The notes under the pieces: model-generated
Told to the model about the DNA's origin: nothing
What the model saw: the letters and a program-made list of their open reading frames with translations, nothing else
Databases searched by the model: none
Part shown: piece after piece, positions 1-64,000 of the stretch
Layout: every line of letters starts with the position of its first letter
Position numbering within the stretch: the stretch's first letter is position 1
Assembly (NCBI RefSeq): GCF_033100135.1
Contig: NZ_CP136920.1
Coordinates: forward strand, 558,001 to 622,000
From: Rubellicoccus peritrichatus
GTDB taxonomy: Bacteria > Verrucomicrobiota > Verrucomicrobiia > Opitutales > Cerasicoccaceae
Length of the DNA: 64,000 nt
Direction: 5' to 3'
Translations under genes and position numbers: made by a program

Positions 1-1486
1 GAGCACTTTTAGTTGGATTATCAGGATCAAAATCCTTGATCAGCATTCTTCCTGACAATTCAAGTCGGTTTCCTGAGGATCGATTGAGATTCAAATCCTC
101 AAGCCAAACGTCTTGAACGTCTTGTAGCTGCTCCTGAAGATCAGAAAAGAAAATAATCCAGTTTGAACGTGAATTAACAAGTGTTTCCAAGCTGGCAATG
201 TCCTTACGGATTGCCTCAGCTTTTCCAGTATTTGCAACAATTTCGCCATGAAGCGATTGCAACCCAGGTACACGCGCCTGTAGCTCCTTCGCATCTTTTT
301 GCACAGCACCAGAAGTTTGCGAATATGCCAAAATCGGTGGTACTGTTGCCAATGCCAATGCTGCTGCTGCCACCACGAGAAACGGTTTTTTCTTCTCGAA
401 GGCCATTTCACTGGCAAGCGACTGTGGAAGCAAATTGATGCTGACAGGATCGGTAAGCACGTTGCGTGATGCCTCACCAACGGCTTCGGAGAGATTAAAA
501 CGATGGCTTTCCAGTAAGGCCGTATCAACACCACTACCGATTGCGACTTTTTCAAAACAATTGAAGTAGTCTACGTTTACTTTCTGAGTTTCACTGAGGT
601 ATTCAGAAAGCCCGGGAAGTAATGAACCACGCCCTGCCAGAAGAATTCGAACGGGGGCCTTGGTTCCTTTTTGGCGGCGATAATTGACAATCGAACGGGT
701 AATTTCCTGGCTCAAACGCTTTTGAAAAGCCTGGGCATTGTTCTGCAAAATCTGAACACTTGGGTGATCCGGTTCATAGCTGGTTTGACCACCAAAAAAG
801 GCTGTTTTGATCTGCTCAGCCTCCTGGAATGGCTTTCCGAGATTATCCGCCAGGTTCTGAGTCAGCGAATTACCGCCAAGGGCAATATTCCGAACGAAGA
901 AACCTGATTCATTAACGAAAAGTAAATTCGATGCACGTGCACCAATGTTGATGAGCAAGGTATCTTCGCTATCATCACCGTAGTTGGCACGGTAAGCATT
1001 ATAATCCAGAATGGAGGACGCCTGAACACTTTCGGTGACAAGGCCTTCCCGCCCCATTGTCTGGCAAAAGCGATTAATGACTTCTGACTTAATGGCAATG
1101 AGCAAAACCTCAGTTTCCACTCCATCATCAGCGATCACCTGGTTATCCCAAACAACCTCCGAGAGTGGATAAGGAATATTCTGCTGTGCCTCAAAAGCAA
1201 TAATCTGCTGCTGCTTCGCCTTTTCGACGTGAGGAACTTTTATACTCTTCGTCAGTAGCTGATAACCGGGCGCAATCAAAGTTGCTTTGCCCTTATAGCC
1301 GCTACTGGTCAGTGATTTTACCGCTTGAACCGTGGCATGAAGCCAATCGTCTTCAATGGAGAAATCATATTCCAGATCAACCGCCTGAAAATCATCAAGG
1401 GTAAGTGAGCCATTGTTAGTGCTATAGTACGAGGCCGAAACATGGCTTGCACCGCAGTTAACAATCAGGGATTTGGAGGAACTCAT
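1..1486 (-). CDS. PilM-PilN fusion protein (type IV pilus-like assembly), 3' end beyond window
   Basis: This reading frame is open from an ATG at 1486 to the left edge, giving about 495 residues without a stop. Residues 1-350 look like a PilM/FtsA-type actin-fold ATPase: LIVNCGASHVSASYY at the start and LLINIGARASNLLFV near 177-191 are the two phosphate-binding-type strands, and an ILLAGRGSLLPGL segment lies near 281. Around residue 350 comes INLLPQSL, which is the N-terminal PilM-binding motif of PilN. A membrane segment (about 367-388) and a coiled-coil-rich periplasmic part follow, so PilM and PilN appear fused, as in GspL. The next gene upstream resembles Amuc_1102 in kind, and Akkermansia has a comparable PilM-like Amuc_1101 locus (from memory). 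The SD is the GGAG in the bases before ATG. The gene is cut by the window edge. Confidence 0.8.
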   Translation of the reverse strand, partial: MSSSKSLIVNCGASHVSASYYSTNNGSLTLDDFQAVDLEYDFSIEDDWLHATVQAVKSLTSSGYKGKATLIAPGYQLLTKSIKVPHVEKAKQQQIIAFEAQQNIPYPLSEVVWDNQVIADDGVETEVLLIAIKSEVINRFCQTMGREGLVTESVQASSILDYNAYRANYGDDSEDTLLINIGARASNLLFVNESGFFVRNIALGGNSLTQNLADNLGKPFQEAEQIKTAFFGGQTSYEPDHPSVQILQNNAQAFQKRLSQEITRSIVNYRRQKGTKAPVRILLAGRGSLLPGLSEYLSETQKVNVDYFNCFEKVAIGSGVDTALLESHRFNLSEAVGEASRNVLTDPVSINLLPQSLASEMAFEKKKPFLVVAAAALALATVPPILAYSQTSGAVQKDAKELQARVPGLQSLHGEIVANTGKAEAIRKDIASLETLVNSRSNWIIFFSDLQEQLQDVQDVWLEDLNLNRSSGNRLELSGRMLIKDFDPDNPTKSA

Positions 1487-1578
1487 GAAAAAGAAAAATG
1501 ATGCTTATCGAAACTGACTGAGGTTGAAGCAAGGAAAATAGACCCCAGACAACAATCCTATATCACTTAAAATGCGAT

Positions 1579-2184
1579 TTACTGCTGTTCTTTTCGAATA
1601 AATGCAGCTGGTTCACGCTGATCGATGTAAGGATTGGGCGAAAGGTAGGTTGGAACCAGAATTCCGTCGGTTTCCGACAGCTTCCCGGAGGCTTGAGATT
1701 TGAAACCGTTGATGGAATCCAAGTTGGTAAATCCGGAAGAAAAACTTTTCTTGTTGTCGACAAGGAGATTGAGCTGCTGCCCATTGACCTCTAACTCAAC
1801 TATCCAGTACTTCGGCTCTTTCGGCAAATTGTCTCTTTGCACAACGTCATATGGCATCCAAAAGGCGATTTCCTTCTTTTTGCCAGTTTCAAGAGTCACA
1901 AGAGTCGCCTCTGCCTGATAAAAGGTAAAGGGGCTGGCCCCCTTACTTTCATATCCGAGCGTCAAGGTGACAGTGATATTGTCGACATAGCGAGGATTCG
2001 CTGCCTGGGGATCAGGATTCTGATTCGCCTGCAGCTGAATAACGATGTTATTCCATTTATAAGGACGCGCGTTACTATTAAAATTAACACGACTAACCTC
2101 GACAGGAAGCTTTTGCTGAGCGTGTGCAAATACACTGGGCAAAAGCGAAATTAAAACAAAACAAGCAATGCGTGAAAAGGGCAT
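1579..2184 (-). CDS. Secreted protein, Amuc_1102-like by position and type
   Basis: About 201 residues if started at the ATG at 2184, which gives a clean signal peptide (MPFSRIACFVLISLLPSVFAHA, cleavage near AHA-QQ). An in-frame start 17 codons further upstream (2235) is possible but spoils the signal peptide. The mature part is beta-rich (VEVSRVNFNSN, ITVTLTLGYES, YWIVELEVNGQ) and fits a small immunoglobulin-like domain. I do not recognise a named family with certainty. It lies 92 bp upstream of the PilM-PilN fusion, in the same orientation. In Akkermansia a secreted Ig-like protein (Amuc_1102) also neighbours a PilM gene, so a role in the same pilus-like assembly is inferred. Confidence 0.6.
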   Translation of the reverse strand: MPFSRIACFVLISLLPSVFAHAQQKLPVEVSRVNFNSNARPYKWNNIVIQLQANQNPDPQAANPRYVDNITVTLTLGYESKGASPFTFYQAEATLVTLETGKKKEIAFWMPYDVVQRDNLPKEPKYWIVELEVNGQQLNLLVDNKKSFSSGFTNLDSINGFKSQASGKLSETDGILVPTYLSPNPYIDQREPAAFIRKEQQ

Positions 2185-2602
2185 AAGAGTAGTGGGTAAA
2201 AGGGAATAGAGATGTATGATCAACAACAAAAACACATTCTGGAAAAGGTAAATTGCCTAAATAGGCCAAAACACCCGGTCTTTACTCATTTTTTGCCTAC
2301 AACAAATTGCATAAAATATAGGCACATGTACGGAAAGAGGCCCTCCCGCAAAGGAGGGCCTCCCGCCATCTCTACTGTATCATTCCATCGGAGTTAACCG
2401 GGAAATTTGAAAAATTGTTAAGAGTAGTATCGAGTTTTTTTTGGTAAGCTTAAGGAAAATCTTTAAAAAAATAATTTTCGCAAGCCAGAAGATTATTTTT
2501 TAAAGTTATCTAGTTATTGAACAACGATTTGCTACACAAGCACAAAAACGAAGATAAATAAAATTGCAGTCTATCGGGTTAAAAATGGAGGATAAAGGAT
2601 TA
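2185..2602. other. Intergenic divergent region with one GC-rich hairpin
   Basis: About 420 bp separate the minus-strand secreted protein gene from the tolC-like operon. It must hold the promoters for both directions. It is AT-rich from about 2400 to 2600, where poly-A and poly-T stretches make a promoter for the plus-strand operon likely, but I cannot point to a convincing -35/-10 pair. The only clear structure is the hairpin at 2338-2361, listed separately. Confidence 0.5.
2338..2361. repeat. Perfect 9-bp stem hairpin
   Basis: AGGCCCTCC pairs perfectly with GGAGGGCCT around a 6-base loop (CGCAAA). No run of T follows on either strand, so it is not a normal intrinsic terminator. It could be an attenuator, a regulator site or a short REP-like element. 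Confidence 0.5.
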
Positions 2603-2641
2603 ATGAAAACACTTGGTAATCATGAATTTTCAAAAAGATAG
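2603..2641 (+). CDS. Possible 12-codon leader ORF overlapping the tolC start
   Basis: ATG at 2603 follows GGAGGA (2587-2592) and AAGGA (2595-2599), the only good ribosome binding sites here. The frame ends at TAG 2639-2641, after the tolC-like ATG at 2622 in another frame. The large gene itself has no SD within the usual distance. Translation of this short frame could couple to the start of the export operon. The call rests on SD placement only. Confidence 0.25.
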   Translation: MKTLGNHEFSKR

Positions 2642-4367
2642 CATTCATTTGGCGAGAGGGCTGTCATTACTATTATATATAATACCAGTAACACTCACAT
2701 CCGCAAGCACAACAGACACTTTTCCTGAAGAGCCGCCACAGGAACCCCTCCCTTCAAGGGCGCCGAATGCTGTAGAAACTGCAATTGAAGCCCCTCAAGC
2801 TGCCGAAAATTTAATATCTGAAGAAAATTTGACAGCACTAATGGAGCAAAACCTTGGCCCTGATGATGACGCAGGCCCTCCAGTAATACTTTCCCCACAA
2901 GCTGCAATCGATTTGGCTTTGAAGCGCAATCTGGGCCTCGCAGTCACCCGATATCAGCCCTCTATTTCCGGCGACACACTGCAAATTGCAGAATCTGAAT
3001 TTGATCCGGTAATTTCCAGTTCGGTTAACGCAAACGACCGGGTAAGCCCTCAGGCAGCTACAAATCTTGAAGGGGTTGCACAAGGCGCCCAGCCCAGAAA
3101 TTCTGGCCAATCGGGCGAATTCGGGGTCTCACAAAAGATTCCAACCGGAGCGACCGTTACCGCAGGTACAGAAATTAATCGGTCCACCACCAACAGCAAT
3201 CGATCTTTCCTTAACCCGGAGTACACGACCAACGCCACGCTTAGCGTCCGGCAGCCCTTACTCCGAGATTTCGGAGCAAAGGTGAATCTGGCGGAAATTG
3301 CTAAAGCACGACTCGCGTTGAACCAAAGCCGACTTGCCGTAAGACGCGAGGTTCTCGATGTCATTGCTGCAGCAGAAATCCGATATTGGCAGCTTTCAGC
3401 AGCAAAAGCACGAAAGCTACTTTTCGACTCCAATCTTGAACTAGCGGAAAACCTTTTAGAGGAAAATCAGGAGCGTGAACGCCTTGGCTTGGCTACACGT
3501 TTGGATGTCCTGCAGGCGCAAGCGTCTCTCGCGGCCCGCAGTGAGGACGTTATTTTAGCCCAGCAAGCTACGGAAAATGCCGAAGATCGCCTCAGGACTG
3601 TATTGGGTGACTTGAATTATGGTATTGAGGCATCTCTTGAAGTAGAAGAATTACCTGAAATCAACCCACCTGTTCCGGAATTCAGAGAAGCAGTACGCTC
3701 TGCACTGGCCCAGGATATGGACACGCAGATTCAGTATGAAATCATCGAGCAACGTAAAATTGACCGTTCGGTGGCTCGAAATAGAACACTGCCGACGCTC
3801 GATTTCACGGCTGGAGTCGGGCTCCTCGGTCTGGAAGGTCAACCAGCAGATGCTTACGACAAGGCCCTCAGAGGCAATGGCTACAACTGGAGCACAGGCC
3901 TGGAACTCAGCTTTCCCTGGGGGATGCGGTCAGCCCGAGCTCAATTGAGCACTCGCAAAAAGCAAGTCCTTCAGGAGGAAACGGAGCTTGCAGTCATCCA
4001 GCAGGAGCTGCTTTTGCGCCTACGCGAAGCTTGGCGGGCAGTTGTTGCCGGCAAAGAGAGAACGGCAACAACACGGGCTTCTCTCGTCCTCAACGAAGAA
4101 AGTTTTGTAAGGGAAAGAGCCCGTTATGATGCCGGCGCATCGAGCTTTCGTAATGTTCTTGAAGCTCAAAGAGATTTCGACGAAGCCAAAATACGCCACC
4201 TCGATGCAATGATCGATTTAATCGAGTCAACCGTATCTCTTTCCAGATTAGATGGAACAATTCTCATTCGCCACGGTTTTGAATGGGAGGAAATTGATTC
4301 CGAAACCCAAACCCTGCCAGAACCAGTGGAACCACTACCTGTTGATAATCTTGGTGCACCATCCTAG
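2622..4367 (+). CDS. TolC-family outer-membrane efflux protein
   Basis: About 581 residues from the ATG at 2622 (a TTG three codons earlier is in frame). After a basic and hydrophobic leader (ARGLSLLLYIIPVTLTSAS) and a Pro/Glu-rich stretch, it shows the duplicated OEP layout of TolC proteins. The first repeat starts with PQAAIDLALKRNLGLAVTRYQ. A long helical part with many Ala/Glu/Arg and LGLATRLDVLQAQASLAARSED follows, and the second repeat has ARYDAGASSFRNVLEAQRDFDEAK. Trimers of this family form the outer-membrane exit duct of tripartite exporters. It heads an operon with an adaptor, an ABC ATPase and a permease, so it is probably the dedicated duct for that pump. Start choice is uncertain because the only good SD belongs to a short upstream frame. 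Confidence 0.9.
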   Translation: MNFQKDSIHLARGLSLLLYIIPVTLTSASTTDTFPEEPPQEPLPSRAPNAVETAIEAPQAAENLISEENLTALMEQNLGPDDDAGPPVILSPQAAIDLALKRNLGLAVTRYQPSISGDTLQIAESEFDPVISSSVNANDRVSPQAATNLEGVAQGAQPRNSGQSGEFGVSQKIPTGATVTAGTEINRSTTNSNRSFLNPEYTTNATLSVRQPLLRDFGAKVNLAEIAKARLALNQSRLAVRREVLDVIAAAEIRYWQLSAAKARKLLFDSNLELAENLLEENQERERLGLATRLDVLQAQASLAARSEDVILAQQATENAEDRLRTVLGDLNYGIEASLEVEELPEINPPVPEFREAVRSALAQDMDTQIQYEIIEQRKIDRSVARNRTLPTLDFTAGVGLLGLEGQPADAYDKALRGNGYNWSTGLELSFPWGMRSARAQLSTRKKQVLQEETELAVIQQELLLRLREAWRAVVAGKERTATTRASLVLNEESFVRERARYDAGASSFRNVLEAQRDFDEAKIRHLDAMIDLIESTVSLSRLDGTILIRHGFEWEEIDSETQTLPEPVEPLPVDNLGAPS

Positions 4368-4449
4368 GGCGTGTTTTCGACTATAAAACTGGTTCGAATA
4401 CCTGACAACTTGCATATTTCATTTATATTTGTTCACTCTTCGTCCGTTC

Positions 4450-5550
4450 ATGCTAAAGAAAGCCATAATAGCCATCATCGTCATCGGCATTCTTGTCGGT
4501 GGAGGACTTGCCTTGAGGCAAGCCAGCAATGAGAGCAAACAAGGGAAAAACGAAGTCACTGTAACTGCGAAGGCTGAGCGACAAACAATCGAAGAAGCCA
4601 TAGACGAAAGTGGTTTCGTTGAGCCAGTTATTTCAACAGATGTGCGCTCGGAGATCAGCGGAAAAATTGCTCGTATTCTTGTCGAACAGGGAGACGAAGT
4701 CGCCCAAGGCACACCACTAATGGAACTGGATCGGGTGACACTGGAAAATGACCTGATTCAGGCACAAAGAAACAATCAGTCCGACCTGCTTCGCTTGGAG
4801 CAGGCAAAACGCGACTACGAACGCCTGCGTGATCTGCACGAAAAGAAATTCGCCCAGGAAAAAGAATTTCTGGATGCGGAAACCAATTATAAACTCGCCG
4901 AGATACAAATTGAAGTGAGTGAGGCCAGATTGAAAAACGCCAAAGAGAATCTAGATAAAACTGTTATTCGCGCACCGCAGGCTGGAGTCATATCAGATCT
5001 CAATGTCAACGAAGGCCAGGTGATTATTGGGGCCACTTCAGTCAACGAAGGAACAAAGCTCATGGTCATTCATGATCTTTCCAGCCTGTACGTTCGCCTT
5101 GAAATCAACGAACTCGATATAGCTAAAATAGAAGAAGGCATGCCAGCCGAAGTCACCTTCGATTCAGTTCCCGATTTAAAATTCGATGGAGTTGTCAGCG
5201 AAATCCACCCTTTCGCATTCAATCAAAGTAATTTACGCGTTTTTCGAATTGAAGTCACCTTTGATACTAAAGGAGTTATGGTCCGCCCTGGAATCAGCGC
5301 AGACATACGAATTGTGACTGACCGCGTTGAAGATGCTGTCACGGTCAGCCTATCAGCCGTTTTTGCTGACGAAGATGAGCGCTATGTTTATGTCGTCGAG
5401 GAAGCGAAGGAAGAAGGAGTCAAAAAGCGGCCAGTTGAAATCGGAATCAGCGACACCAAATGGGTTGAGATTCGCGAGGGGTTAACCGAGGGCGAAACAG
5501 TCAGCCTGGTTCGGCCTACAGGAAATAGCTTAAAAAGCAAAGCCGGTTAG
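4450..5550 (+). CDS. Periplasmic adaptor (MacA/HlyD family) of an ABC exporter
   Basis: About 366 residues from ATG 4450 (a TTG at 4429 is in frame). It has an N-terminal membrane anchor (KKAIIAIIVIGILVGGGLAL), then a lipoyl-like half-motif (SGKIARILVEQGDEVAQGTPLMELD). A coiled-coil hairpin follows (about 100-165, rich in Glu/Lys/Arg), then the second lipoyl half (TVIRAPQAGVISDLNVNEGQVI) and beta-barrel and membrane-proximal domains. This is the order of MacA-type adaptors that join an inner-membrane ABC transporter to a TolC duct. It lies 82 bp after the TolC-type gene and 38 bp before the ATPase gene. The substrate cannot be told from sequence; macrolides, peptides or lipoproteins are known for relatives. 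Confidence 0.9.
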   Translation: MLKKAIIAIIVIGILVGGGLALRQASNESKQGKNEVTVTAKAERQTIEEAIDESGFVEPVISTDVRSEISGKIARILVEQGDEVAQGTPLMELDRVTLENDLIQAQRNNQSDLLRLEQAKRDYERLRDLHEKKFAQEKEFLDAETNYKLAEIQIEVSEARLKNAKENLDKTVIRAPQAGVISDLNVNEGQVIIGATSVNEGTKLMVIHDLSSLYVRLEINELDIAKIEEGMPAEVTFDSVPDLKFDGVVSEIHPFAFNQSNLRVFRIEVTFDTKGVMVRPGISADIRIVTDRVEDAVTVSLSAVFADEDERYVYVVEEAKEEGVKKRPVEIGISDTKWVEIREGLTEGETVSLVRPTGNSLKSKAG

Positions 5551-5588
5551 TAAAGTCCGCCCTCGCCAATAATTATGAGGCGTAGACC

Positions 5589-6269
5589 ATGGCCATTTTT
5601 GAACTCAAAAACATTCGCAAGACCTACAAAATGGGTGGGGAAACCGTTAATGCGTTAGACGGAGTGGATATCAATATCGAAAAGGGCGACTTTGCTGCAA
5701 TTCTTGGTCCTTCGGGTTCTGGCAAATCGACCTTGATGCATGTCCTGGGGTTCATGGATCGCCCAACATCTGGGGAAATTCTTTTTGAAGGCAACAACGT
5801 CTCAAAAATCAGCAGAGATAAACGAGCCTGGTATCGAGCGAATCGCATTGGTTTTGTTTTTCAAACATTCAATCTCCTGCCACGCCTCACTGTCCTTGAT
5901 AATGTCCTCCTCCCTGTGTCTTACAGTCGTCAGAAGATGACCGACAAGAAAGAGCGGGCCATGGCCGCACTGGAAAGAGTTGGCATGGGACACCGCGCCG
6001 AACACATCCCAAACCAACTTTCGGGAGGAGAACGCCAACGTGTCTCAATCGCCCGCTCATTGATCAATTCTCCATCTATCATTTTAGCCGATGAACCAAC
6101 AGGCGCACTCGACAGCCAAAACGTTGTCCGAACGATGGATTTGTTCTGTGAGCTCATTGACGAAGGTCAAACCATGGTGATGGTCACCCATGATCCGGAG
6201 GTCGCCGATTACGCCCGTAGAATTGTAAGAGTACGAGATGGCAACATAGTGGAGGATACACGAAAGTGA
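5589..6269 (+). CDS. ABC transporter ATP-binding protein (MacB/LolD type)
   Basis: 226 residues, the normal length for a stand-alone LolD/MacB-type ATPase. Walker A GPSGSGKST is at 40-48, the Q-loop FQTFNLLPRLTVLDNV near 91-106, the signature LSGGERQR at 144-151, Walker B IILADEPTGALD at 164-175 and the switch His in MVTHDPE near 203. It powers the partner permease encoded immediately downstream, whose GTG start overlaps this stop by 4 bases. In E. coli MacB the ATPase and permease are one polypeptide; here they are separate. An ATG start is preceded by GAGGCG at a reasonable distance. Confidence 0.95.
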   Translation: MAIFELKNIRKTYKMGGETVNALDGVDINIEKGDFAAILGPSGSGKSTLMHVLGFMDRPTSGEILFEGNNVSKISRDKRAWYRANRIGFVFQTFNLLPRLTVLDNVLLPVSYSRQKMTDKKERAMAALERVGMGHRAEHIPNQLSGGERQRVSIARSLINSPSIILADEPTGALDSQNVVRTMDLFCELIDEGQTMVMVTHDPEVADYARRIVRVRDGNIVEDTRK

Positions 6270-7510
6270 GTTTCATCCACGGCTTCTATACTGGTATCGT
6301 TAATGGACTGCGAGAAGTCTGGGCGCATAAGTTCCGATCTTTCCTTTCCATGATCGGTATCATCCTGGGAGTTGCAGCCCTCGTTGCCATGGTCGGTGTC
6401 GTTCGTGGGATGATTCAGGAAATGCGCATCTACTTCGAAAGTGCGGGAGGAATCAACCGAATCTACGTTGAAGAAAAAGAACCACCCGACGAACAATTGC
6501 CATTCGCCCACCTCTCGCCTGGCCGCACCTACAAGGATGCCATTGCGGTCGAACAGGGCAGCACCTTTGCTGAACTGGTCTCACCAGAAGTAAATCTCAA
6601 CTGGAAACGATATCAGATAGGTAGAGATCGAGAACACGCACCGACCAGAGGCGTCCTTCCGGAAAAAATAGTAATCCTGGATCAAAAGGTGGCCGAAGGT
6701 CGATTCATTGGAGATTTGGACGTGGAACGATCGTCACCTGTCGTCGTGATTGGTGGCTGGCTTAGAGACGAATTTTTTGACGAAGACGAAGAAGCACTTG
6801 GCCAGACGATCAAGATAAACCGACGCAGCTTTAAGATCATTGGAGTACTTGAATTTCTTGGTGACAAAAAGAGCCGGCAGAATCCTTTTTATTGGAAAAA
6901 CCGGGTTGCTTACATGCCGATCACAACGGCGATGAAGCGTTTCAACGGAAACGATGATATCCAGGAGTTGAACGTTCATATCAAAGACGTCTCTGTTATA
7001 AACGAAGCCGTCGCACAGGTAGAAAACATCCTCCTGCAAACCCATCGGGGCATCCGCGATTTTGAAGTAAGAACGATGGAAGAGCAGCTTGCCGAATTTA
7101 AAAAGCTCGAAAGCTCATTCACTCTCGCACTCGGTGGAGTAGCCGGAATTTCGCTTCTCGTTGGCGGCTTAGGCATCATGAACGTCATGCTCGCCGTGAT
7201 CAATGAGCGCATACGCGAAATTGGCGTTCGGAAAGCAGTCGGAGCACGAGGCTTCGATATCTTCATTCAGTTTGTGGCCGAATCCGTGGTAATCAGTGTA
7301 CTCGGAGGCATTATCGGAATGATCGTCAGCGTGGGATTTGTGAATCTACTCAAAGAGGTTGTCCCAGATGATAAATTCAAAATCATCCTGTCTCCCGACG
7401 CAATGATCGCCGGTTTCGTTTTTTCTGTCGTCATAGGTGTCTGTGCCGGTATTTATCCAGCACTCAAAGCAGCACGACTTGATGTCATAGATGCGTTGCG
7501 ATACGAATAA
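6266..7510 (+). CDS. ABC transporter permease, MacB/FtsX type
   Basis: 414 residues from a GTG start that overlaps the ATPase stop (GTGA), a sign of translational coupling. It shows the MacB permease layout. One membrane segment lies near the N terminus (FRSFLSMIGIILGVAALVAMVGVV). A large periplasmic MacB_PCD-like domain follows (about 45-280), then three C-terminal segments: ALGGVAGISLLVGGLGIMNVML, VAESVVISVLGGIIGMIVSV and AMIAGFVFSVVIGVCAGIYPALKAA. The INERIREIGVRKAVGA coupling segment after the second membrane helix is typical. With the TolC and MacA-type proteins upstream it completes a tripartite exporter that moves periplasmic substrates out by mechanotransmission. Confidence 0.93.
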   Translation: MSFIHGFYTGIVNGLREVWAHKFRSFLSMIGIILGVAALVAMVGVVRGMIQEMRIYFESAGGINRIYVEEKEPPDEQLPFAHLSPGRTYKDAIAVEQGSTFAELVSPEVNLNWKRYQIGRDREHAPTRGVLPEKIVILDQKVAEGRFIGDLDVERSSPVVVIGGWLRDEFFDEDEEALGQTIKINRRSFKIIGVLEFLGDKKSRQNPFYWKNRVAYMPITTAMKRFNGNDDIQELNVHIKDVSVINEAVAQVENILLQTHRGIRDFEVRTMEEQLAEFKKLESSFTLALGGVAGISLLVGGLGIMNVMLAVINERIREIGVRKAVGARGFDIFIQFVAESVVISVLGGIIGMIVSVGFVNLLKEVVPDDKFKIILSPDAMIAGFVFSVVIGVCAGIYPALKAARLDVIDALRYE

Positions 7511-7537
7511 ATCATCTTCAATTTTTCATCTCTCCTT

Positions 7538-8026
7538 ATGCGACTATTTCTTTTTCGACACGCTGAAGCCACTTATGATGCCCCTTCTGATGAAGCTCGT
7601 GAACTGACAGAAAAAGGGATCAAGAGCACAAAAAAAATCGCTGAGTGTTTGAAAGAAAAAGAATTCGCCGGTCTGACTGAAATCCGTCACAGCACACTCG
7701 TCCGCGCCCGTCAAACAGCTGCTATTTTCCAAAAGGAAATGAAAACTGGCGCAAGAATCTGCGAGGCCGAAAGGCTCCGCCCGGGAGACAATCCATTCGA
7801 ATTACTAAAAGGCATCTTTGAACATAAAGGAGATCTGATGCTGGTTGGGCACAATCCTCATCTCACAATACTCGCTTCCATACTCATCACGGGTGATCCC
7901 TATTCCCACTGTATCGACTTCAAAAAAACGGGCATGCTCAGCCTGGAAATGATCAGCCGACCATCACAAGACCGTATCGCAGGAATTTGGTTGATCAATT
8001 GGTTCGTTGTGCCACGGCTGTTTTAA
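7538..8026 (+). CDS. sixA: SixA-type phosphohistidine phosphatase (histidine phosphatase superfamily)
   Basis: 162 residues of the histidine phosphatase superfamily branch 1. The N-terminal LFLFRHAEA holds the catalytic RH(A/G)E motif with His8. RARQTA near residue 54 and VGHNPHL near residue 105 supply the second Arg and His of the active site. The short length without extra domains matches SixA, which removes phosphate from His of HPt domains or phosphotransferase proteins. No histidine kinase lies nearby, so the partner is unknown. It follows the exporter operon by 27 bp and may be co-transcribed. Its stop is 10 bp from the end of the convergent kup gene. Confidence 0.8.
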   Translation: MRLFLFRHAEATYDAPSDEARELTEKGIKSTKKIAECLKEKEFAGLTEIRHSTLVRARQTAAIFQKEMKTGARICEAERLRPGDNPFELLKGIFEHKGDLMLVGHNPHLTILASILITGDPYSHCIDFKKTGMLSLEMISRPSQDRIAGIWLINWFVVPRLF

Positions 8027-8036
8027 TAAATGCGTG

Positions 8037-9962
8037 CTACAAAAAGACCGGTGTAACCACTTCAAGTGCATGCTTGGGCGGGTATATAAACATTTCCTGA
8101 GGCGGTTGGCTGTTTTTGGACAACACCACGAAGAGAATTTTTAACAGGTGCGGCATATCGGTATTGTTCGCGAGAAAAGCCCGTTCACGTGAAAAATGAA
8201 AAACAGTATCATCAAGAGGCAGCTCAATTTGCATACGCTCCTGGATTAGCGGGCCAACACGGGAGAGGTCCGGCCTTTCTCGATACCCAAACCGAAAAGT
8301 GACTCGATAAAAATTTTCCCCCAGTTTCTCTACCTGCTCAAGCCCATCCCCAGGCACAACAGGGCGATAATCCAAATGAGGAATCACTATGATATTGTAT
8401 TCCCGCATGACACCGTAGAAGCGACTGAGGTTTTCCAGAGAACTCGGAACTGTTCGGTAATGCGGCGTCAAGTATACTGCCAGGCCTGGGGCTTTATGGA
8501 TACTTCCCTTATCAATCTTCTCAAAAATCTCCGGCAACTCACGGCGTCGTGAAATCACGCTTTGCGTGATATGCCTGCGTCCGATTTTCCAAGTGACCAT
8601 AACGAGAAAAACCAAGGCTGCGATCAACAAAGGATAGGCGCCTCCCGACCCAATCTTGGTTATATTCGCAATAAAGAACGACAAGTCTACAATCAGGAAG
8701 GCCGCCACAAGTAATATGCTCAGCAGCAAATTCTTGTGCCAGTGTTTCCAGCGAACATAAAAGTATGCCACTGAAGTGATCGCCATTGTTCCGGTCACAG
8801 CAATCCCATAGGCTGATGCCAGATTCTCAGAGCTACGGAAAATCAATACGGTTAAGATACAGGCAATTCCGAGAAACAAATTGACCATCGGAATAAAAAT
8901 TTGTGCCTCAACTTTATCCGATGTGTGAACGATCGGTACATTCGGCCAGAAGCGCATCTGAATCGCTTGCCGCACTAATGAAAACACACCGGAAATGATA
9001 GCCTGTGAAGCAATCACTGTAGCTACTGTAGCCAGCATGACCAAAGCCAATGTCCACCAGCCCTTAGGAATCATTTCAAAGAAAAGATTCTTTGGAATCA
9101 ATTCGTCAGAAAGCAGAAACGCTCCCTGCCCAAGATAGTTTAAAATCAAAGCGGGCATCGCAATAACAAGCCAGGCACGACGAATCGCCGAACGACCAAA
9201 ATGTCCCATATCCGCATAAAGTGCCTCTGCACCAGTCACACACAACACAACCGCTCCAAGCACTCCAAGCGCGTCAATGCGCTCGCGATATAGGAACTCA
9301 AATCCATAGTAAGGATTAACTGCTCGAAGAATTTCAGAGCCATTTGAGATCAACTGATAAAGGCCCATACCTCCAATCGCTATAAACCAAGCCAGCATAA
9401 TCGGCCCGAAAATCATCCCAAGCCCTCCTGTACCGAGTCGTTGCAATACAAACAGCACAAACAAAATCACAAGGGTCAGGGGCACAACATACTGATCAAA
9501 ACCCGGATCGATCACCTCCAAGCCTTCCATGGCACTCAATACGGATATCGCTGGCGTAATCACACCGTCGCCGACAAGCAAAGCACCCCCGAATGCAATA
9601 AGCATGAAAAGGAAGGGAATTCGTTTTGTGTCTGAAAAATACTTCTGAAGCAACGCATGCAGGGCAAAAATCCCCCCCTCCCCTTCATTATCGGCCCTCA
9701 TGATAAAAATGAGATATTTGACGCTGACAACGAAAATCAAGGTCCAGAAAAACAAAGAAACAATCCCCAACACATCCTGATTGAGACGGGCCTTGTCGGC
9801 AAATGCACAAGCAGCATTAAATGAATACAAAGGGCTTGTCCCAATGTCACCGAAAACAACCCCCAGTGCAGCCAGCGTGAGTCCACGTCGCGCTAGTTTG
9901 GATGCTTGAGGATTACCATTCGACGCTGGCGGCGAACCTTCACTTTTCGCTGTTTCCTCCAT
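8037..9962 (-). CDS. kup: Kup-type low-affinity potassium transporter
   Basis: 641 residues, the usual Kup length. The hallmark GVVFGDIGTSPLYSF lies at about 34-48, followed by about 12 hydrophobic segments and a soluble C-terminal domain from about 490. ADNEGEGGIFALHALLQ and GDGVITPAISVLSAMEGLEV are typical Kup motifs. It works as an inner-membrane K+/H+ symporter. The N terminus carries a short Ser/Gly/Asn-rich extension. It starts downstream of the glutaredoxin-like gene and its terminator (10012-10046), so it probably has its own promoter in the 140-bp gap. I see no c-di-AMP riboswitch there. Confidence 0.96.
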   Translation of the reverse strand: MEETAKSEGSPPASNGNPQASKLARRGLTLAALGVVFGDIGTSPLYSFNAACAFADKARLNQDVLGIVSLFFWTLIFVVSVKYLIFIMRADNEGEGGIFALHALLQKYFSDTKRIPFLFMLIAFGGALLVGDGVITPAISVLSAMEGLEVIDPGFDQYVVPLTLVILFVLFVLQRLGTGGLGMIFGPIMLAWFIAIGGMGLYQLISNGSEILRAVNPYYGFEFLYRERIDALGVLGAVVLCVTGAEALYADMGHFGRSAIRRAWLVIAMPALILNYLGQGAFLLSDELIPKNLFFEMIPKGWWTLALVMLATVATVIASQAIISGVFSLVRQAIQMRFWPNVPIVHTSDKVEAQIFIPMVNLFLGIACILTVLIFRSSENLASAYGIAVTGTMAITSVAYFYVRWKHWHKNLLLSILLVAAFLIVDLSFFIANITKIGSGGAYPLLIAALVFLVMVTWKIGRRHITQSVISRRRELPEIFEKIDKGSIHKAPGLAVYLTPHYRTVPSSLENLSRFYGVMREYNIIVIPHLDYRPVVPGDGLEQVEKLGENFYRVTFRFGYRERPDLSRVGPLIQERMQIELPLDDTVFHFSRERAFLANNTDMPHLLKILFVVLSKNSQPPQEMFIYPPKHALEVVTPVFL

Positions 9963-10011
9963 TCAGGTAGCAACTTGATACATCCAGCCAAAGCTGTCGA
10001 GACTGGGAACA

Positions 10012-10046
10012 GAAAACAAAAGGCCGTCACATTGCTGTGACGGCCT
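10012..10046 (-). terminator. Intrinsic terminator after the glutaredoxin-like gene
   Basis: On the minus strand the 10-bp stem AGGCCGTCAC / GTGACGGCCT (10021-10046, 6-base loop) is followed directly by TTTTGTTTTC. It ends the transcript of the gene at 10106-10441 and insulates kup. Confidence 0.85.
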
Positions 10047-10105
10047 TATGAGTCGGGAATTAGTATCCCGGGGGATGGGGTAATTAACCAGGTCGCTCTC
10101 GCGTC

Positions 10106-10441
10106 CTAGAAAAATCGGATAGTTTTTGAAGCCATGCGCTCGTGCTCTTCATCGGTGCAAGGGGCATTGGTTGGCACATCAACCGCCTGTCCGTTCGGCG
10201 CAATAAGGTTATTACTCAAAAGATAATTTTCGACTTCCTCTCCGCTCACATCAGCAAGCATCACACCGTCGACTTCGACACAGGGAGAAAGGGTCTGACC
10301 TGATTTCTCAACCATTTCAGCATAATTATTTGGGTCATTGATGATGTCGATGTCGGTAAATTCGAGATCGTATTTTTTGAAGATCGCACGGACTCCGTTA
10401 CTCCATCCGCAGTATGGCTTTAACCAAGCTTTAATATTCAT
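10106..10441 (-). CDS. Glutaredoxin-like protein with an unusual CGWS active site
   Basis: 111 residues with a glutaredoxin fold pattern. beta1 is MNIKAWLKPYCGWSNG. The helix GVRAIFKKYDLEFTDIDI is followed by GQTLSPCVEVDGVMLADVSGEEVENYL, where SP supplies the cis-proline and DV(S) the C-terminal glutathione-binding turn. The active site reads CGWS in place of CPYC (dithiol) or CGFS (iron-sulfur type). A Cys directly follows the cis-Pro, and another lies in a short tail (NAPCTDEEH). It may act in thiol redox chemistry or carry a cluster; this cannot be decided here. It has its own terminator downstream. Confidence 0.75.
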   Translation of the reverse strand: MNIKAWLKPYCGWSNGVRAIFKKYDLEFTDIDIINDPNNYAEMVEKSGQTLSPCVEVDGVMLADVSGEEVENYLLSNNLIAPNGQAVDVPTNAPCTDEEHERMASKTIRFF

Positions 10442-10563
10442 AATTTTTCAGCTGAATGAACAAGTAATTGTTACTTAATGCAGGAACAGTATTTCTCAAA
10501 AGGGAAAAAATCAACCGACCTTGCAACAAAAAATTCACTTTGCTGTCTCACCATTACCATTTT

Positions 10564-11010
10564 TCACTCAGTCAAATGTGTTTCCACGGGGGCTGCATTA
10601 ACGAAAAATAGGCGCTCTTCGTGCTTCCCAAGGATAAATGACGACGTCAGGCGCTCTTCTATCGCAAATTCAATGACAAATCGCGAATAAGGCTTCAGGT
10701 TGGGATGATATCGTTCTCCCTGGAATTCGTAATCAAAACCGCCATCCGGTCCCAAATCCTCAAAATAGATGGCCTTAATCGGATAATCGATCTCCTGAAC
10801 CAGCGCTTGTTTGACGAAAAAGCGAGTTTCTCCATCAGATACACCCTTCCACCAGAAAAGAGCCATCATGTTATCCACCTCGCCAGATGCATGGGCGTCG
10901 CGATAGCGCTTGGCAAATTCCCGTTCCAGTGAATCGCGCCCCTCTTTGGGAGCACTGCACCCAAGGGTAAGGATTATCCACAAACAAAGCAGGTATGCCG
11001 CGATTCTCAT
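10564..11010 (-). CDS. Predicted lipoprotein of unknown function
   Basis: About 148 residues from the ATG at 11010. This start gives a lipoprotein signal MRIAAYLLCLWIILTLGCSAP with lipobox LTLGC (lipidated Cys at 18). Longer in-frame starts up to 11076 would run through the transaldolase terminator, so I reject them. The mature protein begins with a helical part containing FAKRYRDAHASGEVDNMMALF, a pattern seen in SnoaL/NTF2-like domains, and ends with beta strands. No catalytic motif is visible. It lies downstream of talB but after a terminator, so it is probably a separate unit. Confidence 0.65.
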   Translation of the reverse strand: MRIAAYLLCLWIILTLGCSAPKEGRDSLEREFAKRYRDAHASGEVDNMMALFWWKGVSDGETRFFVKQALVQEIDYPIKAIYFEDLGPDGGFDYEFQGERYHPNLKPYSRFVIEFAIEERLTSSFILGKHEERLFFVNAAPVETHLTE

Positions 11011-11015
11011 GACTT

Positions 11016-11052
11016 GAAACAAAAACCCTTCGGATGATGAATCCGAAGGGTT
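11016..11052 (-). terminator. Intrinsic terminator after transaldolase
   Basis: On the minus strand a 12-bp perfect stem (AACCCTTCGGAT / ATCCGAAGGGTT, 5-base loop, 11024-11052) is followed by TTTGTTTC. It lies 26 bp after the talB stop. Confidence 0.88.
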
Positions 11053-11078
11053 CTGAAAAGAAGTAAAAAGAAACAAAT

Positions 11079-12047
11079 TTACAGCTTCGCTTCGATCAAG
11101 GCCTCAAGCTTGCGGATATCAACAGCAAAACGACGAATACCTTCAGCAAGTTTCTCGGTTGCCATTGCATCTTCATTGAGCATCCAACGGAAGGCCTTTT
11201 CATCGACTTCAATCGGCTCGATGTCCGCTTTTTTCGCGTTCTCGACACTCAAGCGGCATTCCAAAGGCTCATTGCTCGCAGCAAGCTCCTGCAGGAGTTT
11301 CGGGCTGATGGTGAGCAGGTCACAACCTGCAAGATGAATAATCTCACCCGTGTTACGGAAGCTGGCCCCCATAACTTCTGTTTCATGGCCAAACTTCTTG
11401 TAGTAATTGTAAATCTCAGTGACGGAATGAACACCTGGATCTTCCGCGCCCGTGTAGGTCTCACCTGTTTTGGCGTGGTACCAGTCCATTATTCGACCTA
11501 CGAATGGTGAAATCAACTGAGCTTTCACATCGGCACAGGCAATAGCCTGTGCGAGCGAGAACATGAGCGTCATGTTACAATTAATGCCGTCAACCTTGAG
11601 CGCTTCAGCTGCTTTGGCACCTTCCCAGGTAGCGGCCAGTTTGATCAAGATGCGCTCACGGCTGATACCACGGCTCTCGTAAAGGGCGATAATCTCCTTG
11701 GCCATGGCCACACTTGCCTCGGCATCATAAGAGAGGCGGGCATCGACTTCTGTCGAAACGCGACCAGGAACGATAGCGAGGATTTCCTTACCGAAAAGCG
11801 TCAGCAGATCGATTGTGATGCTTCTAACAAGCGCTGAGCCGCTCAAGCTGGTATCACGATCTGCAACTGCTTTATCAAGCAGGACAGCGTATTCTGGCTT
11901 TTCAACAGCCGCCAGGATCAAAGAAGGGTTAGTCGTCGCATCCTGAGGAGCGTATTCTTTGATTGACTCAAAGTCGCCGGTATCGGCTACGACTTTCGTG
12001 TATTGTTTAAGCTGCTCAAGCTGATTTGTGGCAGTTACGGTGTCCAT
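11079..12047 (-). CDS. tal: Transaldolase (TalB type)
   Basis: 322 residues, close to E. coli TalB. It moves a dihydroxyacetone unit between sugar phosphates in the non-oxidative pentose phosphate pathway. The Schiff-base lysine is K136 in [12 protein letters not shown]. The motif DATTNPSLI at 36-44 and [16 protein letters not shown] at 93-108 are diagnostic, and a D in VVADTGDF serves as the acid/base residue. The gene is probably single, with a strong terminator downstream and the DUF423 gene 70 bp upstream in the same direction. Nothing is unusual. Confidence 0.97.
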
Positions 12048-12117
12048 GACTTAGGTTGTATATGTTCGTAAAAAGCTGGCTTGAACCGCAAACCAGACAG
12101 TTAGAAAGTAATCTCGG

Positions 12118-12519
12118 CTATTCCGGTCTGCTTTTCAACCCTATAACTCCTAAAACCCCAAGCAAAAGCCAACCAAGGATCAATAAAAGGCCACCAATTG
12201 GCGTGATTGGCCCCAGCCACTTGGGCCCGCCGAGTGCCAGCCAGTAAAGCGAACCGCTAAAAAACAAGATGCCGAAGCCCCAAAGAAAGGCAATGGAAGT
12301 ATAGATGGCTTTTTTCGGCCATAACATTGCCAAAACAGCAACAATCCCCAGCGCTAAAGTGTGAAACAGCTGATAATCGACCGCTGTTTCCCAAACTCGG
12401 AGCATATTTGCCTCCACCAGCCTATCGTGCAGCGCATGAGCACCAAAAGCGCCTAGAACAACCCCAAAAAATCCGCACAAACTGCTGATAATCAATATAG
12501 TAGAAGATTTTTTGTTCAT
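12118..12519 (-). CDS. DUF423 family inner-membrane protein (YgdD-like)
   Basis: 133 residues with four hydrophobic segments. Family hallmarks are GFFGVVLGAFGAHALHDRL near the N terminus and WETAVDYQLFHTLAL in the middle. The remaining segments are AIAFLWGFGILFFSGSLYW and GPITPIGGLLLILGWLLL. The family has no established biochemical role. It is 70 bp upstream of talB on the same strand. Confidence 0.88.
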   Translation of the reverse strand: MNKKSSTILIISSLCGFFGVVLGAFGAHALHDRLVEANMLRVWETAVDYQLFHTLALGIVAVLAMLWPKKAIYTSIAFLWGFGILFFSGSLYWLALGGPKWLGPITPIGGLLLILGWLLLGVLGVIGLKSRPE

Positions 12520-12691
12520 GTATTTTTATGATTGATCAAAAAAGATTCGCCACTAGTTTCATCCCCGTCTCTTGAGCTTATTCCGTTCTATTTGAGAAAA
12601 AACTTGATTTTTTGAACGAAAACGCACAAAAGTCGTCGTTGAGTCTACCTAAGACTCTAACCAACTAAACAACTACAAACTAGACTAAATA

Positions 12692-13474
12692 ATGAAAAAG
12701 TTCATCGCATCCCTTGCGATCGCAACTGCAGCAGCAGGTCTTTCCGCTCAGGAAACCGGCAGCAGCATTAGCGATCTGTCTATCACCGGAACATTCGATT
12801 TCGAAACACAGTATGTTTTCCGTGGTGTCGCACTTGCTCAGCAGAGCTTCCAGCCTTCCGTAGAATTCGGTTTCCCAGTATTGGGTGGCGATCTCTACAC
12901 TGGTGTTTGGACCAATCAGCCAATCACTAATGGCACCGCTAACGAAATCGATTTCTATGGTGGTTTCGCATATCCTGTAACGGACATGTTCACCGTTGAC
13001 GTAGGTTTCACATACTACTGGTACCCCGAAGGTGTCGGCGCGACTCCTGGTATCAGCCAGACTCGTGAAATCTATGTTGGTGTAAGCGCTGACGTTATTC
13101 TTAGCCCAGCACTTTACTTCTACTATGATTTCGATCTAGAGCAGACTGTGCTCGAAGGTTCGATCGGTTATTCTTTCGACCTCGGTGAATACATCGGCAC
13201 AGAAGGTGTTTCCTTTGACCTTGGTGGATACCTCGGCTGGTTGAATGCTGACGCAGCTAACGGCTCACAGCGCGGTGGCGTTGCTAAGGCTGGTAACGGC
13301 TACACCTACCTCGGTGTTACAGCTGACCTCGTTTACGCTTTCAGCGAAAACGTATCATCATCACTCGGTGTCCGTTACTCATACAACAATGACGGAACCT
13401 TGGCTCAAGGTGCCATCACAACTGGTAAGGAAAACAACCTCTGGTTCGGCGCAACTCTCGGTTTCGCTTACTAA
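12692..13474 (+). CDS. TorF-like outer-membrane beta-barrel protein
   Basis: 260 residues with a signal peptide (MKKFIASLAIATAAAGLSAQ). Alternating aromatic/hydrophobic strands end in LWFGATLGFAY, whose terminal aromatic fits insertion by BamA. The pattern TFDFETQYVFRGVALAQQSFQPSVEF is like the TorF / TIGR02001 putative porin family, where RG followed by a conserved Q-x-S-P-like segment is common. Each end is well insulated, with a 170-bp upstream region and a very strong terminator. Codon use looks biased (GGT, TTC, GAC), which suggests high expression. The solute is unknown. Confidence 0.75.
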   Translation: MKKFIASLAIATAAAGLSAQETGSSISDLSITGTFDFETQYVFRGVALAQQSFQPSVEFGFPVLGGDLYTGVWTNQPITNGTANEIDFYGGFAYPVTDMFTVDVGFTYYWYPEGVGATPGISQTREIYVGVSADVILSPALYFYYDFDLEQTVLEGSIGYSFDLGEYIGTEGVSFDLGGYLGWLNADAANGSQRGGVAKAGNGYTYLGVTADLVYAFSENVSSSLGVRYSYNNDGTLAQGAITTGKENNLWFGATLGFAY

Positions 13475-13504
13475 GTTCGTTTTTCGAGTTTAAACAATTT
13501 TCGA

Positions 13505-13540
13505 AAACCCGCGTCTTAGGACGCGGGTTTTTTTTATTTT
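13505..13540 (+). terminator. Strong intrinsic terminator after the outer-membrane protein
   Basis: An 11-bp stem AAACCCGCGTC / GACGCGGGTTT with a TTAG loop is followed by TTTTTATTTT. It lies 30 bp after the stop at 13474. Confidence 0.95.
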
Positions 13541-13644
13541 CCATCTCTGACATTTCTAACAACAAGCTTTCCTATTAACCTGGCACATAGCGGATTGACC
13601 CGGGAAAGGATTTTCCCCAGCTTCGTCCGTTTCTTATACCTGAC

Positions 13645-16233
13645 ATGGCATCGACCGGCAACACCTACAACCCAGCGGAGATCGAACCTCGCTGGCAGCA
13701 ATATTGGAGTGATCCTGAAAATGGCGGCCGCTTTTTTAAAGCAACCGAAAATAAGGAGGGTGAGCCTTACTATATCCTCGATATGTTCCCCTACCCGTCT
13801 GGCGCAGGCCTACACCTTGGACATATCGAAAACTATACTGCGACAGATACCCTCAAGCGCTTCAAGATCGCCCAGGGCCACAATGTCCTCCATCCCATGG
13901 GTTGGGATGCCTTTGGCCTCCCAACCGAGCAATACGCCATCAAAACAGGTGAGAAACCAGAGAAGGTAACCGCTGAGAATGTCGCAACTTACAAACGCCA
14001 ACTCGCACGGGCTGGTTTCGTCTACGACTGGAGTCGCGAAGTCAATACCACCGATCCTGGTTACTTTCGCTGGACACAATGGATTTTCCTAAAGCTTTTC
14101 AAAGCTGGCCTGGCTTATGTGGATGCAAAACCTGTCTGGTACTGCCCGGAGCTTGGCACCGTTCTCGCCAATGAAGAAGTCCTCAACACCTCCCAAGGCC
14201 CACGCTCGGAACGTGGTAACTTCCCGGTTGAACGGCGCCCACTGCGCCAATGGGTTCTGCGCATCACTGAATACGCGGACAAACTGCTCGATGGTCTTGA
14301 TGACCTCGATTGGCCGGACTCCACCAAACGCCTGCAGGCAAACTGGATAGGCAAAAGCACAGGTGCCGAAGTCACCTTTGAAGTGGATGGTCACGAGGAC
14401 AGCCTGACCGTCTTCACGACCCGACCAGACACACTTTTCGGCGCAACTTACATGGTAGTCGCCCCAGAGCACCCATTAGTCGAGAAAATCACCTCGGACG
14501 AGCAGCGTGAAGCCGTCACTGCCTACATCGAGAAAGCTAAAAGCAAGAGCGATCTTGAACGCGCCGAGCTCTCCAAGGAGAAAAGCGGTGAACCAACTGG
14601 TGCTTTCGCAATCAACCCGGTAAATGGCAAACGCATCCCAATCTGGGTCGCCGACTACGTTCTGATTACTTACGGAACCGGTGCGATCATGGCAGTTCCA
14701 GCCCACGATGAGCGTGACTTCGAATTTGCGAAGAAATTCGGTCTCGAAATCACTCAAGTCATTTTTCCGGAAGACGGGACTGACGAGTTACATGAAGCCT
14801 ACACCGGCGATGGTAAACTTGGTAATTCCGATATCCTTGACGGCTTGAATGTCGCAGACGCGAAAGTAAAGATCACAGCCAAACTTGAATCTGAAAATCG
14901 CGGCAAGGAAGCCGTAAACTACAAGCTGCGCGACTGGCTCTTTTCTCGCCAACGTTATTGGGGCGAACCATTCCCCATTGTTTGGATTAAAGAAGCCGAT
15001 TACGCGAAGCTGAGTGACGCAGTGAAAGCCACTGGCCCAACTGAACCCGTTCGCTGCGAAATGGAAGGCGAAACCTGGGTGGCCGTTCCACTGCCGGAGG
15101 AACAATTACCTTTGGAACTCCCAGAAGTTGAAAGCTATGCACCATCTGGCGATGGACAAAGCCCATTGGCAAATGCCGGTGAGTGGCTACAGGTCGCACT
15201 CAATCCCGAAACAGGCGAGATCGTTTCCAGGGAGGAAGGCAATGATTCCGCCATCAATGGATTACGGGAAACCAACACGATGCCGCAATGGGCAGGGTCG
15301 TGCTGGTATTATTTGCGCTACCTTGATCCCAACAACACGAGTGCACCCATTTCCCATGAAATCGAGCAATACTGGGGCATGCCCAAGTGGTATGTCGGTG
15401 GCGCGGAACATGCCGTCCTCCACCTCCTATACGCACGTTTCTGGCATCGGTTTCTTTATGACCAGGGCGTTCTGACAACCAAGGAACCCTTCACGAAACT
15501 TTTCCATCAGGGAATCATTCTGGGCGAAGACGGAGAAAAGATGTCCAAAAGCCGAGGTAATGTGGCCAGCCCTGATGATGTGATCGACAACTATGGGTCT
15601 GACGCCCTGAGAATGTTTATCATGTTCCTGGGGCCACTTGAAGCGATGAAGCCATGGAATCCGCAGGGCATCGAGGGTATCGCACGCTTTCTGAAAAAGC
15701 TTTGGCGTGAGTTTGCTGGCGACGACAACGGTGCTGAAAGCAAAGTCGCATCAGATGCCGAAGACAGTGCCGAAACCATCAAGATCCTGCACCAAACGAT
15801 CAAGAAAGTGACTGAGGATTATGAAGCCTTGTCCTTCAATACCGCAATTTCGCAAATGATGATTTGCATCAATCATCTGGGTAAAATCGAAAAGGTATCG
15901 AGACAAAGCGCGGAAGCTTTCCTGCAACTCCTGGCGCCACTTGCACCTCATATAGCTGAGGAGCTATGGTCTCGCCTTGGCAACAATGACAGCATTCTGG
16001 CATCCGGCTGGCCGAAATTCGATGCGTCAAAGCTCGTTGAGGATACCGTCAAACTCATGGTCCAGATCAATGGGAAACTCCGTGGAGAGTTGGAAATTGG
16101 CAAAGACACGCCCAAGGATGAAGTATTGGCCACTGCCAAAGCATTGGACAAAATACTTCCTCACCTTGATGGAAAGAACATCGTAAAGGAGATTTACGTT
16201 CCAGGCAGGATCGTTAATCTCGTCGTGAAATGA
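13645..16233 (+). CDS. leuS: Leucyl-tRNA synthetase
   Basis: 862 residues, a class I synthetase that charges tRNA-Leu. The HIGH-type motif is HLGH at 57-60 within YPSGAGLHLGHIENY, and KMSKS is at 632-636 (GEKMSKSRGN). The CP1 editing domain lies between, with the threonine-rich VFTTRPDTLFGATYMVVAPEHP segment near 253. The anticodon-binding helices and the small C-terminal domain with VQINGKLRGELEI near 812 complete the protein. The stop overlaps the start of the FecR-like gene (ATGA), so leuS, that gene and lpxI form an operon. Confidence 0.98.
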   Translation: MASTGNTYNPAEIEPRWQQYWSDPENGGRFFKATENKEGEPYYILDMFPYPSGAGLHLGHIENYTATDTLKRFKIAQGHNVLHPMGWDAFGLPTEQYAIKTGEKPEKVTAENVATYKRQLARAGFVYDWSREVNTTDPGYFRWTQWIFLKLFKAGLAYVDAKPVWYCPELGTVLANEEVLNTSQGPRSERGNFPVERRPLRQWVLRITEYADKLLDGLDDLDWPDSTKRLQANWIGKSTGAEVTFEVDGHEDSLTVFTTRPDTLFGATYMVVAPEHPLVEKITSDEQREAVTAYIEKAKSKSDLERAELSKEKSGEPTGAFAINPVNGKRIPIWVADYVLITYGTGAIMAVPAHDERDFEFAKKFGLEITQVIFPEDGTDELHEAYTGDGKLGNSDILDGLNVADAKVKITAKLESENRGKEAVNYKLRDWLFSRQRYWGEPFPIVWIKEADYAKLSDAVKATGPTEPVRCEMEGETWVAVPLPEEQLPLELPEVESYAPSGDGQSPLANAGEWLQVALNPETGEIVSREEGNDSAINGLRETNTMPQWAGSCWYYLRYLDPNNTSAPISHEIEQYWGMPKWYVGGAEHAVLHLLYARFWHRFLYDQGVLTTKEPFTKLFHQGIILGEDGEKMSKSRGNVASPDDVIDNYGSDALRMFIMFLGPLEAMKPWNPQGIEGIARFLKKLWREFAGDDNGAESKVASDAEDSAETIKILHQTIKKVTEDYEALSFNTAISQMMICINHLGKIEKVSRQSAEAFLQLLAPLAPHIAEELWSRLGNNDSILASGWPKFDASKLVEDTVKLMVQINGKLRGELEIGKDTPKDEVLATAKALDKILPHLDGKNIVKEIYVPGRIVNLVVK

Positions 16234-17012
16234 TTTCTTTCCGCCCCATGCCCCTGATAACGGCAGGTGCTCTGCTCCTCCTAGGCTTAGCCCAAACGCA
16301 AAGCTTGGGAGCGGATCTACCGAGTAGTATGATCATTGAAAGCCTTCGCGGCTCAGTCATGATTGGAGACGATCAGGCAGAGAAGCATCAAGTTGTCCTG
16401 GCGAGTGGAAATAAAATCGAAACCGGAGAGGATAGTTTTGTGGCTGTCGTCCTATCCAATGGCCTTTCAATCTATTGCGGACCGGAATCTCATCTGGAAA
16501 TAACTGAAGCACATCAAGAGGCGTTCGCCGACTTTTATGCTGCGAGTGAGTTCGAGGACAGTGTTTCAACCATTGAGCTCAAGTTAGTTGAAGGTGGATT
16601 CGGCTTCGATCAACCTGATCCAAATCCGACATCCACGCTCAGCATCGAAACACGATATGGGGAAATCGAAGGTGATGCCAGTAGCTTTGCAATAGTGCTT
16701 GGAAATCGAGAAGGAAAAGTTGGAACCCTAAATGGCAGTCTCTATTTTATTTCGGATCAGGATAAACGCAGGTTTGTTGCCGAGGATGAGGCACTGGATT
16801 TAGCAATGGCATCACAAGAAGCCAGCGCCAGGGCACTAACCCCTTTGCGCGCAACAGGACGGGAAGTATTTCGCCCATTAGTTGAACCAGCGGAACGCGC
16901 GCGAAAGAGAGTCCTAATTACAGAAGTGGATGGGGCTGCAACTTTTAAAACAGTTATCACTCCAGAAAGTACCGATGGAGCAGCCTTCAACGACTATCGT
17001 CTGCCCCGGTGA
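16230..17012 (+). CDS. FecR-like periplasmic protein
   Basis: 260 residues starting at an ATG that overlaps the leuS stop. A signal peptide is clear (LITAGALLLLGLAQTQSLGA). The next part reads like a FecR domain: a RGSVMIG strand, VVLASGNKIETGEDSFVAVVLSNGLSIYCGPESHLEI, then beta-rich repeats. Such domains occur in surface or regulatory proteins and bind unknown ligands. The C-terminal third is Arg/Glu-rich with no recognisable motif. There is no sigma factor or TonB receptor nearby, so a FecR signalling role is not supported. Confidence 0.65.
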   Translation: MISFRPMPLITAGALLLLGLAQTQSLGADLPSSMIIESLRGSVMIGDDQAEKHQVVLASGNKIETGEDSFVAVVLSNGLSIYCGPESHLEITEAHQEAFADFYAASEFEDSVSTIELKLVEGGFGFDQPDPNPTSTLSIETRYGEIEGDASSFAIVLGNREGKVGTLNGSLYFISDQDKRRFVAEDEALDLAMASQEASARALTPLRATGREVFRPLVEPAERARKRVLITEVDGAATFKTVITPESTDGAAFNDYRLPR

Positions 17013-17018
17013 TTTGAC

Positions 17019-17858
17019 ATGGTCTCACGCTTTCTTCCTCAGGACTTTGATCCACAAAAGTCACTCGCCGTCATAGCAGGGCGTGGCTTTTATCCCGTGC
17101 TAACAGTTGAACTCGCTCGAGCGCAAAGCATCAAAGTCCAACTGATTGCCTTTGAAGGAGAAACACGGGAGGAACTTTTTGACTCTTTTGCGCCTGAAGA
17201 TCGTAAATGGATCAAAGTTGGCCAAGTCGGTCACATGCTCAAAGCTCTGCAAAAGTTCGGAGCCGGTTACGCCATCATGGCTGGGCAGATTACACCACGC
17301 CGACTTTTCAAAGGCCTGCATCCGGACATCAAAGCAGTCAAGATTCTTGCTTCTCTAAAAGAGCGTAATGCAGAAACCATTTTCGGTGCTCTGGCGACAG
17401 AGATAAAGAACATTGGCGTGCATCAACTCGATGCCCGTGCCTTTCTCGATAGCGAAATGGCAGACGAAGGATTGATGGCCAAAGGCCGCTATCAGCCAGA
17501 AGCCGACACCTTGGAGCATGGAATTCGTATAGCCAAAGAAATCGCACGGCTTGATATTGGTCAGGGTGTTGTCGTTTCACGAGGCACAGTCCTGGCAGTG
17601 GAAGCATTCGAAGGAACGGACCCCATGCTAAAACGCTCCGGTACATTCGGCGCCAAAGAAACACTCTTCATCAAAACTGTAAAGCCCGGTCAGGACACCC
17701 GCTTTGACGTTCCTGTTTTCGGCATGCAGACTCTGGACGTCATGACTGAAGCCGGCATCACTGCCGCCGCCCTCGAAGCCAGCAATACGATCATCCTCGA
17801 AAAAGAAAACGTCTTAATGGAAGCAAAGAAACGGAAGATCACGCTCTTGGGTTATTGA
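17019..17858 (+). CDS. lpxI: UDP-2,3-diacylglucosamine diphosphatase LpxI
   Basis: 279 residues, typical for LpxI (formerly DUF1009). The enzyme cleaves UDP-2,3-diacylglucosamine to lipid X and UMP in lipid A synthesis at the inner membrane face; it replaces LpxH in many bacteria. Seen here are SLAVIAGRGFYPVLTVELA at the N terminus, AGQITPRRLFKGLHPD near 87-102, GALATEIKNIGV, DIGQGVVVSRGTVLAVEAFEGTD near 185-205, and VPVFGMQTLDVMTEAGITAAALEA near 230. It supports a lipopolysaccharide-bearing outer membrane. It ends before a long palindromic repeat shared with the convergent nhaC gene. Confidence 0.95.
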   Translation: MVSRFLPQDFDPQKSLAVIAGRGFYPVLTVELARAQSIKVQLIAFEGETREELFDSFAPEDRKWIKVGQVGHMLKALQKFGAGYAIMAGQITPRRLFKGLHPDIKAVKILASLKERNAETIFGALATEIKNIGVHQLDARAFLDSEMADEGLMAKGRYQPEADTLEHGIRIAKEIARLDIGQGVVVSRGTVLAVEAFEGTDPMLKRSGTFGAKETLFIKTVKPGQDTRFDVPVFGMQTLDVMTEAGITAAALEASNTIILEKENVLMEAKKRKITLLGY

Positions 17859-17873
17859 TCGTATTCTACAAAG

Positions 17874-17949
17874 GGTAGCGTCCGGCGTCCTCGCCGGACA
17901 CATCCTCAGAAAGAAAACGTAATGTCCGGCGAGGACGCCGGACGCTACC
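17874..17949. repeat. REPIN-like double palindrome between convergent genes
   Basis: Two 26-bp arms (17874-17899 and 17924-17949) are perfect inverted copies. Each arm is itself a hairpin (GTCCGGCG, 4-base loop, CGCCGGAC). The arms are separated by a 24-bp AT-richer spacer. This nested layout is that of a REP doublet. It may also terminate transcription from lpxI and nhaC. Confidence 0.85.
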
Positions 17950-17958
17950 TGATCCACC

Positions 17959-19551
17959 TCATCGCTCTCGTCCCCAATGAGCAATCAGGCCAAGGACACA
18001 AACGCCAACGACAAGTGAAGCCCATGGCGACAACCCCAGTCCAACGGGAACAAAACCAATCACGATAGCTGCAGTTGCCGCAATAAGGGCAAAGGGCATC
18101 TGAGTCGCAACGTGATCCGTCGCCTCAACTCCTGTTGATATCGAACTGACCAAAGTCGTATCGCTAATTGGTGAACAGTGATCTCCAAAAACGGCCCCAC
18201 TGAAAACCGCCGCTACGACGGCTGGCATCATCGCTCCAGGCATACCTGCCGTGAGTTCGAAGACGACTGGAATCGCAAGCGGCATAAGAATGCCCATCGT
18301 CCCCCATGAGGTTCCCGTTGAAAATGAAATGGCGGCTCCAGCCAGAAAAACCGTTAGCGGAATCAACCAAACCGGCAAGTCACCACTCAAGAGTTTGGAA
18401 ATAACTTCAGCGGTACCGAGTGGTTTCATCACACCGCCCAGAATCCATGCTCCGATCAATACCATAACCGGTACCAGCAAGGCAGAGCTGCCCTGGGCAA
18501 ATGTACGTAGTCGTTCAGTCGAACCAATAGTCCTCGGAAAAAGCAAAAATGCAGTAACTGAAGCAATGATACTGGATACGACAAGAACTGAAGCTGCATC
18601 AGCTTGACCAAAGGCTTCCGACAGTCCTTTAAAAGTAATTGGAAATATTTTTTCCGAACCACTCACATAAAGGCCAATCAGTAAACTCAGAATGAGCAAC
18701 ATCAATGGAACAATCGCAAACCAGGGTCGGCCACTTCCTTGCTCAATGGCAAAATCATGGTTCGCTCCAACAGACTTACGTGCTTCACGTTCGTAGCGAC
18801 GCATAAGGCCGGGATTAAAAACCTTCCAGATCGAAAAGACCAGAAGCAGCAATGTAAACCAGCAGTAGAAGTTATAAGGAATCGATAAAACAAAAAGCCG
18901 GTAAGCATCAACCGGCTGTCCAACTTGATCATACCCCTCACGAATCATGGCCAGTTGGTACGCAATCCAAGTGGAGACAACAGCCACACAGGAAACAGCT
19001 GAACTGGTAGAATCAACAATGTAGGCCAGTTTAACTCTGGAGAGGCCGGAACGCTCTGCCAGGTTTTTCATTAGCCGACCGACCAGCATACTGTTGGCCA
19101 AACCATCAAAGAAGCAGATCAAACCAATCCCAAACGCACTCCACTGTATTTTGTCTGAAGGGTGCCCGTTCTTCTTTTTCATAAACCAGGCAAGGATTGC
19201 ATGCAAACCGCCACTGCGTTCAATCAGTGCAGCCATTCCACCTAGGATCAAAGTGAAAGCTAATGCTCCCAGCTTCCAGGAACTACTCCAGATAGGGATA
19301 AACAAATCGTTGAGTAAATAGGCCAACGCATCAATCGGGTTCCCGTTCGTAAGAATGATGCAACCAGCCAACCCACCAAGGACAAGCGCAAGCAGCACAC
19401 GCCTCAATAATACGACAAGCCCCAAGGCCACAATACTCGGCCACAACGCTTTGACCATGGATTCGGAAAAAGCCCAATACCAACTCAGCGCAAAAAGAAC
19501 GACAGCAAGTCCGATGCGCCAAAGGATTAGTGATTGGAACTTAGAAGCCAT
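17959..19551 (-). CDS. nhaC: NhaC-family Na+/H+ antiporter
   Basis: 530 residues, rich in membrane segments. Family marks include SAFGIGLICFFDGLANSMLVGRLMK, LAYIVDSTSSAVSCVAVVSTWIAYQL, AGAAISFSTGTSWGTMGILMPLAIPV and AAVFSGAVFGDHCSPISDTTLVSSISTGVEATDHV; the last two are the paired signature stretches of the IT (NhaC) superfamily. It exports Na+ in exchange for H+, which fits a marine or saline habitat. The SMUG1-type gene ends 3 bp upstream, so the two form an operon of functionally unrelated genes. Confidence 0.92.
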   Translation of the reverse strand: MASKFQSLILWRIGLAVVLFALSWYWAFSESMVKALWPSIVALGLVVLLRRVLLALVLGGLAGCIILTNGNPIDALAYLLNDLFIPIWSSSWKLGALAFTLILGGMAALIERSGGLHAILAWFMKKKNGHPSDKIQWSAFGIGLICFFDGLANSMLVGRLMKNLAERSGLSRVKLAYIVDSTSSAVSCVAVVSTWIAYQLAMIREGYDQVGQPVDAYRLFVLSIPYNFYCWFTLLLLVFSIWKVFNPGLMRRYEREARKSVGANHDFAIEQGSGRPWFAIVPLMLLILSLLIGLYVSGSEKIFPITFKGLSEAFGQADAASVLVVSSIIASVTAFLLFPRTIGSTERLRTFAQGSSALLVPVMVLIGAWILGGVMKPLGTAEVISKLLSGDLPVWLIPLTVFLAGAAISFSTGTSWGTMGILMPLAIPVVFELTAGMPGAMMPAVVAAVFSGAVFGDHCSPISDTTLVSSISTGVEATDHVATQMPFALIAATAAIVIGFVPVGLGLSPWASLVVGVCVLGLIAHWGRER

Positions 19552-19554
19552 AAT

Positions 19555-20292
19555 TCATTCTTTCCAAATCCCCGCTCCACGCAGTTGCTTTAGCGCCTGA
19601 GGAGCCCAGCCGCGATTGGCAATCGGACTGGCCGGGCTTGGATGTAAAACGGTCGAGATATGAACATCCAGCCCCTTCAAGGCACGCGCTGCCTGAGTTT
19701 CGGCAAATTTGCCAACTCCAACCAACCACTCGGGCTCCAGTGCCTTGACTACTTCCACCAGATGCTGGTCACATGCCTGATACAAAGCCTCGGTCTTTGC
19801 TGCAGGCAACTTATCAGGCGTCAGGTTTCGACAACGATTGGCGGAGCCATCGAGAAAGAGCAACGGGCAGTAGTTCATGACCAGATGATCGCAAAAGAAA
19901 CGCTCCGGCTTTTTAAACTCCTCTGCGAACATTCCCCAGAGGCGCTTGCCACTGACTTCGGCCCGCGTGCAATCAAATCCCTGAATTGGACGTGAAGGAT
20001 GTTCGACGGGTGGCTTGCCTACTGGAGCAGTAATTCCAATCCAATCACGAACGGACGCGATCTCCCCAAAAGCAATCCCCGTCTGGGCCATCCCAAATGG
20101 GCCTGGATTCATCCCAAGGAAGAGCACCTTCTTTGGCGAATTACCCCAAGTCTCAATGTATTTCTTGTAAGGCTCCCAGGCATAGACGAGCGGATTGTAG
20201 ACATGGGTCGCCTCAGGGCTGAAATCCATATGTTCGATCTCATCGCTGAGTTTTTTTCCAGCATTCAATACTCTATCTGCAATTGTCGGCAT
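19555..20292 (-). CDS. SMUG1-type single-strand-selective uracil-DNA glycosylase
   Basis: 245 residues from the ATG at 20292 (MPTIADRVLNAG). An in-frame ATG at 20391 would add 33 residues unlike the family. The active site FLGMNPGPFGMAQTGIAFGEI has the catalytic Asn of SMUG1-type enzymes. HPSPASPIANRGW near the C terminus is the DNA-intercalating HPSP..A..GW motif. WLVGVGKFAE is the core strand before it. The enzyme removes uracil and oxidised pyrimidines from DNA. SMUG1 is common in Planctomycetes and Verrucomicrobiota and otherwise rare in bacteria (general knowledge). Confidence 0.88.
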   Translation of the reverse strand: MPTIADRVLNAGKKLSDEIEHMDFSPEATHVYNPLVYAWEPYKKYIETWGNSPKKVLFLGMNPGPFGMAQTGIAFGEIASVRDWIGITAPVGKPPVEHPSRPIQGFDCTRAEVSGKRLWGMFAEEFKKPERFFCDHLVMNYCPLLFLDGSANRCRNLTPDKLPAAKTEALYQACDQHLVEVVKALEPEWLVGVGKFAETQAARALKGLDVHISTVLHPSPASPIANRGWAPQALKQLRGAGIWKE

Positions 20293-20426
20293 AATATCAC
20301 TAAGATGGGTGAATGAAGCAGAGCAGGAGCTAAGTTCGTTTGCAGGAAGATGCCAAACGAAATCGCGAAAGTGCTCTTTTAGTAGTTGCATTTAGTATTT
20401 TTTCTGCGATCTAGAAATCAACTAAG

Positions 20427-20440
20427 TCATAACGCTATGA
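20427..20440. promoter_or_regulatory. Imperfect copy of the TCATAACGTTATGA palindrome
   Basis: TCATAACGCTATGA differs in one base from the palindrome found three times at 36.6-44.1 kb. It overlaps the ATG of the sugar isomerase gene at 20437. It may be an operator or chance. Confidence 0.3.
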
Positions 20441-21327
20441 AAGACACTATCAGTATTGGAACTTTGGCGGGACAAGGCCCCCGCACTGCAGATTATATCA
20501 AAGAGATTCTGCCACACGGCTTTGAGTCTTTTCAGATCAACTTCTGGATGAATCTCGGTGGCACCGACCTGAAAAAGCTATCGGGTGAGGTCAAAGAAGT
20601 CATCGCTGACAAAGCGGTTGTTTCCAGTCTGGGTATATTTGGTAATCCACTCGCTGATTCCAAAGAAGGCCAGGATGCCCGCGATGGTTGGGTTGCCTGT
20701 ATCGACCACGCTGCCGACTTTGGCACCGACCTCGTCTGCGGATTCGCGGGGCGCGTCATTGACAAGCCGGTTCCTGAGTCCATGGAGCGCTACAAGGAAG
20801 TCTTCGGCGATCTGGCCAAGCGTGCTGCTGACAAGGGCATACGGCTTGCCTTTGAAAATTGCCCAATGGGTGGTGACTGGAATCGCGGCGACTGGAATAT
20901 CGCTTTCAATCCGGCAGCATGGGATCTGATGTTTGACGCACTCCCCAATGACAACATCGGGCTCGAGTGGGAACCATGCCACCAGATGTGCCAGCTGATT
21001 GATCCGATGCCACAGCTTCGTAAGTACGCTGAGAAGATTTTCCACATCCATGGCAAGGATGCCACTGTCAGGAATCATCTGGTTAGTGAAAAAGGAATCT
21101 ATTCACCCGATCATTTTGCCTTTCATCGTCATCCTGGATTTGGTGACAGTAACTGGACGGATATCATCAGCGAACTCCGGGCCATTGGTTTCAAGGGAGC
21201 CATCGACATCGAAGGCTGGCATGATCCTGTTTACAAAGATGAGCTTGAAATGACAGGTCAGGTTCACGCCCTGCGCTACCTCAAACAGTGCCGCACCGAG
21301 CTGATTCCGGGTCCTAAAGGGTTTTAA
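20437..21327 (+). CDS. Sugar phosphate isomerase/epimerase (TIM barrel)
   Basis: 296 residues from ATG 20437. It belongs to the xylose-isomerase-like TIM barrel superfamily. AFENCPMGG (about 147) carries the first metal-ligand Glu. IGLEWEPCHQM, IFHIHGKDA and GAIDIEGWHDP hold the acidic and His ligands at the strand ends. FHRHPGFGDSNWTDIISEL is the usual GxGxxxW substrate-side segment. Members isomerise or epimerise ketoses or inositols; the substrate is unknown. It is related in kind to the isomerase at 44094, and its start overlaps a near-match of that cluster's palindrome. The gene stands alone. Confidence 0.8.
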   Translation: MKDTISIGTLAGQGPRTADYIKEILPHGFESFQINFWMNLGGTDLKKLSGEVKEVIADKAVVSSLGIFGNPLADSKEGQDARDGWVACIDHAADFGTDLVCGFAGRVIDKPVPESMERYKEVFGDLAKRAADKGIRLAFENCPMGGDWNRGDWNIAFNPAAWDLMFDALPNDNIGLEWEPCHQMCQLIDPMPQLRKYAEKIFHIHGKDATVRNHLVSEKGIYSPDHFAFHRHPGFGDSNWTDIISELRAIGFKGAIDIEGWHDPVYKDELEMTGQVHALRYLKQCRTELIPGPKGF

Positions 21328-21331
21328 ACGA

Positions 21332-21395
21332 AGCGGGGGCATTCCTGCCTCCATAAGTCATCTTAGGATCCGACGGGGGCAGGAATGCCCCCGCT
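21332..21395. repeat. Palindromic repeat, family B, copy 1
   Basis: Arms 21332-21349 and 21378-21395 are perfect 18-bp inverted copies (AGCGGGGGCATTCCTGCC). A second copy lies at 60590-60662 in opposite orientation and shares about 33 bases including GATCCTAAG of the spacer. It sits between the convergent isomerase and thiE genes. Confidence 0.85.
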
Positions 21396-21423
21396 CCTTT
21401 ATAGATTAGATGGTGACGACTCT

Positions 21424-22041
21424 CTAAACATATTCGCCTACCGCCGCTGCCGTATCATCTGCACATAAAACGTCAGAGACGGCCACAAGACCTTTGGCAC
21501 CTGCTGCTTTGACCTGATTGCAATTGGATCGGCTAATCCCGCCAATGCAATACCATGGAAGCGGCGGATTCAATGAAGCCACATGTTTCACCAACTCCAG
21601 ACCAACCGGGATGTAATCGGGCTTGGTTTGAGTGGCAAACACAGGCCCAACCGCAAAGTAGTCAAGCAAGTGCGCGCGATCCAATGCACCAGCAGCTTGA
21701 TCCGGCGAATGCGTTGAAAGGCCAAGGTATCGATTCGCTCCAAGTGCCTCCCTCGCCTCTTCAATTGGAATATCATCCTGCCCGACATGAAGACCGACAA
21801 TGGGAAATTCCAATGCCAACTCCAGGTCATCATTTAAGATCAAAGGCACCGCGCCACTCTCAAACAGAGGCAGGATTTCCTGAAGGATATCACGGCGTTC
21901 ATCACGGGATTGCTTTTTGGCACGCAGCTGGACGACACCAGCGCCACCAGCGATGAGTGCCTTGCACTTTTCCAGGCAATGCTCACGAAGAACATATCCA
22001 GTGTCCAGAATTCCGTAAAAACTAGCCTGAGGAAAACTCAC
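21424..22041 (-). CDS. thiE: Thiamine-phosphate synthase
   Basis: 205 residues. ThiE joins HMP-PP and thiazole phosphate to thiamine phosphate. Family marks in order are GAGVVQLRAKKQSRD (about 33-47), PLILNDDLELAL (66-77), GLHVGQDDIP, LGLSTHS, FAVGPVFATQTKPDY (about 128-142) and CIGGISRSN (about 165). The usual TPTK after GPVF reads ATQTK. It follows the AmaP-like gene by 27 bp and seems to be the last gene of the accBC-asp23 unit. No other thiamine gene or TPP riboswitch is present. Confidence 0.9.
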   Translation of the reverse strand: MSFPQASFYGILDTGYVLREHCLEKCKALIAGGAGVVQLRAKKQSRDERRDILQEILPLFESGAVPLILNDDLELALEFPIVGLHVGQDDIPIEEAREALGANRYLGLSTHSPDQAAGALDRAHLLDYFAVGPVFATQTKPDYIPVGLELVKHVASLNPPLPWYCIGGISRSNCNQVKAAGAKGLVAVSDVLCADDTAAAVGEYV

Positions 22042-22068
22042 GTGTTTGAGAAAAGCACCGCGCGGAAC

Positions 22069-22911
22069 TCAGTCCTTTTTATCGGAATCCGAAGAAAGCA
22101 AGCCATCTTCAGAATCTTTCGTTTCATCCGAAGGATCCTTTTCGGCAACCCCATCATCGGAAGTGTCACTATCCGTTACGTCATCAATCGCATCATCCGA
22201 TACAATTTCGTCTTCGGACTTTGACTTCTTACCCCAGGCAAAAAACGAACGCTTCTTGGCTGGCGGAGTGGTATCAGAATCTTCATCGGCGGATGCATCC
22301 TCGCCACCATCAAAAGATTTGTCATCGTCAGCCTTGGAGGTCGTTGCTTCGGATTCCAAATCAGAAACCGTATCAGCTTCCTCCAGCGCATGTGTGACTT
22401 TGGGCTCACTGCTTTCGGGCTCAGTAAACACACTCACTCCGGACACAGGCTCGGATGAAGTGATCTCCAGTTCCGGATCGGATGGTGGTGCGCCAGGCCC
22501 GCCTTTCTTAAAGCCGGTGACAACAACGTTGATATCACCAAGGCGAATTCCATGAGTTTCTTCGAAAGTGCGAATCACACTTCGACGTAATTGATCACGT
22601 ATCTCGTTGAGCCGTTGTCCTTCGTAAAGCTTTACCTGGACATTCAAGTCCAGACGACCGCGCTTGGGAGTGAATTCAATCTTCGGCTTGGTCGGCGTGC
22701 CAATGCGACTGCAAGCGATGTGGACAAGATCTTTTAAAGCCTTTCGGGAGATTGAAGCGTGGCCGCTTTCATCACGAAAGACCCGAATGGATCGACCACG
22801 AAAACAAGTCGCGACAATGAACAGGATAAAAAATACACCAACACCACCAAGGCACCAGTAGAACCATGGTTCGGATACGATGTGTGAGATGTATTCGTGA
22901 TAAAAGTTCAA
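22069..22911 (-). CDS. AmaP-like membrane anchor with acidic tail
   Basis: 280 residues. Early membrane segments (FYWCLGGVGVFFILFIVATCF, about 18-38) precede a compact domain (about 45-150) with ISRKALKDLVHIACSRI and LDLNVQVKLYEGQRLNEIRDQLRRSVIRTFEETHGI. That is the Asp23-like core seen in AmaP, the membrane anchor of Asp23 in Firmicutes. From about 155 the chain is a long low-complexity Asp/Glu/Ser tail broken by a basic patch (PPAKKRSFFAWGKKSK). The Asp23-family gene lies 28 bp upstream, so the two probably make a membrane-tethered complex. Confidence 0.7.
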   Translation of the reverse strand: MNFYHEYISHIVSEPWFYWCLGGVGVFFILFIVATCFRGRSIRVFRDESGHASISRKALKDLVHIACSRIGTPTKPKIEFTPKRGRLDLNVQVKLYEGQRLNEIRDQLRRSVIRTFEETHGIRLGDINVVVTGFKKGGPGAPPSDPELEITSSEPVSGVSVFTEPESSEPKVTHALEEADTVSDLESEATTSKADDDKSFDGGEDASADEDSDTTPPAKKRSFFAWGKKSKSEDEIVSDDAIDDVTDSDTSDDGVAEKDPSDETKDSEDGLLSSDSDKKD

Positions 22912-22939
22912 ACTGACCTTTGGGTTGGATTAGGTTCGA

Positions 22940-23398
22940 TTAATCGCTGTGCGGCTGCTCCCAGGATTCTTCTTTGTCCTCATCCACCTTGTCAGCATCC
23001 ATGCGAACACCATCAATAATCACGTCCACTTTTGAGACGTCTTTCATCGTCATGCGGGAGACCTGATCGCGGACATTCTGTTGAACTTGAATAGCGGTCT
23101 TGGCCAGCTCCACGCCGAAACGCATTTCAACATGCACTTCGATGACATAGTTTTCTGCCTCGTCAATCGTGACCAGCACACCACGGCCTGGTTTCTTGCC
23201 GGAGATGTTTTCCCAAAAGCCTTCTGAACCGCCGCCTACGGAAGAGACACCATCGACTTCAAGAGAGGACATCCGAACAATACTTGCGATGACAGAATCT
23301 GCAATGCTGATGCTATCGCCACCTTCTCCCTCTTCGGTCGGTGTAGGAATGGTATGTGGATCCAACTGATCTTCGCTGACTGGTTTTTTTGTAGACAT
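22940..23398 (-). CDS. Asp23/Gls24 (YqhY-type) protein
   Basis: 152 residues from the ATG at 23398 (MSTKKPVSED); a start further upstream at 23476 lacks a sensible N terminus. The Asp23 domain is clear: ISIADSVIASIVRMSSLEVDGV, then RGVLVTIDEAENYVIEVHVEMRFGVELAKTAIQVQQNVRDQVSRMT, and VSKVDVIIDGVRMD. In B. subtilis the paralogue YqhY is encoded right after accB-accC and affects acetyl-CoA carboxylase activity. The same order is seen here, with a 192-bp gap after accC. Function in this phylum is unknown. Confidence 0.85.
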   Translation of the reverse strand: MSTKKPVSEDQLDPHTIPTPTEEGEGGDSISIADSVIASIVRMSSLEVDGVSSVGGGSEGFWENISGKKPGRGVLVTIDEAENYVIEVHVEMRFGVELAKTAIQVQQNVRDQVSRMTMKDVSKVDVIIDGVRMDADKVDEDKEESWEQPHSD

Positions 23399-23590
23399 TT
23401 TCAAGTAGGGATTAAAATAAACTGTGTAAGCTTTTAAGCAAACGCTAGCGGCTCCAATGTCACTTGAAAAGCGCAAAATCGCTACTGATTCGCCCCTCGA
23501 ATCATTTAGGAATGAGTGCTAAGCGCTTAGATCTAAAGCTAAGCCTTGGCCAGACAGGTTCCCACCCAGCACTTAGCGTTTTATCATCGC

Positions 23591-24961
23591 TCAGCTTTTG
23601 AGAAACAAGTCTTTGGGCGCGCGATCCATGAAGTCAGGAATGTAGCCAGTCGTCACAGAGCCAGCGCGGAAGACAGGGTCCTGCATGACAGCGGCACAAA
23701 ACGGGATCGAAGTCTTGATCCCACGGATCAGGTATTCACTGAGGGCGCGATACATACGGTCAATCGCCATCTCACGGGTGAAGGCATAGGTTATCAGCTT
23801 GGAGACCATACTATCGTAATATGGGGGCACCACATAACCACCGTAAATGTGTGAATCGACCCGAACCCCGTGACCACCTGGCGGGTAGTAAAGCCCGATT
23901 TCACCCGGGCAGGGGATGAAGTTGCGACTTGGATCCTCCGCATTGATACGGCATTCGATCGCGTGGCGCGTGAACTTGATATCTTTCTGATCCAATTCGG
24001 TATGCTCACCACCTGCGATCAGCAGCTGACGCTTAACCAGATCGATACCGGTGACCTCCTCCGTCACTCCATGCTCCACCTGGATGCGCGTATTCATCTC
24101 GATGAAGTAAAAATCACCATGCTTATCGACCAAAAACTCGATCGTTCCGGCACCATAGTAACCACAGGCCTCCGCAATGCGGATGGCGGCCTTACCCATC
24201 TTCTGGCGAAGGGCATCATTTACAAATGGAGATGGAGCCTCCTCAACCAGCTTCTGGTAACGACGCTGGACAGAGCAATCGCGCTCACCCAGGTGGATGA
24301 TCTTTCCGTGTTCATCGCCGAGCAACTGGATCTCGATGTGGCGCGGGTCTTCGATGAATTTCTCAACGTAAACATCACCATTGCCAAAAGCCTTCTCCGC
24401 TTCGATGCGTGCGGAGTGAAACTCACGGGCAAATGCCGGGGCATTATGGGCCAGGCGCATGCCCTTGCCACCACCACCAGCGACTGCCTTGATGATCACG
24501 GGAAAGCCGATCTTCTGGGCCAGCTTGAGCGCTTCCTTTTCATCACTGATCACGCCGTCACTTCCGGGAATGACGGGAGCTTTGGCCTTGCGGGCCACTT
24601 CCTTGGCCATCGCCTTGTCGCCCATCAGACGAATCGATTCAGAGCGTGGGCCGACGAATTTGATATTGCAGGTCTCACACTGCTCAGCGAATTCAGCGTT
24701 CTCCGAAAGAAAACCGTAGCCAGGGTGGATCGCATCAACGTCGGCGATTTCCGCAGCACTGAGGATGCGGTCTGATTTGAGATAACTCTCAGTTGAAGGA
24801 GCGGGCCCGATACAGATGGCCTCGTCGGCCAATTGCACATGCAGGCTTTGCTCATCCGGCTCAGAATAAACGGCTAGTGTTTTGATACCCAGCTCTCGGC
24901 AGGCACGGACGATGCGGAGCGCGATCTCTCCACGGTTGGCGATAAGTAACTTTTGAATCAT
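23591..24961 (-). CDS. accC: Acetyl-CoA carboxylase, biotin carboxylase subunit
   Basis: 456 residues, the standard length. It carboxylates biotin on AccB with ATP and bicarbonate, the first step of fatty acid synthesis. The N domain begins [23 protein letters not shown]. The glycine-rich ATP lid is [13 protein letters not shown] near 163-175. [67 protein letters not shown] and [12 protein letters not shown] are the catalytic segments. It lies 110 bp after accB, with a repeat in between. Confidence 0.98.
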
Positions 24962-24972
24962 TTGCGGAAAAA

Positions 24973-25064
24973 GGCAGAAGTTAGCAGTGAGAAGTCAGAC
25001 GGTTAAGAAAGCACACATGAGAAATAAGAATTCCTTCTGCCTCCTCACTTCTGTCTTCTTACTC
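24973..25064. repeat. Purine-rich repeat, family E, copy 1, inside accB-accC
   Basis: The segment 25034-25064, read on the minus strand, is a 31-mer starting GAGTAAGAAGACAGAAG. It matches 48197-48227 with two mismatches. A looser inverted partner (GGCAGAAG...GTGAGAAG) starts at 24973. It fills the accB-accC gap. Confidence 0.7.
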
Positions 25065-25071
25065 AAGATAA

Positions 25072-25542
25072 TCAGGCTTTCTTCACCTTGAAAAGAGGCT
25101 GGCCAAACTCAACCGCCTCACCGTTCTCAACAAGAATTTCAGCAATCGTGCCCTTTGCCTCGGCCTGAATCTCATTCATGACCTTCATAGCCTCAATGAT
25201 GCAAACAGCGGTATCTTCCTGAACCTTGCTGCCAACTTCAACAAATGGCTTACTATCAGGGCTTGGCGCACCATAAAAAGTCCCAACCATGGGGGATTTA
25301 ATGACTGCTATGCTACTATCGTCAGCGGCAGGAGCTGGAGCAGCCGGGGCTGGGGCGGCAGCAGGAGCCGGAGCTGCGGCAACAGGCGCAGCGGCAACCG
25401 GTGCGGGGGCAGCAACAACCTGAGGCGCTCCATCACCCTGGCGACAGATGCGCAATTTGAGGTCTTTTTCCTCAATTTCAAACTCCGTCAGGCTGGAGCG
25501 CTTCATCAGATCAACAATCTGTTTAATTTCCTTAAGGTCCAT
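25072..25542 (-). CDS. accB: Acetyl-CoA carboxylase, biotin carboxyl carrier protein
   Basis: 156 residues. The C-terminal biotinyl domain has the modified lysine in [12 protein letters not shown] (about 117-128) and the flanking half-motif [18 protein letters not shown]. The N-terminal part ([25 protein letters not shown]) is the usual AccB domain. The two are joined by a very Ala/Pro-rich linker (about 40-75). It heads the accB-accC unit; the divergent HAD gene begins 178 bp away. Confidence 0.97.
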
Positions 25543-25720
25543 TAGCGTAAAAGGTTATCTTTCGGATGGTTCAAATTTTCCGTCAAATTTATGCTAATGT
25601 TAAAGTTACGACACATATTTCCTGCGGCGCAATGCCTTATTCACGACAATGCGCTCGGAATTCAGTGCTTTTTGGTCACTCGCATTGCAAATCAGCCCAC
25701 AATCGCTTTGCTTTTCAACA

Positions 25721-26383
25721 ATGTTAGCCCTTGGCGACTACGAGCATATTATCTGGGACTGGAACGGGACACTGCTGAACGACTGCGAGCTTTGCGTGGA
25801 TGTCATGAACGGTATTCTCACCCGCCGGAGTATGCCACGCCTGTCGATTGACGATTACCGGGCAAACTTCAATTTCCCGGTCAGAGACTACTACGAGTGG
25901 CTTGGATTTCACGAAGATGACACCTTCGAAGACGTCAGCCACGAATTCATCGACGGGATGACGCTACGCAAGCTTGAACCACCGCTTCACCACGGCGTCG
26001 CGAAGCTGCTTCGACAGCTCCATGATCAGCTTGTGGATCAGGTTATCCTTTCCGCCCACAAGCAGGACACCCTGGAAGTCATCGTCCAGCATTATGGCAT
26101 CAGCCATTACTTTGACCACATCATTGGTCTTGATAACATTTATGCCGAAGGAAAAACCGAGAACGGGCTCGCCCATTTTGCCACCCTGCCCCACGAACCT
26201 CACGAAATCCTCCTCATTGGTGACACCCTCCACGACGCCGAAGTCGCGAAAGCGATGGAGGTCGACTGCTTGCTCGTCGCCCATGGCCATCAGTCCGAAG
26301 AGCGCCTGAAGCAGGCTGGATATCCAATCATTCACTCTTTTGACCAGATCGATATACATGGTGCGCAATCAATAACGCATTAG
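25721..26383 (+). CDS. HAD-family hydrolase, phosphoglycolate phosphatase-like
   Basis: 220 residues from the ATG at 25721; longer frames lack homology-like sequence. Motif I is IIWDWNGTLLND (about 9-20), with a nucleophile Asp. Motif II is VILSAHKQDTLE (Ser), followed by a Lys-bearing segment, and motif IV is ILLIGDTLHDAEVAKAMEV (about 169-187). A helical cap lies between I and II. Such proteins dephosphorylate small phosphate esters such as phosphoglycolate; the substrate here is open. WDWNGT instead of FDLDGT is a known variant. The gene is single and diverges from accB. Confidence 0.82.
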   Translation: MLALGDYEHIIWDWNGTLLNDCELCVDVMNGILTRRSMPRLSIDDYRANFNFPVRDYYEWLGFHEDDTFEDVSHEFIDGMTLRKLEPPLHHGVAKLLRQLHDQLVDQVILSAHKQDTLEVIVQHYGISHYFDHIIGLDNIYAEGKTENGLAHFATLPHEPHEILLIGDTLHDAEVAKAMEVDCLLVAHGHQSEERLKQAGYPIIHSFDQIDIHGAQSITH

Positions 26384-26481
26384 CAGAAGCTGCCCAGATG
26401 CAGGCAGGAGCTGCTGAAACATCAATGATGGTTAGGATGAATCTGGAAATTGGAAAGCCAATAACACCAAAGGAGGACAGA

Positions 26482-26542
26482 CTTCGCGCAGAGACACACT
26501 TATCTTATAGCTCTGGATCTCCGCGCCTCTGCACGAGATAGA
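26482..26542. repeat. Degenerate palindromic repeat, family D type, copy 1
   Basis: ACTTCGCGCAGAGACAC and a partner with CCGCGCCTCTGCACGAGAT resemble worn inverted halves of the cgcaaagacgc...gcgtctctgcg element. It lies between the convergent HAD and EEP genes. Confidence 0.5.
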
Positions 26543-26551
26543 AACTCTGCG

Positions 26552-27520
26552 TCAATCCTTCGCCTCAAAAGCGAAATCGAGAACGATAGGGTAATGATCC
26601 GAGCCAACGGAAGACCCAACCCGTTCATCAACCGCAACAAGTCCGTCTGAGAGAAAAAAGTGGTCTATCGGAATCCAAAGGAAAGGTTGGGCATTGGGCC
26701 AGGTCCGTCGCGGAAGCCAGCGGACATTCGGCGTATGCAAGCCACTCTCTTCGGTGAACTTTTGGAAGTTGGGCGACCACGGAGTGCAGTTCATATCTCC
26801 CAGCAAAAGAATTGGCTCATCAATCGTTTTGGCAAACTTGGCCAGCGATTCAAAGGTCTGATTACGCCATTTCCAGGCCTTCTCATTGGTTGGTGAAAGT
26901 GGGTGTGCCTGAAGCAGGACAAAGCGCCCGGATGGCGTCTCAATCTCACGAACCAATGAGCCTGTTGCCACATAACCGAACTTGCGATCCGTGAAGGGAT
27001 ATCGACTGAGCAGACAATAGCCGAAGTCATGGCCCCAGATCTTCACTTCCTGATAGGGATAGTCCGCCTTCAATGCCTCAAGTGCAGGGCGCCAGGTACC
27101 TTTGATTTCGATCAGCGCAACAAAGTCCGGCTTTTCCTTCTTTATAAAATCAATGACTAGGTTGATATGCGGGTTGCCGGAATAGACGTTGATGGAGACC
27201 GCGCGATAGACCGGCAAACCATCAAGCTCCCTGAAGTCCGGAATCGAAAAGACAGTCCATGCGTTAAAGGCGAGCAAAGCGGTAGCGAAGCATAACAAAA
27301 CCCAACGCCGAAAGAACAAGAGCAACAGAAACAGACCGGCGGCAGCCGCAAAGTACTGCAACCTGAAATGAGACAGCGTATCCAGATGCCAATTTGTTTC
27401 TCCCCAGTAACCGACAACACTGAAGCCAGTGACAATCAGCAACACAATGATCCAGAATAGAGTCTTTATCGCTCGCCAGAGCCAATGCGACTTCCTTGCC
27501 TTCGTCTCCTCTAACTCCAC
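26552..27520 (-). CDS. Membrane-anchored endonuclease/exonuclease/phosphatase family protein
   Basis: 322 residues from a GTG at 27520. Two or three N-terminal membrane segments (about 18-40, 55-90) precede an EEP domain. AVSINVYSGNPHINLVIDFI, PDFVALIEI with the metal-ligand Glu, LLQAHPLSP, LLGDMNCTPWSP (the D-x-N pair) and GSDHYPIVLDF (catalytic His near the C terminus) are in the usual order. Members cut DNA, phospholipids or phosphate esters. The membrane-linked form is common and of unknown substrate. It faces the HAD gene across a degenerate repeat. Confidence 0.85.
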   Translation of the reverse strand: MELEETKARKSHWLWRAIKTLFWIIVLLIVTGFSVVGYWGETNWHLDTLSHFRLQYFAAAAGLFLLLLFFRRWVLLCFATALLAFNAWTVFSIPDFRELDGLPVYRAVSINVYSGNPHINLVIDFIKKEKPDFVALIEIKGTWRPALEALKADYPYQEVKIWGHDFGYCLLSRYPFTDRKFGYVATGSLVREIETPSGRFVLLQAHPLSPTNEKAWKWRNQTFESLAKFAKTIDEPILLLGDMNCTPWSPNFQKFTEESGLHTPNVRWLPRRTWPNAQPFLWIPIDHFFLSDGLVAVDERVGSSVGSDHYPIVLDFAFEAKD

Positions 27521-27589
27521 GCGGGACCCTTCCCATCTGTATGGCGAAAAACACTTGTCCCGAAGAACAAGGGAATCAAAATTCCATCC

Positions 27590-27796
27590 ATGCTTCTAAA
27601 AGCCATCCTGACACTATCCCTAGTCGCCCTACTCTTTGGTTGTCAAACCACACATCAGGTCTCGGATGATATCCAAGCGACTGCCACCGGCTCGGAAGAC
27701 GCAAATGCCATCCCCAACGAAGACACCAATGGCGTCGATATGGCCGAGCTTCGCAAACGTCGTTACTGGCACTACTGGCACCGGAGCCTGAGGTAA
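27590..27796 (+). CDS. Small predicted lipoprotein
   Basis: 68 residues. The signal MLLKAILTLSLVALLFGCQ ends in a lipobox (LLFGC, Cys 18). The short mature chain is acidic and ends in an aromatic-basic tail (RYWHYWHRSLR). I do not recognise a family. It starts 69 bp after the divergent EEP gene. Confidence 0.55.
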   Translation: MLLKAILTLSLVALLFGCQTTHQVSDDIQATATGSEDANAIPNEDTNGVDMAELRKRRYWHYWHRSLR

Positions 27797-27814
27797 TTGA
27801 GATATCAATATATC

Positions 27815-27842
27815 TTACGCAAAGACGCAGAGGCGCAAAGAA
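27815..27842. repeat. Short family D repeat piece
   Basis: The sequence ACGCAAAGACGCAGAGGC followed by GCAAAGAA is the core of the widespread 'cgcaaagacgcagag' intergenic repeat. Only one half is present. Confidence 0.55.
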
Positions 27843-27863
27843 GAGAATCAGGTTAAGTCTTGA

Positions 27864-28087
27864 GACCCGAAGGGCTGACGTAAAATAGCCCAGGGTAAGC
27901 GTAGCGCAGCCCTGGGGTAGAGATCATATAGAACACGATGAGGCCTGAAATGCTGACGCACTGGATCTTTTGAACAACCTTCTTGTGTCACCCCTACAGG
28001 GCTCAAACACGTTGAAACTCTTTTAACCCAGGGCTGCGCAACTGCGTTGCTTACCCTGGGCTATTTTACGTCGGCCCTTCGGGCCTC
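27864..28087. repeat. Large inverted repeat, family C, copy 1
   Basis: Left arm about 27866-27917 and right arm about 28026-28085 are imperfect inverted copies with a shared 35-bp core (CCCGAAGGGCTGACGTAAAA onward through GCCCAGGGTAAGC). A middle part carries AGGCCTGAAATGCTGACG. The same components recur at 62326-62506. Confidence 0.8.
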
Positions 28088-28281
28088 TCTCATTTTCATG
28101 AAATCAATACCCAATGAAAGTAGGCCCGAAGGCCACTTGAGTAGACCTACTCAAACAGGAAATTTGCTCTTCCTGCGACAACGCGTACTTAATGATGCCA
28201 TACTCGTTTTTGCATGAAACCCAATCGAGGTATTCGCCAGCCGATAGAGCAGAATCGAGAACCCCTTTCACTACACCATCA

Positions 28282-28950
28282 ATGAATATGCTAAAGAGAC
28301 TTAATTACACGGCCATCTTTCTGGTGACTATTTTGACTTCGACCACACACGGTATTGTCCAACTCAGTAATCTATCCCTCGAGGATAGCACAGGACAACT
28401 TTTGCTCGGCAACACCTGGGCACAGGCATTCACCACCGGGACTGAAGGAGCCAATATAAAAACAGCAACCATCTATATTGGCGAAGCACTATTCCCAGGC
28501 ACAGCAACGGTCAGCATTTTTGCCAATGGATCAAGTAAACCCTTGGACAACGGCAGTCTTGGAAGCTTTACCGACACGACCCCGGGAATCATTTCGACCG
28601 CAGGTGACTATTCCTGGACTTCAACGGCTGGCATTGATTTAGCGCCCAATACACAATACTGGATCACAGTGGAAGGTGATGGCGGCTTCAATCTTCGCTG
28701 GGGGTTTCGCAATGTAGTCCCGCCGGCAGTAACCACGGCTCAGCCAGGTTGGGATTTAGTCGAAGACAGGTCATCCTCCTCTGATTCAGGCGCAACCTGG
28801 AACGACCTTACTTTCAATAATGGGCAGTTTGTTTTCGCACTGGATAGTGAAGTGATTCCGGAACCGCATCATACCGCCGCCCTGATTGGAGTCGCCCTGA
28901 TTATCGCGACTTATAGCATGCGCAAGCGTAAGCTCGGCTGCACGAGTTGA
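28282..28950 (+). CDS. PEP-CTERM protein with a choice-of-anchor-type domain
   Basis: 222 residues from the ATG at 28282, which gives the signal MLKRLNYTAIFLVTILTSTTHG. The body is beta-rich with LGNTWAQAFTTGTEGANIKTATI and LAPNTQYWITVEGDG, patterns of the choice-of-anchor R type seen with sorting signals. The C terminus is a PEP-CTERM signal: VIPEPHHTAALIGVALIIATYSMRKRK, that is PEP, a membrane helix and basic residues. Exosortase would cleave it there and move it to the surface or matrix. No exosortase gene is in the window. The gene is single. Confidence 0.8.
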   Translation: MNMLKRLNYTAIFLVTILTSTTHGIVQLSNLSLEDSTGQLLLGNTWAQAFTTGTEGANIKTATIYIGEALFPGTATVSIFANGSSKPLDNGSLGSFTDTTPGIISTAGDYSWTSTAGIDLAPNTQYWITVEGDGGFNLRWGFRNVVPPAVTTAQPGWDLVEDRSSSSDSGATWNDLTFNNGQFVFALDSEVIPEPHHTAALIGVALIIATYSMRKRKLGCTS

Positions 28951-29040
28951 GCTTTATACGACCGACTCCTGAAAAGACTCTGAGCTGAAGCAGCCAAAAC
29001 AGGTTTGCCGCCTTACCCAAAGCCGACTTTGGTATGAGGC

Positions 29041-29463
29041 ATGGTATCAATCACCGCGACTTATGATGGCGACCTTCGCTGCACAGCAACCCATGGACCA
29101 TCGGGCTCCACATTGACGACAGATGCACCCCTGGATAATCAGGGCAAGGGGGAAGCATTTTCCCCGACTGACTTGTGCGCAACCGCACTCATCACCTGTA
29201 TCGCAACTACCATGGCGATCAAAGCTCGCTCAATGGGGATTGAATTGGGAAAGATGGAAATGAGTGTTGAGAAGCACATGTCCTTGAAAAACCCACGACG
29301 CATTGCCCGACTGCCGGTTGAGATTAAAATCGGAGACATACTGGATGAAAAGCAGAAAACTCGCCTTGAACGCGTGGCTCATGCCTGCCCGGTTCATCAC
29401 AGCCTGCACCCTGATATCGAAATGCCTATCACCATAACATGGGGCGATGAATCACCGGAGTAA
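29041..29463 (+). CDS. OsmC-family protein
   Basis: 140 residues. OsmC/Ohr-type fold: SPTDLCATALITCIATTMAIKARSMGI holds the first conserved Cys, and ERVAHACPVHHSLHPDIEM holds the second. The family reduces organic hydroperoxides with these two cysteines. It looks more like the YhfA/SACOL1771 branch than Ohr. The ATG follows a short spacer after the PEP-CTERM gene; a weak GAGGC lies in front. Confidence 0.85.
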   Translation: MVSITATYDGDLRCTATHGPSGSTLTTDAPLDNQGKGEAFSPTDLCATALITCIATTMAIKARSMGIELGKMEMSVEKHMSLKNPRRIARLPVEIKIGDILDEKQKTRLERVAHACPVHHSLHPDIEMPITITWGDESPE

Positions 29464-29552
29464 ATTGATCATATCCCAATCCTCATCGTCATCATAATCT
29501 TCATCAAAGAAGGATCTGCCCGGGAAAATTTGACGTGGAGTAATCGAACTTC

Positions 29553-29706
29553 CTTGTAGAGTTATTTAACCGCAAAGAACGCTGAGCACGCAAAGAAACT
29601 ACCTTTGACTTAACCTATGATGCCATTGTTATTAAACTGTTTGTAGATAAATCCCTAAAAATGCTCTGCGATCTTTGCGCACTTTGCGGTTAAATAACTC
29701 TACAAG
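29553..29706. repeat. Inverted repeat, family D, full-length copy
   Basis: Arms 29553-29577 and 29682-29706 are perfect 25-bp inverted copies (CTTGTAGAGTTATTTAACCG and following CAAAG). Partly matching inner segments are rich in CGCAAAG. The middle ~70 bp is unrelated. It lies in the 295-bp gap between osmC and addB. Confidence 0.85.
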
Positions 29707-29758
29707 AAAGCTCAAAGACACCTCTCTAGACGATGAAAAAGGTTGAGATTCAGAAACC

Positions 29759-32644
29759 ATGAAGAGCGGCCATCACTGCTTTATTGAATTTGATGCAGCC
29801 TGGAAGGCTGTCATTCGTCCATGGTTTGAATCACAACGTGAAGACGCATGGCGACAAGTCCGGCCAGTTGTTGTCACTTGTCCCAATGCCGCCTTTGTCG
29901 CCGCACTGAAACAACGTCTGGCCGAAGAAAATATTCCTGCATTCGGGATCCACTTCACATCCCCGGGAACGCTCCGTCGAATGCTTAACGGAGCCTTTGA
30001 ACAAAAAAACAAAGTGGCACTCCGTGAGGACCTCCATCTGCTTGCGCGTGTTGCCGCGGAGTCTGATCCCGATCTGCCTCTGTGGAAAAGTGTTGCCGCA
30101 GAACCTTCCTCTTTCATTCGTGCATTTGACGCTCTGGACGGTGGTGGCTGGAGTGCGGATGGACTGGCAGATCAAGCCGCACGAAGACTGGCAGAAGAAA
30201 TTGCCAACAAACTGGGTGACTGTGGTTTGATGACGGTTCGGCAAGCCGATCGAAGCTTTGGCAACAATACCGGAACAAGAGTTATTTCAAATTGGATGGC
30301 TTTGGGTTTTTCTTCCGGGGACTGGCCGGAATTCCAATTGCTCAAGGCTGCCTATAAAAGCTCGGAGCATTCCATGCTTTGTTTTCGAGCCGAGGGTGAG
30401 CGCCCTGCCCCGGCATCATGGACCGGATCGTGGGAGGAAATTGCAGGTCCGGTCGAAGACTATCTTGGGACGGAAGCAGAACGCCATTACACACAGCTTG
30501 CAGACGACTTCGCCAGCCATAGCACGGCAAGTCGCAATGCAGTCACGTTTCACATCGCTCATCATCTTGAAACCGAGGCGACTTTTATTGTCCGTGAAAT
30601 AAAACAACATTTATTGAAAAAGGATATAAAGCGAATCGCGGTCGTATTGCCACGACGCTTCACAACACTGGGCCGTGAGGTTGCGCTAAAGCTGGCCGAA
30701 GCAGAAATACCCCATCATGACCAGGCAGGTCACCGTCCTGCCCAAAGCGCAAAGCAATCACTTTTCAGCAAGTGGATTCATTTACAGCAAACCCAACGCC
30801 TCAGTCCCTTCCTTGATTTCAGCAACGCACTGACCTCACAAGGACTTGGTAATATCAGCGAAGTCCAATCTGCCAAACGACATCTGGTTAATGCATTTCA
30901 GAATGCGCAGACAGAGCAGCTGAATGTCCTTTCCGCACTCGTTGATAAACCATTGAAGCCGGTAATGGATTGGCCACTCCTACCGGCTGACGCAAGCTTT
31001 GCAGAGTTCTCAGAAGTTATAGCTCCGCAGCTCGAACGTATCGGATGGCCTGAAGACCAGAACGCTCTCCTCGAGCGTATTGAAAGTCTGGCCGAAGGGC
31101 TTGCTGAACAATCCATCTCACGAAACATCTTTCTAAAATGGCTGACTGAAGTCGCTGACATCCCAGGTCGATCACGTGCTGAATCGGGGCGACAACCTTT
31201 CGCACCCGTGCAAATCCTGACGCTGGACGAAGCATCGGGACAGGATTGGGATTGTGTCATTCTCGCCGGAATGACTCACGGAGAATGGCCTCCCGAGTCA
31301 CCGGAATCGGCTTTTCTAACCGAAGCCCGCATCCGTGAATTGAATCGACGCGCCTTGAAAACAGGAAGCCAAGGTGAAGGCCAGGAGGTTGTTGCAAATG
31401 ATCGAACCTTGATACCAGGAGCGGTCGATGATGCCACACGACGCGAAGAGTTGCTAACCACTCTCGTCGCATCGACACGCAAACAAGTCATCGCCACAGT
31501 CTCCCTAAGAGATCCTATGGAACCATCCATGAGCCGTGGCGCAAGTGAATGGATTGTGCGATTGATTGCAGCAGACCGTGATACATGGCCCAATGCAGAG
31601 ACATTGGAAGGCTGGGCAGTGGCAACGGAAACAGCTTTCAAATCTCAAACACCATACAGAACGACAATTTCATTTTCTGAGATACAACGTGTGAATAAAA
31701 GTCGATCCGATTCGACCAAACCATTCGATGCATATTCGTTCGGCTTCGAATCACCACCGGAAGGAGGGCTTGTTCTATCAGCGAGCCAATGGGAAAATAT
31801 TTTCAACCGTCCGGCAACCGTATGGTATCAATCAGTTCTCATGGCACGTCCTCCAGAAGACTTCGCGAGCGATGAATCATCCGCAGTCATGGCACGCGGG
31901 ACTTGGACCCATGCCTGGCTCAATCCAACGAGCTCAGGAGAATGGCGCGCGAAACCTTCTCTAAAAGAATGGACTCAGCAAATTGAGAAACGTGCCAACA
32001 CACTTCGAGCCGAAGTGGCTGAAGCCTTCTCTGTCGCTGAAAGAGCATTACCCGCCTGGTGGCTCAGCGACTGGTCAATCGCGCGACGCATGGCTCTTGA
32101 TCTTGCGGCAGCACTTGTCAACGAAGCAACACTTCCATCTGTCACAGGAGAATATACCTTACCAAATAATGACTTCAACCTAGTCCCTGGCATTTTAAAA
32201 ATGCCACTCCGTGGCCGGATCGATTTGCTTTTATCAGATCGATCAAATCAAACTAACCCCTGCTATCAAATCGTCGATTTTAAAACCGGCAGTCATCAAC
32301 CCCTTTCAATCACCAGGCTCGCAAAAGGAGAAGGCATTCAAGCCGCACTTTATGCCCTTGCTATTCGCTCGATCGAAGGCGCAAGCGTCTCAGCTACAAT
32401 CCTGAAACCAGGCGATACTTTCACAGAACAAATCACAGATGAAGACGCCATCGGACTTTCACGACTCTGGGCAGGCATCGCAACCATCCATCAAAAAGGG
32501 CAACTGGGTGACCTAAAAGCAGCCGACGCAAATTACGGATTTGCCCCACAACGACCACTCGCCGAAATAGCCGTCCCCAAACGTATCCTCGACGCCAAGT
32601 GGCGCCTGACTCATCCGGATTTAGTGGAGGAAAGCAACACATGA
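29759..32644 (+). CDS. addB: AddB-like subunit of a helicase-nuclease (PD-(D/E)XK)
   Basis: 961 residues. The N-terminal half is a UvrD-like but inactive helicase fold; no Walker A is seen. The middle has VQILTLDEASGQDWDCVILAGMTHGEWPP and ATRREELLTTLVASTRKQVIATVS, corresponding to late helicase motifs. The C terminus carries a RecB-type nuclease: RGRIDLLLSD, QIVDFKTGS at about 837-845 and GIQAALYALAI. No cysteine follows residue ~835, so the iron-sulfur staple of B. subtilis AddB is missing. Its stop overlaps the addA start (ATGA). AddAB resects double-strand breaks for recombination. Confidence 0.85.
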   Translation: MKSGHHCFIEFDAAWKAVIRPWFESQREDAWRQVRPVVVTCPNAAFVAALKQRLAEENIPAFGIHFTSPGTLRRMLNGAFEQKNKVALREDLHLLARVAAESDPDLPLWKSVAAEPSSFIRAFDALDGGGWSADGLADQAARRLAEEIANKLGDCGLMTVRQADRSFGNNTGTRVISNWMALGFSSGDWPEFQLLKAAYKSSEHSMLCFRAEGERPAPASWTGSWEEIAGPVEDYLGTEAERHYTQLADDFASHSTASRNAVTFHIAHHLETEATFIVREIKQHLLKKDIKRIAVVLPRRFTTLGREVALKLAEAEIPHHDQAGHRPAQSAKQSLFSKWIHLQQTQRLSPFLDFSNALTSQGLGNISEVQSAKRHLVNAFQNAQTEQLNVLSALVDKPLKPVMDWPLLPADASFAEFSEVIAPQLERIGWPEDQNALLERIESLAEGLAEQSISRNIFLKWLTEVADIPGRSRAESGRQPFAPVQILTLDEASGQDWDCVILAGMTHGEWPPESPESAFLTEARIRELNRRALKTGSQGEGQEVVANDRTLIPGAVDDATRREELLTTLVASTRKQVIATVSLRDPMEPSMSRGASEWIVRLIAADRDTWPNAETLEGWAVATETAFKSQTPYRTTISFSEIQRVNKSRSDSTKPFDAYSFGFESPPEGGLVLSASQWENIFNRPATVWYQSVLMARPPEDFASDESSAVMARGTWTHAWLNPTSSGEWRAKPSLKEWTQQIEKRANTLRAEVAEAFSVAERALPAWWLSDWSIARRMALDLAAALVNEATLPSVTGEYTLPNNDFNLVPGILKMPLRGRIDLLLSDRSNQTNPCYQIVDFKTGSHQPLSITRLAKGEGIQAALYALAIRSIEGASVSATILKPGDTFTEQITDEDAIGLSRLWAGIATIHQKGQLGDLKAADANYGFAPQRPLAEIAVPKRILDAKWRLTHPDLVEESNT

Positions 32645-35600
32645 GCCATCACGAGCCATTACCCGACCAGGCGGAACGAGATCGCTTTCAAAACGAGCTT
32701 GAGCGCAACTTTTCGGTCATTGCCCCGGCGGGGGTTGGAAAAACTACGGCCATTGTTGAGCGCATTGGTCATATTGCTGAAACAGATGACTTTCGAGAGC
32801 ATCCCATCCTGCCAAAACTGGTACTCGTTACCTACACAAAGAAGGCCGCTGCTGAAATGCGTGATCGAGCGCGCCAGAAAATCGTGGGCACTGGCCCCAA
32901 TACAGCCGAGCGATTGGCTGGTTTCAATTCGGCATTCTTTGGAACGATCCATAGCTTTTGTCTGGAACTACTCCGGCGTTGGGGCTTTCACCTCGGCCTT
33001 TCTCCGGAACTTGAGTTGGTTGAGGATGATAAAACGCTCTGGCTTGAGTTTCTTCGCGACGAAGGAGATATACTCACCGACTTGCCACCCGAAGTTCAAA
33101 AAACACTTTCAAAGCATGTTAACCTGCGGGCCTTATCCGACCTCGCACGACATGCTGAGGCCGGACTAAAGCATACCGTAGCGGAACTCGGCCCTGTTCC
33201 CAAAGTTGATATAAGCGCATTGCTTTCTTATGAGGCAAAACGTAAAAACGCCCTAAAGAGTATCACCGAAACTCAAGCAAGACTTCGGAGCTGGGTGGAG
33301 GTCATCAAAGCCGATGAAGGCTGGGCCGGCATCCCCATAATCGATAAAGGTGGTAAAGAGTTTGTCGCATTAGGACGGGAAGTTTTTTCAGAATTGCGTG
33401 ACTGGCTGGGAGAAGCAGCCGCCATGGCCGTAGAAGCGCTTGCCAATCGTTACCGTCAATTCCGCATTGAACGCGGGCAAGTCCGATTCGACGATATGAT
33501 TTCATTAGCTCAGGAGCTGTTAACTATCCCTGCGGCATGCAATGCGATACGTGCCCAAGGTTATCGGTTAATTCTCGACGAAGCACAGGACACCGATCCG
33601 GTTCAGTTCGATGTACTCCTATCCGTGGCACAATCCACTGTTGATACAAAGCAATGGAAAGAATCATTCCCGGAAGCTGGACGGTTTTGCATGGTAGGCG
33701 ATCCACAGCAGTCGATCTATGCGGACCGGGCTGACATCCACACTTACTTACGTGTCGATGAGACTCTTAGACAATCCAAGGGCGGAGAGGCGGCTGAATT
33801 TACGGTGACGATGCGTTGTGATAAAGCGGTCGTCGACTGGGTCAATACGGCCACTCCGGCAGCCTTGAATGGCAGTGATCGCCAAGTGAGTTTTGTTCCA
33901 CTTCACGAGCGACCCTGGGCAGGCGACGGCGATGTATCTGTCATCCGCCTGACACCGGAAATGCCACCGAATCCACGCAAATCAACAGAGACGATACGGG
34001 ATGAAGCCAAAACAATTGCCGAATGGCTCTCCCATGCTTCACCTTCAGATTTTGGCGCCACTGACTGGTCAAAAGTCGCCCTCCTCTGCCCGCGTAAAAG
34101 CCAACTCGCGGCCTTGGCCGAAGCACTTGAGCATTTTGATATTCCCGTTCAAAATCATTCACGCAATGACACGCGAGGTGACGATCCAGCCATTGCCTGG
34201 GTCACGGCATTGATCGTTATTTTTGCAGAGCCCGACAACGTCTTCGAAATAGCTGGCGTCCTTCGTGAGATCTTTGCACTCAGCGATGAATCCATCGCAC
34301 AGTATGTTAGAAAGCACTACCATGCAGGCGAGCAACACCCACTCAATCTGGGCTCAAAGATTAGCGATTCAGGCCCAGTCAGCAAAGCACTGAAGCAGCT
34401 CGATGAGACACGAAAAGCAGCCCTTGACCTACCTCTACGGTCAGCACTACACAGAACAATTGAAAAGCTGCAGCTATCCGAACGCATCCAGTCCTTGCCA
34501 AACGGCAATATTGAAGGCCTTGAATCTCTAGTCGCAGAGGCTACTACTCAGGAAGAAGCTGGTTCATCGCTGAGCGAATGGGCGATAGTATTGAAAATGC
34601 GATTCACATCGAATGCTGGAGAGGCCAACCCTGAACCAGGAAAGATTCAACTGCTCACTTGCCAGAAGGCAAAAGGGCTACAATGGGGCACTGTAATCCT
34701 GCCCTTCTTCTTCTCAAAAATATCACCGCCCAGAAAAAGTTACCCTGCGTCTTACACCTTACCAAATGGACGTACTCAGATTGCTATCGACAAGGAGCAT
34801 CTAATTACTGATGCCGAAGACTCAGTCAAGCAGCGCACCATTCATTCGCTTGAACGCTTACTCTACGTTGCGATGACCAGGTCGCAACAACGCTTGATCA
34901 TCATCGACGATGAAGCTTATTTCCCAAAAGGATCTGACTCTTTTGCCGAACATCTCCGGATCACTGACAGTGGCCCAAATCGCAAAGCATGGGAATCGCT
35001 CACTACTTTTATCCCAGAGGAGCAGGCAATTATATCGGAAAAGGCAGCCGAGGAAAACAAACCAATTGACCTACCTCCGAAAGAAGCGCCACTCAACCTA
35101 TCCAGCATTGAGTTTATAAAGCGCACGCTACCGAGCTCACTAGCAAATCATGATGCAGGACACTATCATGACCGGAACGAACGTGACCGCCTGGCTGAAC
35201 CCGACTATCCTGAGGTTTCTCGTGGTGGTCCTGGTGGAGCTGATTACGGAAACTGGTGGCATGATGCCATGGAAGTGCTGCCATGGGAGCAACCAATGGC
35301 CGAATGGAAAGCATTTCTCAATGAACGACTCTCGATTTGTCCGTTTCCTGAGCGAGGCCAAAGTGAAATTGATTGCTTCATTGAAAGCGAAATAGCCCAA
35401 AAACTCTCACAAGCAGAAGTGGTTCGAACCGAAATTCCAATCGTCTGGCGGGCCAACGAAAGCACAGTCTACGATGGATCCATCGACCTCGCAGCAATGA
35501 CAAGTAAAGGAAAATGGTTGTTAGTGGATTGGAAGACAGACCGCGTCGGTAACGATCCGGCAGCGGAGTTGCTGGCCAGCTATGGCCCACAACTTGCAGC

Positions 35601-35691
35601 TTACCGCGATGCAGTAACTGGTATTTTTGCCACCCCTGAAGCAATGCTTTACAGCACTCGGACTGGCATCTGTGCAGTCCTGTCAGAATAA
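32641..35691 (+). CDS. addA: AddA-like helicase-nuclease (UvrD/RecB family)
   Basis: 1016 residues from the ATG that overlaps the addB stop. SF1A helicase motifs in order are Walker A VIAPAGVGKTTAIVERI (about 27-43), TYTKKAAAEMRDRAR, GTIHSFCLELL, LILDEAQDTDPVQF (about 310), MVGDPQQSIYADRADIHTYL, QLLTCQKAKGLQWGTVILPFF and LERLLYVAMTRSQQRLI. The C-terminal nuclease has YDGSIDLAAM, LLVDWKTDRV (about 960) and GPQLAAYRDAV. With AddB it forms a two-nuclease enzyme for repair of double-strand breaks. A terminator follows. Confidence 0.93.
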   Translation: MSHHEPLPDQAERDRFQNELERNFSVIAPAGVGKTTAIVERIGHIAETDDFREHPILPKLVLVTYTKKAAAEMRDRARQKIVGTGPNTAERLAGFNSAFFGTIHSFCLELLRRWGFHLGLSPELELVEDDKTLWLEFLRDEGDILTDLPPEVQKTLSKHVNLRALSDLARHAEAGLKHTVAELGPVPKVDISALLSYEAKRKNALKSITETQARLRSWVEVIKADEGWAGIPIIDKGGKEFVALGREVFSELRDWLGEAAAMAVEALANRYRQFRIERGQVRFDDMISLAQELLTIPAACNAIRAQGYRLILDEAQDTDPVQFDVLLSVAQSTVDTKQWKESFPEAGRFCMVGDPQQSIYADRADIHTYLRVDETLRQSKGGEAAEFTVTMRCDKAVVDWVNTATPAALNGSDRQVSFVPLHERPWAGDGDVSVIRLTPEMPPNPRKSTETIRDEAKTIAEWLSHASPSDFGATDWSKVALLCPRKSQLAALAEALEHFDIPVQNHSRNDTRGDDPAIAWVTALIVIFAEPDNVFEIAGVLREIFALSDESIAQYVRKHYHAGEQHPLNLGSKISDSGPVSKALKQLDETRKAALDLPLRSALHRTIEKLQLSERIQSLPNGNIEGLESLVAEATTQEEAGSSLSEWAIVLKMRFTSNAGEANPEPGKIQLLTCQKAKGLQWGTVILPFFFSKISPPRKSYPASYTLPNGRTQIAIDKEHLITDAEDSVKQRTIHSLERLLYVAMTRSQQRLIIIDDEAYFPKGSDSFAEHLRITDSGPNRKAWESLTTFIPEEQAIISEKAAEENKPIDLPPKEAPLNLSSIEFIKRTLPSSLANHDAGHYHDRNERDRLAEPDYPEVSRGGPGGADYGNWWHDAMEVLPWEQPMAEWKAFLNERLSICPFPERGQSEIDCFIESEIAQKLSQAEVVRTEIPIVWRANESTVYDGSIDLAAMTSKGKWLLVDWKTDRVGNDPAAELLASYGPQLAAYRDAVTGIFATPEAMLYSTRTGICAVLSE

Positions 35692-35709
35692 AGCTTGTGC
35701 TTTGCACAA

Positions 35710-35747
35710 AAAAAGACCGATGCAAAACACATCGGCCTCTTTTACAA
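35710..35747 (+). terminator. Intrinsic terminator after addA
   Basis: AGACCGATG pairs with CATCGGCCT (one weak pair) around a short loop and is followed by CTTTTAC. It lies ~20 bp after the addA stop. Confidence 0.65.
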
Positions 35748-35775
35748 GATAAGAAAACTTTTCTTCAACCAAAAC

Positions 35776-36549
35776 TTATGCTTTGTTCTTACGAAAACGA
35801 CGACTCAAGAGAACCAATCCTGCAATAACGCCGCCAAGAAACATGGCCTGCTCAGCTGGCTCAGGAATCTGAGTGGTGGTGACTATAAAGTCATCAATAC
35901 CAAACTGAATACCACTGGCTACTTCGACCTCGACCCGGCGAATGACAGTATCTCCTGCATATCCAAAAAATGAATAGTTATCACCTGGGTTATTGGCACT
36001 GAGCGTTACCGTTGAACCGATTTGATTGGTTCCTGCAATGTCACTGTAAACTCTAACATCAGCAGTTGACTGAAGACGAGTTACAGTGAATCCGACTCCA
36101 TATATTTCTTCACTGACCACGGATCCAAAAACGAACTCTGGAAAACTGATTGCAGCACCAGTTCCAGTAACACCGCCCCATACTAAACTATTCGGTGAAC
36201 TACTTACAAAATTAACGTCATCACTGACGAGTCTACCAAACCCAGCTGTCAGTAAATCAAAATTGACCCGAAAGTTCACCCCAGAAGTACCAGCAGTATA
36301 CAGCACACCGTTTATGACCTCACTGGGCACAAAACCTGAACCTCCAGTTGATGCTGATGCATCAAAGTTTGTTAGCATTGTATTCGCATCGTTATTAAAG
36401 TCCGTCGCAGAATAATTACCGAGTTCCTGCGTGAAGGTCTGTATCGTGACATCATCGCCAAGTACTGATGGGGTCGGGTCATCAACGTTAATGGCGAAAG
36501 TCATCCCAGCTGAAGCGAGGAAAAGGGTAATTGTCGATAGTGTTTTCAT
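35776..36549 (-). CDS. PEP-CTERM protein, paralogue of the fused N-terminal domain
   Basis: 257 residues: a signal peptide (MKTLSTITLFLASAGMTFA), then a beta-rich domain starting NVDDPTPSVLGDDV and ending FGIDDFIVTTTQ. The sorting signal IPEPAEQ (from 228), a hydrophobic helix and RRFRKNKA follow. The domain has the sequence pattern GDTVIRRVEVEV...GIDD typical of secreted PEP-CTERM proteins; its ligand is unknown. The same domain, about 220 residues, forms the start of the next gene upstream (40572), without the sorting signal. A palindromic operator lies 30-47 bp upstream of the ATG. The gene is last in a minus-strand row of three. Confidence 0.85.
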   Translation of the reverse strand: MKTLSTITLFLASAGMTFAINVDDPTPSVLGDDVTIQTFTQELGNYSATDFNNDANTMLTNFDASASTGGSGFVPSEVINGVLYTAGTSGVNFRVNFDLLTAGFGRLVSDDVNFVSSSPNSLVWGGVTGTGAAISFPEFVFGSVVSEEIYGVGFTVTRLQSTADVRVYSDIAGTNQIGSTVTLSANNPGDNYSFFGYAGDTVIRRVEVEVASGIQFGIDDFIVTTTQIPEPAEQAMFLGGVIAGLVLLSRRFRKNKA

Positions 36550-39500
36550 ATGTGCTTTTGAGTTGAAGTTATCTTGATATTCATAACGTTATGAATCATT
36601 TCCCATTCGTCAATCTTTTTGTCATGCCGAACAGGTAACAATTATGTAACACGAAATTGGAGGTTAGTGACATTAGGGCTTCTTATCCAGCTTAACCAGC
36701 GGAGTAGGGCTACTTCCTCCACTATTCGGAACAAGCGTGTCGTAAATTCTCACCTGATCTATCAATCCGGGAAATTTCCCACTATTAAAGGCCAAAATAT
36801 TGCTGCCGATGACGAAATTCCGTGAATTTACAGCTGATCTGACGGTCAAATTACTGCGATCATCAAGTATTTGGCCATCGATTGAGACAAACATGCGCCC
36901 CGCACCAGTGCCTCCAGTGCCATCCCAGGCGATTTTAAGATCATGCCATACTCCCGGCTGAATGATGCTGCTGACATCTACCTGCAGCTTGGCCCAGCCT
37001 TCGTCAGGATCATCGTAAGGTGAATCACCCCGAATACGATAAAAGTAGAGGTTACCAGCGCTAATTTGCGCAATCATCCAATCAGGACTTTTATTGCCAA
37101 AACTAAAAAGCACACCATCAGCCAGTGCGTCCATTTTGAATGAGCACTCAATAGTCCCCTCCAGGCCGATATCATGAGGCAAGCTCCCTTGAAGCACAAT
37201 CGGTGATTCGGTATTGCGGTAAACGGCCTCTCCCGAGACACCATCGCCTGTTGCCCCGGGTGCTTCTGTGACAACCCAGTTTGCTCTCAGGTCTGCTGGA
37301 ATTGCTACCCCAGGAAAGAGTGAAGTGGCATTGGTTCCGGTATAAATACGATATTCATGCTGAAGCGTTAGAGATTGACCAGGCTGAAGCAGAACCGAGT
37401 CCCCAAAGAGCTCCAGATTAAAACTCTGGTAGGTATGATCTAAATGAAGGTGAAGTTGATCGACTTCATTCGTATTGAATTCATTCAAAATCACCACTGC
37501 GTTGGCTGGAGAATAAACGCCCCACGTCGATGCGCTTGTGCTGATCGTGCTACCGCTGAGAGCAAGGTTTGAGACATCGAAACCATTATTTTGATTTTCA
37601 ACAACCAAGTATGTCCGATCCAGCGCCTCATCGAGTTTGAACTCCGGATGAACACGAATACGAGTCTGGCGGGCTTGTGTCGATACGTTCTCCAAAGTCG
37701 TGCTAATGATGAGCTTAGACGCGGTCCCATCCTGCAAAGTGTAGGTACGGGTAATGTCAACTCCATCAACGACACCGCCAACAGTTACATTATCGGGATC
37801 AGATGATTCAAGAGCCAGAGGCACCTCCCAACCGGGCGAAGCAAAATCGTCACCAGTATATTCCTCGTAGCCACCATAGCGGAAGTATGCATTACCTGTG
37901 TCGGCAAGACGACTCGTCAAAGGTTCATAAAGCAGATTGTCACCGGAACTGAGATCAATCATGCGAATAATACGTCCTCCAATTCCTGGTAGAATTCCGA
38001 TTTTTACTTCAGTATTTTCCAACCAGACAATCGACTCAGTCCGCTTATCCGATCGATATGTCAAATGCCTCAAAGTCTTTGCATCGCCATTTGCCATATC
38101 CTGGAGCCAAGAGGAATCAACCGTAGCCGGACCTCCCGTATTGATCTCGTAATCATTTGCGCCACGATTAATAAGCCAATCACCTGTTCCACCAAAAACC
38201 CACTGAGGGACAACAGCCTCTTCCACAAAATCAAGTGAAGCTTGCATATCGGTGTACAGTCCCTGGCCAACTGTATTACCAGCTGACAGACCTGCGTCCA
38301 ATGCAGCCAATTGCGACTGTGCTGTCTGCACAAACGACTCAGTAAAAATCAATGACGAAGGCACATTGACTTCGCGCCATAAAGACACACTCCAGTTATC
38401 ATTATCGTATGCTGTTTCAAGCGCTGTAAGGTAATCGTAAGCGTGCGACCAGGCAGATCCAAACGCTGCTTTGGTCCAGGTTTCAATCAATTCGTTCACA
38501 GTGGCATCCGGGTTCCATGCAAGTTGCGCAACAGCCCAATAAAGAAAAGCATTGTACTGCCAGTGCTCATTCCCCGCCTGGGTAAAATAAACTTTATAAT
38601 CCGGAGTAAGCCCCTCGAGATAGCCAACCATATCACGGGCCAAGCGAGCAAAACCAAGAGGTGTTTTGGCTGAACCTGCATTTGTTGGTACATGTAAAAT
38701 AAAGTAATCCCAAATACCAATACCACCGGCGCCAGAGTCTGCCCAGGATTCAAAAATATCGCGCGCATCCTGATTTAAATCGCTATAGATGGAATGAACA
38801 ATCGAACCCTGCCCAGCGTATCCGTGAGAAACTTGAGCGATGACATTACCCGGTAAACTAACACCGGGATACGGCTCGACATAGTTGGAGTAAGCAAGGT
38901 TAAGGATAAAACGATCAGGGTGACTCGTCACTACCTGATTGGCGACAGCGGTGGAAAACTCAACCATACGACGCGTCATGCTGCCCAATGGGCCTGGAAC
39001 AAAATTCTCGCCTCCGAGTGCCATTGCTGCAGGTGATTCATCCCATTTGATATCGCCGTCCGGCGGAACAAGCGGGACAACCCGACCATCAGAGTTCGCA
39101 TTGAACCAGTCCGTAACAAAATTCGATGCAATGGTTCGTACCGACGGATTGGTCAGTGCAAGATTCCCCTGCCCTGCTCCGAGTGGAACGCGCTGTCCCT
39201 TATAGAGTGCATAGTATTCCGGGTTTGTATCGAAATAAGTGTCATTCGGAACAATGTACTCAAAGTTATGAACGATATGTTGCCAATGAACCATACCTCC
39301 ACGGTCTTGCCATAAAAACCGATCGTCTCCAGTCATCAATTGATAGAGGATTTGCGGCCTCAAAGAGTAGCTAAAGTTAAGCCGGTTCTTCACCATCCAG
39401 TCGACAGTCAGTTTGATCTCATTCGGTGCTCTGTTGGCTGGATCAGGTAATTGTCCCGATGTCCCGATGTGACGAATGGTCATAGCGGGACGTTCGACCC

Positions 39501-39876
39501 GCTCACTAACGGGCAGGGTTAGATCAGGAGAATCCGGAACAACTTCACTGACAGGCTCAAGCCATCGACAACCAAGGTCCTCGAGAAAAGCATAGGCCGC
39601 ATAGAGTATCCCTCGATCACCACCACCAGCGAGAACCGTCTCGGCACTGGTCACTTCCACGACAAAAACTTCGTCTGCTGTTTCCGGCAGTGGATCCGTC
39701 AATTGGTCACGCCATTTATCAGAGGCACTCGTGTCTCCTAGATAGATTGGGTAAGCTCCTGAAACAGAACCGTTGATTGTAACTGTTGCACCACGTATTA
39801 GCTCCAGATAATGCTTCAATTCGGACGCAGCAAATGATTCCGTATCATTAGGAGATGATGGAAGAATAATATCCAC
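35868..39876. repeat. Tandem duplication unit, copy B (~4.0 kb)
   Basis: This copy runs from V233 of the fusion gene (39876) through its DUF4838 body and a 123-bp spacer into the domain of the PEP-CTERM gene, up to I228 (35868). The equivalent points of copy A lie exactly 4047 bp upstream. The relation is seen in protein alignment by eye, so the duplication is old. Confidence 0.75.
36579..36596. promoter_or_regulatory. 18-bp perfect palindromic operator candidate
   Basis: ATTCATAACGTTATGAAT is a perfect palindrome 30 bp upstream of the PEP-CTERM gene. On the minus strand TTGACG lies about 16 bp upstream of its TAACGT core, so it may overlap a -10 region. The central CG and even symmetry fit a LacI-type site. 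Confidence 0.7.
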
Positions 39877-40572
39877 ATCTCTGGTTTGCGGCACAACATA
39901 AGATGACTTCGGAATAGAAGTTTGCGTAACAATCAAATCGTCGATGCCAAAGTGATTACTCGCAACTTCGACTTCAACTCGCCGAATCACGGTATCACCC
40001 GCATATCCGTAAAACGAATACCCGCTACCCAGATTGTTTGCATCAAAAACGGTTGTGGAACTGATCTGATTATTCCCGTCAATATCACTGTAAAGCCGGA
40101 CTTTTGCAGTCGTCTGAAGACGGGTAATAGTAAATCCGACTCCATAGATCGGAGCACTGACAACGGCACCGCTGACAAACTCGGGAAATAGAATTACAGC
40201 ACCGTTTCCATTGCCCCAAACCAAAGCATTGGGACTACTGCTAACAAAGGTAGATCCATTGGTAATAATTCTACCAAATCCACCGGAAAGATTGCAATTG
40301 ATTCGAAAATCAACTCCCGAAAGCGCTTGGGTATAAAGAACCGAACCCAATGTATCTCCAACCGAAAAGGCTGAAGCGTCAAAATTCGTCAAAAGCGTTC
40401 CTGAGTCAGCATTGAACTGGCTGGCGGTGTAGTTACCTAGTTCCTGTTCAAAGCTTTGCGAGGTAACATTGCCCGCAAGGGATAAGGGTGTAGGATCATC
40501 AACATTTATGATAGCGGCATATGAGGCGCCGCAGCAAGCCAGGGTCAATACAAGGGCAGTTATATATTTCAT
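36673..40572 (-). CDS. Fusion: PEP-CTERM-paralogue domain + DUF4838 + mutarotase-like + LamG
   Basis: 1299 residues. The signal peptide (about 1-20) is followed by a domain (21-219) closely like the neighbouring PEP-CTERM protein. At TSIPKSS (219-224) the sorting signal is replaced by the DUF4838 body starting VDIILPSSPNDTESFAASELKHYL, as in GH67-type N domains. Next come AMTIRHIGTSGQLPDP, WMVKNRLNFS, GNLALTNPSVR, VVPLVPPDGDIKWDES and ILNLAYSNYVEPYPG of DUF4838. IGILPGIGGRIIRMIDLSSGDNLLYEPL, from about 845, is aldose-epimerase-like. The C terminus (about 1115-1290) is a LamG/concanavalin-like fold. It is probably a secreted carbohydrate-active protein, but no activity of this family is proven to my knowledge. 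Confidence 0.85.
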   Translation of the reverse strand: MKYITALVLTLACCGASYAAIINVDDPTPLSLAGNVTSQSFEQELGNYTASQFNADSGTLLTNFDASAFSVGDTLGSVLYTQALSGVDFRINCNLSGGFGRIITNGSTFVSSSPNALVWGNGNGAVILFPEFVSGAVVSAPIYGVGFTITRLQTTAKVRLYSDIDGNNQISSTTVFDANNLGSGYSFYGYAGDTVIRRVEVEVASNHFGIDDLIVTQTSIPKSSYVVPQTRDVDIILPSSPNDTESFAASELKHYLELIRGATVTINGSVSGAYPIYLGDTSASDKWRDQLTDPLPETADEVFVVEVTSAETVLAGGGDRGILYAAYAFLEDLGCRWLEPVSEVVPDSPDLTLPVSERVERPAMTIRHIGTSGQLPDPANRAPNEIKLTVDWMVKNRLNFSYSLRPQILYQLMTGDDRFLWQDRGGMVHWQHIVHNFEYIVPNDTYFDTNPEYYALYKGQRVPLGAGQGNLALTNPSVRTIASNFVTDWFNANSDGRVVPLVPPDGDIKWDESPAAMALGGENFVPGPLGSMTRRMVEFSTAVANQVVTSHPDRFILNLAYSNYVEPYPGVSLPGNVIAQVSHGYAGQGSIVHSIYSDLNQDARDIFESWADSGAGGIGIWDYFILHVPTNAGSAKTPLGFARLARDMVGYLEGLTPDYKVYFTQAGNEHWQYNAFLYWAVAQLAWNPDATVNELIETWTKAAFGSAWSHAYDYLTALETAYDNDNWSVSLWREVNVPSSLIFTESFVQTAQSQLAALDAGLSAGNTVGQGLYTDMQASLDFVEEAVVPQWVFGGTGDWLINRGANDYEINTGGPATVDSSWLQDMANGDAKTLRHLTYRSDKRTESIVWLENTEVKIGILPGIGGRIIRMIDLSSGDNLLYEPLTSRLADTGNAYFRYGGYEEYTGDDFASPGWEVPLALESSDPDNVTVGGVVDGVDITRTYTLQDGTASKLIISTTLENVSTQARQTRIRVHPEFKLDEALDRTYLVVENQNNGFDVSNLALSGSTISTSASTWGVYSPANAVVILNEFNTNEVDQLHLHLDHTYQSFNLELFGDSVLLQPGQSLTLQHEYRIYTGTNATSLFPGVAIPADLRANWVVTEAPGATGDGVSGEAVYRNTESPIVLQGSLPHDIGLEGTIECSFKMDALADGVLFSFGNKSPDWMIAQISAGNLYFYRIRGDSPYDDPDEGWAKLQVDVSSIIQPGVWHDLKIAWDGTGGTGAGRMFVSIDGQILDDRSNLTVRSAVNSRNFVIGSNILAFNSGKFPGLIDQVRIYDTLVPNSGGSSPTPLVKLDKKP

Positions 40573-43500
40573 GCTTAGGGGTTGGGGATGGGTTATTTAT
40601 TGTCTTTTTCACAACGTTATGAAATTTGAGCATGAGTCAACAATCATTATGTAACATAGTAGTTACGGCCAAGTGACGTCAAAATTGGAGAGGTGTCACA
40701 AAGGCCGTTTATCCAGGCGAACCAATGGGGTCAAATCATCATCCGCATCCGTAACGATGCTTTCGTAAACTCTAACCTGATCAATACTGCCAGGGAACTT
40801 CCCCCTGTTGATGGCACGTGTATTGCCGCCAATAAGCAGGGCCGGGGCATTGGTAACGGCCCGAATGGTCTGATCACTGCGGTCATCAAGAATCTCACCA
40901 TCAAGTGCAATCATGATGCGACCTGCACGCGTACCGGCACTTCCATCCCAGGCCAGGGTCAAGTCATACCAGAGGTCCGGCTCAACCATCTCGGTGATGT
41001 CGATCTCCAGCTTGGACCAGCCCTCATCGGCACCATCGAAGGGAGAGTCACCACGAGTGCGATAAAGATACAATATGCCTTTACTGATACGGGCCATCAT
41101 CCAGTCCGGATCCTTTTTGCCAAAGCTAAAGAGAACAGCATCCTGGATTTCCGCAGGAGGCACATCCAGCCGGAAAGAGCATTCAATTGCCCCAGCCAAC
41201 CCTATCTCTGAAGGCACTCCTATGATTCTGACAGGCCCTTTATCCAACCGGTATACAGTCTCACCAGAAACTCCATCGCCAGCGGTTTCGGATTCCTCAA
41301 TGACAATCCAGTTCTTCCGAGGGTCCGCTCTTTCAACGACAGCCACATCGGGAAAGAGCCGAGTGGCGGCATTTCCACTGAAGATACGATATTGATGCTC
41401 AAGTACAACCGACTCACCTGGCTGCAAAATGACAGGCTCGCCAAAGACTTCCAAATTAAAACTCTGTACACTTGGATCCACATGAAGATGAAGTTGCTCC
41501 ACCTGATCGGCCTTAAAGTCATTCAAAACGGCCACTTGATTGGCAGGTGAATAGACTCCCCAGGTTGTGGCATCGGTATCTTTTAAGATGTCACTATGAT
41601 AAAGTGTCGCAACTTCGAAATCACCATCCTCACCTACGATGAGCTTTGTCTCATCGAGCGTTTCGTCGACTTTGAATTCCGGATGGATACGAATACGAGT
41701 CTGACGTGGCTCCGCTGATGTATTGCGTAATGTAGTACGAATTCTCAACCTGGAGGCAGCACCATCTTCCAAAATATAGCCACGGGTAACGGCGACACCA
41801 TCAACCTGGCCTTTGAGGATAAGCTTATCAGCATCACTGTATTCGATTTGCATCGGAGTCTCCCAGCCAGGGGAAGCAAAAGCATTGCTGGTATACTCTT
41901 CATAGCCCCCATAACGGAAATAGGGTGCGCCTGGATTTGAAAGACGATCCAACTCTGGTTCAAAGAGCAAATTTTCACCTGAACGACGATCAATCATGCG
42001 AATCACACGTCCACCAATCCCGGGCAGGATGCCGATTTCCACTTGATCATTCCTCAACCATGAAATCGGCTCGCTACGCTTCATTCCACGGAACTTCATA
42101 TGCTTCAGGGTGCGCTCATCGCTATCGCCAGTAAGCGTCTCAAATAACGCATCGCCTTCAACAACATCAGGGCCAGCCGCATTGATCACATAGGCATCCT
42201 CACCACGCTCAATGACCCATTCACCGGATTTTCCAAAGATCTTCTGCGGCGCCACGGTGCTCTCAGCAAAATCGAGTGACGCCTGCATCCGACGATACAA
42301 GTCCTGACCAAGGACATTATCTTCGGCAATGCCAGCCTTCAATGCCTTCAAGTCCGATTGGGCGCGACTGAGGAATGACTCAGTGAAAATGAGAGGTGAA
42401 GGCACATTGACTTCACGCCAAATACCAACAGTCCACTCGTCATTGTCATACGTTTCCTCCAACGCCTTGTAGTAATCATATGCCGGTTCCCATGCATTAC
42501 CAAAAGCTGCCTTGGTCCAGGTTTCAATTAATTGATCAACCGTTATTTCAGGATTCCAGGCAAGCTGGGCAACCGCCCAATAGATCAACGCGTTATACTG
42601 CCAGTGCTCATTACCAGCCTGAGTGAAGTAAACTTTGTACTCCGGTTCGAGGTTCCCCAAGTACTCGATCATATCACGTGCTACGCGAATCAAACCCAAT
42701 GGAGTTTTAGGTGATCCAGCACGATCCGGGACATGCAAAATAAAATAATCCCATATCCCGATACCACCAGCTCCGGAGTTGGCCCAGGCTTCAAATATAT
42801 CACGAGCCTCTTCATTGCGATCACTATAGATGGAATGAATAAACGACCCTTGCCCAGCATACCCATGAGCAACCTGTGCAATAACATTCTTAGGCAAGGT
42901 CAGACCTTCATAAGGCTCAACATAGTTTGCGTAGGCGAGATTAAGGATGTAACGATCCGGATAATCCTCAGCCAATTGGTCTGCAACTGCGGCAGAAAAC
43001 TCTGCCATGCGTCGGCTCATGCTCCCTTCCGGGCCACGAACGAAGTTCTTGCCTCCAAGCGCCATTCCTTCCGGTGACTCATCCCATTTTATCGCACCGT
43101 CTGGTGGAACCATGGGCACAACCCGTCCGTCTGGGTTTTGATCAAACCAGTTTGCAGAAAATTCTGCGGCAAGGCGACGGACATCCGGATTTGTCAGCGC
43201 AAGATTCCCTCCTTCAGGTCCAAGCGGAACCCGACGGCCTTTGTAAAGAGCATAGTATTCTGGATGTTCCTCAAAATAGCGCTCGTTCGGGAAGATAAAC
43301 TCAAAGTTATGTACAATGTGCTGCCACTTGACCATCCCACCGCGTTTTTCCCAAATATTACGATCCGCCGGTGGCATGATCCGATAAAGCAGCTGTGGTC
43401 GGAGGGCGAAGCTGAAGTTCAACCGATTTTTCACCATCCAATCAACTGTCTCTACAATTTGATCAGGTGCTTTATTCAAAGGATCGGGCAACTGCCCTGA

Positions 43501-43923
43501 AGTGCCGAGGTGTCGAATCGTCATGGCAGGACGCTCAATACGCTCACCAACTGTCAGCGTCAGGTCTGGCGATACAGGAACGACATCCCCTTCTTCTCCT
43601 GGCTCCAACCAAGCGCAGCCCAAGTCTTCAAGGAAAGCATAGGCCGCGTAAAGCGTCCCACGATCGCCGCCACCCGCAAGCACGGCTTGGTCTTCCTTGA
43701 TTGCGACCACAAAAACCTCCTCAGCCGTCTCCGGCAGCGGATCCGTTAACTCGGCACGCCATGGATCCGAGGCTTTGGTATGACCAAGATATATGGAGAA
43801 AGCAGACGGATTCGCAGAGTCAACTGTGACTGGCTTGCCGCGCATCATCGTCAAATAACGAGAAAGCTCCTCAGCCGCAAATGACTCCGTCATCGTAGGG
43901 CCGGAGGGCAGAATGATATTCAC
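39915..43923. repeat. Tandem duplication unit, copy A (~4.0 kb)
   Basis: This copy runs from V46 of the upstream DUF4838 gene (43923) through its body and a 123-bp spacer into the N-terminal domain of the fusion gene, to I220 (39915). It matches copy B in order, in spacer length (123 bp both) and in total length (4008 bp both). Confidence 0.75.
40607..40624. promoter_or_regulatory. Palindromic operator candidate, one mismatched pair
   Basis: TTTCACAACGTTATGAAA lies 35 bp upstream of the fusion gene. It matches the palindrome at 36579 except one half-site base (CACAAC for CATAAC). TTGACT lies ~15 bp before the core on the minus strand. Confidence 0.6.
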
Positions 43924-44058
43924 TGGCTGGCCCTCAGGGATCGTAAATAAACCCTTGTTCCCCTCAGCATTAAGAAAGGATATGGCCAGCAAATACAGAA
44001 CTCCTGTAAGCGCGAGAAAAGATGTTTTATTTGAGAGGGGGATTGACATATTAGCCAT
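40696..44058 (-). CDS. DUF4838 protein with GH67N-like, mutarotase-like and LamG-like domains
   Basis: 1120 residues; an ATG at 44049 is an alternative start. The signal segment is TSFLALTGVLYLLAISFLNA. A GH67-N-like domain (about 44-150: VNIILPSGP, SFAAEELSRYL, LAGGGDRGTLYAAYAFLEDLGCAWLEP) is followed by DUF4838 (about 170-560). A linker, a galactose-mutarotase-like domain (VEIGILPGIGGRVIRMIDRRSGE, RYGGYEEYT, RIRIHPEFK; about 665-905) and a LamG-like end (IECSFRLDVPP...) come next. The domain set suggests binding or cleavage of a polysaccharide, perhaps with uronic acids. It is the unfused member of the duplicated pair and carries its own signal peptide. Confidence 0.85.
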   Translation of the reverse strand: MANMSIPLSNKTSFLALTGVLYLLAISFLNAEGNKGLFTIPEGQPVNIILPSGPTMTESFAAEELSRYLTMMRGKPVTVDSANPSAFSIYLGHTKASDPWRAELTDPLPETAEEVFVVAIKEDQAVLAGGGDRGTLYAAYAFLEDLGCAWLEPGEEGDVVPVSPDLTLTVGERIERPAMTIRHLGTSGQLPDPLNKAPDQIVETVDWMVKNRLNFSFALRPQLLYRIMPPADRNIWEKRGGMVKWQHIVHNFEFIFPNERYFEEHPEYYALYKGRRVPLGPEGGNLALTNPDVRRLAAEFSANWFDQNPDGRVVPMVPPDGAIKWDESPEGMALGGKNFVRGPEGSMSRRMAEFSAAVADQLAEDYPDRYILNLAYANYVEPYEGLTLPKNVIAQVAHGYAGQGSFIHSIYSDRNEEARDIFEAWANSGAGGIGIWDYFILHVPDRAGSPKTPLGLIRVARDMIEYLGNLEPEYKVYFTQAGNEHWQYNALIYWAVAQLAWNPEITVDQLIETWTKAAFGNAWEPAYDYYKALEETYDNDEWTVGIWREVNVPSPLIFTESFLSRAQSDLKALKAGIAEDNVLGQDLYRRMQASLDFAESTVAPQKIFGKSGEWVIERGEDAYVINAAGPDVVEGDALFETLTGDSDERTLKHMKFRGMKRSEPISWLRNDQVEIGILPGIGGRVIRMIDRRSGENLLFEPELDRLSNPGAPYFRYGGYEEYTSNAFASPGWETPMQIEYSDADKLILKGQVDGVAVTRGYILEDGAASRLRIRTTLRNTSAEPRQTRIRIHPEFKVDETLDETKLIVGEDGDFEVATLYHSDILKDTDATTWGVYSPANQVAVLNDFKADQVEQLHLHVDPSVQSFNLEVFGEPVILQPGESVVLEHQYRIFSGNAATRLFPDVAVVERADPRKNWIVIEESETAGDGVSGETVYRLDKGPVRIIGVPSEIGLAGAIECSFRLDVPPAEIQDAVLFSFGKKDPDWMMARISKGILYLYRTRGDSPFDGADEGWSKLEIDITEMVEPDLWYDLTLAWDGSAGTRAGRIMIALDGEILDDRSDQTIRAVTNAPALLIGGNTRAINRGKFPGSIDQVRVYESIVTDADDDLTPLVRLDKRPL

Positions 44059-44064
44059 AATGAA

Positions 44065-44078
44065 TCATAACGTTATGA
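44065..44078. promoter_or_regulatory. Perfect palindromic operator between divergent genes
   Basis: TCATAACGTTATGA lies in the 35-bp gap between the DUF4838 gene (ATG 44058, minus) and the isomerase gene (ATG 44094, plus). One bound regulator could control both directions. It is 7 bp from the minus-strand ATG, which leaves little room for an SD and favours the ATG at 44049. Confidence 0.7.
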
Positions 44079-44093
44079 ATTTTTCAAGAATAG

Positions 44094-45056
44094 ATGTCAA
44101 AAGTTCCAAAAAATTTCTTCCAACTGGCAGGTGACTTCGGATTCGACTCATTAGATTCGCAAGGTATTGACGGCCTCGAAGAGCTGCGAGGCCTTGGATT
44201 TCATGGTGTCTACCCGCAAGATCTCTTCTGCACTATTAATCGTGGAGATGATGATACTCAAATCCTGTTCGAGAGTAAAGAGGAACGTCTGCAGACCCGG
44301 AGTGAATCAGAAGTCGAAGCTTTCGCTAAGGCCGTCTCATCCAAGGGCCTGACCCTTGAATCTTCCCATTTCAATCAAACATTGCAGCCTCCAGGAGAGC
44401 CTGTGGAATGGATTTTTCCACGTCACGAAGCATTAGTGAATTTGGCAAATGTAGCCGGGCTGGATCGGATCACGACTCACATCGGCTGGATGTATGGATT
44501 GGTTGCATCAGAATACACCGGAAGTGCCGCTAAGGACTTTGCCAGCGGTGCAATTTCCCTACGTGGCTTACACCTGACTGCTCGTGAAGCCTATGGCGGC
44601 CTCGATGCAATCCGCAAGAACTCGCTGACAATCTATCGAAATCTCTGTGATGAGGCAGCAAAATATGGAATCACAGTGACTGTTGAAACCAGCTGTATTG
44701 AAGTTTTAGAGATAAACACTAAAGGCGATGAAATACGAGATTTCATCAAGGATGTCGGTCGTGATAATCTCGCGGTTTGCCTTGATCCCGGACATTGCCT
44801 CTGGAATGGCGTGTCTCCAGTCGACTTGGCTCGCGATCTGGGAAGTCTCATCGTCGAGACTCACTTTCATGATAATAATGGCGATCACGACAGCCATATG
44901 CCCTTGGGAACCGGTAGCATTGATTGGCTGGGACTTGCAAAAGTGATGCTGAACTTTGGCTACAAAGGCATCATCACCTTCGAACAAAAAAAGCATGCCA
45001 CCAACATGCAGAACTGGTTTCAGGTCCTCGAACAAATCGAACAAAATGGAAATTGA
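44094..45056 (+). CDS. Sugar phosphate isomerase/epimerase (TIM barrel)
   Basis: 320 residues of the xylose-isomerase-like TIM barrel superfamily. LESSHFNQTLQPPGEP, RITTHIGWMYG, GITVTVETSCIEVLEI (metal-ligand Glu), VCLDPGHCLWNG, IVETHFHDNNGDHDSHMPLGTGSIDW and IITFEQKKH supply the usual acidic and His ligands at strand ends. Such enzymes interconvert keto and aldo sugars or act on inositols. It starts beside the divergent operator and overlaps the HAD gene by 11 bp, so isomerase, HAD and Gfo/Idh look like one catabolic operon coupled to the DUF4838 genes. Confidence 0.85.
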   Translation: MSKVPKNFFQLAGDFGFDSLDSQGIDGLEELRGLGFHGVYPQDLFCTINRGDDDTQILFESKEERLQTRSESEVEAFAKAVSSKGLTLESSHFNQTLQPPGEPVEWIFPRHEALVNLANVAGLDRITTHIGWMYGLVASEYTGSAAKDFASGAISLRGLHLTAREAYGGLDAIRKNSLTIYRNLCDEAAKYGITVTVETSCIEVLEINTKGDEIRDFIKDVGRDNLAVCLDPGHCLWNGVSPVDLARDLGSLIVETHFHDNNGDHDSHMPLGTGSIDWLGLAKVMLNFGYKGIITFEQKKHATNMQNWFQVLEQIEQNGN

Positions 45057-45702
45057 TCCAAAGGTAAAAGCGGTCTGCTTCGATATCGACGGAACACTCG
45101 TTGATGATCGATATCCCAGTGCTCAAATCCACGAACGATTCCTCGGTGGCAACTATATCCTGCACCTGCTCGGTGACATGATCCAAACAAGTGGACATCA
45201 GGATGCTCATAATGCACTATTGGCCTACACCGAGGTGAATGTCTACTGGGATTATTCCGATATAATCGACCATTTCAATTTGGATAGTTTCCTGGTGACC
45301 GAGTGGATTCGGCTGTGGCATAAAAATCACCTTGTGGCTCTCTGGCGAAACGTTCAATTGATTCACAAGCTTCGTAACAAAGGCTACAAGATCTACATTA
45401 TCAGTAATAACCCGCATACTGGCTGCTTGTTCAAACTGGAACACACAGGGCTTGTCGACCTGGATGGCAATGGAGTCATTGACGAAATTTTCGGCTCCAA
45501 TCGTGGCCTTGGTCAGAAATGGGACATCGGGTTCTGGAAGCGCGTGATCGAACAATCCCCCTACCCTGCTGAGGCGATGGCCATGATTGGAGACAATCCA
45601 GTGGAGGACGCAGAAGTCCCACTCGCGGCGGGCTTTTGCCAGAGCTTTCTCGTTGATAGTGAAGGTAAATTACAGGAAGCACCACAAATCAATGTGGTGT
45701 AG
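45046..45702 (+). CDS. HAD-family hydrolase
   Basis: 218 residues from the ATG at 45046, which overlaps the isomerase end by 11 bp. Motif I is VCFDIDGTLVDDRYPS (about 9-24), motif II IYIISNNPHTG (about 117-127) and motif IV MAMIGDNPVEDAEVPLAAGF (about 182-201). A helical cap with several Trp/His residues lies between. It probably removes phosphate from a sugar phosphate or related compound. A dedicated role with the isomerase is suggested by the overlap. The substrate is not visible from sequence. Confidence 0.85.
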   Translation: MEIDPKVKAVCFDIDGTLVDDRYPSAQIHERFLGGNYILHLLGDMIQTSGHQDAHNALLAYTEVNVYWDYSDIIDHFNLDSFLVTEWIRLWHKNHLVALWRNVQLIHKLRNKGYKIYIISNNPHTGCLFKLEHTGLVDLDGNGVIDEIFGSNRGLGQKWDIGFWKRVIEQSPYPAEAMAMIGDNPVEDAEVPLAAGFCQSFLVDSEGKLQEAPQINVV

Positions 45703-45779
45703 ATTTTTCCTCAAAACAAAATAACCCTAGTTTTAGATTATTCCTCCCAAAGGAATGACTTAACCTTTATAAAAAACTC

Positions 45780-46943
45780 ATGGAAGATAGAAAAATCAAA
45801 ATTGGTGCCATTGGTCTCGGACTTCGTCTGACCGGGGTTTTGCAACACCTACTGGGCCAGTCGAAAAATATCGAACTCGCGGCCGTTTGCGACACCAACG
45901 ACGCATGGAAAGACTGGGCGACCGAACAAGGAATGCCAATGCCCGAGTCGGTTACCAGCCATGATGACCTGGTGCAACGTTCAGACATTGAATGGATCTT
46001 TATTGGCTCTCCAAATTGTCTCCACCGCGAACACGTTTGTGCAGCCCTGGATGCAGGCAAGCATGTCTTTGCCGAAAAACCACTCGCAACCAATCTAGAA
46101 GACACCAGCGCTATGCTCGAATCATGGAGGCGGAGCGGTTGCCAGTTCATAATAGGTTTCACACTACGCTTCTCACCCCACTATCGCAAAATTAAAGCAC
46201 TGCTGGACGAAGGCGTGGTGGGCGAGCTCATCAGTTTTGAGTTCAATGAAACCATCGACTTTAATCACGGTGGATTCATCATGGGCGGCTGGCGTAACCA
46301 GCGCGAATACTCCGGCACGCATCTTCTTGAAAAATGCTGCCATGACATCGACCTCGCAAATTGGATGACGGAAAGCCGTGCCTCGCGAGTTGCTTCTTTC
46401 GGCGGTCTTAATTTTTTCAAACCCGAAAATGCGTATCACATAGAGCGTGTTGGGAAAAACGCTGATGGAAAAAAAGCATTCCAGCTCTGGTCACCTGAAA
46501 GCCATCAAAATCCATTTACCTGTGACAAAAATATCAACGACAATCAGGTCGCAATTATCGAATATGAAAATGGTGTTCGTGCGACTTTTCATGCGAACTG
46601 CAATGCGGCGATTCTGGAGCGCAGAATGTATATCCTTGGAAGCGAAGGTGCCATCCGTGCCGACGTGATTACGGGCAACATTGAAGTAAAGCGCATCGGG
46701 TTCGAGGAGGAAACTCGTTTCGTAGAGACGGGCGCATCGGGCGGCCACGGAGGCGGCGATGAGGTGCTCGCAGCCGAAGTTGCAGAAGCGATGTTTCACG
46801 GAAAAGCACCGAGCTTTTCAATGATGGAAGGCGCGCTTTCAGCCGCAACGGTCTTTGCACTTGATGACGCCTGCGACAGTGGCCAGGTCGTTGATTGCAG
46901 TAAGTATTTGAAAGCACTAACCGCCGAGAACGTTCTGGCTTAG
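45780..46943 (+). CDS. Gfo/Idh/MocA-family NAD(P)-dependent oxidoreductase
   Basis: 387 residues. The N-terminal Rossmann fold begins IKIGAIGLGLRLTGVLQHLL (GxGxxx pattern near 10-15). HVFAEKPLATNLEDT near 96-110 has the EKP motif with the catalytic-site Lys. The C-terminal domain has GTHLLEKCCHDIDLANWM, with the catalytic His-Asp pair, and RATFHANC. Family members oxidise or reduce sugars, inositols and their derivatives. It lies 77 bp after the HAD gene on the same strand. Its last 27 bp overlap the end of the convergent gspF gene. Confidence 0.9.
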   Translation: MEDRKIKIGAIGLGLRLTGVLQHLLGQSKNIELAAVCDTNDAWKDWATEQGMPMPESVTSHDDLVQRSDIEWIFIGSPNCLHREHVCAALDAGKHVFAEKPLATNLEDTSAMLESWRRSGCQFIIGFTLRFSPHYRKIKALLDEGVVGELISFEFNETIDFNHGGFIMGGWRNQREYSGTHLLEKCCHDIDLANWMTESRASRVASFGGLNFFKPENAYHIERVGKNADGKKAFQLWSPESHQNPFTCDKNINDNQVAIIEYENGVRATFHANCNAAILERRMYILGSEGAIRADVITGNIEVKRIGFEEETRFVETGASGGHGGGDEVLAAEVAEAMFHGKAPSFSMMEGALSAATVFALDDACDSGQVVDCSKYLKALTAENVLA

Positions 46944-48185
46944 TTGCATAATACTGCTGACAATTCCAAAGACGACTAAGGATACGATTCCAAAAACGAC
47001 GAAGAGTGATGCTGTGGATATAACCACGGTCATCTTTTTCATTTGCTCGCCCAGCGCGGTATGGCGGTTTTTGTAAATACTGGTAAAGCCAGTGACAAGG
47101 TTTCCAGTATTCTCACTGATACTGAGAATATCGAGATCCATGTCCGGCAAAAGACCTTCACGGTGAAAGGCTTGAGAGAATGAAGCACCATCCGTGATCA
47201 AAGAGCGACTCGCCCGAAAGCGATTGAGCAGCTCGTGGTTCTTCATCGACCGTTCAATCAGTTTGAGTGCATCAGTAGCATCGACACCACTCCCCAAAAG
47301 AATGCTTGCGAGATTAGCAAGGCGACTGAGCTCCGCATTCATCACCACTTCCCGGAGGACCGGAACGCGCAATAGAAAACGATCCGTGGTCAGTCTTCCA
47401 TCATCACTGCGCCTCCATTGAAAAATACTAACGCCCGCAATGAGCAATCCGACTAATATAAATGGCCCGGTAGTAATGGAAAACTCTGCCAACCCAACAA
47501 CAAGTCGCGCTGCCAGAGTCAGCTCGCCGCCCATGGAATCCAACATGGTTTCAACGCGCGGCATGAGATAAAACAGAACGAATAGTAGAACGAAAAAGAC
47601 AATCGTGAGAATAAAGGCAGGGTAAGACAGACCGGAGAGAATCTCTTTTCTCAAACGCAGTCGCGCTTCAAGCAACTCAATCACGTTCTCCAAAATGGGT
47701 TTCAAATTACCCGTTGCCTCCCCTGCTTCGATCATCGAAGCAAGTGTCGCATCAAAAATCTTAGGTTGCCGGCGCATGGCCGAGGCAAGGCTTGACCCTT
47801 CGCTGAGATCCTTCCAAAGCGCCTCGCAAATGGCTTTCAAAACCGGTTCATTCAAACGCTGAGTCAGCGCCTTAACCGCATCTCCCAGAGGCAAGCCACT
47901 CGAAACGAGTTGATAAAGCTTATCCAGAAAAGCGAAACTTAACTTATCCGCCTTGATCCGGGAAATCTGAAGCGACTCCAGATCAACGCTCTTGACCTTG
48001 CCCTTTTTAACCGCAGTGAGACTGAACCGGGTTTTGCCGCCAGCCTCTCCACGATCTTTGATCTCAACCGGATTGATTTTCTCTGAGCGCAACTTACGTC
48101 TGGCCTGGGAAGCATTGGGTGCCTCGACTTTACCAGTCACATAACGGCCTTCTGGATTTAGCGCTCGATAATCAAACGTGGGCAT
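46917..48185 (-). CDS. gspF: Type II secretion inner-membrane platform protein GspF
   Basis: 422 residues. The N-terminal linker (PTFDYRALNPEGRYVTGKVEAP) leads to two copies of the T2SS/PilC domain: LDKLYQLVSSGLPLGDAVKAL...GSSLASAMRRQPKIFD near 85-150, and LARLANLASILLGSGVDATDALKLI...GASFSQAFHREGLLPD near 285-370. Each is followed by a membrane segment (LSGLSYPAFILTIVFFVLLFVLFYLMP and VVISTASLFVVFGIVSLVVFGIV). It is the membrane base on which the ATPase acts. Last gene of the operon, 96 bp after gspE with a repeat between. Confidence 0.95.
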   Translation of the reverse strand: MPTFDYRALNPEGRYVTGKVEAPNASQARRKLRSEKINPVEIKDRGEAGGKTRFSLTAVKKGKVKSVDLESLQISRIKADKLSFAFLDKLYQLVSSGLPLGDAVKALTQRLNEPVLKAICEALWKDLSEGSSLASAMRRQPKIFDATLASMIEAGEATGNLKPILENVIELLEARLRLRKEILSGLSYPAFILTIVFFVLLFVLFYLMPRVETMLDSMGGELTLAARLVVGLAEFSITTGPFILVGLLIAGVSIFQWRRSDDGRLTTDRFLLRVPVLREVVMNAELSRLANLASILLGSGVDATDALKLIERSMKNHELLNRFRASRSLITDGASFSQAFHREGLLPDMDLDILSISENTGNLVTGFTSIYKNRHTALGEQMKKMTVVISTASLFVVFGIVSLVVFGIVSSIMQLSQNVLGG

Positions 48186-48196
48186 GGATTAAGAGA

Positions 48197-48227
48197 GAGT
48201 AAGAAGACAAAAGTGAGAAGGCAGAAG
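48197..48227. repeat. Purine-rich repeat, family E, copy 2, inside gspE-gspF
   Basis: A 31-bp segment starting GAGTAAGAAGACAAAAGTGA matches 25034-25064 (opposite strand) with two mismatches. It lies in the only sizeable gap of the secretion operon. Confidence 0.7.
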
Positions 48228-48281
48228 TTCTAATGGAATGAAAAATAACAAATGCCATATAACAGATGACAAATACGACGT

Positions 48282-49991
48282 TTACTTGGTTGTTTCGGCT
48301 TCGTCGCGGGCCATATCGGCGTAGCGCATGACTTCGGCCAAGGCAGTCAGTCCGTGCTTTGCGTGCTCCCAGCCGGTTGCCTGTAAGGAACGCATACCGC
48401 GTGACATGGCACGCTCGCGAATTTCGCGGGCCGATGCACTCCGGTTGATCAATTCATGAATAGACTCATCGACACGTAAAATTTCATAAATACCAATACG
48501 TCCACGAAAGCCCAACCCACGACAATCTTCACAACCACTGGGAATCTTAAGCCCATGGGCATACTTTATTTCAGAGGCTGGAATATCGAGAGCAACAAGG
48601 CAGGAGGTCACCTGCGTGATGTCACGATCATCACGAGTCGCACAACTATGGCAAAGACGACGAATCAGGCGTTGTGCAATGACCAGCTCGACTGAGGAAG
48701 AAATCAAAAAGGGCTCGATCTCCATGTCGATCAAACGGGTAATCGCGCCAGCGGCATCATTCGTGTGCAAAGTGCTGAGCACGAGGTGACCGGTCAACGA
48801 AGCACGAATGGCGATATCAGCAGTTTCGCGGTCACGAATCTCCCCCACCATAATAACGTCCGGGTCCTGACGCAGAACACTTCTGAGTGCATTGGCAAAG
48901 CTAAGGCCGATCTCGCTGTTGACCTGGGTTTGATTGATTTCGGGGATCTCGTATTCAATCGGATCTTCCACCGTAATGACACGACGGTCCGGCGTCCCAA
49001 TCCGGCGCATGAATGCTGAAAGCGTTGTGCTTTTACCAGAACCCGTTGGCCCGGTAATCAGGGCGATACCGTGAGGCAATTCCAGCACACGGTTGATTGT
49101 TTCCTCATCATCCGCCAGAAAACCAAGATCCCGGATGGAAGTCGGCTGGCTTTGGTCACTGAGCAAACGCATACTGACACTCTCACCATACATGGTCGGC
49201 AGAGTGGATACACGCACATCAACCTCGTCACGACCACCGCCGTAGGTGATTCGACCGTCCTGCGGGCGGCGACGCTCCGAAATATTGAGGCGCGACATAA
49301 TTTTGATGCGTGAAATAATGGCGCTTTGGAAGGCAACCAGATTGTTCGGCACAGAAACCGGAACCAGCCGCCCATCAATACGATAACGAATCTTCAGTGA
49401 ATCCTTACGCGGCTCGAAATGAATATCCGTGGCCCGATCACGCATGGCCTGCGCGATGACTTCATTAACAAAACGAATGATCGCTGCGTTTTCGTCTTCT
49501 TCCTCCTCAGGTTGCTCCTGTCGATCGAGCATAGCCTCAACTTCCGGATCATCAAGGCTGCCGGAGCCAACACCGTAAGTTTCTGTGAGATAACCATTAA
49601 TACGATCGGCTGGAGTCAGGAAAAAGGCAGGTTCACGACGTCCAACAGCGTAGATCCAGCGTTTCATCTGCTCATCCGGAGGCCAGGAAACAGCCAGACA
49701 AAGTTGGCCTTCATATCCGGCAGGCGCCTCAATTGGAACAGCCTGATAATTCAGGATAATGCGCAAAGGGAGGATATCGGCGGCATTATCCAAAGGTTCG
49801 ATCCGGTCAATCACCTCATAACCTCCGGCTCCGGAGATAATCGTGAGCAACTCGCGCTCCGTAATACCCGATGCGTCCGATAAAGCAGCCAAACGCGTCG
49901 CCCGTGAGGCAGACGACACCGCGGCCTCCTGCTCTGGCGAAAGCTCAGAGGTCAGGCGATCAATTGCGGGTATTTTACCAATAAAATTCAC
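48282..49991 (-). CDS. gspE: Type II secretion ATPase GspE
   Basis: 569 residues. The C-terminal ATPase has Walker A GPTGSGKSTT (about 314-323), the Asp box with Glu before (VRVSTLPTMYGE), Walker B VIMVGEIRDRETADIAI and the His box LTGHLVLSTLHTNDA. The zinc site of GspE/PilB is complete: CHSC near 475 and CEDC near 512. The N-terminal domain (about 1-150) is divergent. It drives pseudopilus assembly from the cytoplasm. It starts 24 bp after the small C-like gene. Confidence 0.96.
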   Translation of the reverse strand: MNFIGKIPAIDRLTSELSPEQEAAVSSASRATRLAALSDASGITERELLTIISGAGGYEVIDRIEPLDNAADILPLRIILNYQAVPIEAPAGYEGQLCLAVSWPPDEQMKRWIYAVGRREPAFFLTPADRINGYLTETYGVGSGSLDDPEVEAMLDRQEQPEEEEDENAAIIRFVNEVIAQAMRDRATDIHFEPRKDSLKIRYRIDGRLVPVSVPNNLVAFQSAIISRIKIMSRLNISERRRPQDGRITYGGGRDEVDVRVSTLPTMYGESVSMRLLSDQSQPTSIRDLGFLADDEETINRVLELPHGIALITGPTGSGKSTTLSAFMRRIGTPDRRVITVEDPIEYEIPEINQTQVNSEIGLSFANALRSVLRQDPDVIMVGEIRDRETADIAIRASLTGHLVLSTLHTNDAAGAITRLIDMEIEPFLISSSVELVIAQRLIRRLCHSCATRDDRDITQVTSCLVALDIPASEIKYAHGLKIPSGCEDCRGLGFRGRIGIYEILRVDESIHELINRSASAREIRERAMSRGMRSLQATGWEHAKHGLTALAEVMRYADMARDEAETTK

Positions 49992-50015
49992 GACGGACTG
50001 ACGGAGTCTAGCAAG

Positions 50016-50528
50016 TTATTTAGGATTTTCCAGCTGTAATATGAGTTGTGTGCCATGACCGGAAATTGTGATACTCGGGGCCTTGGGATCGAGTTCGGCG
50101 ATCTTGTAGCCATGAATTTCATCGCCGACTTTGATCCAGCGGGCAAATTTGTCTTTGCTATGAAAAACGCAAACCAGCCATTCGCCATCTGTTTTTGCAT
50201 AACCTTGAAAGCTGAAACCTTTGGCACTTCGCTTGTTGGACTCCGCCATGCGGGCCTTGAATGCCTTGCTCATGAACGGTGAATTGTCCAAGAGAGCTTG
50301 ATACGGATTCGGTGGTTCTTCAGCGGCTTCTTCAGTTTCTGCCTGTTCGGTGCCTGCGGTCTCTTCCTCGGATGCAGCTTCGCCACCTTTGGCCATTTCA
50401 TCGGTGGCAGTTGCAACCACCTGCGATTCAGCAGTTTCCGAAGTAACTTCGGGAGCTGAGTCCTGAGCATTAGCGTAGGAGAAAAGCGAAAGGCAAATTC
50501 CTATCGTGATAATCCACAAAAACTTCAT
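50016..50528 (-). CDS. GspC/PilP-like periplasmic protein of the secretion system
   Basis: 170 residues from ATG 50528, or 171 if the ATG 3 bp upstream, overlapping the secretin stop, is used. A signal peptide (KFLWIITIGICLSLFSYANA) is followed by an acidic Glu/Thr/Ala-rich linker (about 25-72), then a domain with NPYQALLDNSPF and WIKVGDEIHGYKIAELDPKAPSITISGHGTQLILQL. The latter is the pattern of the HR domain of GspC and of PilP (VGD.v.gy.v..I....v.l..~G). It lacks the membrane anchor of true GspC. Sitting between gspD and gspE, it may serve as the secretin-contacting link. Confidence 0.6.
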   Translation of the reverse strand: MKFLWIITIGICLSLFSYANAQDSAPEVTSETAESQVVATATDEMAKGGEAASEEETAGTEQAETEEAAEEPPNPYQALLDNSPFMSKAFKARMAESNKRSAKGFSFQGYAKTDGEWLVCVFHSKDKFARWIKVGDEIHGYKIAELDPKAPSITISGHGTQLILQLENPK

Positions 50529-53500
50529 CATCGCGGCCCCCTTCGTTGAATGAATGTTGCCACTGGCGGTGCGGAGTTGGAATTGCTACTCGAAGCAGTT
50601 GGACTTTTCCCGGAAGCAGAATCAGTACTGGTCCCATCAGCCTCCTCTGCTTCCTGAGCTGTCTTTTGCGCTTCTTCCAAATCCTTCTCAGTCGCCTCTT
50701 CATCGGCGGCCGGTGGGATCAATTGCTTCTGCTCACGAAAGCGACCTTCTTCCAAATAATATTCAATATCCTTACCGATTGCGGTACGGTCCAACTCTTC
50801 TGCAGTGAGCAGATTCGACTCATCGACACTCTGAACCAGGTAAGGCTTGATGAAGATGATCAATTCGCGAACGACTGAGTTATCCCGCTTCGGTTTAAAA
50901 AGTTCTCCAATCAATGGGATATCGCCCAGGATAAAGACTTTACCGTCCTGATCGGTCGTCTCAACCGACTGCAACCCACCCATAACGATGACCTCTTTAT
51001 CACGAACACTGACAAACGAGGATGCACGGCGCGTGCTGATAATCGGTTGTACGTTGGTGTCGATGGTTTGCTCGCCAATGACAGTTTCAACGATCTGCTC
51101 CAGATCCAACTGAATGGAACCGGATTCGCTGACCAATGGCGTCACCCGCAAGGTGATCCCGATGTCGCGATACTCCACTGTCGAGCGAGTGACGAGATCC
51201 GAGCTGTTCAGATTCGAAGCGCTGCTGGTAATGATCGGACGCGCCTCACCGACATTGATCGAAGCCAGTTGATTATGCGTCGTCGTAATGGTTGGAGCTG
51301 AAAGCACCTTCACATTACGGTCTTCCTGGGCCACACGGAAGATCGTGGTCAAACTAAAGTCATTGAGCGAAATACCCAAATCGAAAGCACTATTGGCATC
51401 AGACTCATTGAGCTTGGGTGCTGAAGTCTGCAATGCCTCACGCCCAACAACATCCTGACTGACCAGATCGTTGGTAATGGTTGAGACTTTCTGGAAATCA
51501 AAAGGATTGCGGTAGTTAATCCCAAACGAGCTGAGCCCGGAAACCTGATTCCCCTGCAAGAGTACTTCGGCGATGACAACCTCGATGCGAACCTGCGGCA
51601 GAACGTTATCGATCTGATCGATCAATGCTTCAATTTGCGTGAGGTCAAATTGGGTTCCATATGCGATGACAGCATTACTGCGATCATCCGCAACCAGGCT
51701 AATGTATGGACTGAATTGCAGGTCCGAATCGTAATCACCTGTGTTATCGTAAGTCGCCTCAGAGAACGTCTCAGTTACATTTTCAGGAGCTGGAGTTGTT
51801 GAAAACTCAGGCTCCATGCCTGGCAGTTCCTCCTCTTGATCACCTCCACCACGACGGAAGACCCTTTGTAAAGTTGCTTCACGCTCACGGACGCGCTGCT
51901 GCTGGCTGATCAGCGTCGTTATCGTCTGAGCGACATCATTGGCATCGGCATGGCGAATAAAGAAGGTCTTCGTTTGAGTGAAAGGAGCAATCTCAACATC
52001 ATTGATTTTAATCAACTGCCCAATCTGTTCGAGATCTGAATCCGTCCCATAAACAATGATGGAATTATTTCTCCGGTTTTCGACAATCGTGATGTAGGGA
52101 CTGAACTGAAGTGACTGCAATGTCGACTCGACAGACTGTGCATCTTCATCGTCAGGGCGGATGTTGCGAATTTCCCGAATGCGTGAACGCACGCGAGCTA
52201 GCGCTCGTTCCTGTCCGCGAATGATGTTGTTAAGAATACTGATCAGACTTTGCGACTGGGCTTCCTCCAGAAAGAAAACCTGGCTGTTGGTGAAAGGTGA
52301 CACTTCGATATCAACCTGCTTCAGTAGATTTTCAATCTGGACGACATCGGAATCAGTTCCATAGACAATGATGGAATTGCTTCGGGTATCCGGCGTCACG
52401 CTGATGAAAGGGCTGAACTGCAAGGCCTCCTCTCCTTCGGCCACCTGGTCGGCAGGATTGATGGAGTCTTCAGCCGCAGCTGGATTCGTCACTTGCCGCC
52501 CTTCCGATCGAACCTGCCGCAAGGCACGCTGCTGGCCACTAATGATACGATTAATAGTTCCCGTGATTTGATTGGCATCAGTGTGCTTAAGGGCAAAAAC
52601 CCGAGTCGTCGTAATTGGCTCCACCGGAATATCCGCATCTTCAACCATATGCTGAACACGTTTGATGTCTGATTCGGTTCCATAAACAAAGAGCGAGTTT
52701 GTTCGGCGATCTGCATAAACGATGGCGAAACTACTGAACTCAAAACCGATGTCCGGCGTCTCTTCAATGACCGCATCATCGCCAGCCTGTGAACGCGTGC
52801 GCTGTTGAGAAAAACTACGACGCTGATAATTCACAACGCCCATGATCATGCGAGCCAGCGTATCGGCTTGAGCGTGCTGTAAATATACCACTTCATTGCG
52901 CGTAATCGGGACGGATTCCTTATCCAGCTTTTCAACCAGGGAATTAACCTGATCGATGTCGTTACGCGTCCCGTAAACAAGAATCGCATTCTTCCGACGG
53001 TCTGCCACAACCGTCGCAAAATCACTAAACTGGAAACCGCTGTTTTCACCGGCAATCGCACTTTCCCGTGTCACCGTTGATCCGCCTGATTGCAAACCAC
53101 GGCGGGAGAATGTGCGGCGTTGAAGATTAATCAGATTCCCAACAAGCTGAGCAAGGTCGGTGGCCTGCGCGTATTGAATCGTAAAGATTTCACTGGTTAC
53201 ATAAGGAGCTGATTTAATATCGAGCTGCCCCACCAGGGTTTCCATGCGCTTGATATCAGACGCTGTCCCATAGACAACCAGGGCGTTGTTCGAATGATCA
53301 GGAAGCACTTGGACGTATGGGCTGAACTGCAACTCCGGCATACCCGCATCCATCATGAGTGAATCCGGTGAAGCCTCGGGAGCTGAGGCATCAGCAATCG
53401 CAGTGATAGGTACAACATCCCCTTCAACTACCTCGGTCACGTTTTCAACAACGGCAGTGGGCTGCCCGACCTCGGCATCACCATCGGTTTCTTCAGGAGA

Positions 53501-54754
53501 ACGAAAACCGCGACGGCTGAACTGACGTTGTTGATTACGAACGATTCCGTTCACAATGCCCCAAATAGACCAAAAGTTTCCGTCCTTAATCGTAATTACC
53601 TTACTGGTCGTAAATGGTGCAACTTCCTCGTCTAGATCAGCCACCAGTTTCTTCAGCAACTCATAGTTCTCCGCCCGCGTTACGATAACCAGTTTATTGG
53701 TCCGCGCATCAACCCAAATTGTGGCATCCCCCAACCAGGCATCATAAGACGAACGCTGAATCTGGCGAAGCGTATCCCGTATGCGGGAGGCAGTGCCAAA
53801 TTGAACAGGGAAGGTGTAAATCTGATTCGTTTTCTCCGGCGGTTGATCGATTTTTGCAATGATATCTTCAATCGCCTGAAGGTTGCTCAAACGGTCAACA
53901 ACCATGATGGAATTTGACCATTCGAAACGCTGAATGCTAGCAACATTACCCGGGGTAATCAAATTGCGGACCTGATTGTAGATCTCTCTCGGATCGACGT
54001 ATTCCAGAGGAAATATCTTGGCAAAAATCTGCTCACTCTGCACTCCCTCCGGCAGCTCTTCCAACAGCTCAGGGCTCTGTCGGGCCGAGTTTTTAGAGCT
54101 AACCGCACGGATGAATTGATTGTCGATAGGCAGCAGAAGGACACCATTCATCGAAAGCAATGTCTCCAGCGCGAAAATCGCCTCGACACGTGGAAGTTCA
54201 CCATTGCTGTTGAAACTGATTTTTTTCTTTGGCAGTCCATCGGCTGGAATGATCACACGACCGCTGTATTGCTGCAAAAGCTCAATGACTTGAATCAACT
54301 CGGTATTCCTCAAAACAACCGGGCCAACCATTGCATCGGGCTTCTTGTCTCCAAGTGGCTGGCACACAATCAACAAAGGTTGACTGGATTCATCCGTGGT
54401 CGTCTGACGATTCTTTCTATTTTTTGCCTTTGGTTCTTTCGCTTTCTTCGCAACCAGTTTCGACTCTGGTTCGGGTTTTGCTTCTCCGGCAACCGCAACC
54501 TCAGCGACTGGCTCATTTGTATTTTTCGAAGATTCGATCTCACCAGTCGATTCCTCTTTACTTGCAGTCGACTCACTTTCAGGAGCAATGCTCTCGGAAG
54601 TCACATTGGTGGTAGCCTCATCCTGCGCGGCAATTCCTTCGACTTTGGGTGCAGGATTGTCAGGTGACTCCGGCTCTGATTCCTGGGCGGTAAGCTGAAT
54701 GGCTGCACCCAATAAACAGAGCAGCGAGAAAAGAGTTTTTAGGATATTGGCCAT
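50528..54754 (-). CDS. gspD: Giant secretin GspD with eight N1-like repeats
   Basis: 1408 residues from the ATG at 54754, against ~650-700 for usual GspD. The signal peptide (MANILKTLFSLLCLLGAAIQLTA) precedes a long acidic low-complexity stretch (to about 125). An N0-like domain (about 145-218) is followed by eight N1/NolW-like units (about 242-1053). The last six share LQFSPY...D.R.N...VYGT..DI and an Arg/Gln-rich linker (QRR, RxRSR). The secretin channel domain is at about 1055-1315 (RIEVVIAEVLL, VLSAPTITTTHNQLASINVGEARPI, VSVRDKEVIVMGGLQ, GDIPLIGELF). It forms the outer-membrane gate. The start is supported by a 4-bp gap after gspM. Confidence 0.93.
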   Translation of the reverse strand: MANILKTLFSLLCLLGAAIQLTAQESEPESPDNPAPKVEGIAAQDEATTNVTSESIAPESESTASKEESTGEIESSKNTNEPVAEVAVAGEAKPEPESKLVAKKAKEPKAKNRKNRQTTTDESSQPLLIVCQPLGDKKPDAMVGPVVLRNTELIQVIELLQQYSGRVIIPADGLPKKKISFNSNGELPRVEAIFALETLLSMNGVLLLPIDNQFIRAVSSKNSARQSPELLEELPEGVQSEQIFAKIFPLEYVDPREIYNQVRNLITPGNVASIQRFEWSNSIMVVDRLSNLQAIEDIIAKIDQPPEKTNQIYTFPVQFGTASRIRDTLRQIQRSSYDAWLGDATIWVDARTNKLVIVTRAENYELLKKLVADLDEEVAPFTTSKVITIKDGNFWSIWGIVNGIVRNQQRQFSRRGFRSPEETDGDAEVGQPTAVVENVTEVVEGDVVPITAIADASAPEASPDSLMMDAGMPELQFSPYVQVLPDHSNNALVVYGTASDIKRMETLVGQLDIKSAPYVTSEIFTIQYAQATDLAQLVGNLINLQRRTFSRRGLQSGGSTVTRESAIAGENSGFQFSDFATVVADRRKNAILVYGTRNDIDQVNSLVEKLDKESVPITRNEVVYLQHAQADTLARMIMGVVNYQRRSFSQQRTRSQAGDDAVIEETPDIGFEFSSFAIVYADRRTNSLFVYGTESDIKRVQHMVEDADIPVEPITTTRVFALKHTDANQITGTINRIISGQQRALRQVRSEGRQVTNPAAAEDSINPADQVAEGEEALQFSPFISVTPDTRSNSIIVYGTDSDVVQIENLLKQVDIEVSPFTNSQVFFLEEAQSQSLISILNNIIRGQERALARVRSRIREIRNIRPDDEDAQSVESTLQSLQFSPYITIVENRRNNSIIVYGTDSDLEQIGQLIKINDVEIAPFTQTKTFFIRHADANDVAQTITTLISQQQRVREREATLQRVFRRGGGDQEEELPGMEPEFSTTPAPENVTETFSEATYDNTGDYDSDLQFSPYISLVADDRSNAVIAYGTQFDLTQIEALIDQIDNVLPQVRIEVVIAEVLLQGNQVSGLSSFGINYRNPFDFQKVSTITNDLVSQDVVGREALQTSAPKLNESDANSAFDLGISLNDFSLTTIFRVAQEDRNVKVLSAPTITTTHNQLASINVGEARPIITSSASNLNSSDLVTRSTVEYRDIGITLRVTPLVSESGSIQLDLEQIVETVIGEQTIDTNVQPIISTRRASSFVSVRDKEVIVMGGLQSVETTDQDGKVFILGDIPLIGELFKPKRDNSVVRELIIFIKPYLVQSVDESNLLTAEELDRTAIGKDIEYYLEEGRFREQKQLIPPAADEEATEKDLEEAQKTAQEAEEADGTSTDSASGKSPTASSSNSNSAPPVATFIQRRGPR
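51595..54031. repeat. Region of eight N1-like repeats in gspD
   Basis: In order from 54031 down: two short units (~65 aa) then six long ones (~90-130 aa). They differ in the length of an inserted acidic or Arg-rich loop. Similarity is at the protein level only. Confidence 0.7.
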
Positions 54755-54758
54755 GGTT

Positions 54759-55295
54759 TCAGGTATTGTCGTTAGCACCAGCGATTTCAAAAGAACTGAT
54801 ATCCATGCGGACATTCAAGAGGCGCTGGTCGGCCTTATTGACCGATATAGTAAGTTCATCCAAAGCGATGTCGGGGTGGCGCTGCCGGAGCTCAGTCTCA
54901 AGTGCAAGCAGCTGGTCAAGCCGCATATTACGAAATGCGACACTCAAAGTGTTTCGGGTAAAGAGCTTTCCGGATTTCGTCTTTGGTGTAGAGAGCGTAT
55001 GGTTGAGTTTATTCTCACGAGCCAATGAATCAATAAAGGCAACCAGCTCACCAGCATCGTAGGCTTCAGCGGAGTTCATACCCGCCAGGACCTGATCACG
55101 TTTCGCTTCAAATTGAGGAAGACTCTTAAGCCAAACTCGCTGCAGAGAAAGCTCTTTCTTTGCTCCGTTTAGATCCTTGTGAACCCGATCCCAGCGATTG
55201 AGCAATCCACTAGCCCAAATCATAAGACAAACGGTTATAAACGCAGCCAGCATAATGCGTTCGCGAAGTGACATTGCAGTTAGGAGGCGCTTCAT
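54759..55295 (-). CDS. Type II secretion GspM-like protein
   Basis: 178 residues. One N-terminal membrane segment (RIMLAAFITVCLMIWASGLL, about 13-32) follows a short cytoplasmic MKRLLTAMSLRE. The periplasmic part has a coiled coil (about 35-70) and a ferredoxin-like fold with DQLLALETELRQRHPDIALDELTIS. This architecture and position between gspL and gspD match GspM. It would pair with GspL at the membrane platform. Start overlaps the gspL-like stop by 4 bp (ATGA). Sequence similarity to model GspM is low. Confidence 0.75.
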   Translation of the reverse strand: MKRLLTAMSLRERIMLAAFITVCLMIWASGLLNRWDRVHKDLNGAKKELSLQRVWLKSLPQFEAKRDQVLAGMNSAEAYDAGELVAFIDSLARENKLNHTLSTPKTKSGKLFTRNTLSVAFRNMRLDQLLALETELRQRHPDIALDELTISVNKADQRLLNVRMDISSFEIAGANDNT

Positions 55296-56521
55296 GTTCC
55301 AGCCACCTCCGTTGCGGGCTCTGCTTCCTCAGGCTGCGGTGTAGGTTCGGCATTGATATCTCCAATAACTAACTCGATCCGAAAAGTGGCCCCATTCTTT
55401 CCGGTTTTGACTTCGACGAGTTTGACTTCAGAAAAGCGATTCGAGTTTTCTAGCGCAGTCACATAATCATTGACTGTCTTTACGTTATCGCCTTCGCCAT
55501 TGAGATTCATTTGGTCTCCCGAGCCCATGTAAGCACTGGTCAAGGCAATCTCTTCGGGGCGAAATTCATTGACGGCCATCATCCAGTCAAACGGCAGGAG
55601 CTGCTTCTGAAGCGTCGCCTCAACCGCCTTTGTCATGATCTCCATTTCCTTGAGCTGCTCAACTGCAGTTTCCTGCGCTTCAGCCTGGCTCAAAGCTTCT
55701 TCTGCCTGTGAGGCACGCGAACCAAGAATCATTTCAAAAATTCCCATGATAGCAATTGCAGCGGCAAAAACACCACCTGCGATCACAAGACTCCGCCCAT
55801 CACGACGGCTGCTCAGCTCTGCACTGAGAAATTCAGGGTCACGCAAATCGGCACCGATCAAAATACTTTCGGGCGACAGTTCGGTTTTCCGCCAAGCCTT
55901 CCAGCCTCCGTTCGCAGTGGTCTTTTGTTCCAATGAAAACGGCACCTTTTTGCGGGTCGGTTTACCGGCTAATTCAGCCCGGACAATGCCATCGAGAACT
56001 GTGTCCTCGGAATCTGGGTTTATACTTTTGAGTAGTTCGGCACGAACCGCTGCCAAGCCGGACCAGTCATCCAAATCAGAATGATGATAACGAGAAATAA
56101 TACGGTTGGGTATTGACTCATTTGCCGAGAAATAAACCGCACTCAAAGACTCACTATCGAGAAAGAAAAGCCAGGTGGCGCCACCAAAGCTCAAACCATG
56201 CAACGCGGCGAATGACGGCAGAATCGAACCTCCACTCTTTGGCTCATCATCGCCCAGGACAAGATTCCGCGCACTTGCATAGGCCAGAGCCTTCGTGATT
56301 TTCCTGCCTTTACGCGCGGTTACAAACCCCCAGGCAATATGCTCCAATGGCAAAGGAGATTCCTCTTCGACCATACCGCTTACGAAGCCAGCCAGATCAC
56401 GCGATTTCATTCCCTCCGGAATATCAATCGACTGACAGACAAAACGGGCAGCCGTAACCAATTCAACCGATGCTGCGGTTGGGGCAGTTGCCGAAGTCTG
56501 GTTCTGAGTCAAGGTGGGCAC
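55292..56521 (-). CDS. Type II secretion GspL-like protein
   Basis: 409 residues. The N-terminal ~240 residues are a cytoplasmic, divergent actin-like fold (no clear nucleotide motif), followed by a membrane segment (SLVIAGGVFAAAIAIMGIFEMIL, about 245-267). A coiled coil rich in Glu/Ala/Gln (about 268-310) and a periplasmic ferredoxin-like end come next, then a Pro/Glu-rich tail. GspL links the ATPase to the inner-membrane platform. Order L-M and the ATGA overlap with gspM support the call. Confidence 0.75.
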   Translation of the reverse strand: MPTLTQNQTSATAPTAASVELVTAARFVCQSIDIPEGMKSRDLAGFVSGMVEEESPLPLEHIAWGFVTARKGRKITKALAYASARNLVLGDDEPKSGGSILPSFAALHGLSFGGATWLFFLDSESLSAVYFSANESIPNRIISRYHHSDLDDWSGLAAVRAELLKSINPDSEDTVLDGIVRAELAGKPTRKKVPFSLEQKTTANGGWKAWRKTELSPESILIGADLRDPEFLSAELSSRRDGRSLVIAGGVFAAAIAIMGIFEMILGSRASQAEEALSQAEAQETAVEQLKEMEIMTKAVEATLQKQLLPFDWMMAVNEFRPEEIALTSAYMGSGDQMNLNGEGDNVKTVNDYVTALENSNRFSEVKLVEVKTGKNGATFRIELVIGDINAEPTPQPEEAEPATEVAGT

Positions 56522-56533
56522 GCAATTACGGGA

Positions 56534-57655
56534 TTAAAGCAGAGGGTTATTCTCCACAAGTTCAACGATAGCGAAAGGGTAAACTCCGCCTCGATGGGCT
56601 GTTTCTAGATCTAGCAAGGTTGACAGTAAAAAGCGGCTATTTCCAGCAGAAGTCGTAATTTTGACGCGAACGAACCGGAGTTGCTGATTCAGGTCCAAGG
56701 GCTCACCTTCTCCAGTGGTGGGCAGATTATCCGCTTCCAGATCCGGCCTGAAGACTCGGTCATCAGCCGTCCCGGCAACCATGTCAGCCCCATACAGGTA
56801 ATCCTTGATTTCATCAGGAGGGAGGTCGATCTCCTCTTCCAGCACCGCCAGACTTAACTCGTTGGCTGCGTTGAGGTTAATGCCTCCTTCGCCGTGCAGA
56901 GTAACCGCTTTTTCAAAGGCAAAATAGTGCTCATTGGGACGTCCGGTTTCGTCAAAAAAGAGGTTTTCAAATCCATGAACAAGCCGCAGTTCCCGCAGGC
57001 TCTCCAAAGGGCGGTTGGCTGGACGAAAAGGTGGCTCCTTCTGTTGATAATACTCTGCTTCGGCACCGTTGATGCGCGGATCATTGTCTGGATCAATCCA
57101 ATCGAGAAAGGACTGAGCAAGGATTTCTGCCTCTGTCATTTCAAATTCCATCGCCTCAAAAAGCAGCTTGAGCCGCTCTTCTCTGGCTTTGTTGATCGCG
57201 ATTCGGCCGGATTCATCCTCGATGACAACGTCAATTTCAATCCCGGAAGGCAAACCCAGCTCAGCCATTTCCTCACTCAAAGTGACGTTGAGCTTCTTCT
57301 CCGAATCGGCCAGGCTTTGAAATGCTTCGGCTTCTGGCGAAGACTCCGGAGTGGCAAGCCCAAGATACTCAAGCGGACGATCCCATCCCTGAACCTTGCT
57401 GTAGAGTCCACCATCCAATTCCTTAATCTCTGCCAGGACCGCAATGGTGAGTTCCAATGTCTGATAAGCAGCTGGTCGGAGTTCGGAGGCTTCTTCGCGG
57501 AGTCCACGGAGCTGCATCTCTCCCTGAACGCGCCCGATAATCTCAGTGGTCAACCAGGCCATCAATACCAGCATGCCCAAAACAACCACCAGGACGACAC
57601 CGCGACGTGGTCGTCTGGCATGTGCATTGAAAGCGATGTTAGTAAACAAGGACAT
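56534..57655 (-). CDS. gspK: Type II secretion minor pseudopilin GspK
   Basis: 373 residues. The leader MSLFTNIAFNAHARRPRRG is followed by the hydrophobic helix VVLVVVLGMLVLMAWLTTEII, which lacks Glu5, as is usual for the tip subunit GspK. The GspK body follows: DESGRIAINKA, LAQSFLDWIDPDNDPRINGAE (possible Ca2+-binding acidic segment), ESLRELRLVHGF and INLNAANELSLAVL, the SAM-like helix-hairpin repeat. It caps the pseudopilus with GspI and GspJ. It overlaps gspJ by 17 bp. Confidence 0.9.
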   Translation of the reverse strand: MSLFTNIAFNAHARRPRRGVVLVVVLGMLVLMAWLTTEIIGRVQGEMQLRGLREEASELRPAAYQTLELTIAVLAEIKELDGGLYSKVQGWDRPLEYLGLATPESSPEAEAFQSLADSEKKLNVTLSEEMAELGLPSGIEIDVVIEDESGRIAINKAREERLKLLFEAMEFEMTEAEILAQSFLDWIDPDNDPRINGAEAEYYQQKEPPFRPANRPLESLRELRLVHGFENLFFDETGRPNEHYFAFEKAVTLHGEGGINLNAANELSLAVLEEEIDLPPDEIKDYLYGADMVAGTADDRVFRPDLEADNLPTTGEGEPLDLNQQLRFVRVKITTSAGNSRFLLSTLLDLETAHRGGVYPFAIVELVENNPLL

Positions 57656-58268
57656 TACGATCTGATGAATCTATGGTGATATGGCGAACGAAAGTGCGTT
57701 CATCCTTTGCAAAAATAATTTGGAGCGAACCCGGACGCTCACCCTCATGTTCGGAACGCGAATCGCCCATCGATTCGTATTCCCAAGTGTTGGCTTCTTC
57801 ATCAAGAAAACCGAGACGGACATCCTGAACCCAAGGCGAGAGCAAAGCTCGCCGGACTTTCTTTTGATTCCGGTTTGCCCGTGGATCGGGACGCCAGATA
57901 AGCCAAAGCTGCTCGTTTTCCATGTCAAAATTCAACCAGGACTGGATTGCGGGCTGTGGCCTGATATCCGTGACAAAAAACGGGTGCTCCCTGTCAGTGA
58001 CAAAATGGAATGACTCCCTTTCTTCATCAGGAGCCTTACTCCATCCTGCCGGGTGAATCGGATCTCCGGAAACATTCTGGGTTGTCATGAAAAGATAATC
58101 CATAAAGCCCGACACACCATCGGCATGATGCTCCAGCTGCGGATGAGTCTCCATCGAACTCCATGTTTGCGCCATCGAAAAGATCATCGCCGAAGCAGCC
58201 ACAATGATCAGGCCGGAGAGTGCCACCGCGACCAGCAATTCAATGAACGTAAGCCCACGCCTGATCAT
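57639..58268 (-). CDS. gspJ: Type II secretion minor pseudopilin GspJ
   Basis: 209 residues. Prepilin signal MIRRG followed by LTFIELLVAVALSGLIIVAASAMIFSMAQ: Glu5 is present, while position +1 is Leu instead of Phe. The globular part is beta-rich with WSKAPDEERESFHFVTDR, WLIWRPD and VRLGFLDEEANTWEYE. It overlaps gspI by 4 bp (ATGA) and gspK by 17 bp. Position between I and K fits GspJ. Confidence 0.85.
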   Translation of the reverse strand: MIRRGLTFIELLVAVALSGLIIVAASAMIFSMAQTWSSMETHPQLEHHADGVSGFMDYLFMTTQNVSGDPIHPAGWSKAPDEERESFHFVTDREHPFFVTDIRPQPAIQSWLNFDMENEQLWLIWRPDPRANRNQKKVRRALLSPWVQDVRLGFLDEEANTWEYESMGDSRSEHEGERPGSLQIIFAKDERTFVRHITIDSSDRNVLVY

Positions 58269-58762
58269 TCTTCGAGCTCCTTCCTGACTTCGCCTCGTTC
58301 AACCCGCTTTTCCTCAAGCAAAAGCTGTTTCGCCTCGCTCAGCTTTTCCCGATCTTCTGCTTCAGTCCAGTTCGGCCGATAAAGAAAAAGTCGCATTTCA
58401 CGATTGGTGGCCAAGCCGCCACCCTGAAACTCCAGTTCGAGATCAACCGCGAAAAGATCGAGAGTCGAAGTTGGAAACACCTCAGCAGTCCAGCGAACCG
58501 TCATTGGGTCGCCCCCTTCATCTGTGGGAAGTTCAATTTCGCCGCCTTCCTTTAGCTCCTCCAGATTTTCTATCACCATAATGCGATGACGCATCCTGGT
58601 GAGATCATGATCAAGCGGAGTTGAACCACTCAAACGCTCCAAGGCCTGCAGATTATTAACAATAGCCTGCCCCATGGTCACCGCAATCAAGCTAAACAAG
58701 ACCAACGCAACGATCAGCTCTGCGAGGGTGAAACCCCGCTTCCTCTGCCGACCTCGTATCAT
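58265..58762 (-). CDS. gspI: Type II secretion minor pseudopilin GspI
   Basis: About 165 residues from the ATG at 58762, which overlaps the gspH stop (ATGA). Prepilin signal MIRGRQRKRG then FTLAELIVALVLFSLIAVTMGQAIVNN, with Glu5. The rest has DHDLTRMRHRIMVIENLEEL and WTAEVFPTSTLDLFAVDLELEF, resembling the GspI core. A charged C-terminal tail (EAEDREKLSEAKQLLLEEK and beyond) is long for the family. Confidence 0.85.
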   Translation of the reverse strand: MIRGRQRKRGFTLAELIVALVLFSLIAVTMGQAIVNNLQALERLSGSTPLDHDLTRMRHRIMVIENLEELKEGGEIELPTDEGGDPMTVRWTAEVFPTSTLDLFAVDLELEFQGGGLATNREMRLFLYRPNWTEAEDREKLSEAKQLLLEEKRVERGEVRKELEE

Positions 58763-59322
58763 AACTCCTGCTCTTCCTCCCAAACGGCATTTGAAAACGG
58801 ATCAAAAATGAGAGAAACACGGCTATCGGTCGTTTCCAATTCTACCCGAAACGGCGCCGATGCCCCACTCGAATGAAAATCGATTGAGGCAACGGAATCT
58901 TCCTCTGGCTCAAACGCCGGCTCCTCACCTTTTAACTCCTCAGGCAGAATCCGATAAAAGGTTAATGAGCGAACTGTATCCGGCTGAAAACTGTGCTGCC
59001 CCACAAGAAGGCCGTCAACATCCTCAACCAGAAGACTTTGCAGCTCCTCATCAAAGAGCAAACGCGTCTGCCGCTTCTCGATCCGGCTCGTGTCATGCGC
59101 CACGCTGATTGCCTCCGCCAACACTGCCTTCGCGGGGCGAACCTTCCACTTGCCTGGCTGCTCTGCAAAATTGACAACGACCAAAGTAAAAACCGCTGCC
59201 AAAAGCGCGATGACCATGAAGACCTCGACAACTGTAAAACCAGCCCGACCTGCCGTCTGCTTGACGACTTCTGAGATAAAAACGCTTCTTTCCTCAGGAA
59301 CCCGAGCCGGACTGTGAATCAT
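58759..59322 (-). CDS. gspH: Type II secretion minor pseudopilin GspH
   Basis: About 187 residues from the ATG at 59322, overlapping gspG by 29 bp. The true start could lie later, since a good SD (GAGGAAAG) lies just after the gspG stop with no ATG following. The prepilin cleavage site AGRAG/FTVVEVFMVIALLAAVFTLVVVNF has Glu5. The body has AISVAHDTSRIEKRQTRLLFDEELQSLLVED and ASIDFHSSGASAPFRVEL, the beta-rich pattern of GspH. Confidence 0.82.
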   Translation of the reverse strand: MIHSPARVPEERSVFISEVVKQTAGRAGFTVVEVFMVIALLAAVFTLVVVNFAEQPGKWKVRPAKAVLAEAISVAHDTSRIEKRQTRLLFDEELQSLLVEDVDGLLVGQHSFQPDTVRSLTFYRILPEELKGEEPAFEPEEDSVASIDFHSSGASAPFRVELETTDSRVSLIFDPFSNAVWEEEQEL

Positions 59323-59758
59323 CGCCGGATACCTCCCAATTCGTAATATCGTCAGCGCTCTCCGTCCCATCCGGGCCAAAAGACCACAGATCGTAGCTCT
59401 CAGTATTCTTGTCTCCAGGTGCTTTATACTGGTAAGGATTGCCCCAGGGATCCAAAGGAATCTTTTTCACGTAAGGTCCTTGCCAGTTTTGCGCATTCTC
59501 AGAAGGAGCCTTCGTCAACGCAGTCAAACCAGGCTCGGTCTTTGGATAGCTGCCCATATTCACTCGATAGGACATAAGCGGTGTTTCCATTGTCTCGGTG
59601 ACGAATATTCGGGCGACCTCCTTTTTACCACCGCCCAGAATCCGATCCAGGTTCGTGATGAGAAGGCCAGCAATCGCCGCCAAAAGCGCAATTGCGATAA
59701 GAATTTCCAAAAGGGTGAAACCCGCACGGCGGGATCTATTTAGCCTGTTAATTAGCAT
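59294..59758 (-). CDS. gspG: Type II secretion major pseudopilin GspG
   Basis: 154 residues. Prepilin signal MLINRLNRSRRAG then FTLLEILIAIALLAAIAGLLITNL with Glu5. The core has ETPLMSYRVNMGSYPKTEPGLTALTKAP, then GPYVKKIPLDPWGNPYQYKAPG and YDLWSFGPDGTESADDITNW, which is the Ca2+-binding C-terminal loop of GspG. It is the first gene of the operon, as in many such systems. A Ser/Gly/Asp tail is added. Promoter must lie within 59760-59900, where a 7-bp hairpin (59827-59843) stands upstream. Confidence 0.95.
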   Translation of the reverse strand: MLINRLNRSRRAGFTLLEILIAIALLAAIAGLLITNLDRILGGGKKEVARIFVTETMETPLMSYRVNMGSYPKTEPGLTALTKAPSENAQNWQGPYVKKIPLDPWGNPYQYKAPGDKNTESYDLWSFGPDGTESADDITNWEVSGDDSQSGSGS

Positions 59759-60252
59759 GGGAGAACAATGAATTAGGATGCACTTGGTTAGGAAGAACCT
59801 GAAGTTCTAGCAGTCATAGACCCCCCGCAACAAGGATTGTTGCAAGAAGAAAAAAAGTCTATCACTTCAATCACTCCAAATCCACCCCCACCCCACCCTA
59901 TATCATAGGATTTGTAGAGGAAAGTGCTGTAATGCTTGAACAAGATTCGACAATGTCGGGGTATGTTCAGACAGGAAATGTCTCCATAACGCAAAAATGT
60001 GAAATAAATCTACATTTTCTTAAGAGAGCCAATGCCCATCCATGCCATATCCGATATCCGCTCCGTCTTATAGCAATGTGTTATTTAACTGTAGAAACCC
60101 AAGGTGTTTTCGAAATCGAGAGCAACTGGCCGGAGAGACCATCACAGTGCGCGCTCATGCCCACCTGATCGGCAAACCGATTTAATCCCAACTACGGGAC
60201 CACCTACACGTGCCATTCGATACTAAACAAGGGCCTTCGCCCGAACAAAACA

Positions 60253-60328
60253 ATTGCGGATTGCGAAGTTCGGATTGCGGAATGATTTCTCATCAATCCG
60301 AAATCCGCATTCACCAATCTGCAATCCT
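60253..60328. repeat. Imperfect inverted repeat, family F
   Basis: Left ATTGCGGATTGCGAAGTTCG and following bases, right about 60295-60326 (AATCCGAAATCCGCATT...). Each half contains repeats of the GGATTGCG / CAATCCG type. One copy only in this window. Confidence 0.6.
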
Positions 60329-60589
60329 CCTTGTCCGAGCAGACGCTATGTTGGACGAAGCCCGACAGCCGATATTCGGACAAAACTCCGTTCTGGCCTT
60401 ATGGCAAAGCTCAAGCGCCTTCGATGGCCACAAGACCATTCGCCCACAACATTACGTTTAGACAAAAGCATTAACAATAGAACCCTTGATGGCGGTAAGT
60501 AATTCATGCCTCGATAAGAACAAAATCAGACATGGCGCGCAACATAAAAAGTGAAAATTTGAGCACTTTTTTATTTTGATAAAACCAAA

Positions 60590-60662
60590 GGAGCGGGGGC
60601 ATTCCTGCCCCCGTCAGATCCTAAGCAAATACAACACACGGGGGTAGGAATGCCCCGCTCCC
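60590..60662. repeat. Palindromic repeat, family B, copy 2
   Basis: Arms are imperfect inverted copies of GAGCGGGGGCATTCCTGCCC with the trailing CCGT. The left arm plus GATCCTAAG of the spacer agree with copy 1 (21332-21395) read on the other strand. Confidence 0.85.
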
Positions 60663-60738
60663 TTATATGAAAACCTTTATTTTGTAAGTCGTTACCTGAG
60701 CTTGATTTTGCAAAAACTCGTAACTAAAAACGACCACC

Positions 60739-61053
60739 ATGATCATCTCCACTACAAGCGAAATACCAGGGTATGAAATAGCTCAAGTCATTGACGTTGT
60801 TGTCGGAAACACCGTGCACTCCAAGCACATGGGAAGAGATTTCATGGCAGGCCTGAAGGGCATGGTTGGCGGCGAGATCAAAGGCTATACCGAAATGATG
60901 TCAGAAGCCCGCGAAGAGGCCCAGACCCGGATGCTAGCAAAGGCTAAAAAAGTTGGAGCTGACGCCATCGTCAGTGTTCGCTTTGCCTCAAGCAGCGTCG
61001 GTAGTGAAATGTCTGAAATCCTCGCCTACGGAACTGCGGTGAAGCTGAAATGA
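60739..61053 (+). CDS. YbjQ family (UPF0145) protein
   Basis: 104 residues, the family length. Hallmarks are IISTTSEIPGYEIAQVIDVVVGNTVHS at the start, GEIKGYTEMMSEAREEA in the middle and MLAKAKKVGADAIVSVRFASSSV, then AYGTAVKL at the end. The fold is a small oligomeric alpha-beta ring; the role is unknown though heavy-metal binding has been proposed. The last codons overlap the next gene (ATGA), which is a small membrane protein. Confidence 0.92.
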   Translation: MIISTTSEIPGYEIAQVIDVVVGNTVHSKHMGRDFMAGLKGMVGGEIKGYTEMMSEAREEAQTRMLAKAKKVGADAIVSVRFASSSVGSEMSEILAYGTAVKLK

Positions 61054-61325
61054 AAAAGAAAAAAGCAGAAATGCCCAAAAACCTGAAGGCTTGGACCAAA
61101 ACCAGGGCGATGGGGCAACTACGGTATATTCTTCGGTATGGTGTTCTTTACTGGGGTGTTCCCATGTTCGTCGTGATGACATTCATAGTGAATCCGGAAA
61201 GAGCGAAAAGCATTGGAATGCTTGCTGCATCTGCAGGTATCTGGGCCGTGGGGGGTGCCCTGTTTGGCCTGGTCATGTGGAATGTGATGGAGAAAAAACT
61301 CAAGGTTTTCCAGGAGGACAAATAG
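61050..61325 (+). CDS. Small membrane protein of unknown function
   Basis: 91 residues. The N terminus is highly basic (MKKKKAEMPKNLKAWTK). Two hydrophobic segments follow: YGVLYWGVPMFVVMTFIV and SIGMLAASAGIWAVGGALFGLVMW. The tail is charged (EKKLKVFQEDK). I do not recognise a family. It is translationally coupled to the YbjQ-type gene. Confidence 0.65.
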   Translation: MKKKKAEMPKNLKAWTKTRAMGQLRYILRYGVLYWGVPMFVVMTFIVNPERAKSIGMLAASAGIWAVGGALFGLVMWNVMEKKLKVFQEDK

Positions 61326-61393
61326 CCACCCCTTGGACAGAAATATCTTCTGCATAAGCAGGCGGCTCACGAACATTCTCGGCAAGCATTCAG

Positions 61394-61903
61394 GTGAAAG
61401 ATCGTAAAACAAGACGGGACCTGATGAACATTACGAACATTGGTGAGTTCGCATTCACCATGAGTGTGTTCGGTGTGTTTCTAATGCTACCTGCAATTAT
61501 CGTTACGACTTATCTGGCCAGCAGATTAGGATTTATTGATACAAGCCTGCAAATAGTCTTATTTCTCATGCTCTGGATCCTGTTCCAAGTTCCATTGTTT
61601 TTACACTTAAAAAAGAAGGCACATGCCTGGGGTGAAGCCAGGCGTGGCAGTAAACAAATAATTTATGTGGAAATATGCAGCTTACTATTTCTACTTGTAC
61701 TTAGATTGATAGCAGGTGGTGAAGACGCCAGTGGAGTAATATCAGGCCTTAAACTCATTTTTTCGATATGGATACTTATACTACTAGTGTATCAAGTATT
61801 TGCTCACTTAAACTTAAAATACAAAATACTAAACAAAGACTTATTCCGCTGGCTGGCCATTGGCGGAGTCGCCACATTCAACTTAATCCTCGTTATTGGC
61901 TAA
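61394..61903 (+). CDS. Membrane protein of unknown function
   Basis: 169 residues from a GTG at 61394; ATG at 61424 would give 159 and is also plausible. Four hydrophobic segments: EFAFTMSVFGVFLMLPAIIV, SLQIVLFLMLWILFQVPLFL, IIYVEICSLLFLLVLRLIA and LKLIFSIWILILLVYQVF, plus a fifth at the C terminus. The base composition is more AT-rich than the neighbours, which may point to transfer. I do not recognise the family. Confidence 0.6.
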   Translation: MKDRKTRRDLMNITNIGEFAFTMSVFGVFLMLPAIIVTTYLASRLGFIDTSLQIVLFLMLWILFQVPLFLHLKKKAHAWGEARRGSKQIIYVEICSLLFLLVLRLIAGGEDASGVISGLKLIFSIWILILLVYQVFAHLNLKYKILNKDLFRWLAIGGVATFNLILVIG

Positions 61904-61927
61904 GAAGATGCAAATAATCCCAATACC

Positions 61928-62308
61928 ATGATTACCGATGACCAGAAAACCACTATCCTGAACGCAATAAACGCTGCAAGCACTCGCTGGAAGACTGCAT
62001 TTAACTCAGGCGACGCTGCCGGGTGCGCAGCCCAGTATGAGGAAGATGCCGTCATGCATGCCAGACCGTTTGGGACTTTTACAGGAACAACGGAAATACA
62101 GGCCTTCTGGCAAAAGCTGATCGATGATGGCTTTTCCCAAGTCGAATACATCGACCCTCATATTGAAGTCGTCGATGAAAACAGTGCCATTCTGGCGTCC
62201 GGCTGGAAAATGAACAAAGCAGGTGGCGTTATCCATAAGGAATTATGGGTTCTGCAAGCAGATGGAACCGCCAAACTGCGGGAAGACGACTTCGAAGCCA
62301 AGGGCTAG
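61928..62308 (+). CDS. SnoaL/NTF2-like (DUF4440-type) protein
   Basis: 126 residues of the NTF2-like fold. The start INAASTRWKTAFNSGDAAGCAAQYEEDAVMHARPFGTFTGTTEIQAFWQKL is typical (helix, then the A.Y..DAVM strand and GI/F..FW). The strand pair ENSAILASGWKM and GVIHKELWVLQADG follows. Such proteins are often ligand-binding or isomerase-like; no catalytic residues can be assigned. It lies 24 bp after the membrane protein gene on the same strand. Confidence 0.8.
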   Translation: MITDDQKTTILNAINAASTRWKTAFNSGDAAGCAAQYEEDAVMHARPFGTFTGTTEIQAFWQKLIDDGFSQVEYIDPHIEVVDENSAILASGWKMNKAGGVIHKELWVLQADGTAKLREDDFEAKG

Positions 62309-62626
62309 GGCCAAAGGACATTCATAAGGCCCGAAGGGCTGATATAATCAAGCCCAGGGTAAGCGATGTTAATCGCGCAGCCCTGGGTTTCATTGTTTTT
62401 GAATCATAGAAGGCCTGAAAGGCTGACATATTCGGCATCCTTGAATGGTGCTACTATGTCAGCCTTTCAGGCCTCTAATTTCTTTATTCATCAGCCCTTT
62501 GGGCCTCACTATAGGAACTACTTGAGTGTCTGCTGGCACAAGCGACAGAACCGATTCCATTTGCATTGCATTTTGTGGTTTTATTATACTCCAAAAGTCA
62601 TCACACAAACGCCAATCTCAAAAAAA
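62309..62626. other. Intergenic region made mostly of repeats
   Basis: The 318-bp gap is largely a family C element (62326-62506). The remaining ~115 bp before the small membrane gene shows no recognised feature. Confidence 0.55.
62326..62506. repeat. Inverted repeat, family C, copy 2
   Basis: AAGGCCCGAAGGGCTGATAT, then AGCCCAGGGTAAGCG and GCGCAGCCCTGGGTTT, followed by a perfect pair AGGCCTGAAAGGCTGACATA / TATGTCAGCCTTTCAGGCCT (62411-62474) and a last half TCAGCCCTTTGGGCCT. The parts match copy 1 at 27864-28087. Confidence 0.8.
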
Positions 62627-62914
62627 ATGGAGTTACTTCAAATCATTCTATTTGCACTTGCGGCTGCACTATGCAACGCCGAGCATGTTCTTTACTGGCT
62701 GCAAAAAGAGGGATATTTCATTTACAGGAAATCGCACTTAAAGCTCTTTTATGCAGTTGGCTTAACCATATATTTTATCACTTGTCTGGTCATCAAAGGA
62801 CTGGCGAATGTAGAGTTCATTGAACTGATGATCCCACTACTATCTTTAGGCCTAACGACATACATGATACACTTCATCCTAATGGCAACCGGCCTGGATC
62901 GATCAAAATATTAA
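62627..62914 (+). CDS. Small membrane protein of unknown function
   Basis: 95 residues from ATG 62627; longer frames run through the repeat and are rejected. Three hydrophobic segments: LLQIILFALAAALCNA, LKLFYAVGLTIYFITCLVIKG and LMIPLLSLGLTTYMIHFILMA. NAEHVLYWLQKEGYFIYRKSHLK lies between the first two. There is no obvious homologue. Low GC compared with neighbours. It is convergent with the edge gene at 62951. Confidence 0.55.
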   Translation: MELLQIILFALAAALCNAEHVLYWLQKEGYFIYRKSHLKLFYAVGLTIYFITCLVIKGLANVEFIELMIPLLSLGLTTYMIHFILMATGLDRSKY

Positions 62915-62950
62915 GCCTGCATTGCCTATCACTGGCACACACTTTGTGCC

Positions 62951-64000
62951 CTACTGCGCATAGGTCACAACCAGCCTTGGTTCCGAGTTGGAGGTTTCTT
63001 TGGAGTAATAGCGTGCGTATTTTCCTTCTGTTCCTGAATTGGCAATGATGCATAATGAGAACTCACCATCTCCATCGGCTTCCCATTCGGCAAGTCGGGA
63101 TACATCCCATTCAAGCCAGTTGCCATTGGCAGGAATTTCCCTTGAGCCCAACGTGTAATCGAGAGAAGGGCGATTATTCCAGGTAATAGATGTTTCATTC
63201 CATCCATCATCACTAATGAAACGTAATGTATTCTTAAAGTCACTGCCACTTCGAGTTTCGACCTTTATACGAAATTGCACATCCACGATGGTTCCTGGAA
63301 TCGAGGACAGATCGAACTGGAGGAAAGTACGCTGATTCTCCCCTGAGTTACTCGCTCCTCTTCGGACATAGTTGCCACTAGACCCGTAGGTGCCGTTGGC
63401 AAAGCCTCCATCACGGACGTAGGCATCATCCGTTGGGTATACATTCACTGTCGTATAAGTTAAATCCTCAGGCAAGTCATCGATAGCGGGACTACCATAG
63501 GAGCCATAAGTGACACCAACATCCTCAAAGACCAAGGGCACATTAACTGCAGTGCCTGAGCCACCTGACTTCTCTTCACAACCAATATCACGATTCGAGG
63601 ATGGTCGGTTACGCATAAGAACATCGCGAATGACAAGACCATCCAAATCGCTGTCCGATGCTGCAGCATTCAGGAGCGGACTGCCGGAGCTAGGCCGATG
63701 AATGCCATATGCAGAGCTTAGCGATGACGAAATGACTGGATCACTTATTGATATCTCACTCGATGAGAATGAAATAGTTTTGCCTGAGACAAGATTGCCG
63801 CTCGTGTGGTGTAGTATGTTGCTCAAATAGGTGATACCATCCGACCCTGTATAATCGTAGTCGAGTGTATAATTCTGCGACGAGTAGGCGGCATTGTTTG
63901 CAATAAGCGTACTGTTGGGCGTCACCGTCCTGAATCCGTGTCCACCATCATCACGACCGTATCCGATTCCTATTCCAAAGGGGTTTCTGCAATTATAGAG
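62951..64000 (-). CDS. Secreted DNRLRE/beta-helix-type protein, 5' part beyond window
   Basis: The frame is open from the right edge, giving ~349 residues before the stop. The first ~150 residues have the look of a right-handed beta-helix end, as in pectate or alginate lyases (YNCRNPFGIGIGYGRDDGGHGF, SSPLLNAAASDSDLDG, RNRPSSNRDIGCEE). The C-terminal ~165 residues are a DNRLRE/CBM96-type domain: VYPTDDAYVRDGGFANGTYG, RTFLQFDLSSIPGTIVDVQFRI, ETSITWNNRPS and EPRLVVTYA. It probably degrades or binds an extracellular polysaccharide. No PEP-CTERM signal follows. Confidence 0.75.
   Translation of the reverse strand, partial: LYNCRNPFGIGIGYGRDDGGHGFRTVTPNSTLIANNAAYSSQNYTLDYDYTGSDGITYLSNILHHTSGNLVSGKTISFSSSEISISDPVISSSLSSAYGIHRPSSGSPLLNAAASDSDLDGLVIRDVLMRNRPSSNRDIGCEEKSGGSGTAVNVPLVFEDVGVTYGSYGSPAIDDLPEDLTYTTVNVYPTDDAYVRDGGFANGTYGSSGNYVRRGASNSGENQRTFLQFDLSSIPGTIVDVQFRIKVETRSGSDFKNTLRFISDDGWNETSITWNNRPSLDYTLGSREIPANGNWLEWDVSRLAEWEADGDGEFSLCIIANSGTEGKYARYYSKETSNSEPRLVVTYAQ

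Follow-up and report, generated by a model that had tools for sequence, protein, structure and literature searches.

How did a gene come to lie between two others while resembling one neighbour at its start and the other along the rest of its length? The question is raised by three consecutive genes on the minus strand of a 64,000-nucleotide stretch of Rubellicoccus peritrichatus DNA (the window), namely a DUF4838 gene (A), a fusion gene (F) and a PEP-CTERM gene (B). A sequence-only reading had described this row and attributed it to one tandem duplication, and the open reading frame listing confirmed the three genes at the following coordinates, given here with their parts and surroundings.

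40696..44058, minus strand: gene A, DUF4838 protein whose start resembles a signal peptide, with GH67N-like, DUF4838, DUF5107-like and LamG parts (open reading frame of 1120 aa; Pfam PF16126)
40573..40695, minus strand: spacer A-F, 123 bp, similar to spacer F-B
36673..40572, minus strand: gene F, the B sequence (start resembling a signal peptide, jelly-roll-like domain, decayed PEP motif) fused to the mature A body (open reading frame of 1299 aa, alignment, Pfam)
39901..40572, minus strand: B-derived part of F, whose last residues are IPKSS, the apparent remnant of IPEPA (alignment to B)
39871..39900, minus strand: junction zone of F, 10 codons of ambiguous origin (matches to A at 6/15 and 6/15 bases, to B at 3/15 and 5/15)
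36673..39870, minus strand: A-derived part of F, the mature enzyme without the A signal peptide (63% amino acid identity to A over 1063 columns)
36550..36672, minus strand: spacer F-B, 123 bp, similar to spacer A-F
35776..36549, minus strand: gene B, PEP-CTERM protein that starts like a signal peptide and continues with a jelly-roll-like domain, IPEP, a helix and a basic tail (open reading frame of 257 aa, alignment, structural model)
44094..45056, plus strand: sugar isomerase/epimerase-like TIM barrel (AP_endonuc_2), divergent from A (Pfam; homologues with A and B in all four related loci)
44956..45702, plus strand: HAD-family hydrolase (extent of the listed open reading frame, within which the true start probably lies)
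45780..46943, plus strand: Gfo/Idh/MocA oxidoreductase (Pfam)
36580..36595, no strand: palindrome TTCATAACGTTATGAA upstream of B, 0 mismatches
40608..40623, no strand: palindrome TTCATAACGTTATGAA upstream of F, within spacer A-F, 1 mismatch
44064..44079, no strand: palindrome TTCATAACGTTATGAA in the gap separating A from the divergent isomerase gene, 1 mismatch

F is B without its anchor, joined to the mature body of A. Its N-terminus matches B with 66% amino acid identity over 198 columns, in agreement with the sequence-only reading, and the copies are also recognisable at the nucleotide level (blastn, 70.8% over 1.4 kb, E about 1e-77), so that the likeness among A, F and B is not due to chance. 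The earlier reading had placed the break exactly at the IP of the PEP motif, where IPEP becomes IPKS; homology to B instead continues through IPEPA/IPKSS, whose codons share 11 of 15 bases, against an in-frame background mean of 3.7, a value of 11 being reached at 1 of 1347 positions. Homology to A is clear from about 39870, which places the join within 39900-39871. The alignments thus indicate that the PEP motif is not the cut point, that it persists in F and has decayed by single-base changes, and that the cut fell just after it and took away the B membrane helix and basic tail. The proposed loss of the sorting signal holds for the helix and the tail, the motif itself having decayed afterwards. 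Near both break points the longest common word has 6 bases, a length equalled in 686 of 1000 shuffles, which gives no sign of microhomology. The IPE codons common to A and B were considered as a crossing point and rejected, since TIPEG of A aligns with VVPQT of F and not with IPKS.

The offset between the copies is 4047 bp at both junctions, as had been claimed; it is not constant along the alignment, dropping to 4014 before returning to 4047. The two junction offsets are equal because insertions and deletions cancel, and the argument from equal offsets is therefore weaker than was first thought. Both intergenic gaps measured 123 bp, likewise as claimed. With the candidate operator (the palindrome) removed, the similarity score of the two spacers is reached by 5 of 500 single-base shuffles, and the likeness lies to the left of the operator (5 of 500) and not to its right (356 of 500). 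Evidence for duplication of the spacer thus consists of the equal length, the palindrome in both copies and likeness in the left part only. No tandem repeat array was found in 34000-46000.

The sequence-only reading had suggested that the unduplicated order might survive in related genomes, and A-B does occur in a relative from another family, the UBA4506 MAG (G030). There B is a separate gene of about 249-254 aa; a 1083-residue open frame at the B match was set aside, as the open reading frame list gives a separate B gene. Cerasicoccus maritimus (G009) has a single A and a single B that are not adjacent, and two distant relatives (G743 and G805), the source of our syntenic outgroups, show the order B-A with B directly upstream of A, so that gene order at these loci is labile. 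Genome G947, whose contig carries a partial A and nothing that matches B, was excluded from the trees and order counts, and the B tree omits a weak match in G001 (E 3e-7). No homologue of the Gfo/Idh/MocA oxidoreductase was found in the related loci, and its membership in the gene set is therefore unsure.

The palindrome lies upstream of A, F and B and also beside a LacI-family gene 57 kb away (gene at 6140-7168 and site at 7205-7220 of locus L043). At up to 3 mismatches the window has 4 sites against 0.27 expected (0 of 100 shuffles), and at up to 2 mismatches 7 sites were counted in 5.8 Mb (2 for the reversed control), three of them at A, F and B and one beside the LacI gene. The loci of G030 and G009 have 3 sites each, against 0.06 and 0.07 expected, at the same genes, and in both a site lies between a LacI gene and a pilin-like gene. 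This distribution suggests that the palindrome is likely the operator of a regulon, a candidate operator that F would have inherited, and a LacI-type repressor is predicted to bind it. The palindrome common to the three genes had been missed by the sequence-only reading. A promoter scan returned 10 sites, against 11.9 in shuffles, and no promoter is named here.

When rooted with the syntenic outgroups, the body tree reads (G030,(G009,(A,F))) with 98/99 support for A+F, which rises to 99/99 when both halves of F are joined; the joined data reject F outside A+G009+G030 (p-AU 0.025). The two alternative topologies of the body quartet had p-AU values of 0.0005 and 0.0006, and the body by itself did not reject a placement of F or of A outside the remaining three (0.118 and 0.054). 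The expectation that separate trees would group each half of F with its neighbour was borne out for the body; the B-domain tree placed F with B at weak support (43/29), and its quartet favoured no topology (p-AU 0.55, 0.56 and 0.29). Rooting by remote DUF4838 proteins gave a first tree with 51/4 support for A+F, and four such outgroup sets put the root at three positions (on F, on A and between pairs) and rejected no tested clade; this rooting was dropped for the syntenic outgroups after the inconsistent positions. Since the A and F bodies are sisters under the syntenic outgroups, the duplication was most likely later than the divergence from Cerasicoccus. Relative to the divergence from G009, the age of the copies is 0.81 (0.73-0.89) for the body and 0.74 (0.56-0.95) for the B domain, two overlapping values. 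Silent sites of A and F are near saturation (35% identity, 28% expected), and the duplication is therefore old.

The A-B order in G030, the body tree and the overlapping ages support tandem duplication, and we put the probability that F arose by tandem duplication of all or part of the A-B pair at about 80%. In the proposed course, a small regulon, probably for glycan uptake and breakdown, would have contained A and, just downstream, an ancestral B encoding an exosortase-type surface protein with a binding-like jelly roll. Once the lineage had parted from Cerasicoccus, some 4 kb would have been duplicated in tandem, beginning just within the mature part of A and ending just past the PEP motif of B, which would have left a third gene between the two. 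F would have taken from B the operator and upstream region as well as the signal peptide and the binding-like domain, joined in frame to the mature enzyme, and would have lost the B membrane helix and basic tail, with decay of the PEP motif coming later.

Given a tandem duplication of the pair, a single step is reasonably probable and two steps make up the rest. With two steps, the whole pair would have been duplicated (A-B-A-B) and a later deletion would have removed the sequence separating the first B from the second A and so fused them, yielding an identical final structure; the orders A-B in G030 and B-A in G743 and G805 also fit differential loss of tandem copies. Because this course requires one more event, and the 10 codons of the junction zone hold no recognisable remnant of the B tail or the A signal peptide, we think it rather unlikely. 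The B-A order of G743 and G805, with B directly upstream of A, further suggests that F might have formed from such an operon by loss of the intervening stop and was then put between A and B. The F body, however, is 63% identical to A and 40-41% identical to A of G743 and G805, F clusters with its neighbours in the body tree and, at weak support, in the B-domain tree, and the flanking A, spacer and B would each need a separate explanation, which makes this origin highly improbable.

A further alternative concerns function and not origin, namely that F is a decaying by-product under relaxed constraint with no role of its own. The F body carries about twice as many unique changes as A (133 to 63 and 119 to 58; chi-square 25.0 and 21.0), and it has lost 22 of 260 positions that are invariant in five unfused homologues, compared with 11 of 249 for A (Fisher p 0.07), one of the 22 being the start methionine, which a fused body cannot retain. 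Reduced constraint on F is therefore possible. Against mere decay, the 1299-codon frame is still open while silent sites neared saturation, the other 238 invariant positions and 23 of the 26 invariant acidic residues are retained, and so is the palindrome upstream of F; we consider a functionless F improbable.

As to what the parents encode, B has the IPEP motif, a model helix at 233-256 and an RRFRKNK tail of a PEP-CTERM protein, and in F IPKS is followed by the enzyme body, with no helix or basic tail. The NCBIfam search with window B gave no TIGR02595 row at E up to 0.1 and only a sub-cut-off match to the PEP-CTERM family NF038120 (20.2 bits, cut-off 80), and B of Cerasicoccus scored 17.8 bits against TIGR02595 (cut-off 16). 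Exosortase genes occur in 3 of 3 genomes searched, with five PF09721 matches in G000, all above the cut-off. Among the best fold matches listed for B are the CBM29, CBM22 and CBM61 jelly rolls at ~9-18% identity, with Z up to 9.4 (CBM29), little above the 7-8 typical for models without clear matches, and the model is of low confidence (mean pLDDT 50; first 90 residues below 35 in most blocks). That a family does not appear among these fold matches does not speak against it. The B alignment had no match among PDB sequences at E up to 10. In its model the B domain resembles a carbohydrate-binding jelly roll, and B is predicted to bind glycan. For A, the best match of the alignment to PDB sequences was a weak one to GH67 (E 0.0067), and A of G743 gave a best E of 0.1 with unrelated names; a predicted structure of A (mean pLDDT 50 with 4 sequences) was not used. 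A table in one paper gives a DUF4838 protein the label GH163 (PMC9870897). BT1044, at first taken for a GH163 enzyme, is placed with GH18 in a literature passage, and no catalytic residues are therefore named. A is probably a secreted DUF4838 hydrolase, and both A and F are predicted to be active, F as a secreted enzyme that carries its own binding module.

The chances appear even that a hydrolase here acquired a binding module along with an operator, an upstream region and a signal peptide, a surface partner acting in trans having become a module in cis by partial tandem duplication. If so, the new enzyme stayed in the old regulon from the outset. To our knowledge, the gain of binding modules by hydrolases is usually visible only as finished architectures; this locus still shows the chimera beside its two parents, with the palindrome repeated at each gene, and a relative shows the unduplicated order, so that the route can be reconstructed and tested. 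The locus would also show a PEP-CTERM signal shed through fusion, and it draws attention to an uncharacterised DUF4838 subfamily and the small set of genes conserved around it, which encode a LacI regulator, a sodium/solute symporter, a pseudopilin-like protein, an isomerase, a HAD hydrolase, and the DUF4838 and PEP-CTERM proteins. In a literature search that left subscription journals mostly outside its scope, no A/B fusion was reported among the matches listed (the best 15 of 1,390 in one search).

Compared with the PEP-CTERM/exosortase proteins outlined in excerpts of PMC1569441, B is alike in its signal-peptide-like start, IPEP, helix and basic tail, and F differs in keeping the B domain with the helix and tail lost and the motif changed to IPKS. 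The B model is like the jelly-roll CBMs (CBM29, CBM22, CBM61) in fold and unlike them in its low sequence identity and low confidence. A and F agree with DUF4838 (PF16126) proteins, scoring far above the Pfam cut-off (100.4 and 96.9 bits, cut-off 26.6), whereas none of the other genomes sampled with the B alignment showed the N-terminal B-domain fusion of F. The formation of chimeric genes through tandem duplication is a general mechanism. F resembles such genes in being a chimera flanked by its full-length parents, from which it is separated by two similar spacers, and differs from them in being old, bacterial and within a small regulon, with the candidate operator carried along and the pre-event order present in a relative.

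Open reading frames and alignments confirmed a row of three genes in which a fusion gene, with a PEP-CTERM-like start and a DUF4838 body, lies between genes resembling its two halves:
40696-44058, minus strand: A, DUF4838 gene
36673-40572, minus strand: F, fusion of B without its anchor and the mature body of A
35776-36549, minus strand: B, PEP-CTERM gene

Gaps A-F and F-B are 123 bp each, and the host genome is a single contig of 5.8 Mb (window at 558001-622000). Residues 1 to about 220 of F align with B and the remainder with A, starting directly after the signal-peptide-like start of A; the copies are 70.8% similar at the nucleotide level across 1.4 kb. In the Pfam search, DUF4838 and LamG regions scored above the cut-offs in A and F alike, GH67N and DUF5107 matches were close to the cut-offs in both, and B matched zero families above cut-off. 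Elsewhere, the window holds inverted repeats of a few families (27855-28092, 62320-62395, 62400-62485, 17870-17955, and 21362-21400 with 60587-60625), some near-identical though distant, such as 21362-21400 and 60625-60587 (97% over 39 bp).

The interpretation of F as the product of a tandem duplication was supported, but its cut point needed correction. The sequence-only reading had placed the break exactly at the IP of the PEP motif; instead, homology with B extends beyond it, with 11 identical bases out of 15 (B, ATT CCT GAG CCA GCT; F, ATT CCG AAG TCA TCT), against an in-frame background with a mean of 3.7, in which 11 was attained at one of 1347 positions. This suggests that the PEP motif probably lay within the duplicated segment, whereas the cut would have removed B's membrane helix and basic tail; in F, the motif probably decayed afterwards through single-base substitutions (E to K, P to S, A to S). 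Clear homology with A begins at 39870, and the 10 codons between the two parts are of ambiguous origin. The junction offsets, thought to be equal, do have the same value at both ends but range from 4014 to 4047 along the alignment, so that the equality reflects cancelling indels.

The unduplicated order was found in a relative of another family, the UBA4506 MAG G030, where A is divergent from isomerase and HAD genes and B immediately follows A. In Cerasicoccus maritimus (G009), isomerase-HAD is also divergent from A, and B lies about 3.5 kb from A, the genes between them being isomerase, HAD and one that looks ABC-transporter-like by eye; these A, B, isomerase and HAD genes form one cluster with homologues of LacI, pseudopilin-like and symporter genes. 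The syntenic outgroups G743 and G805, which belong to other parts of the phylum, carry LacI-isomerase-B-A-pilin-like-HAD consecutively on a single strand, with B before A, unfused, and another LacI-type regulator (L068:7702-18420 and L069:5070-12663). The symporter was present in the fetched stretch of G743 and not found in that of G805.

The unrooted body quartet grouped A and F against G009 and G030, other topologies being rejected. Remote outgroups gave no settled root position, and rooting on G743 and G805 gave (G030,(G009,(A,F))), with support of 98/99 for A+F and 67/66 for the joining of G009, or 99/99 and 81/89 when both halves were joined. With the halves joined, a branching of F outside A, G009 and G030 was rejected (p-AU 0.025), but the body by itself did not reject it (0.118); the corresponding p-AU values for A outside the others were 0.012 and 0.054. 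Of the separate trees, the body places F with A, and the B-domain tree agrees in shape with weak support (43/29), its quartet singling out no topology. Relative copy ages overlap between the halves, at 0.81 (0.73–0.89) for the body and 0.74 (0.56–0.95) for the B domain against G009, and 0.72 (0.65–0.78) and 0.54 (0.40–0.71) against G030. Judging from fourfold sites, 35% identical between A and F (28% expected), the event is old. Unique changes in the body numbered 133 in F versus 63 in A (chi-square 25.0), and 119 versus 58 (21.0) in the G030 comparison; for B and the B domain of F they were 24 and 18, and 23 and 15, an insignificant difference.

The 16-bp palindrome TTCATAACGTTATGAA, a candidate LacI-type operator, or a form with one mismatch, lies upstream of each of A, F and B. 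With up to two mismatches there are seven sites in the genome (two for the reversed control pattern), three of them at the A-F-B locus and one between LacI and pseudopilin-like genes, with the symporter next. Sites and genes outside the row include:
L043:6140-9856 (G000:C1:658139-661855): palindrome with genes for a LacI regulator, a pseudopilin-like protein and a sodium/solute symporter, some 57 kb away from A-F-B
L044:6169-6184: palindrome, one mismatch, upstream of a PhyH-family gene (L044:5381-6082)
20426-20441 of the window: operator-like palindrome, two mismatches, at the likely ATG of an isomerase-like gene
20386-21327 of the window, plus strand: that ORF, TIM-barrel sugar-isomerase-like (named by eye)

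The PhyH-family gene may be part of the regulon; a gene that looks sulfatase-like by eye lies nearby. The site at 20426-20441 may be due to chance, and one inside a long ORF (L045) probably is. The loci of G030 and G009 each contain three sites (LacI/pilin-like intergenic, A/isomerase intergenic and upstream of B); the stretches fetched from G743 and G805 contained none, and the LacI proteins of these two genomes share 26–27% identity with that of the window genome. A regulon around A, F and B is likely. Spacers A-F and F-B are similar beyond the palindrome in their left part (5/500 single-base shuffles) and not in their right part (356/500), and, read directly from the sequences, TTGAC stands 12–13 bases ahead of the palindrome in both and in the G030 spacer; F thus seems to have the control region of B.

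The structure model of B has a low mean confidence (50), with residues 1-90 unreliable, residues 151-220 reaching 67–86 per block and a C-terminal helix; its fold matches were CBM29, CBM22, CBM61 and other jelly rolls (Z up to 9.4). Exosortase genes occurred in all three genomes searched. F retains 238 of 260 positions invariant across five unfused homologues, and A 238 of 249 in the mirror control. A table in PMC9870897 labels a DUF4838 protein as GH163, and PMC10154615 describes removal of LacNAc antennae from N-glycans by a GH163 of Bacteroides thetaiotaomicron; A and F may have a similar activity. We infer that F would be a secreted enzyme with a binding module in cis, adjoining a parent pair acting in trans.

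Matches to F at E ≤0.001 occurred in 20 of 54 genomes (the window's own counted), with close homologues of both parts only in G009 and G030 besides the window. In larger, mutually overlapping samples, 4 of 372 genomes of the order matched at E ≤1e-30 (window, G009, G030 and, in the DUF4838 region only, G036), and 10 of 384 of the class at E ≤1e-25, the close ones being the window and G030 (G009 is absent from the genomes listed). The B alignment matched 4 genomes of the order at E ≤1e-5, G001 weakly, and 5 of 387 in the phylum (window, G001, G030, G743, G805); among the candidates scored (at most 6–7 per genome), F alone lay within a long frame, of 1307 codons, the rest spanning 254–287. A scan of named genomes gave three loci (G009, G030 and one remote partial match), and A was present at E ≤1e-50 in 3 of 12 genomes of the order of G743. 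The formation of chimeras by this process is known in kind; within what was searched, the architecture of F and its traceable route appear to be new.
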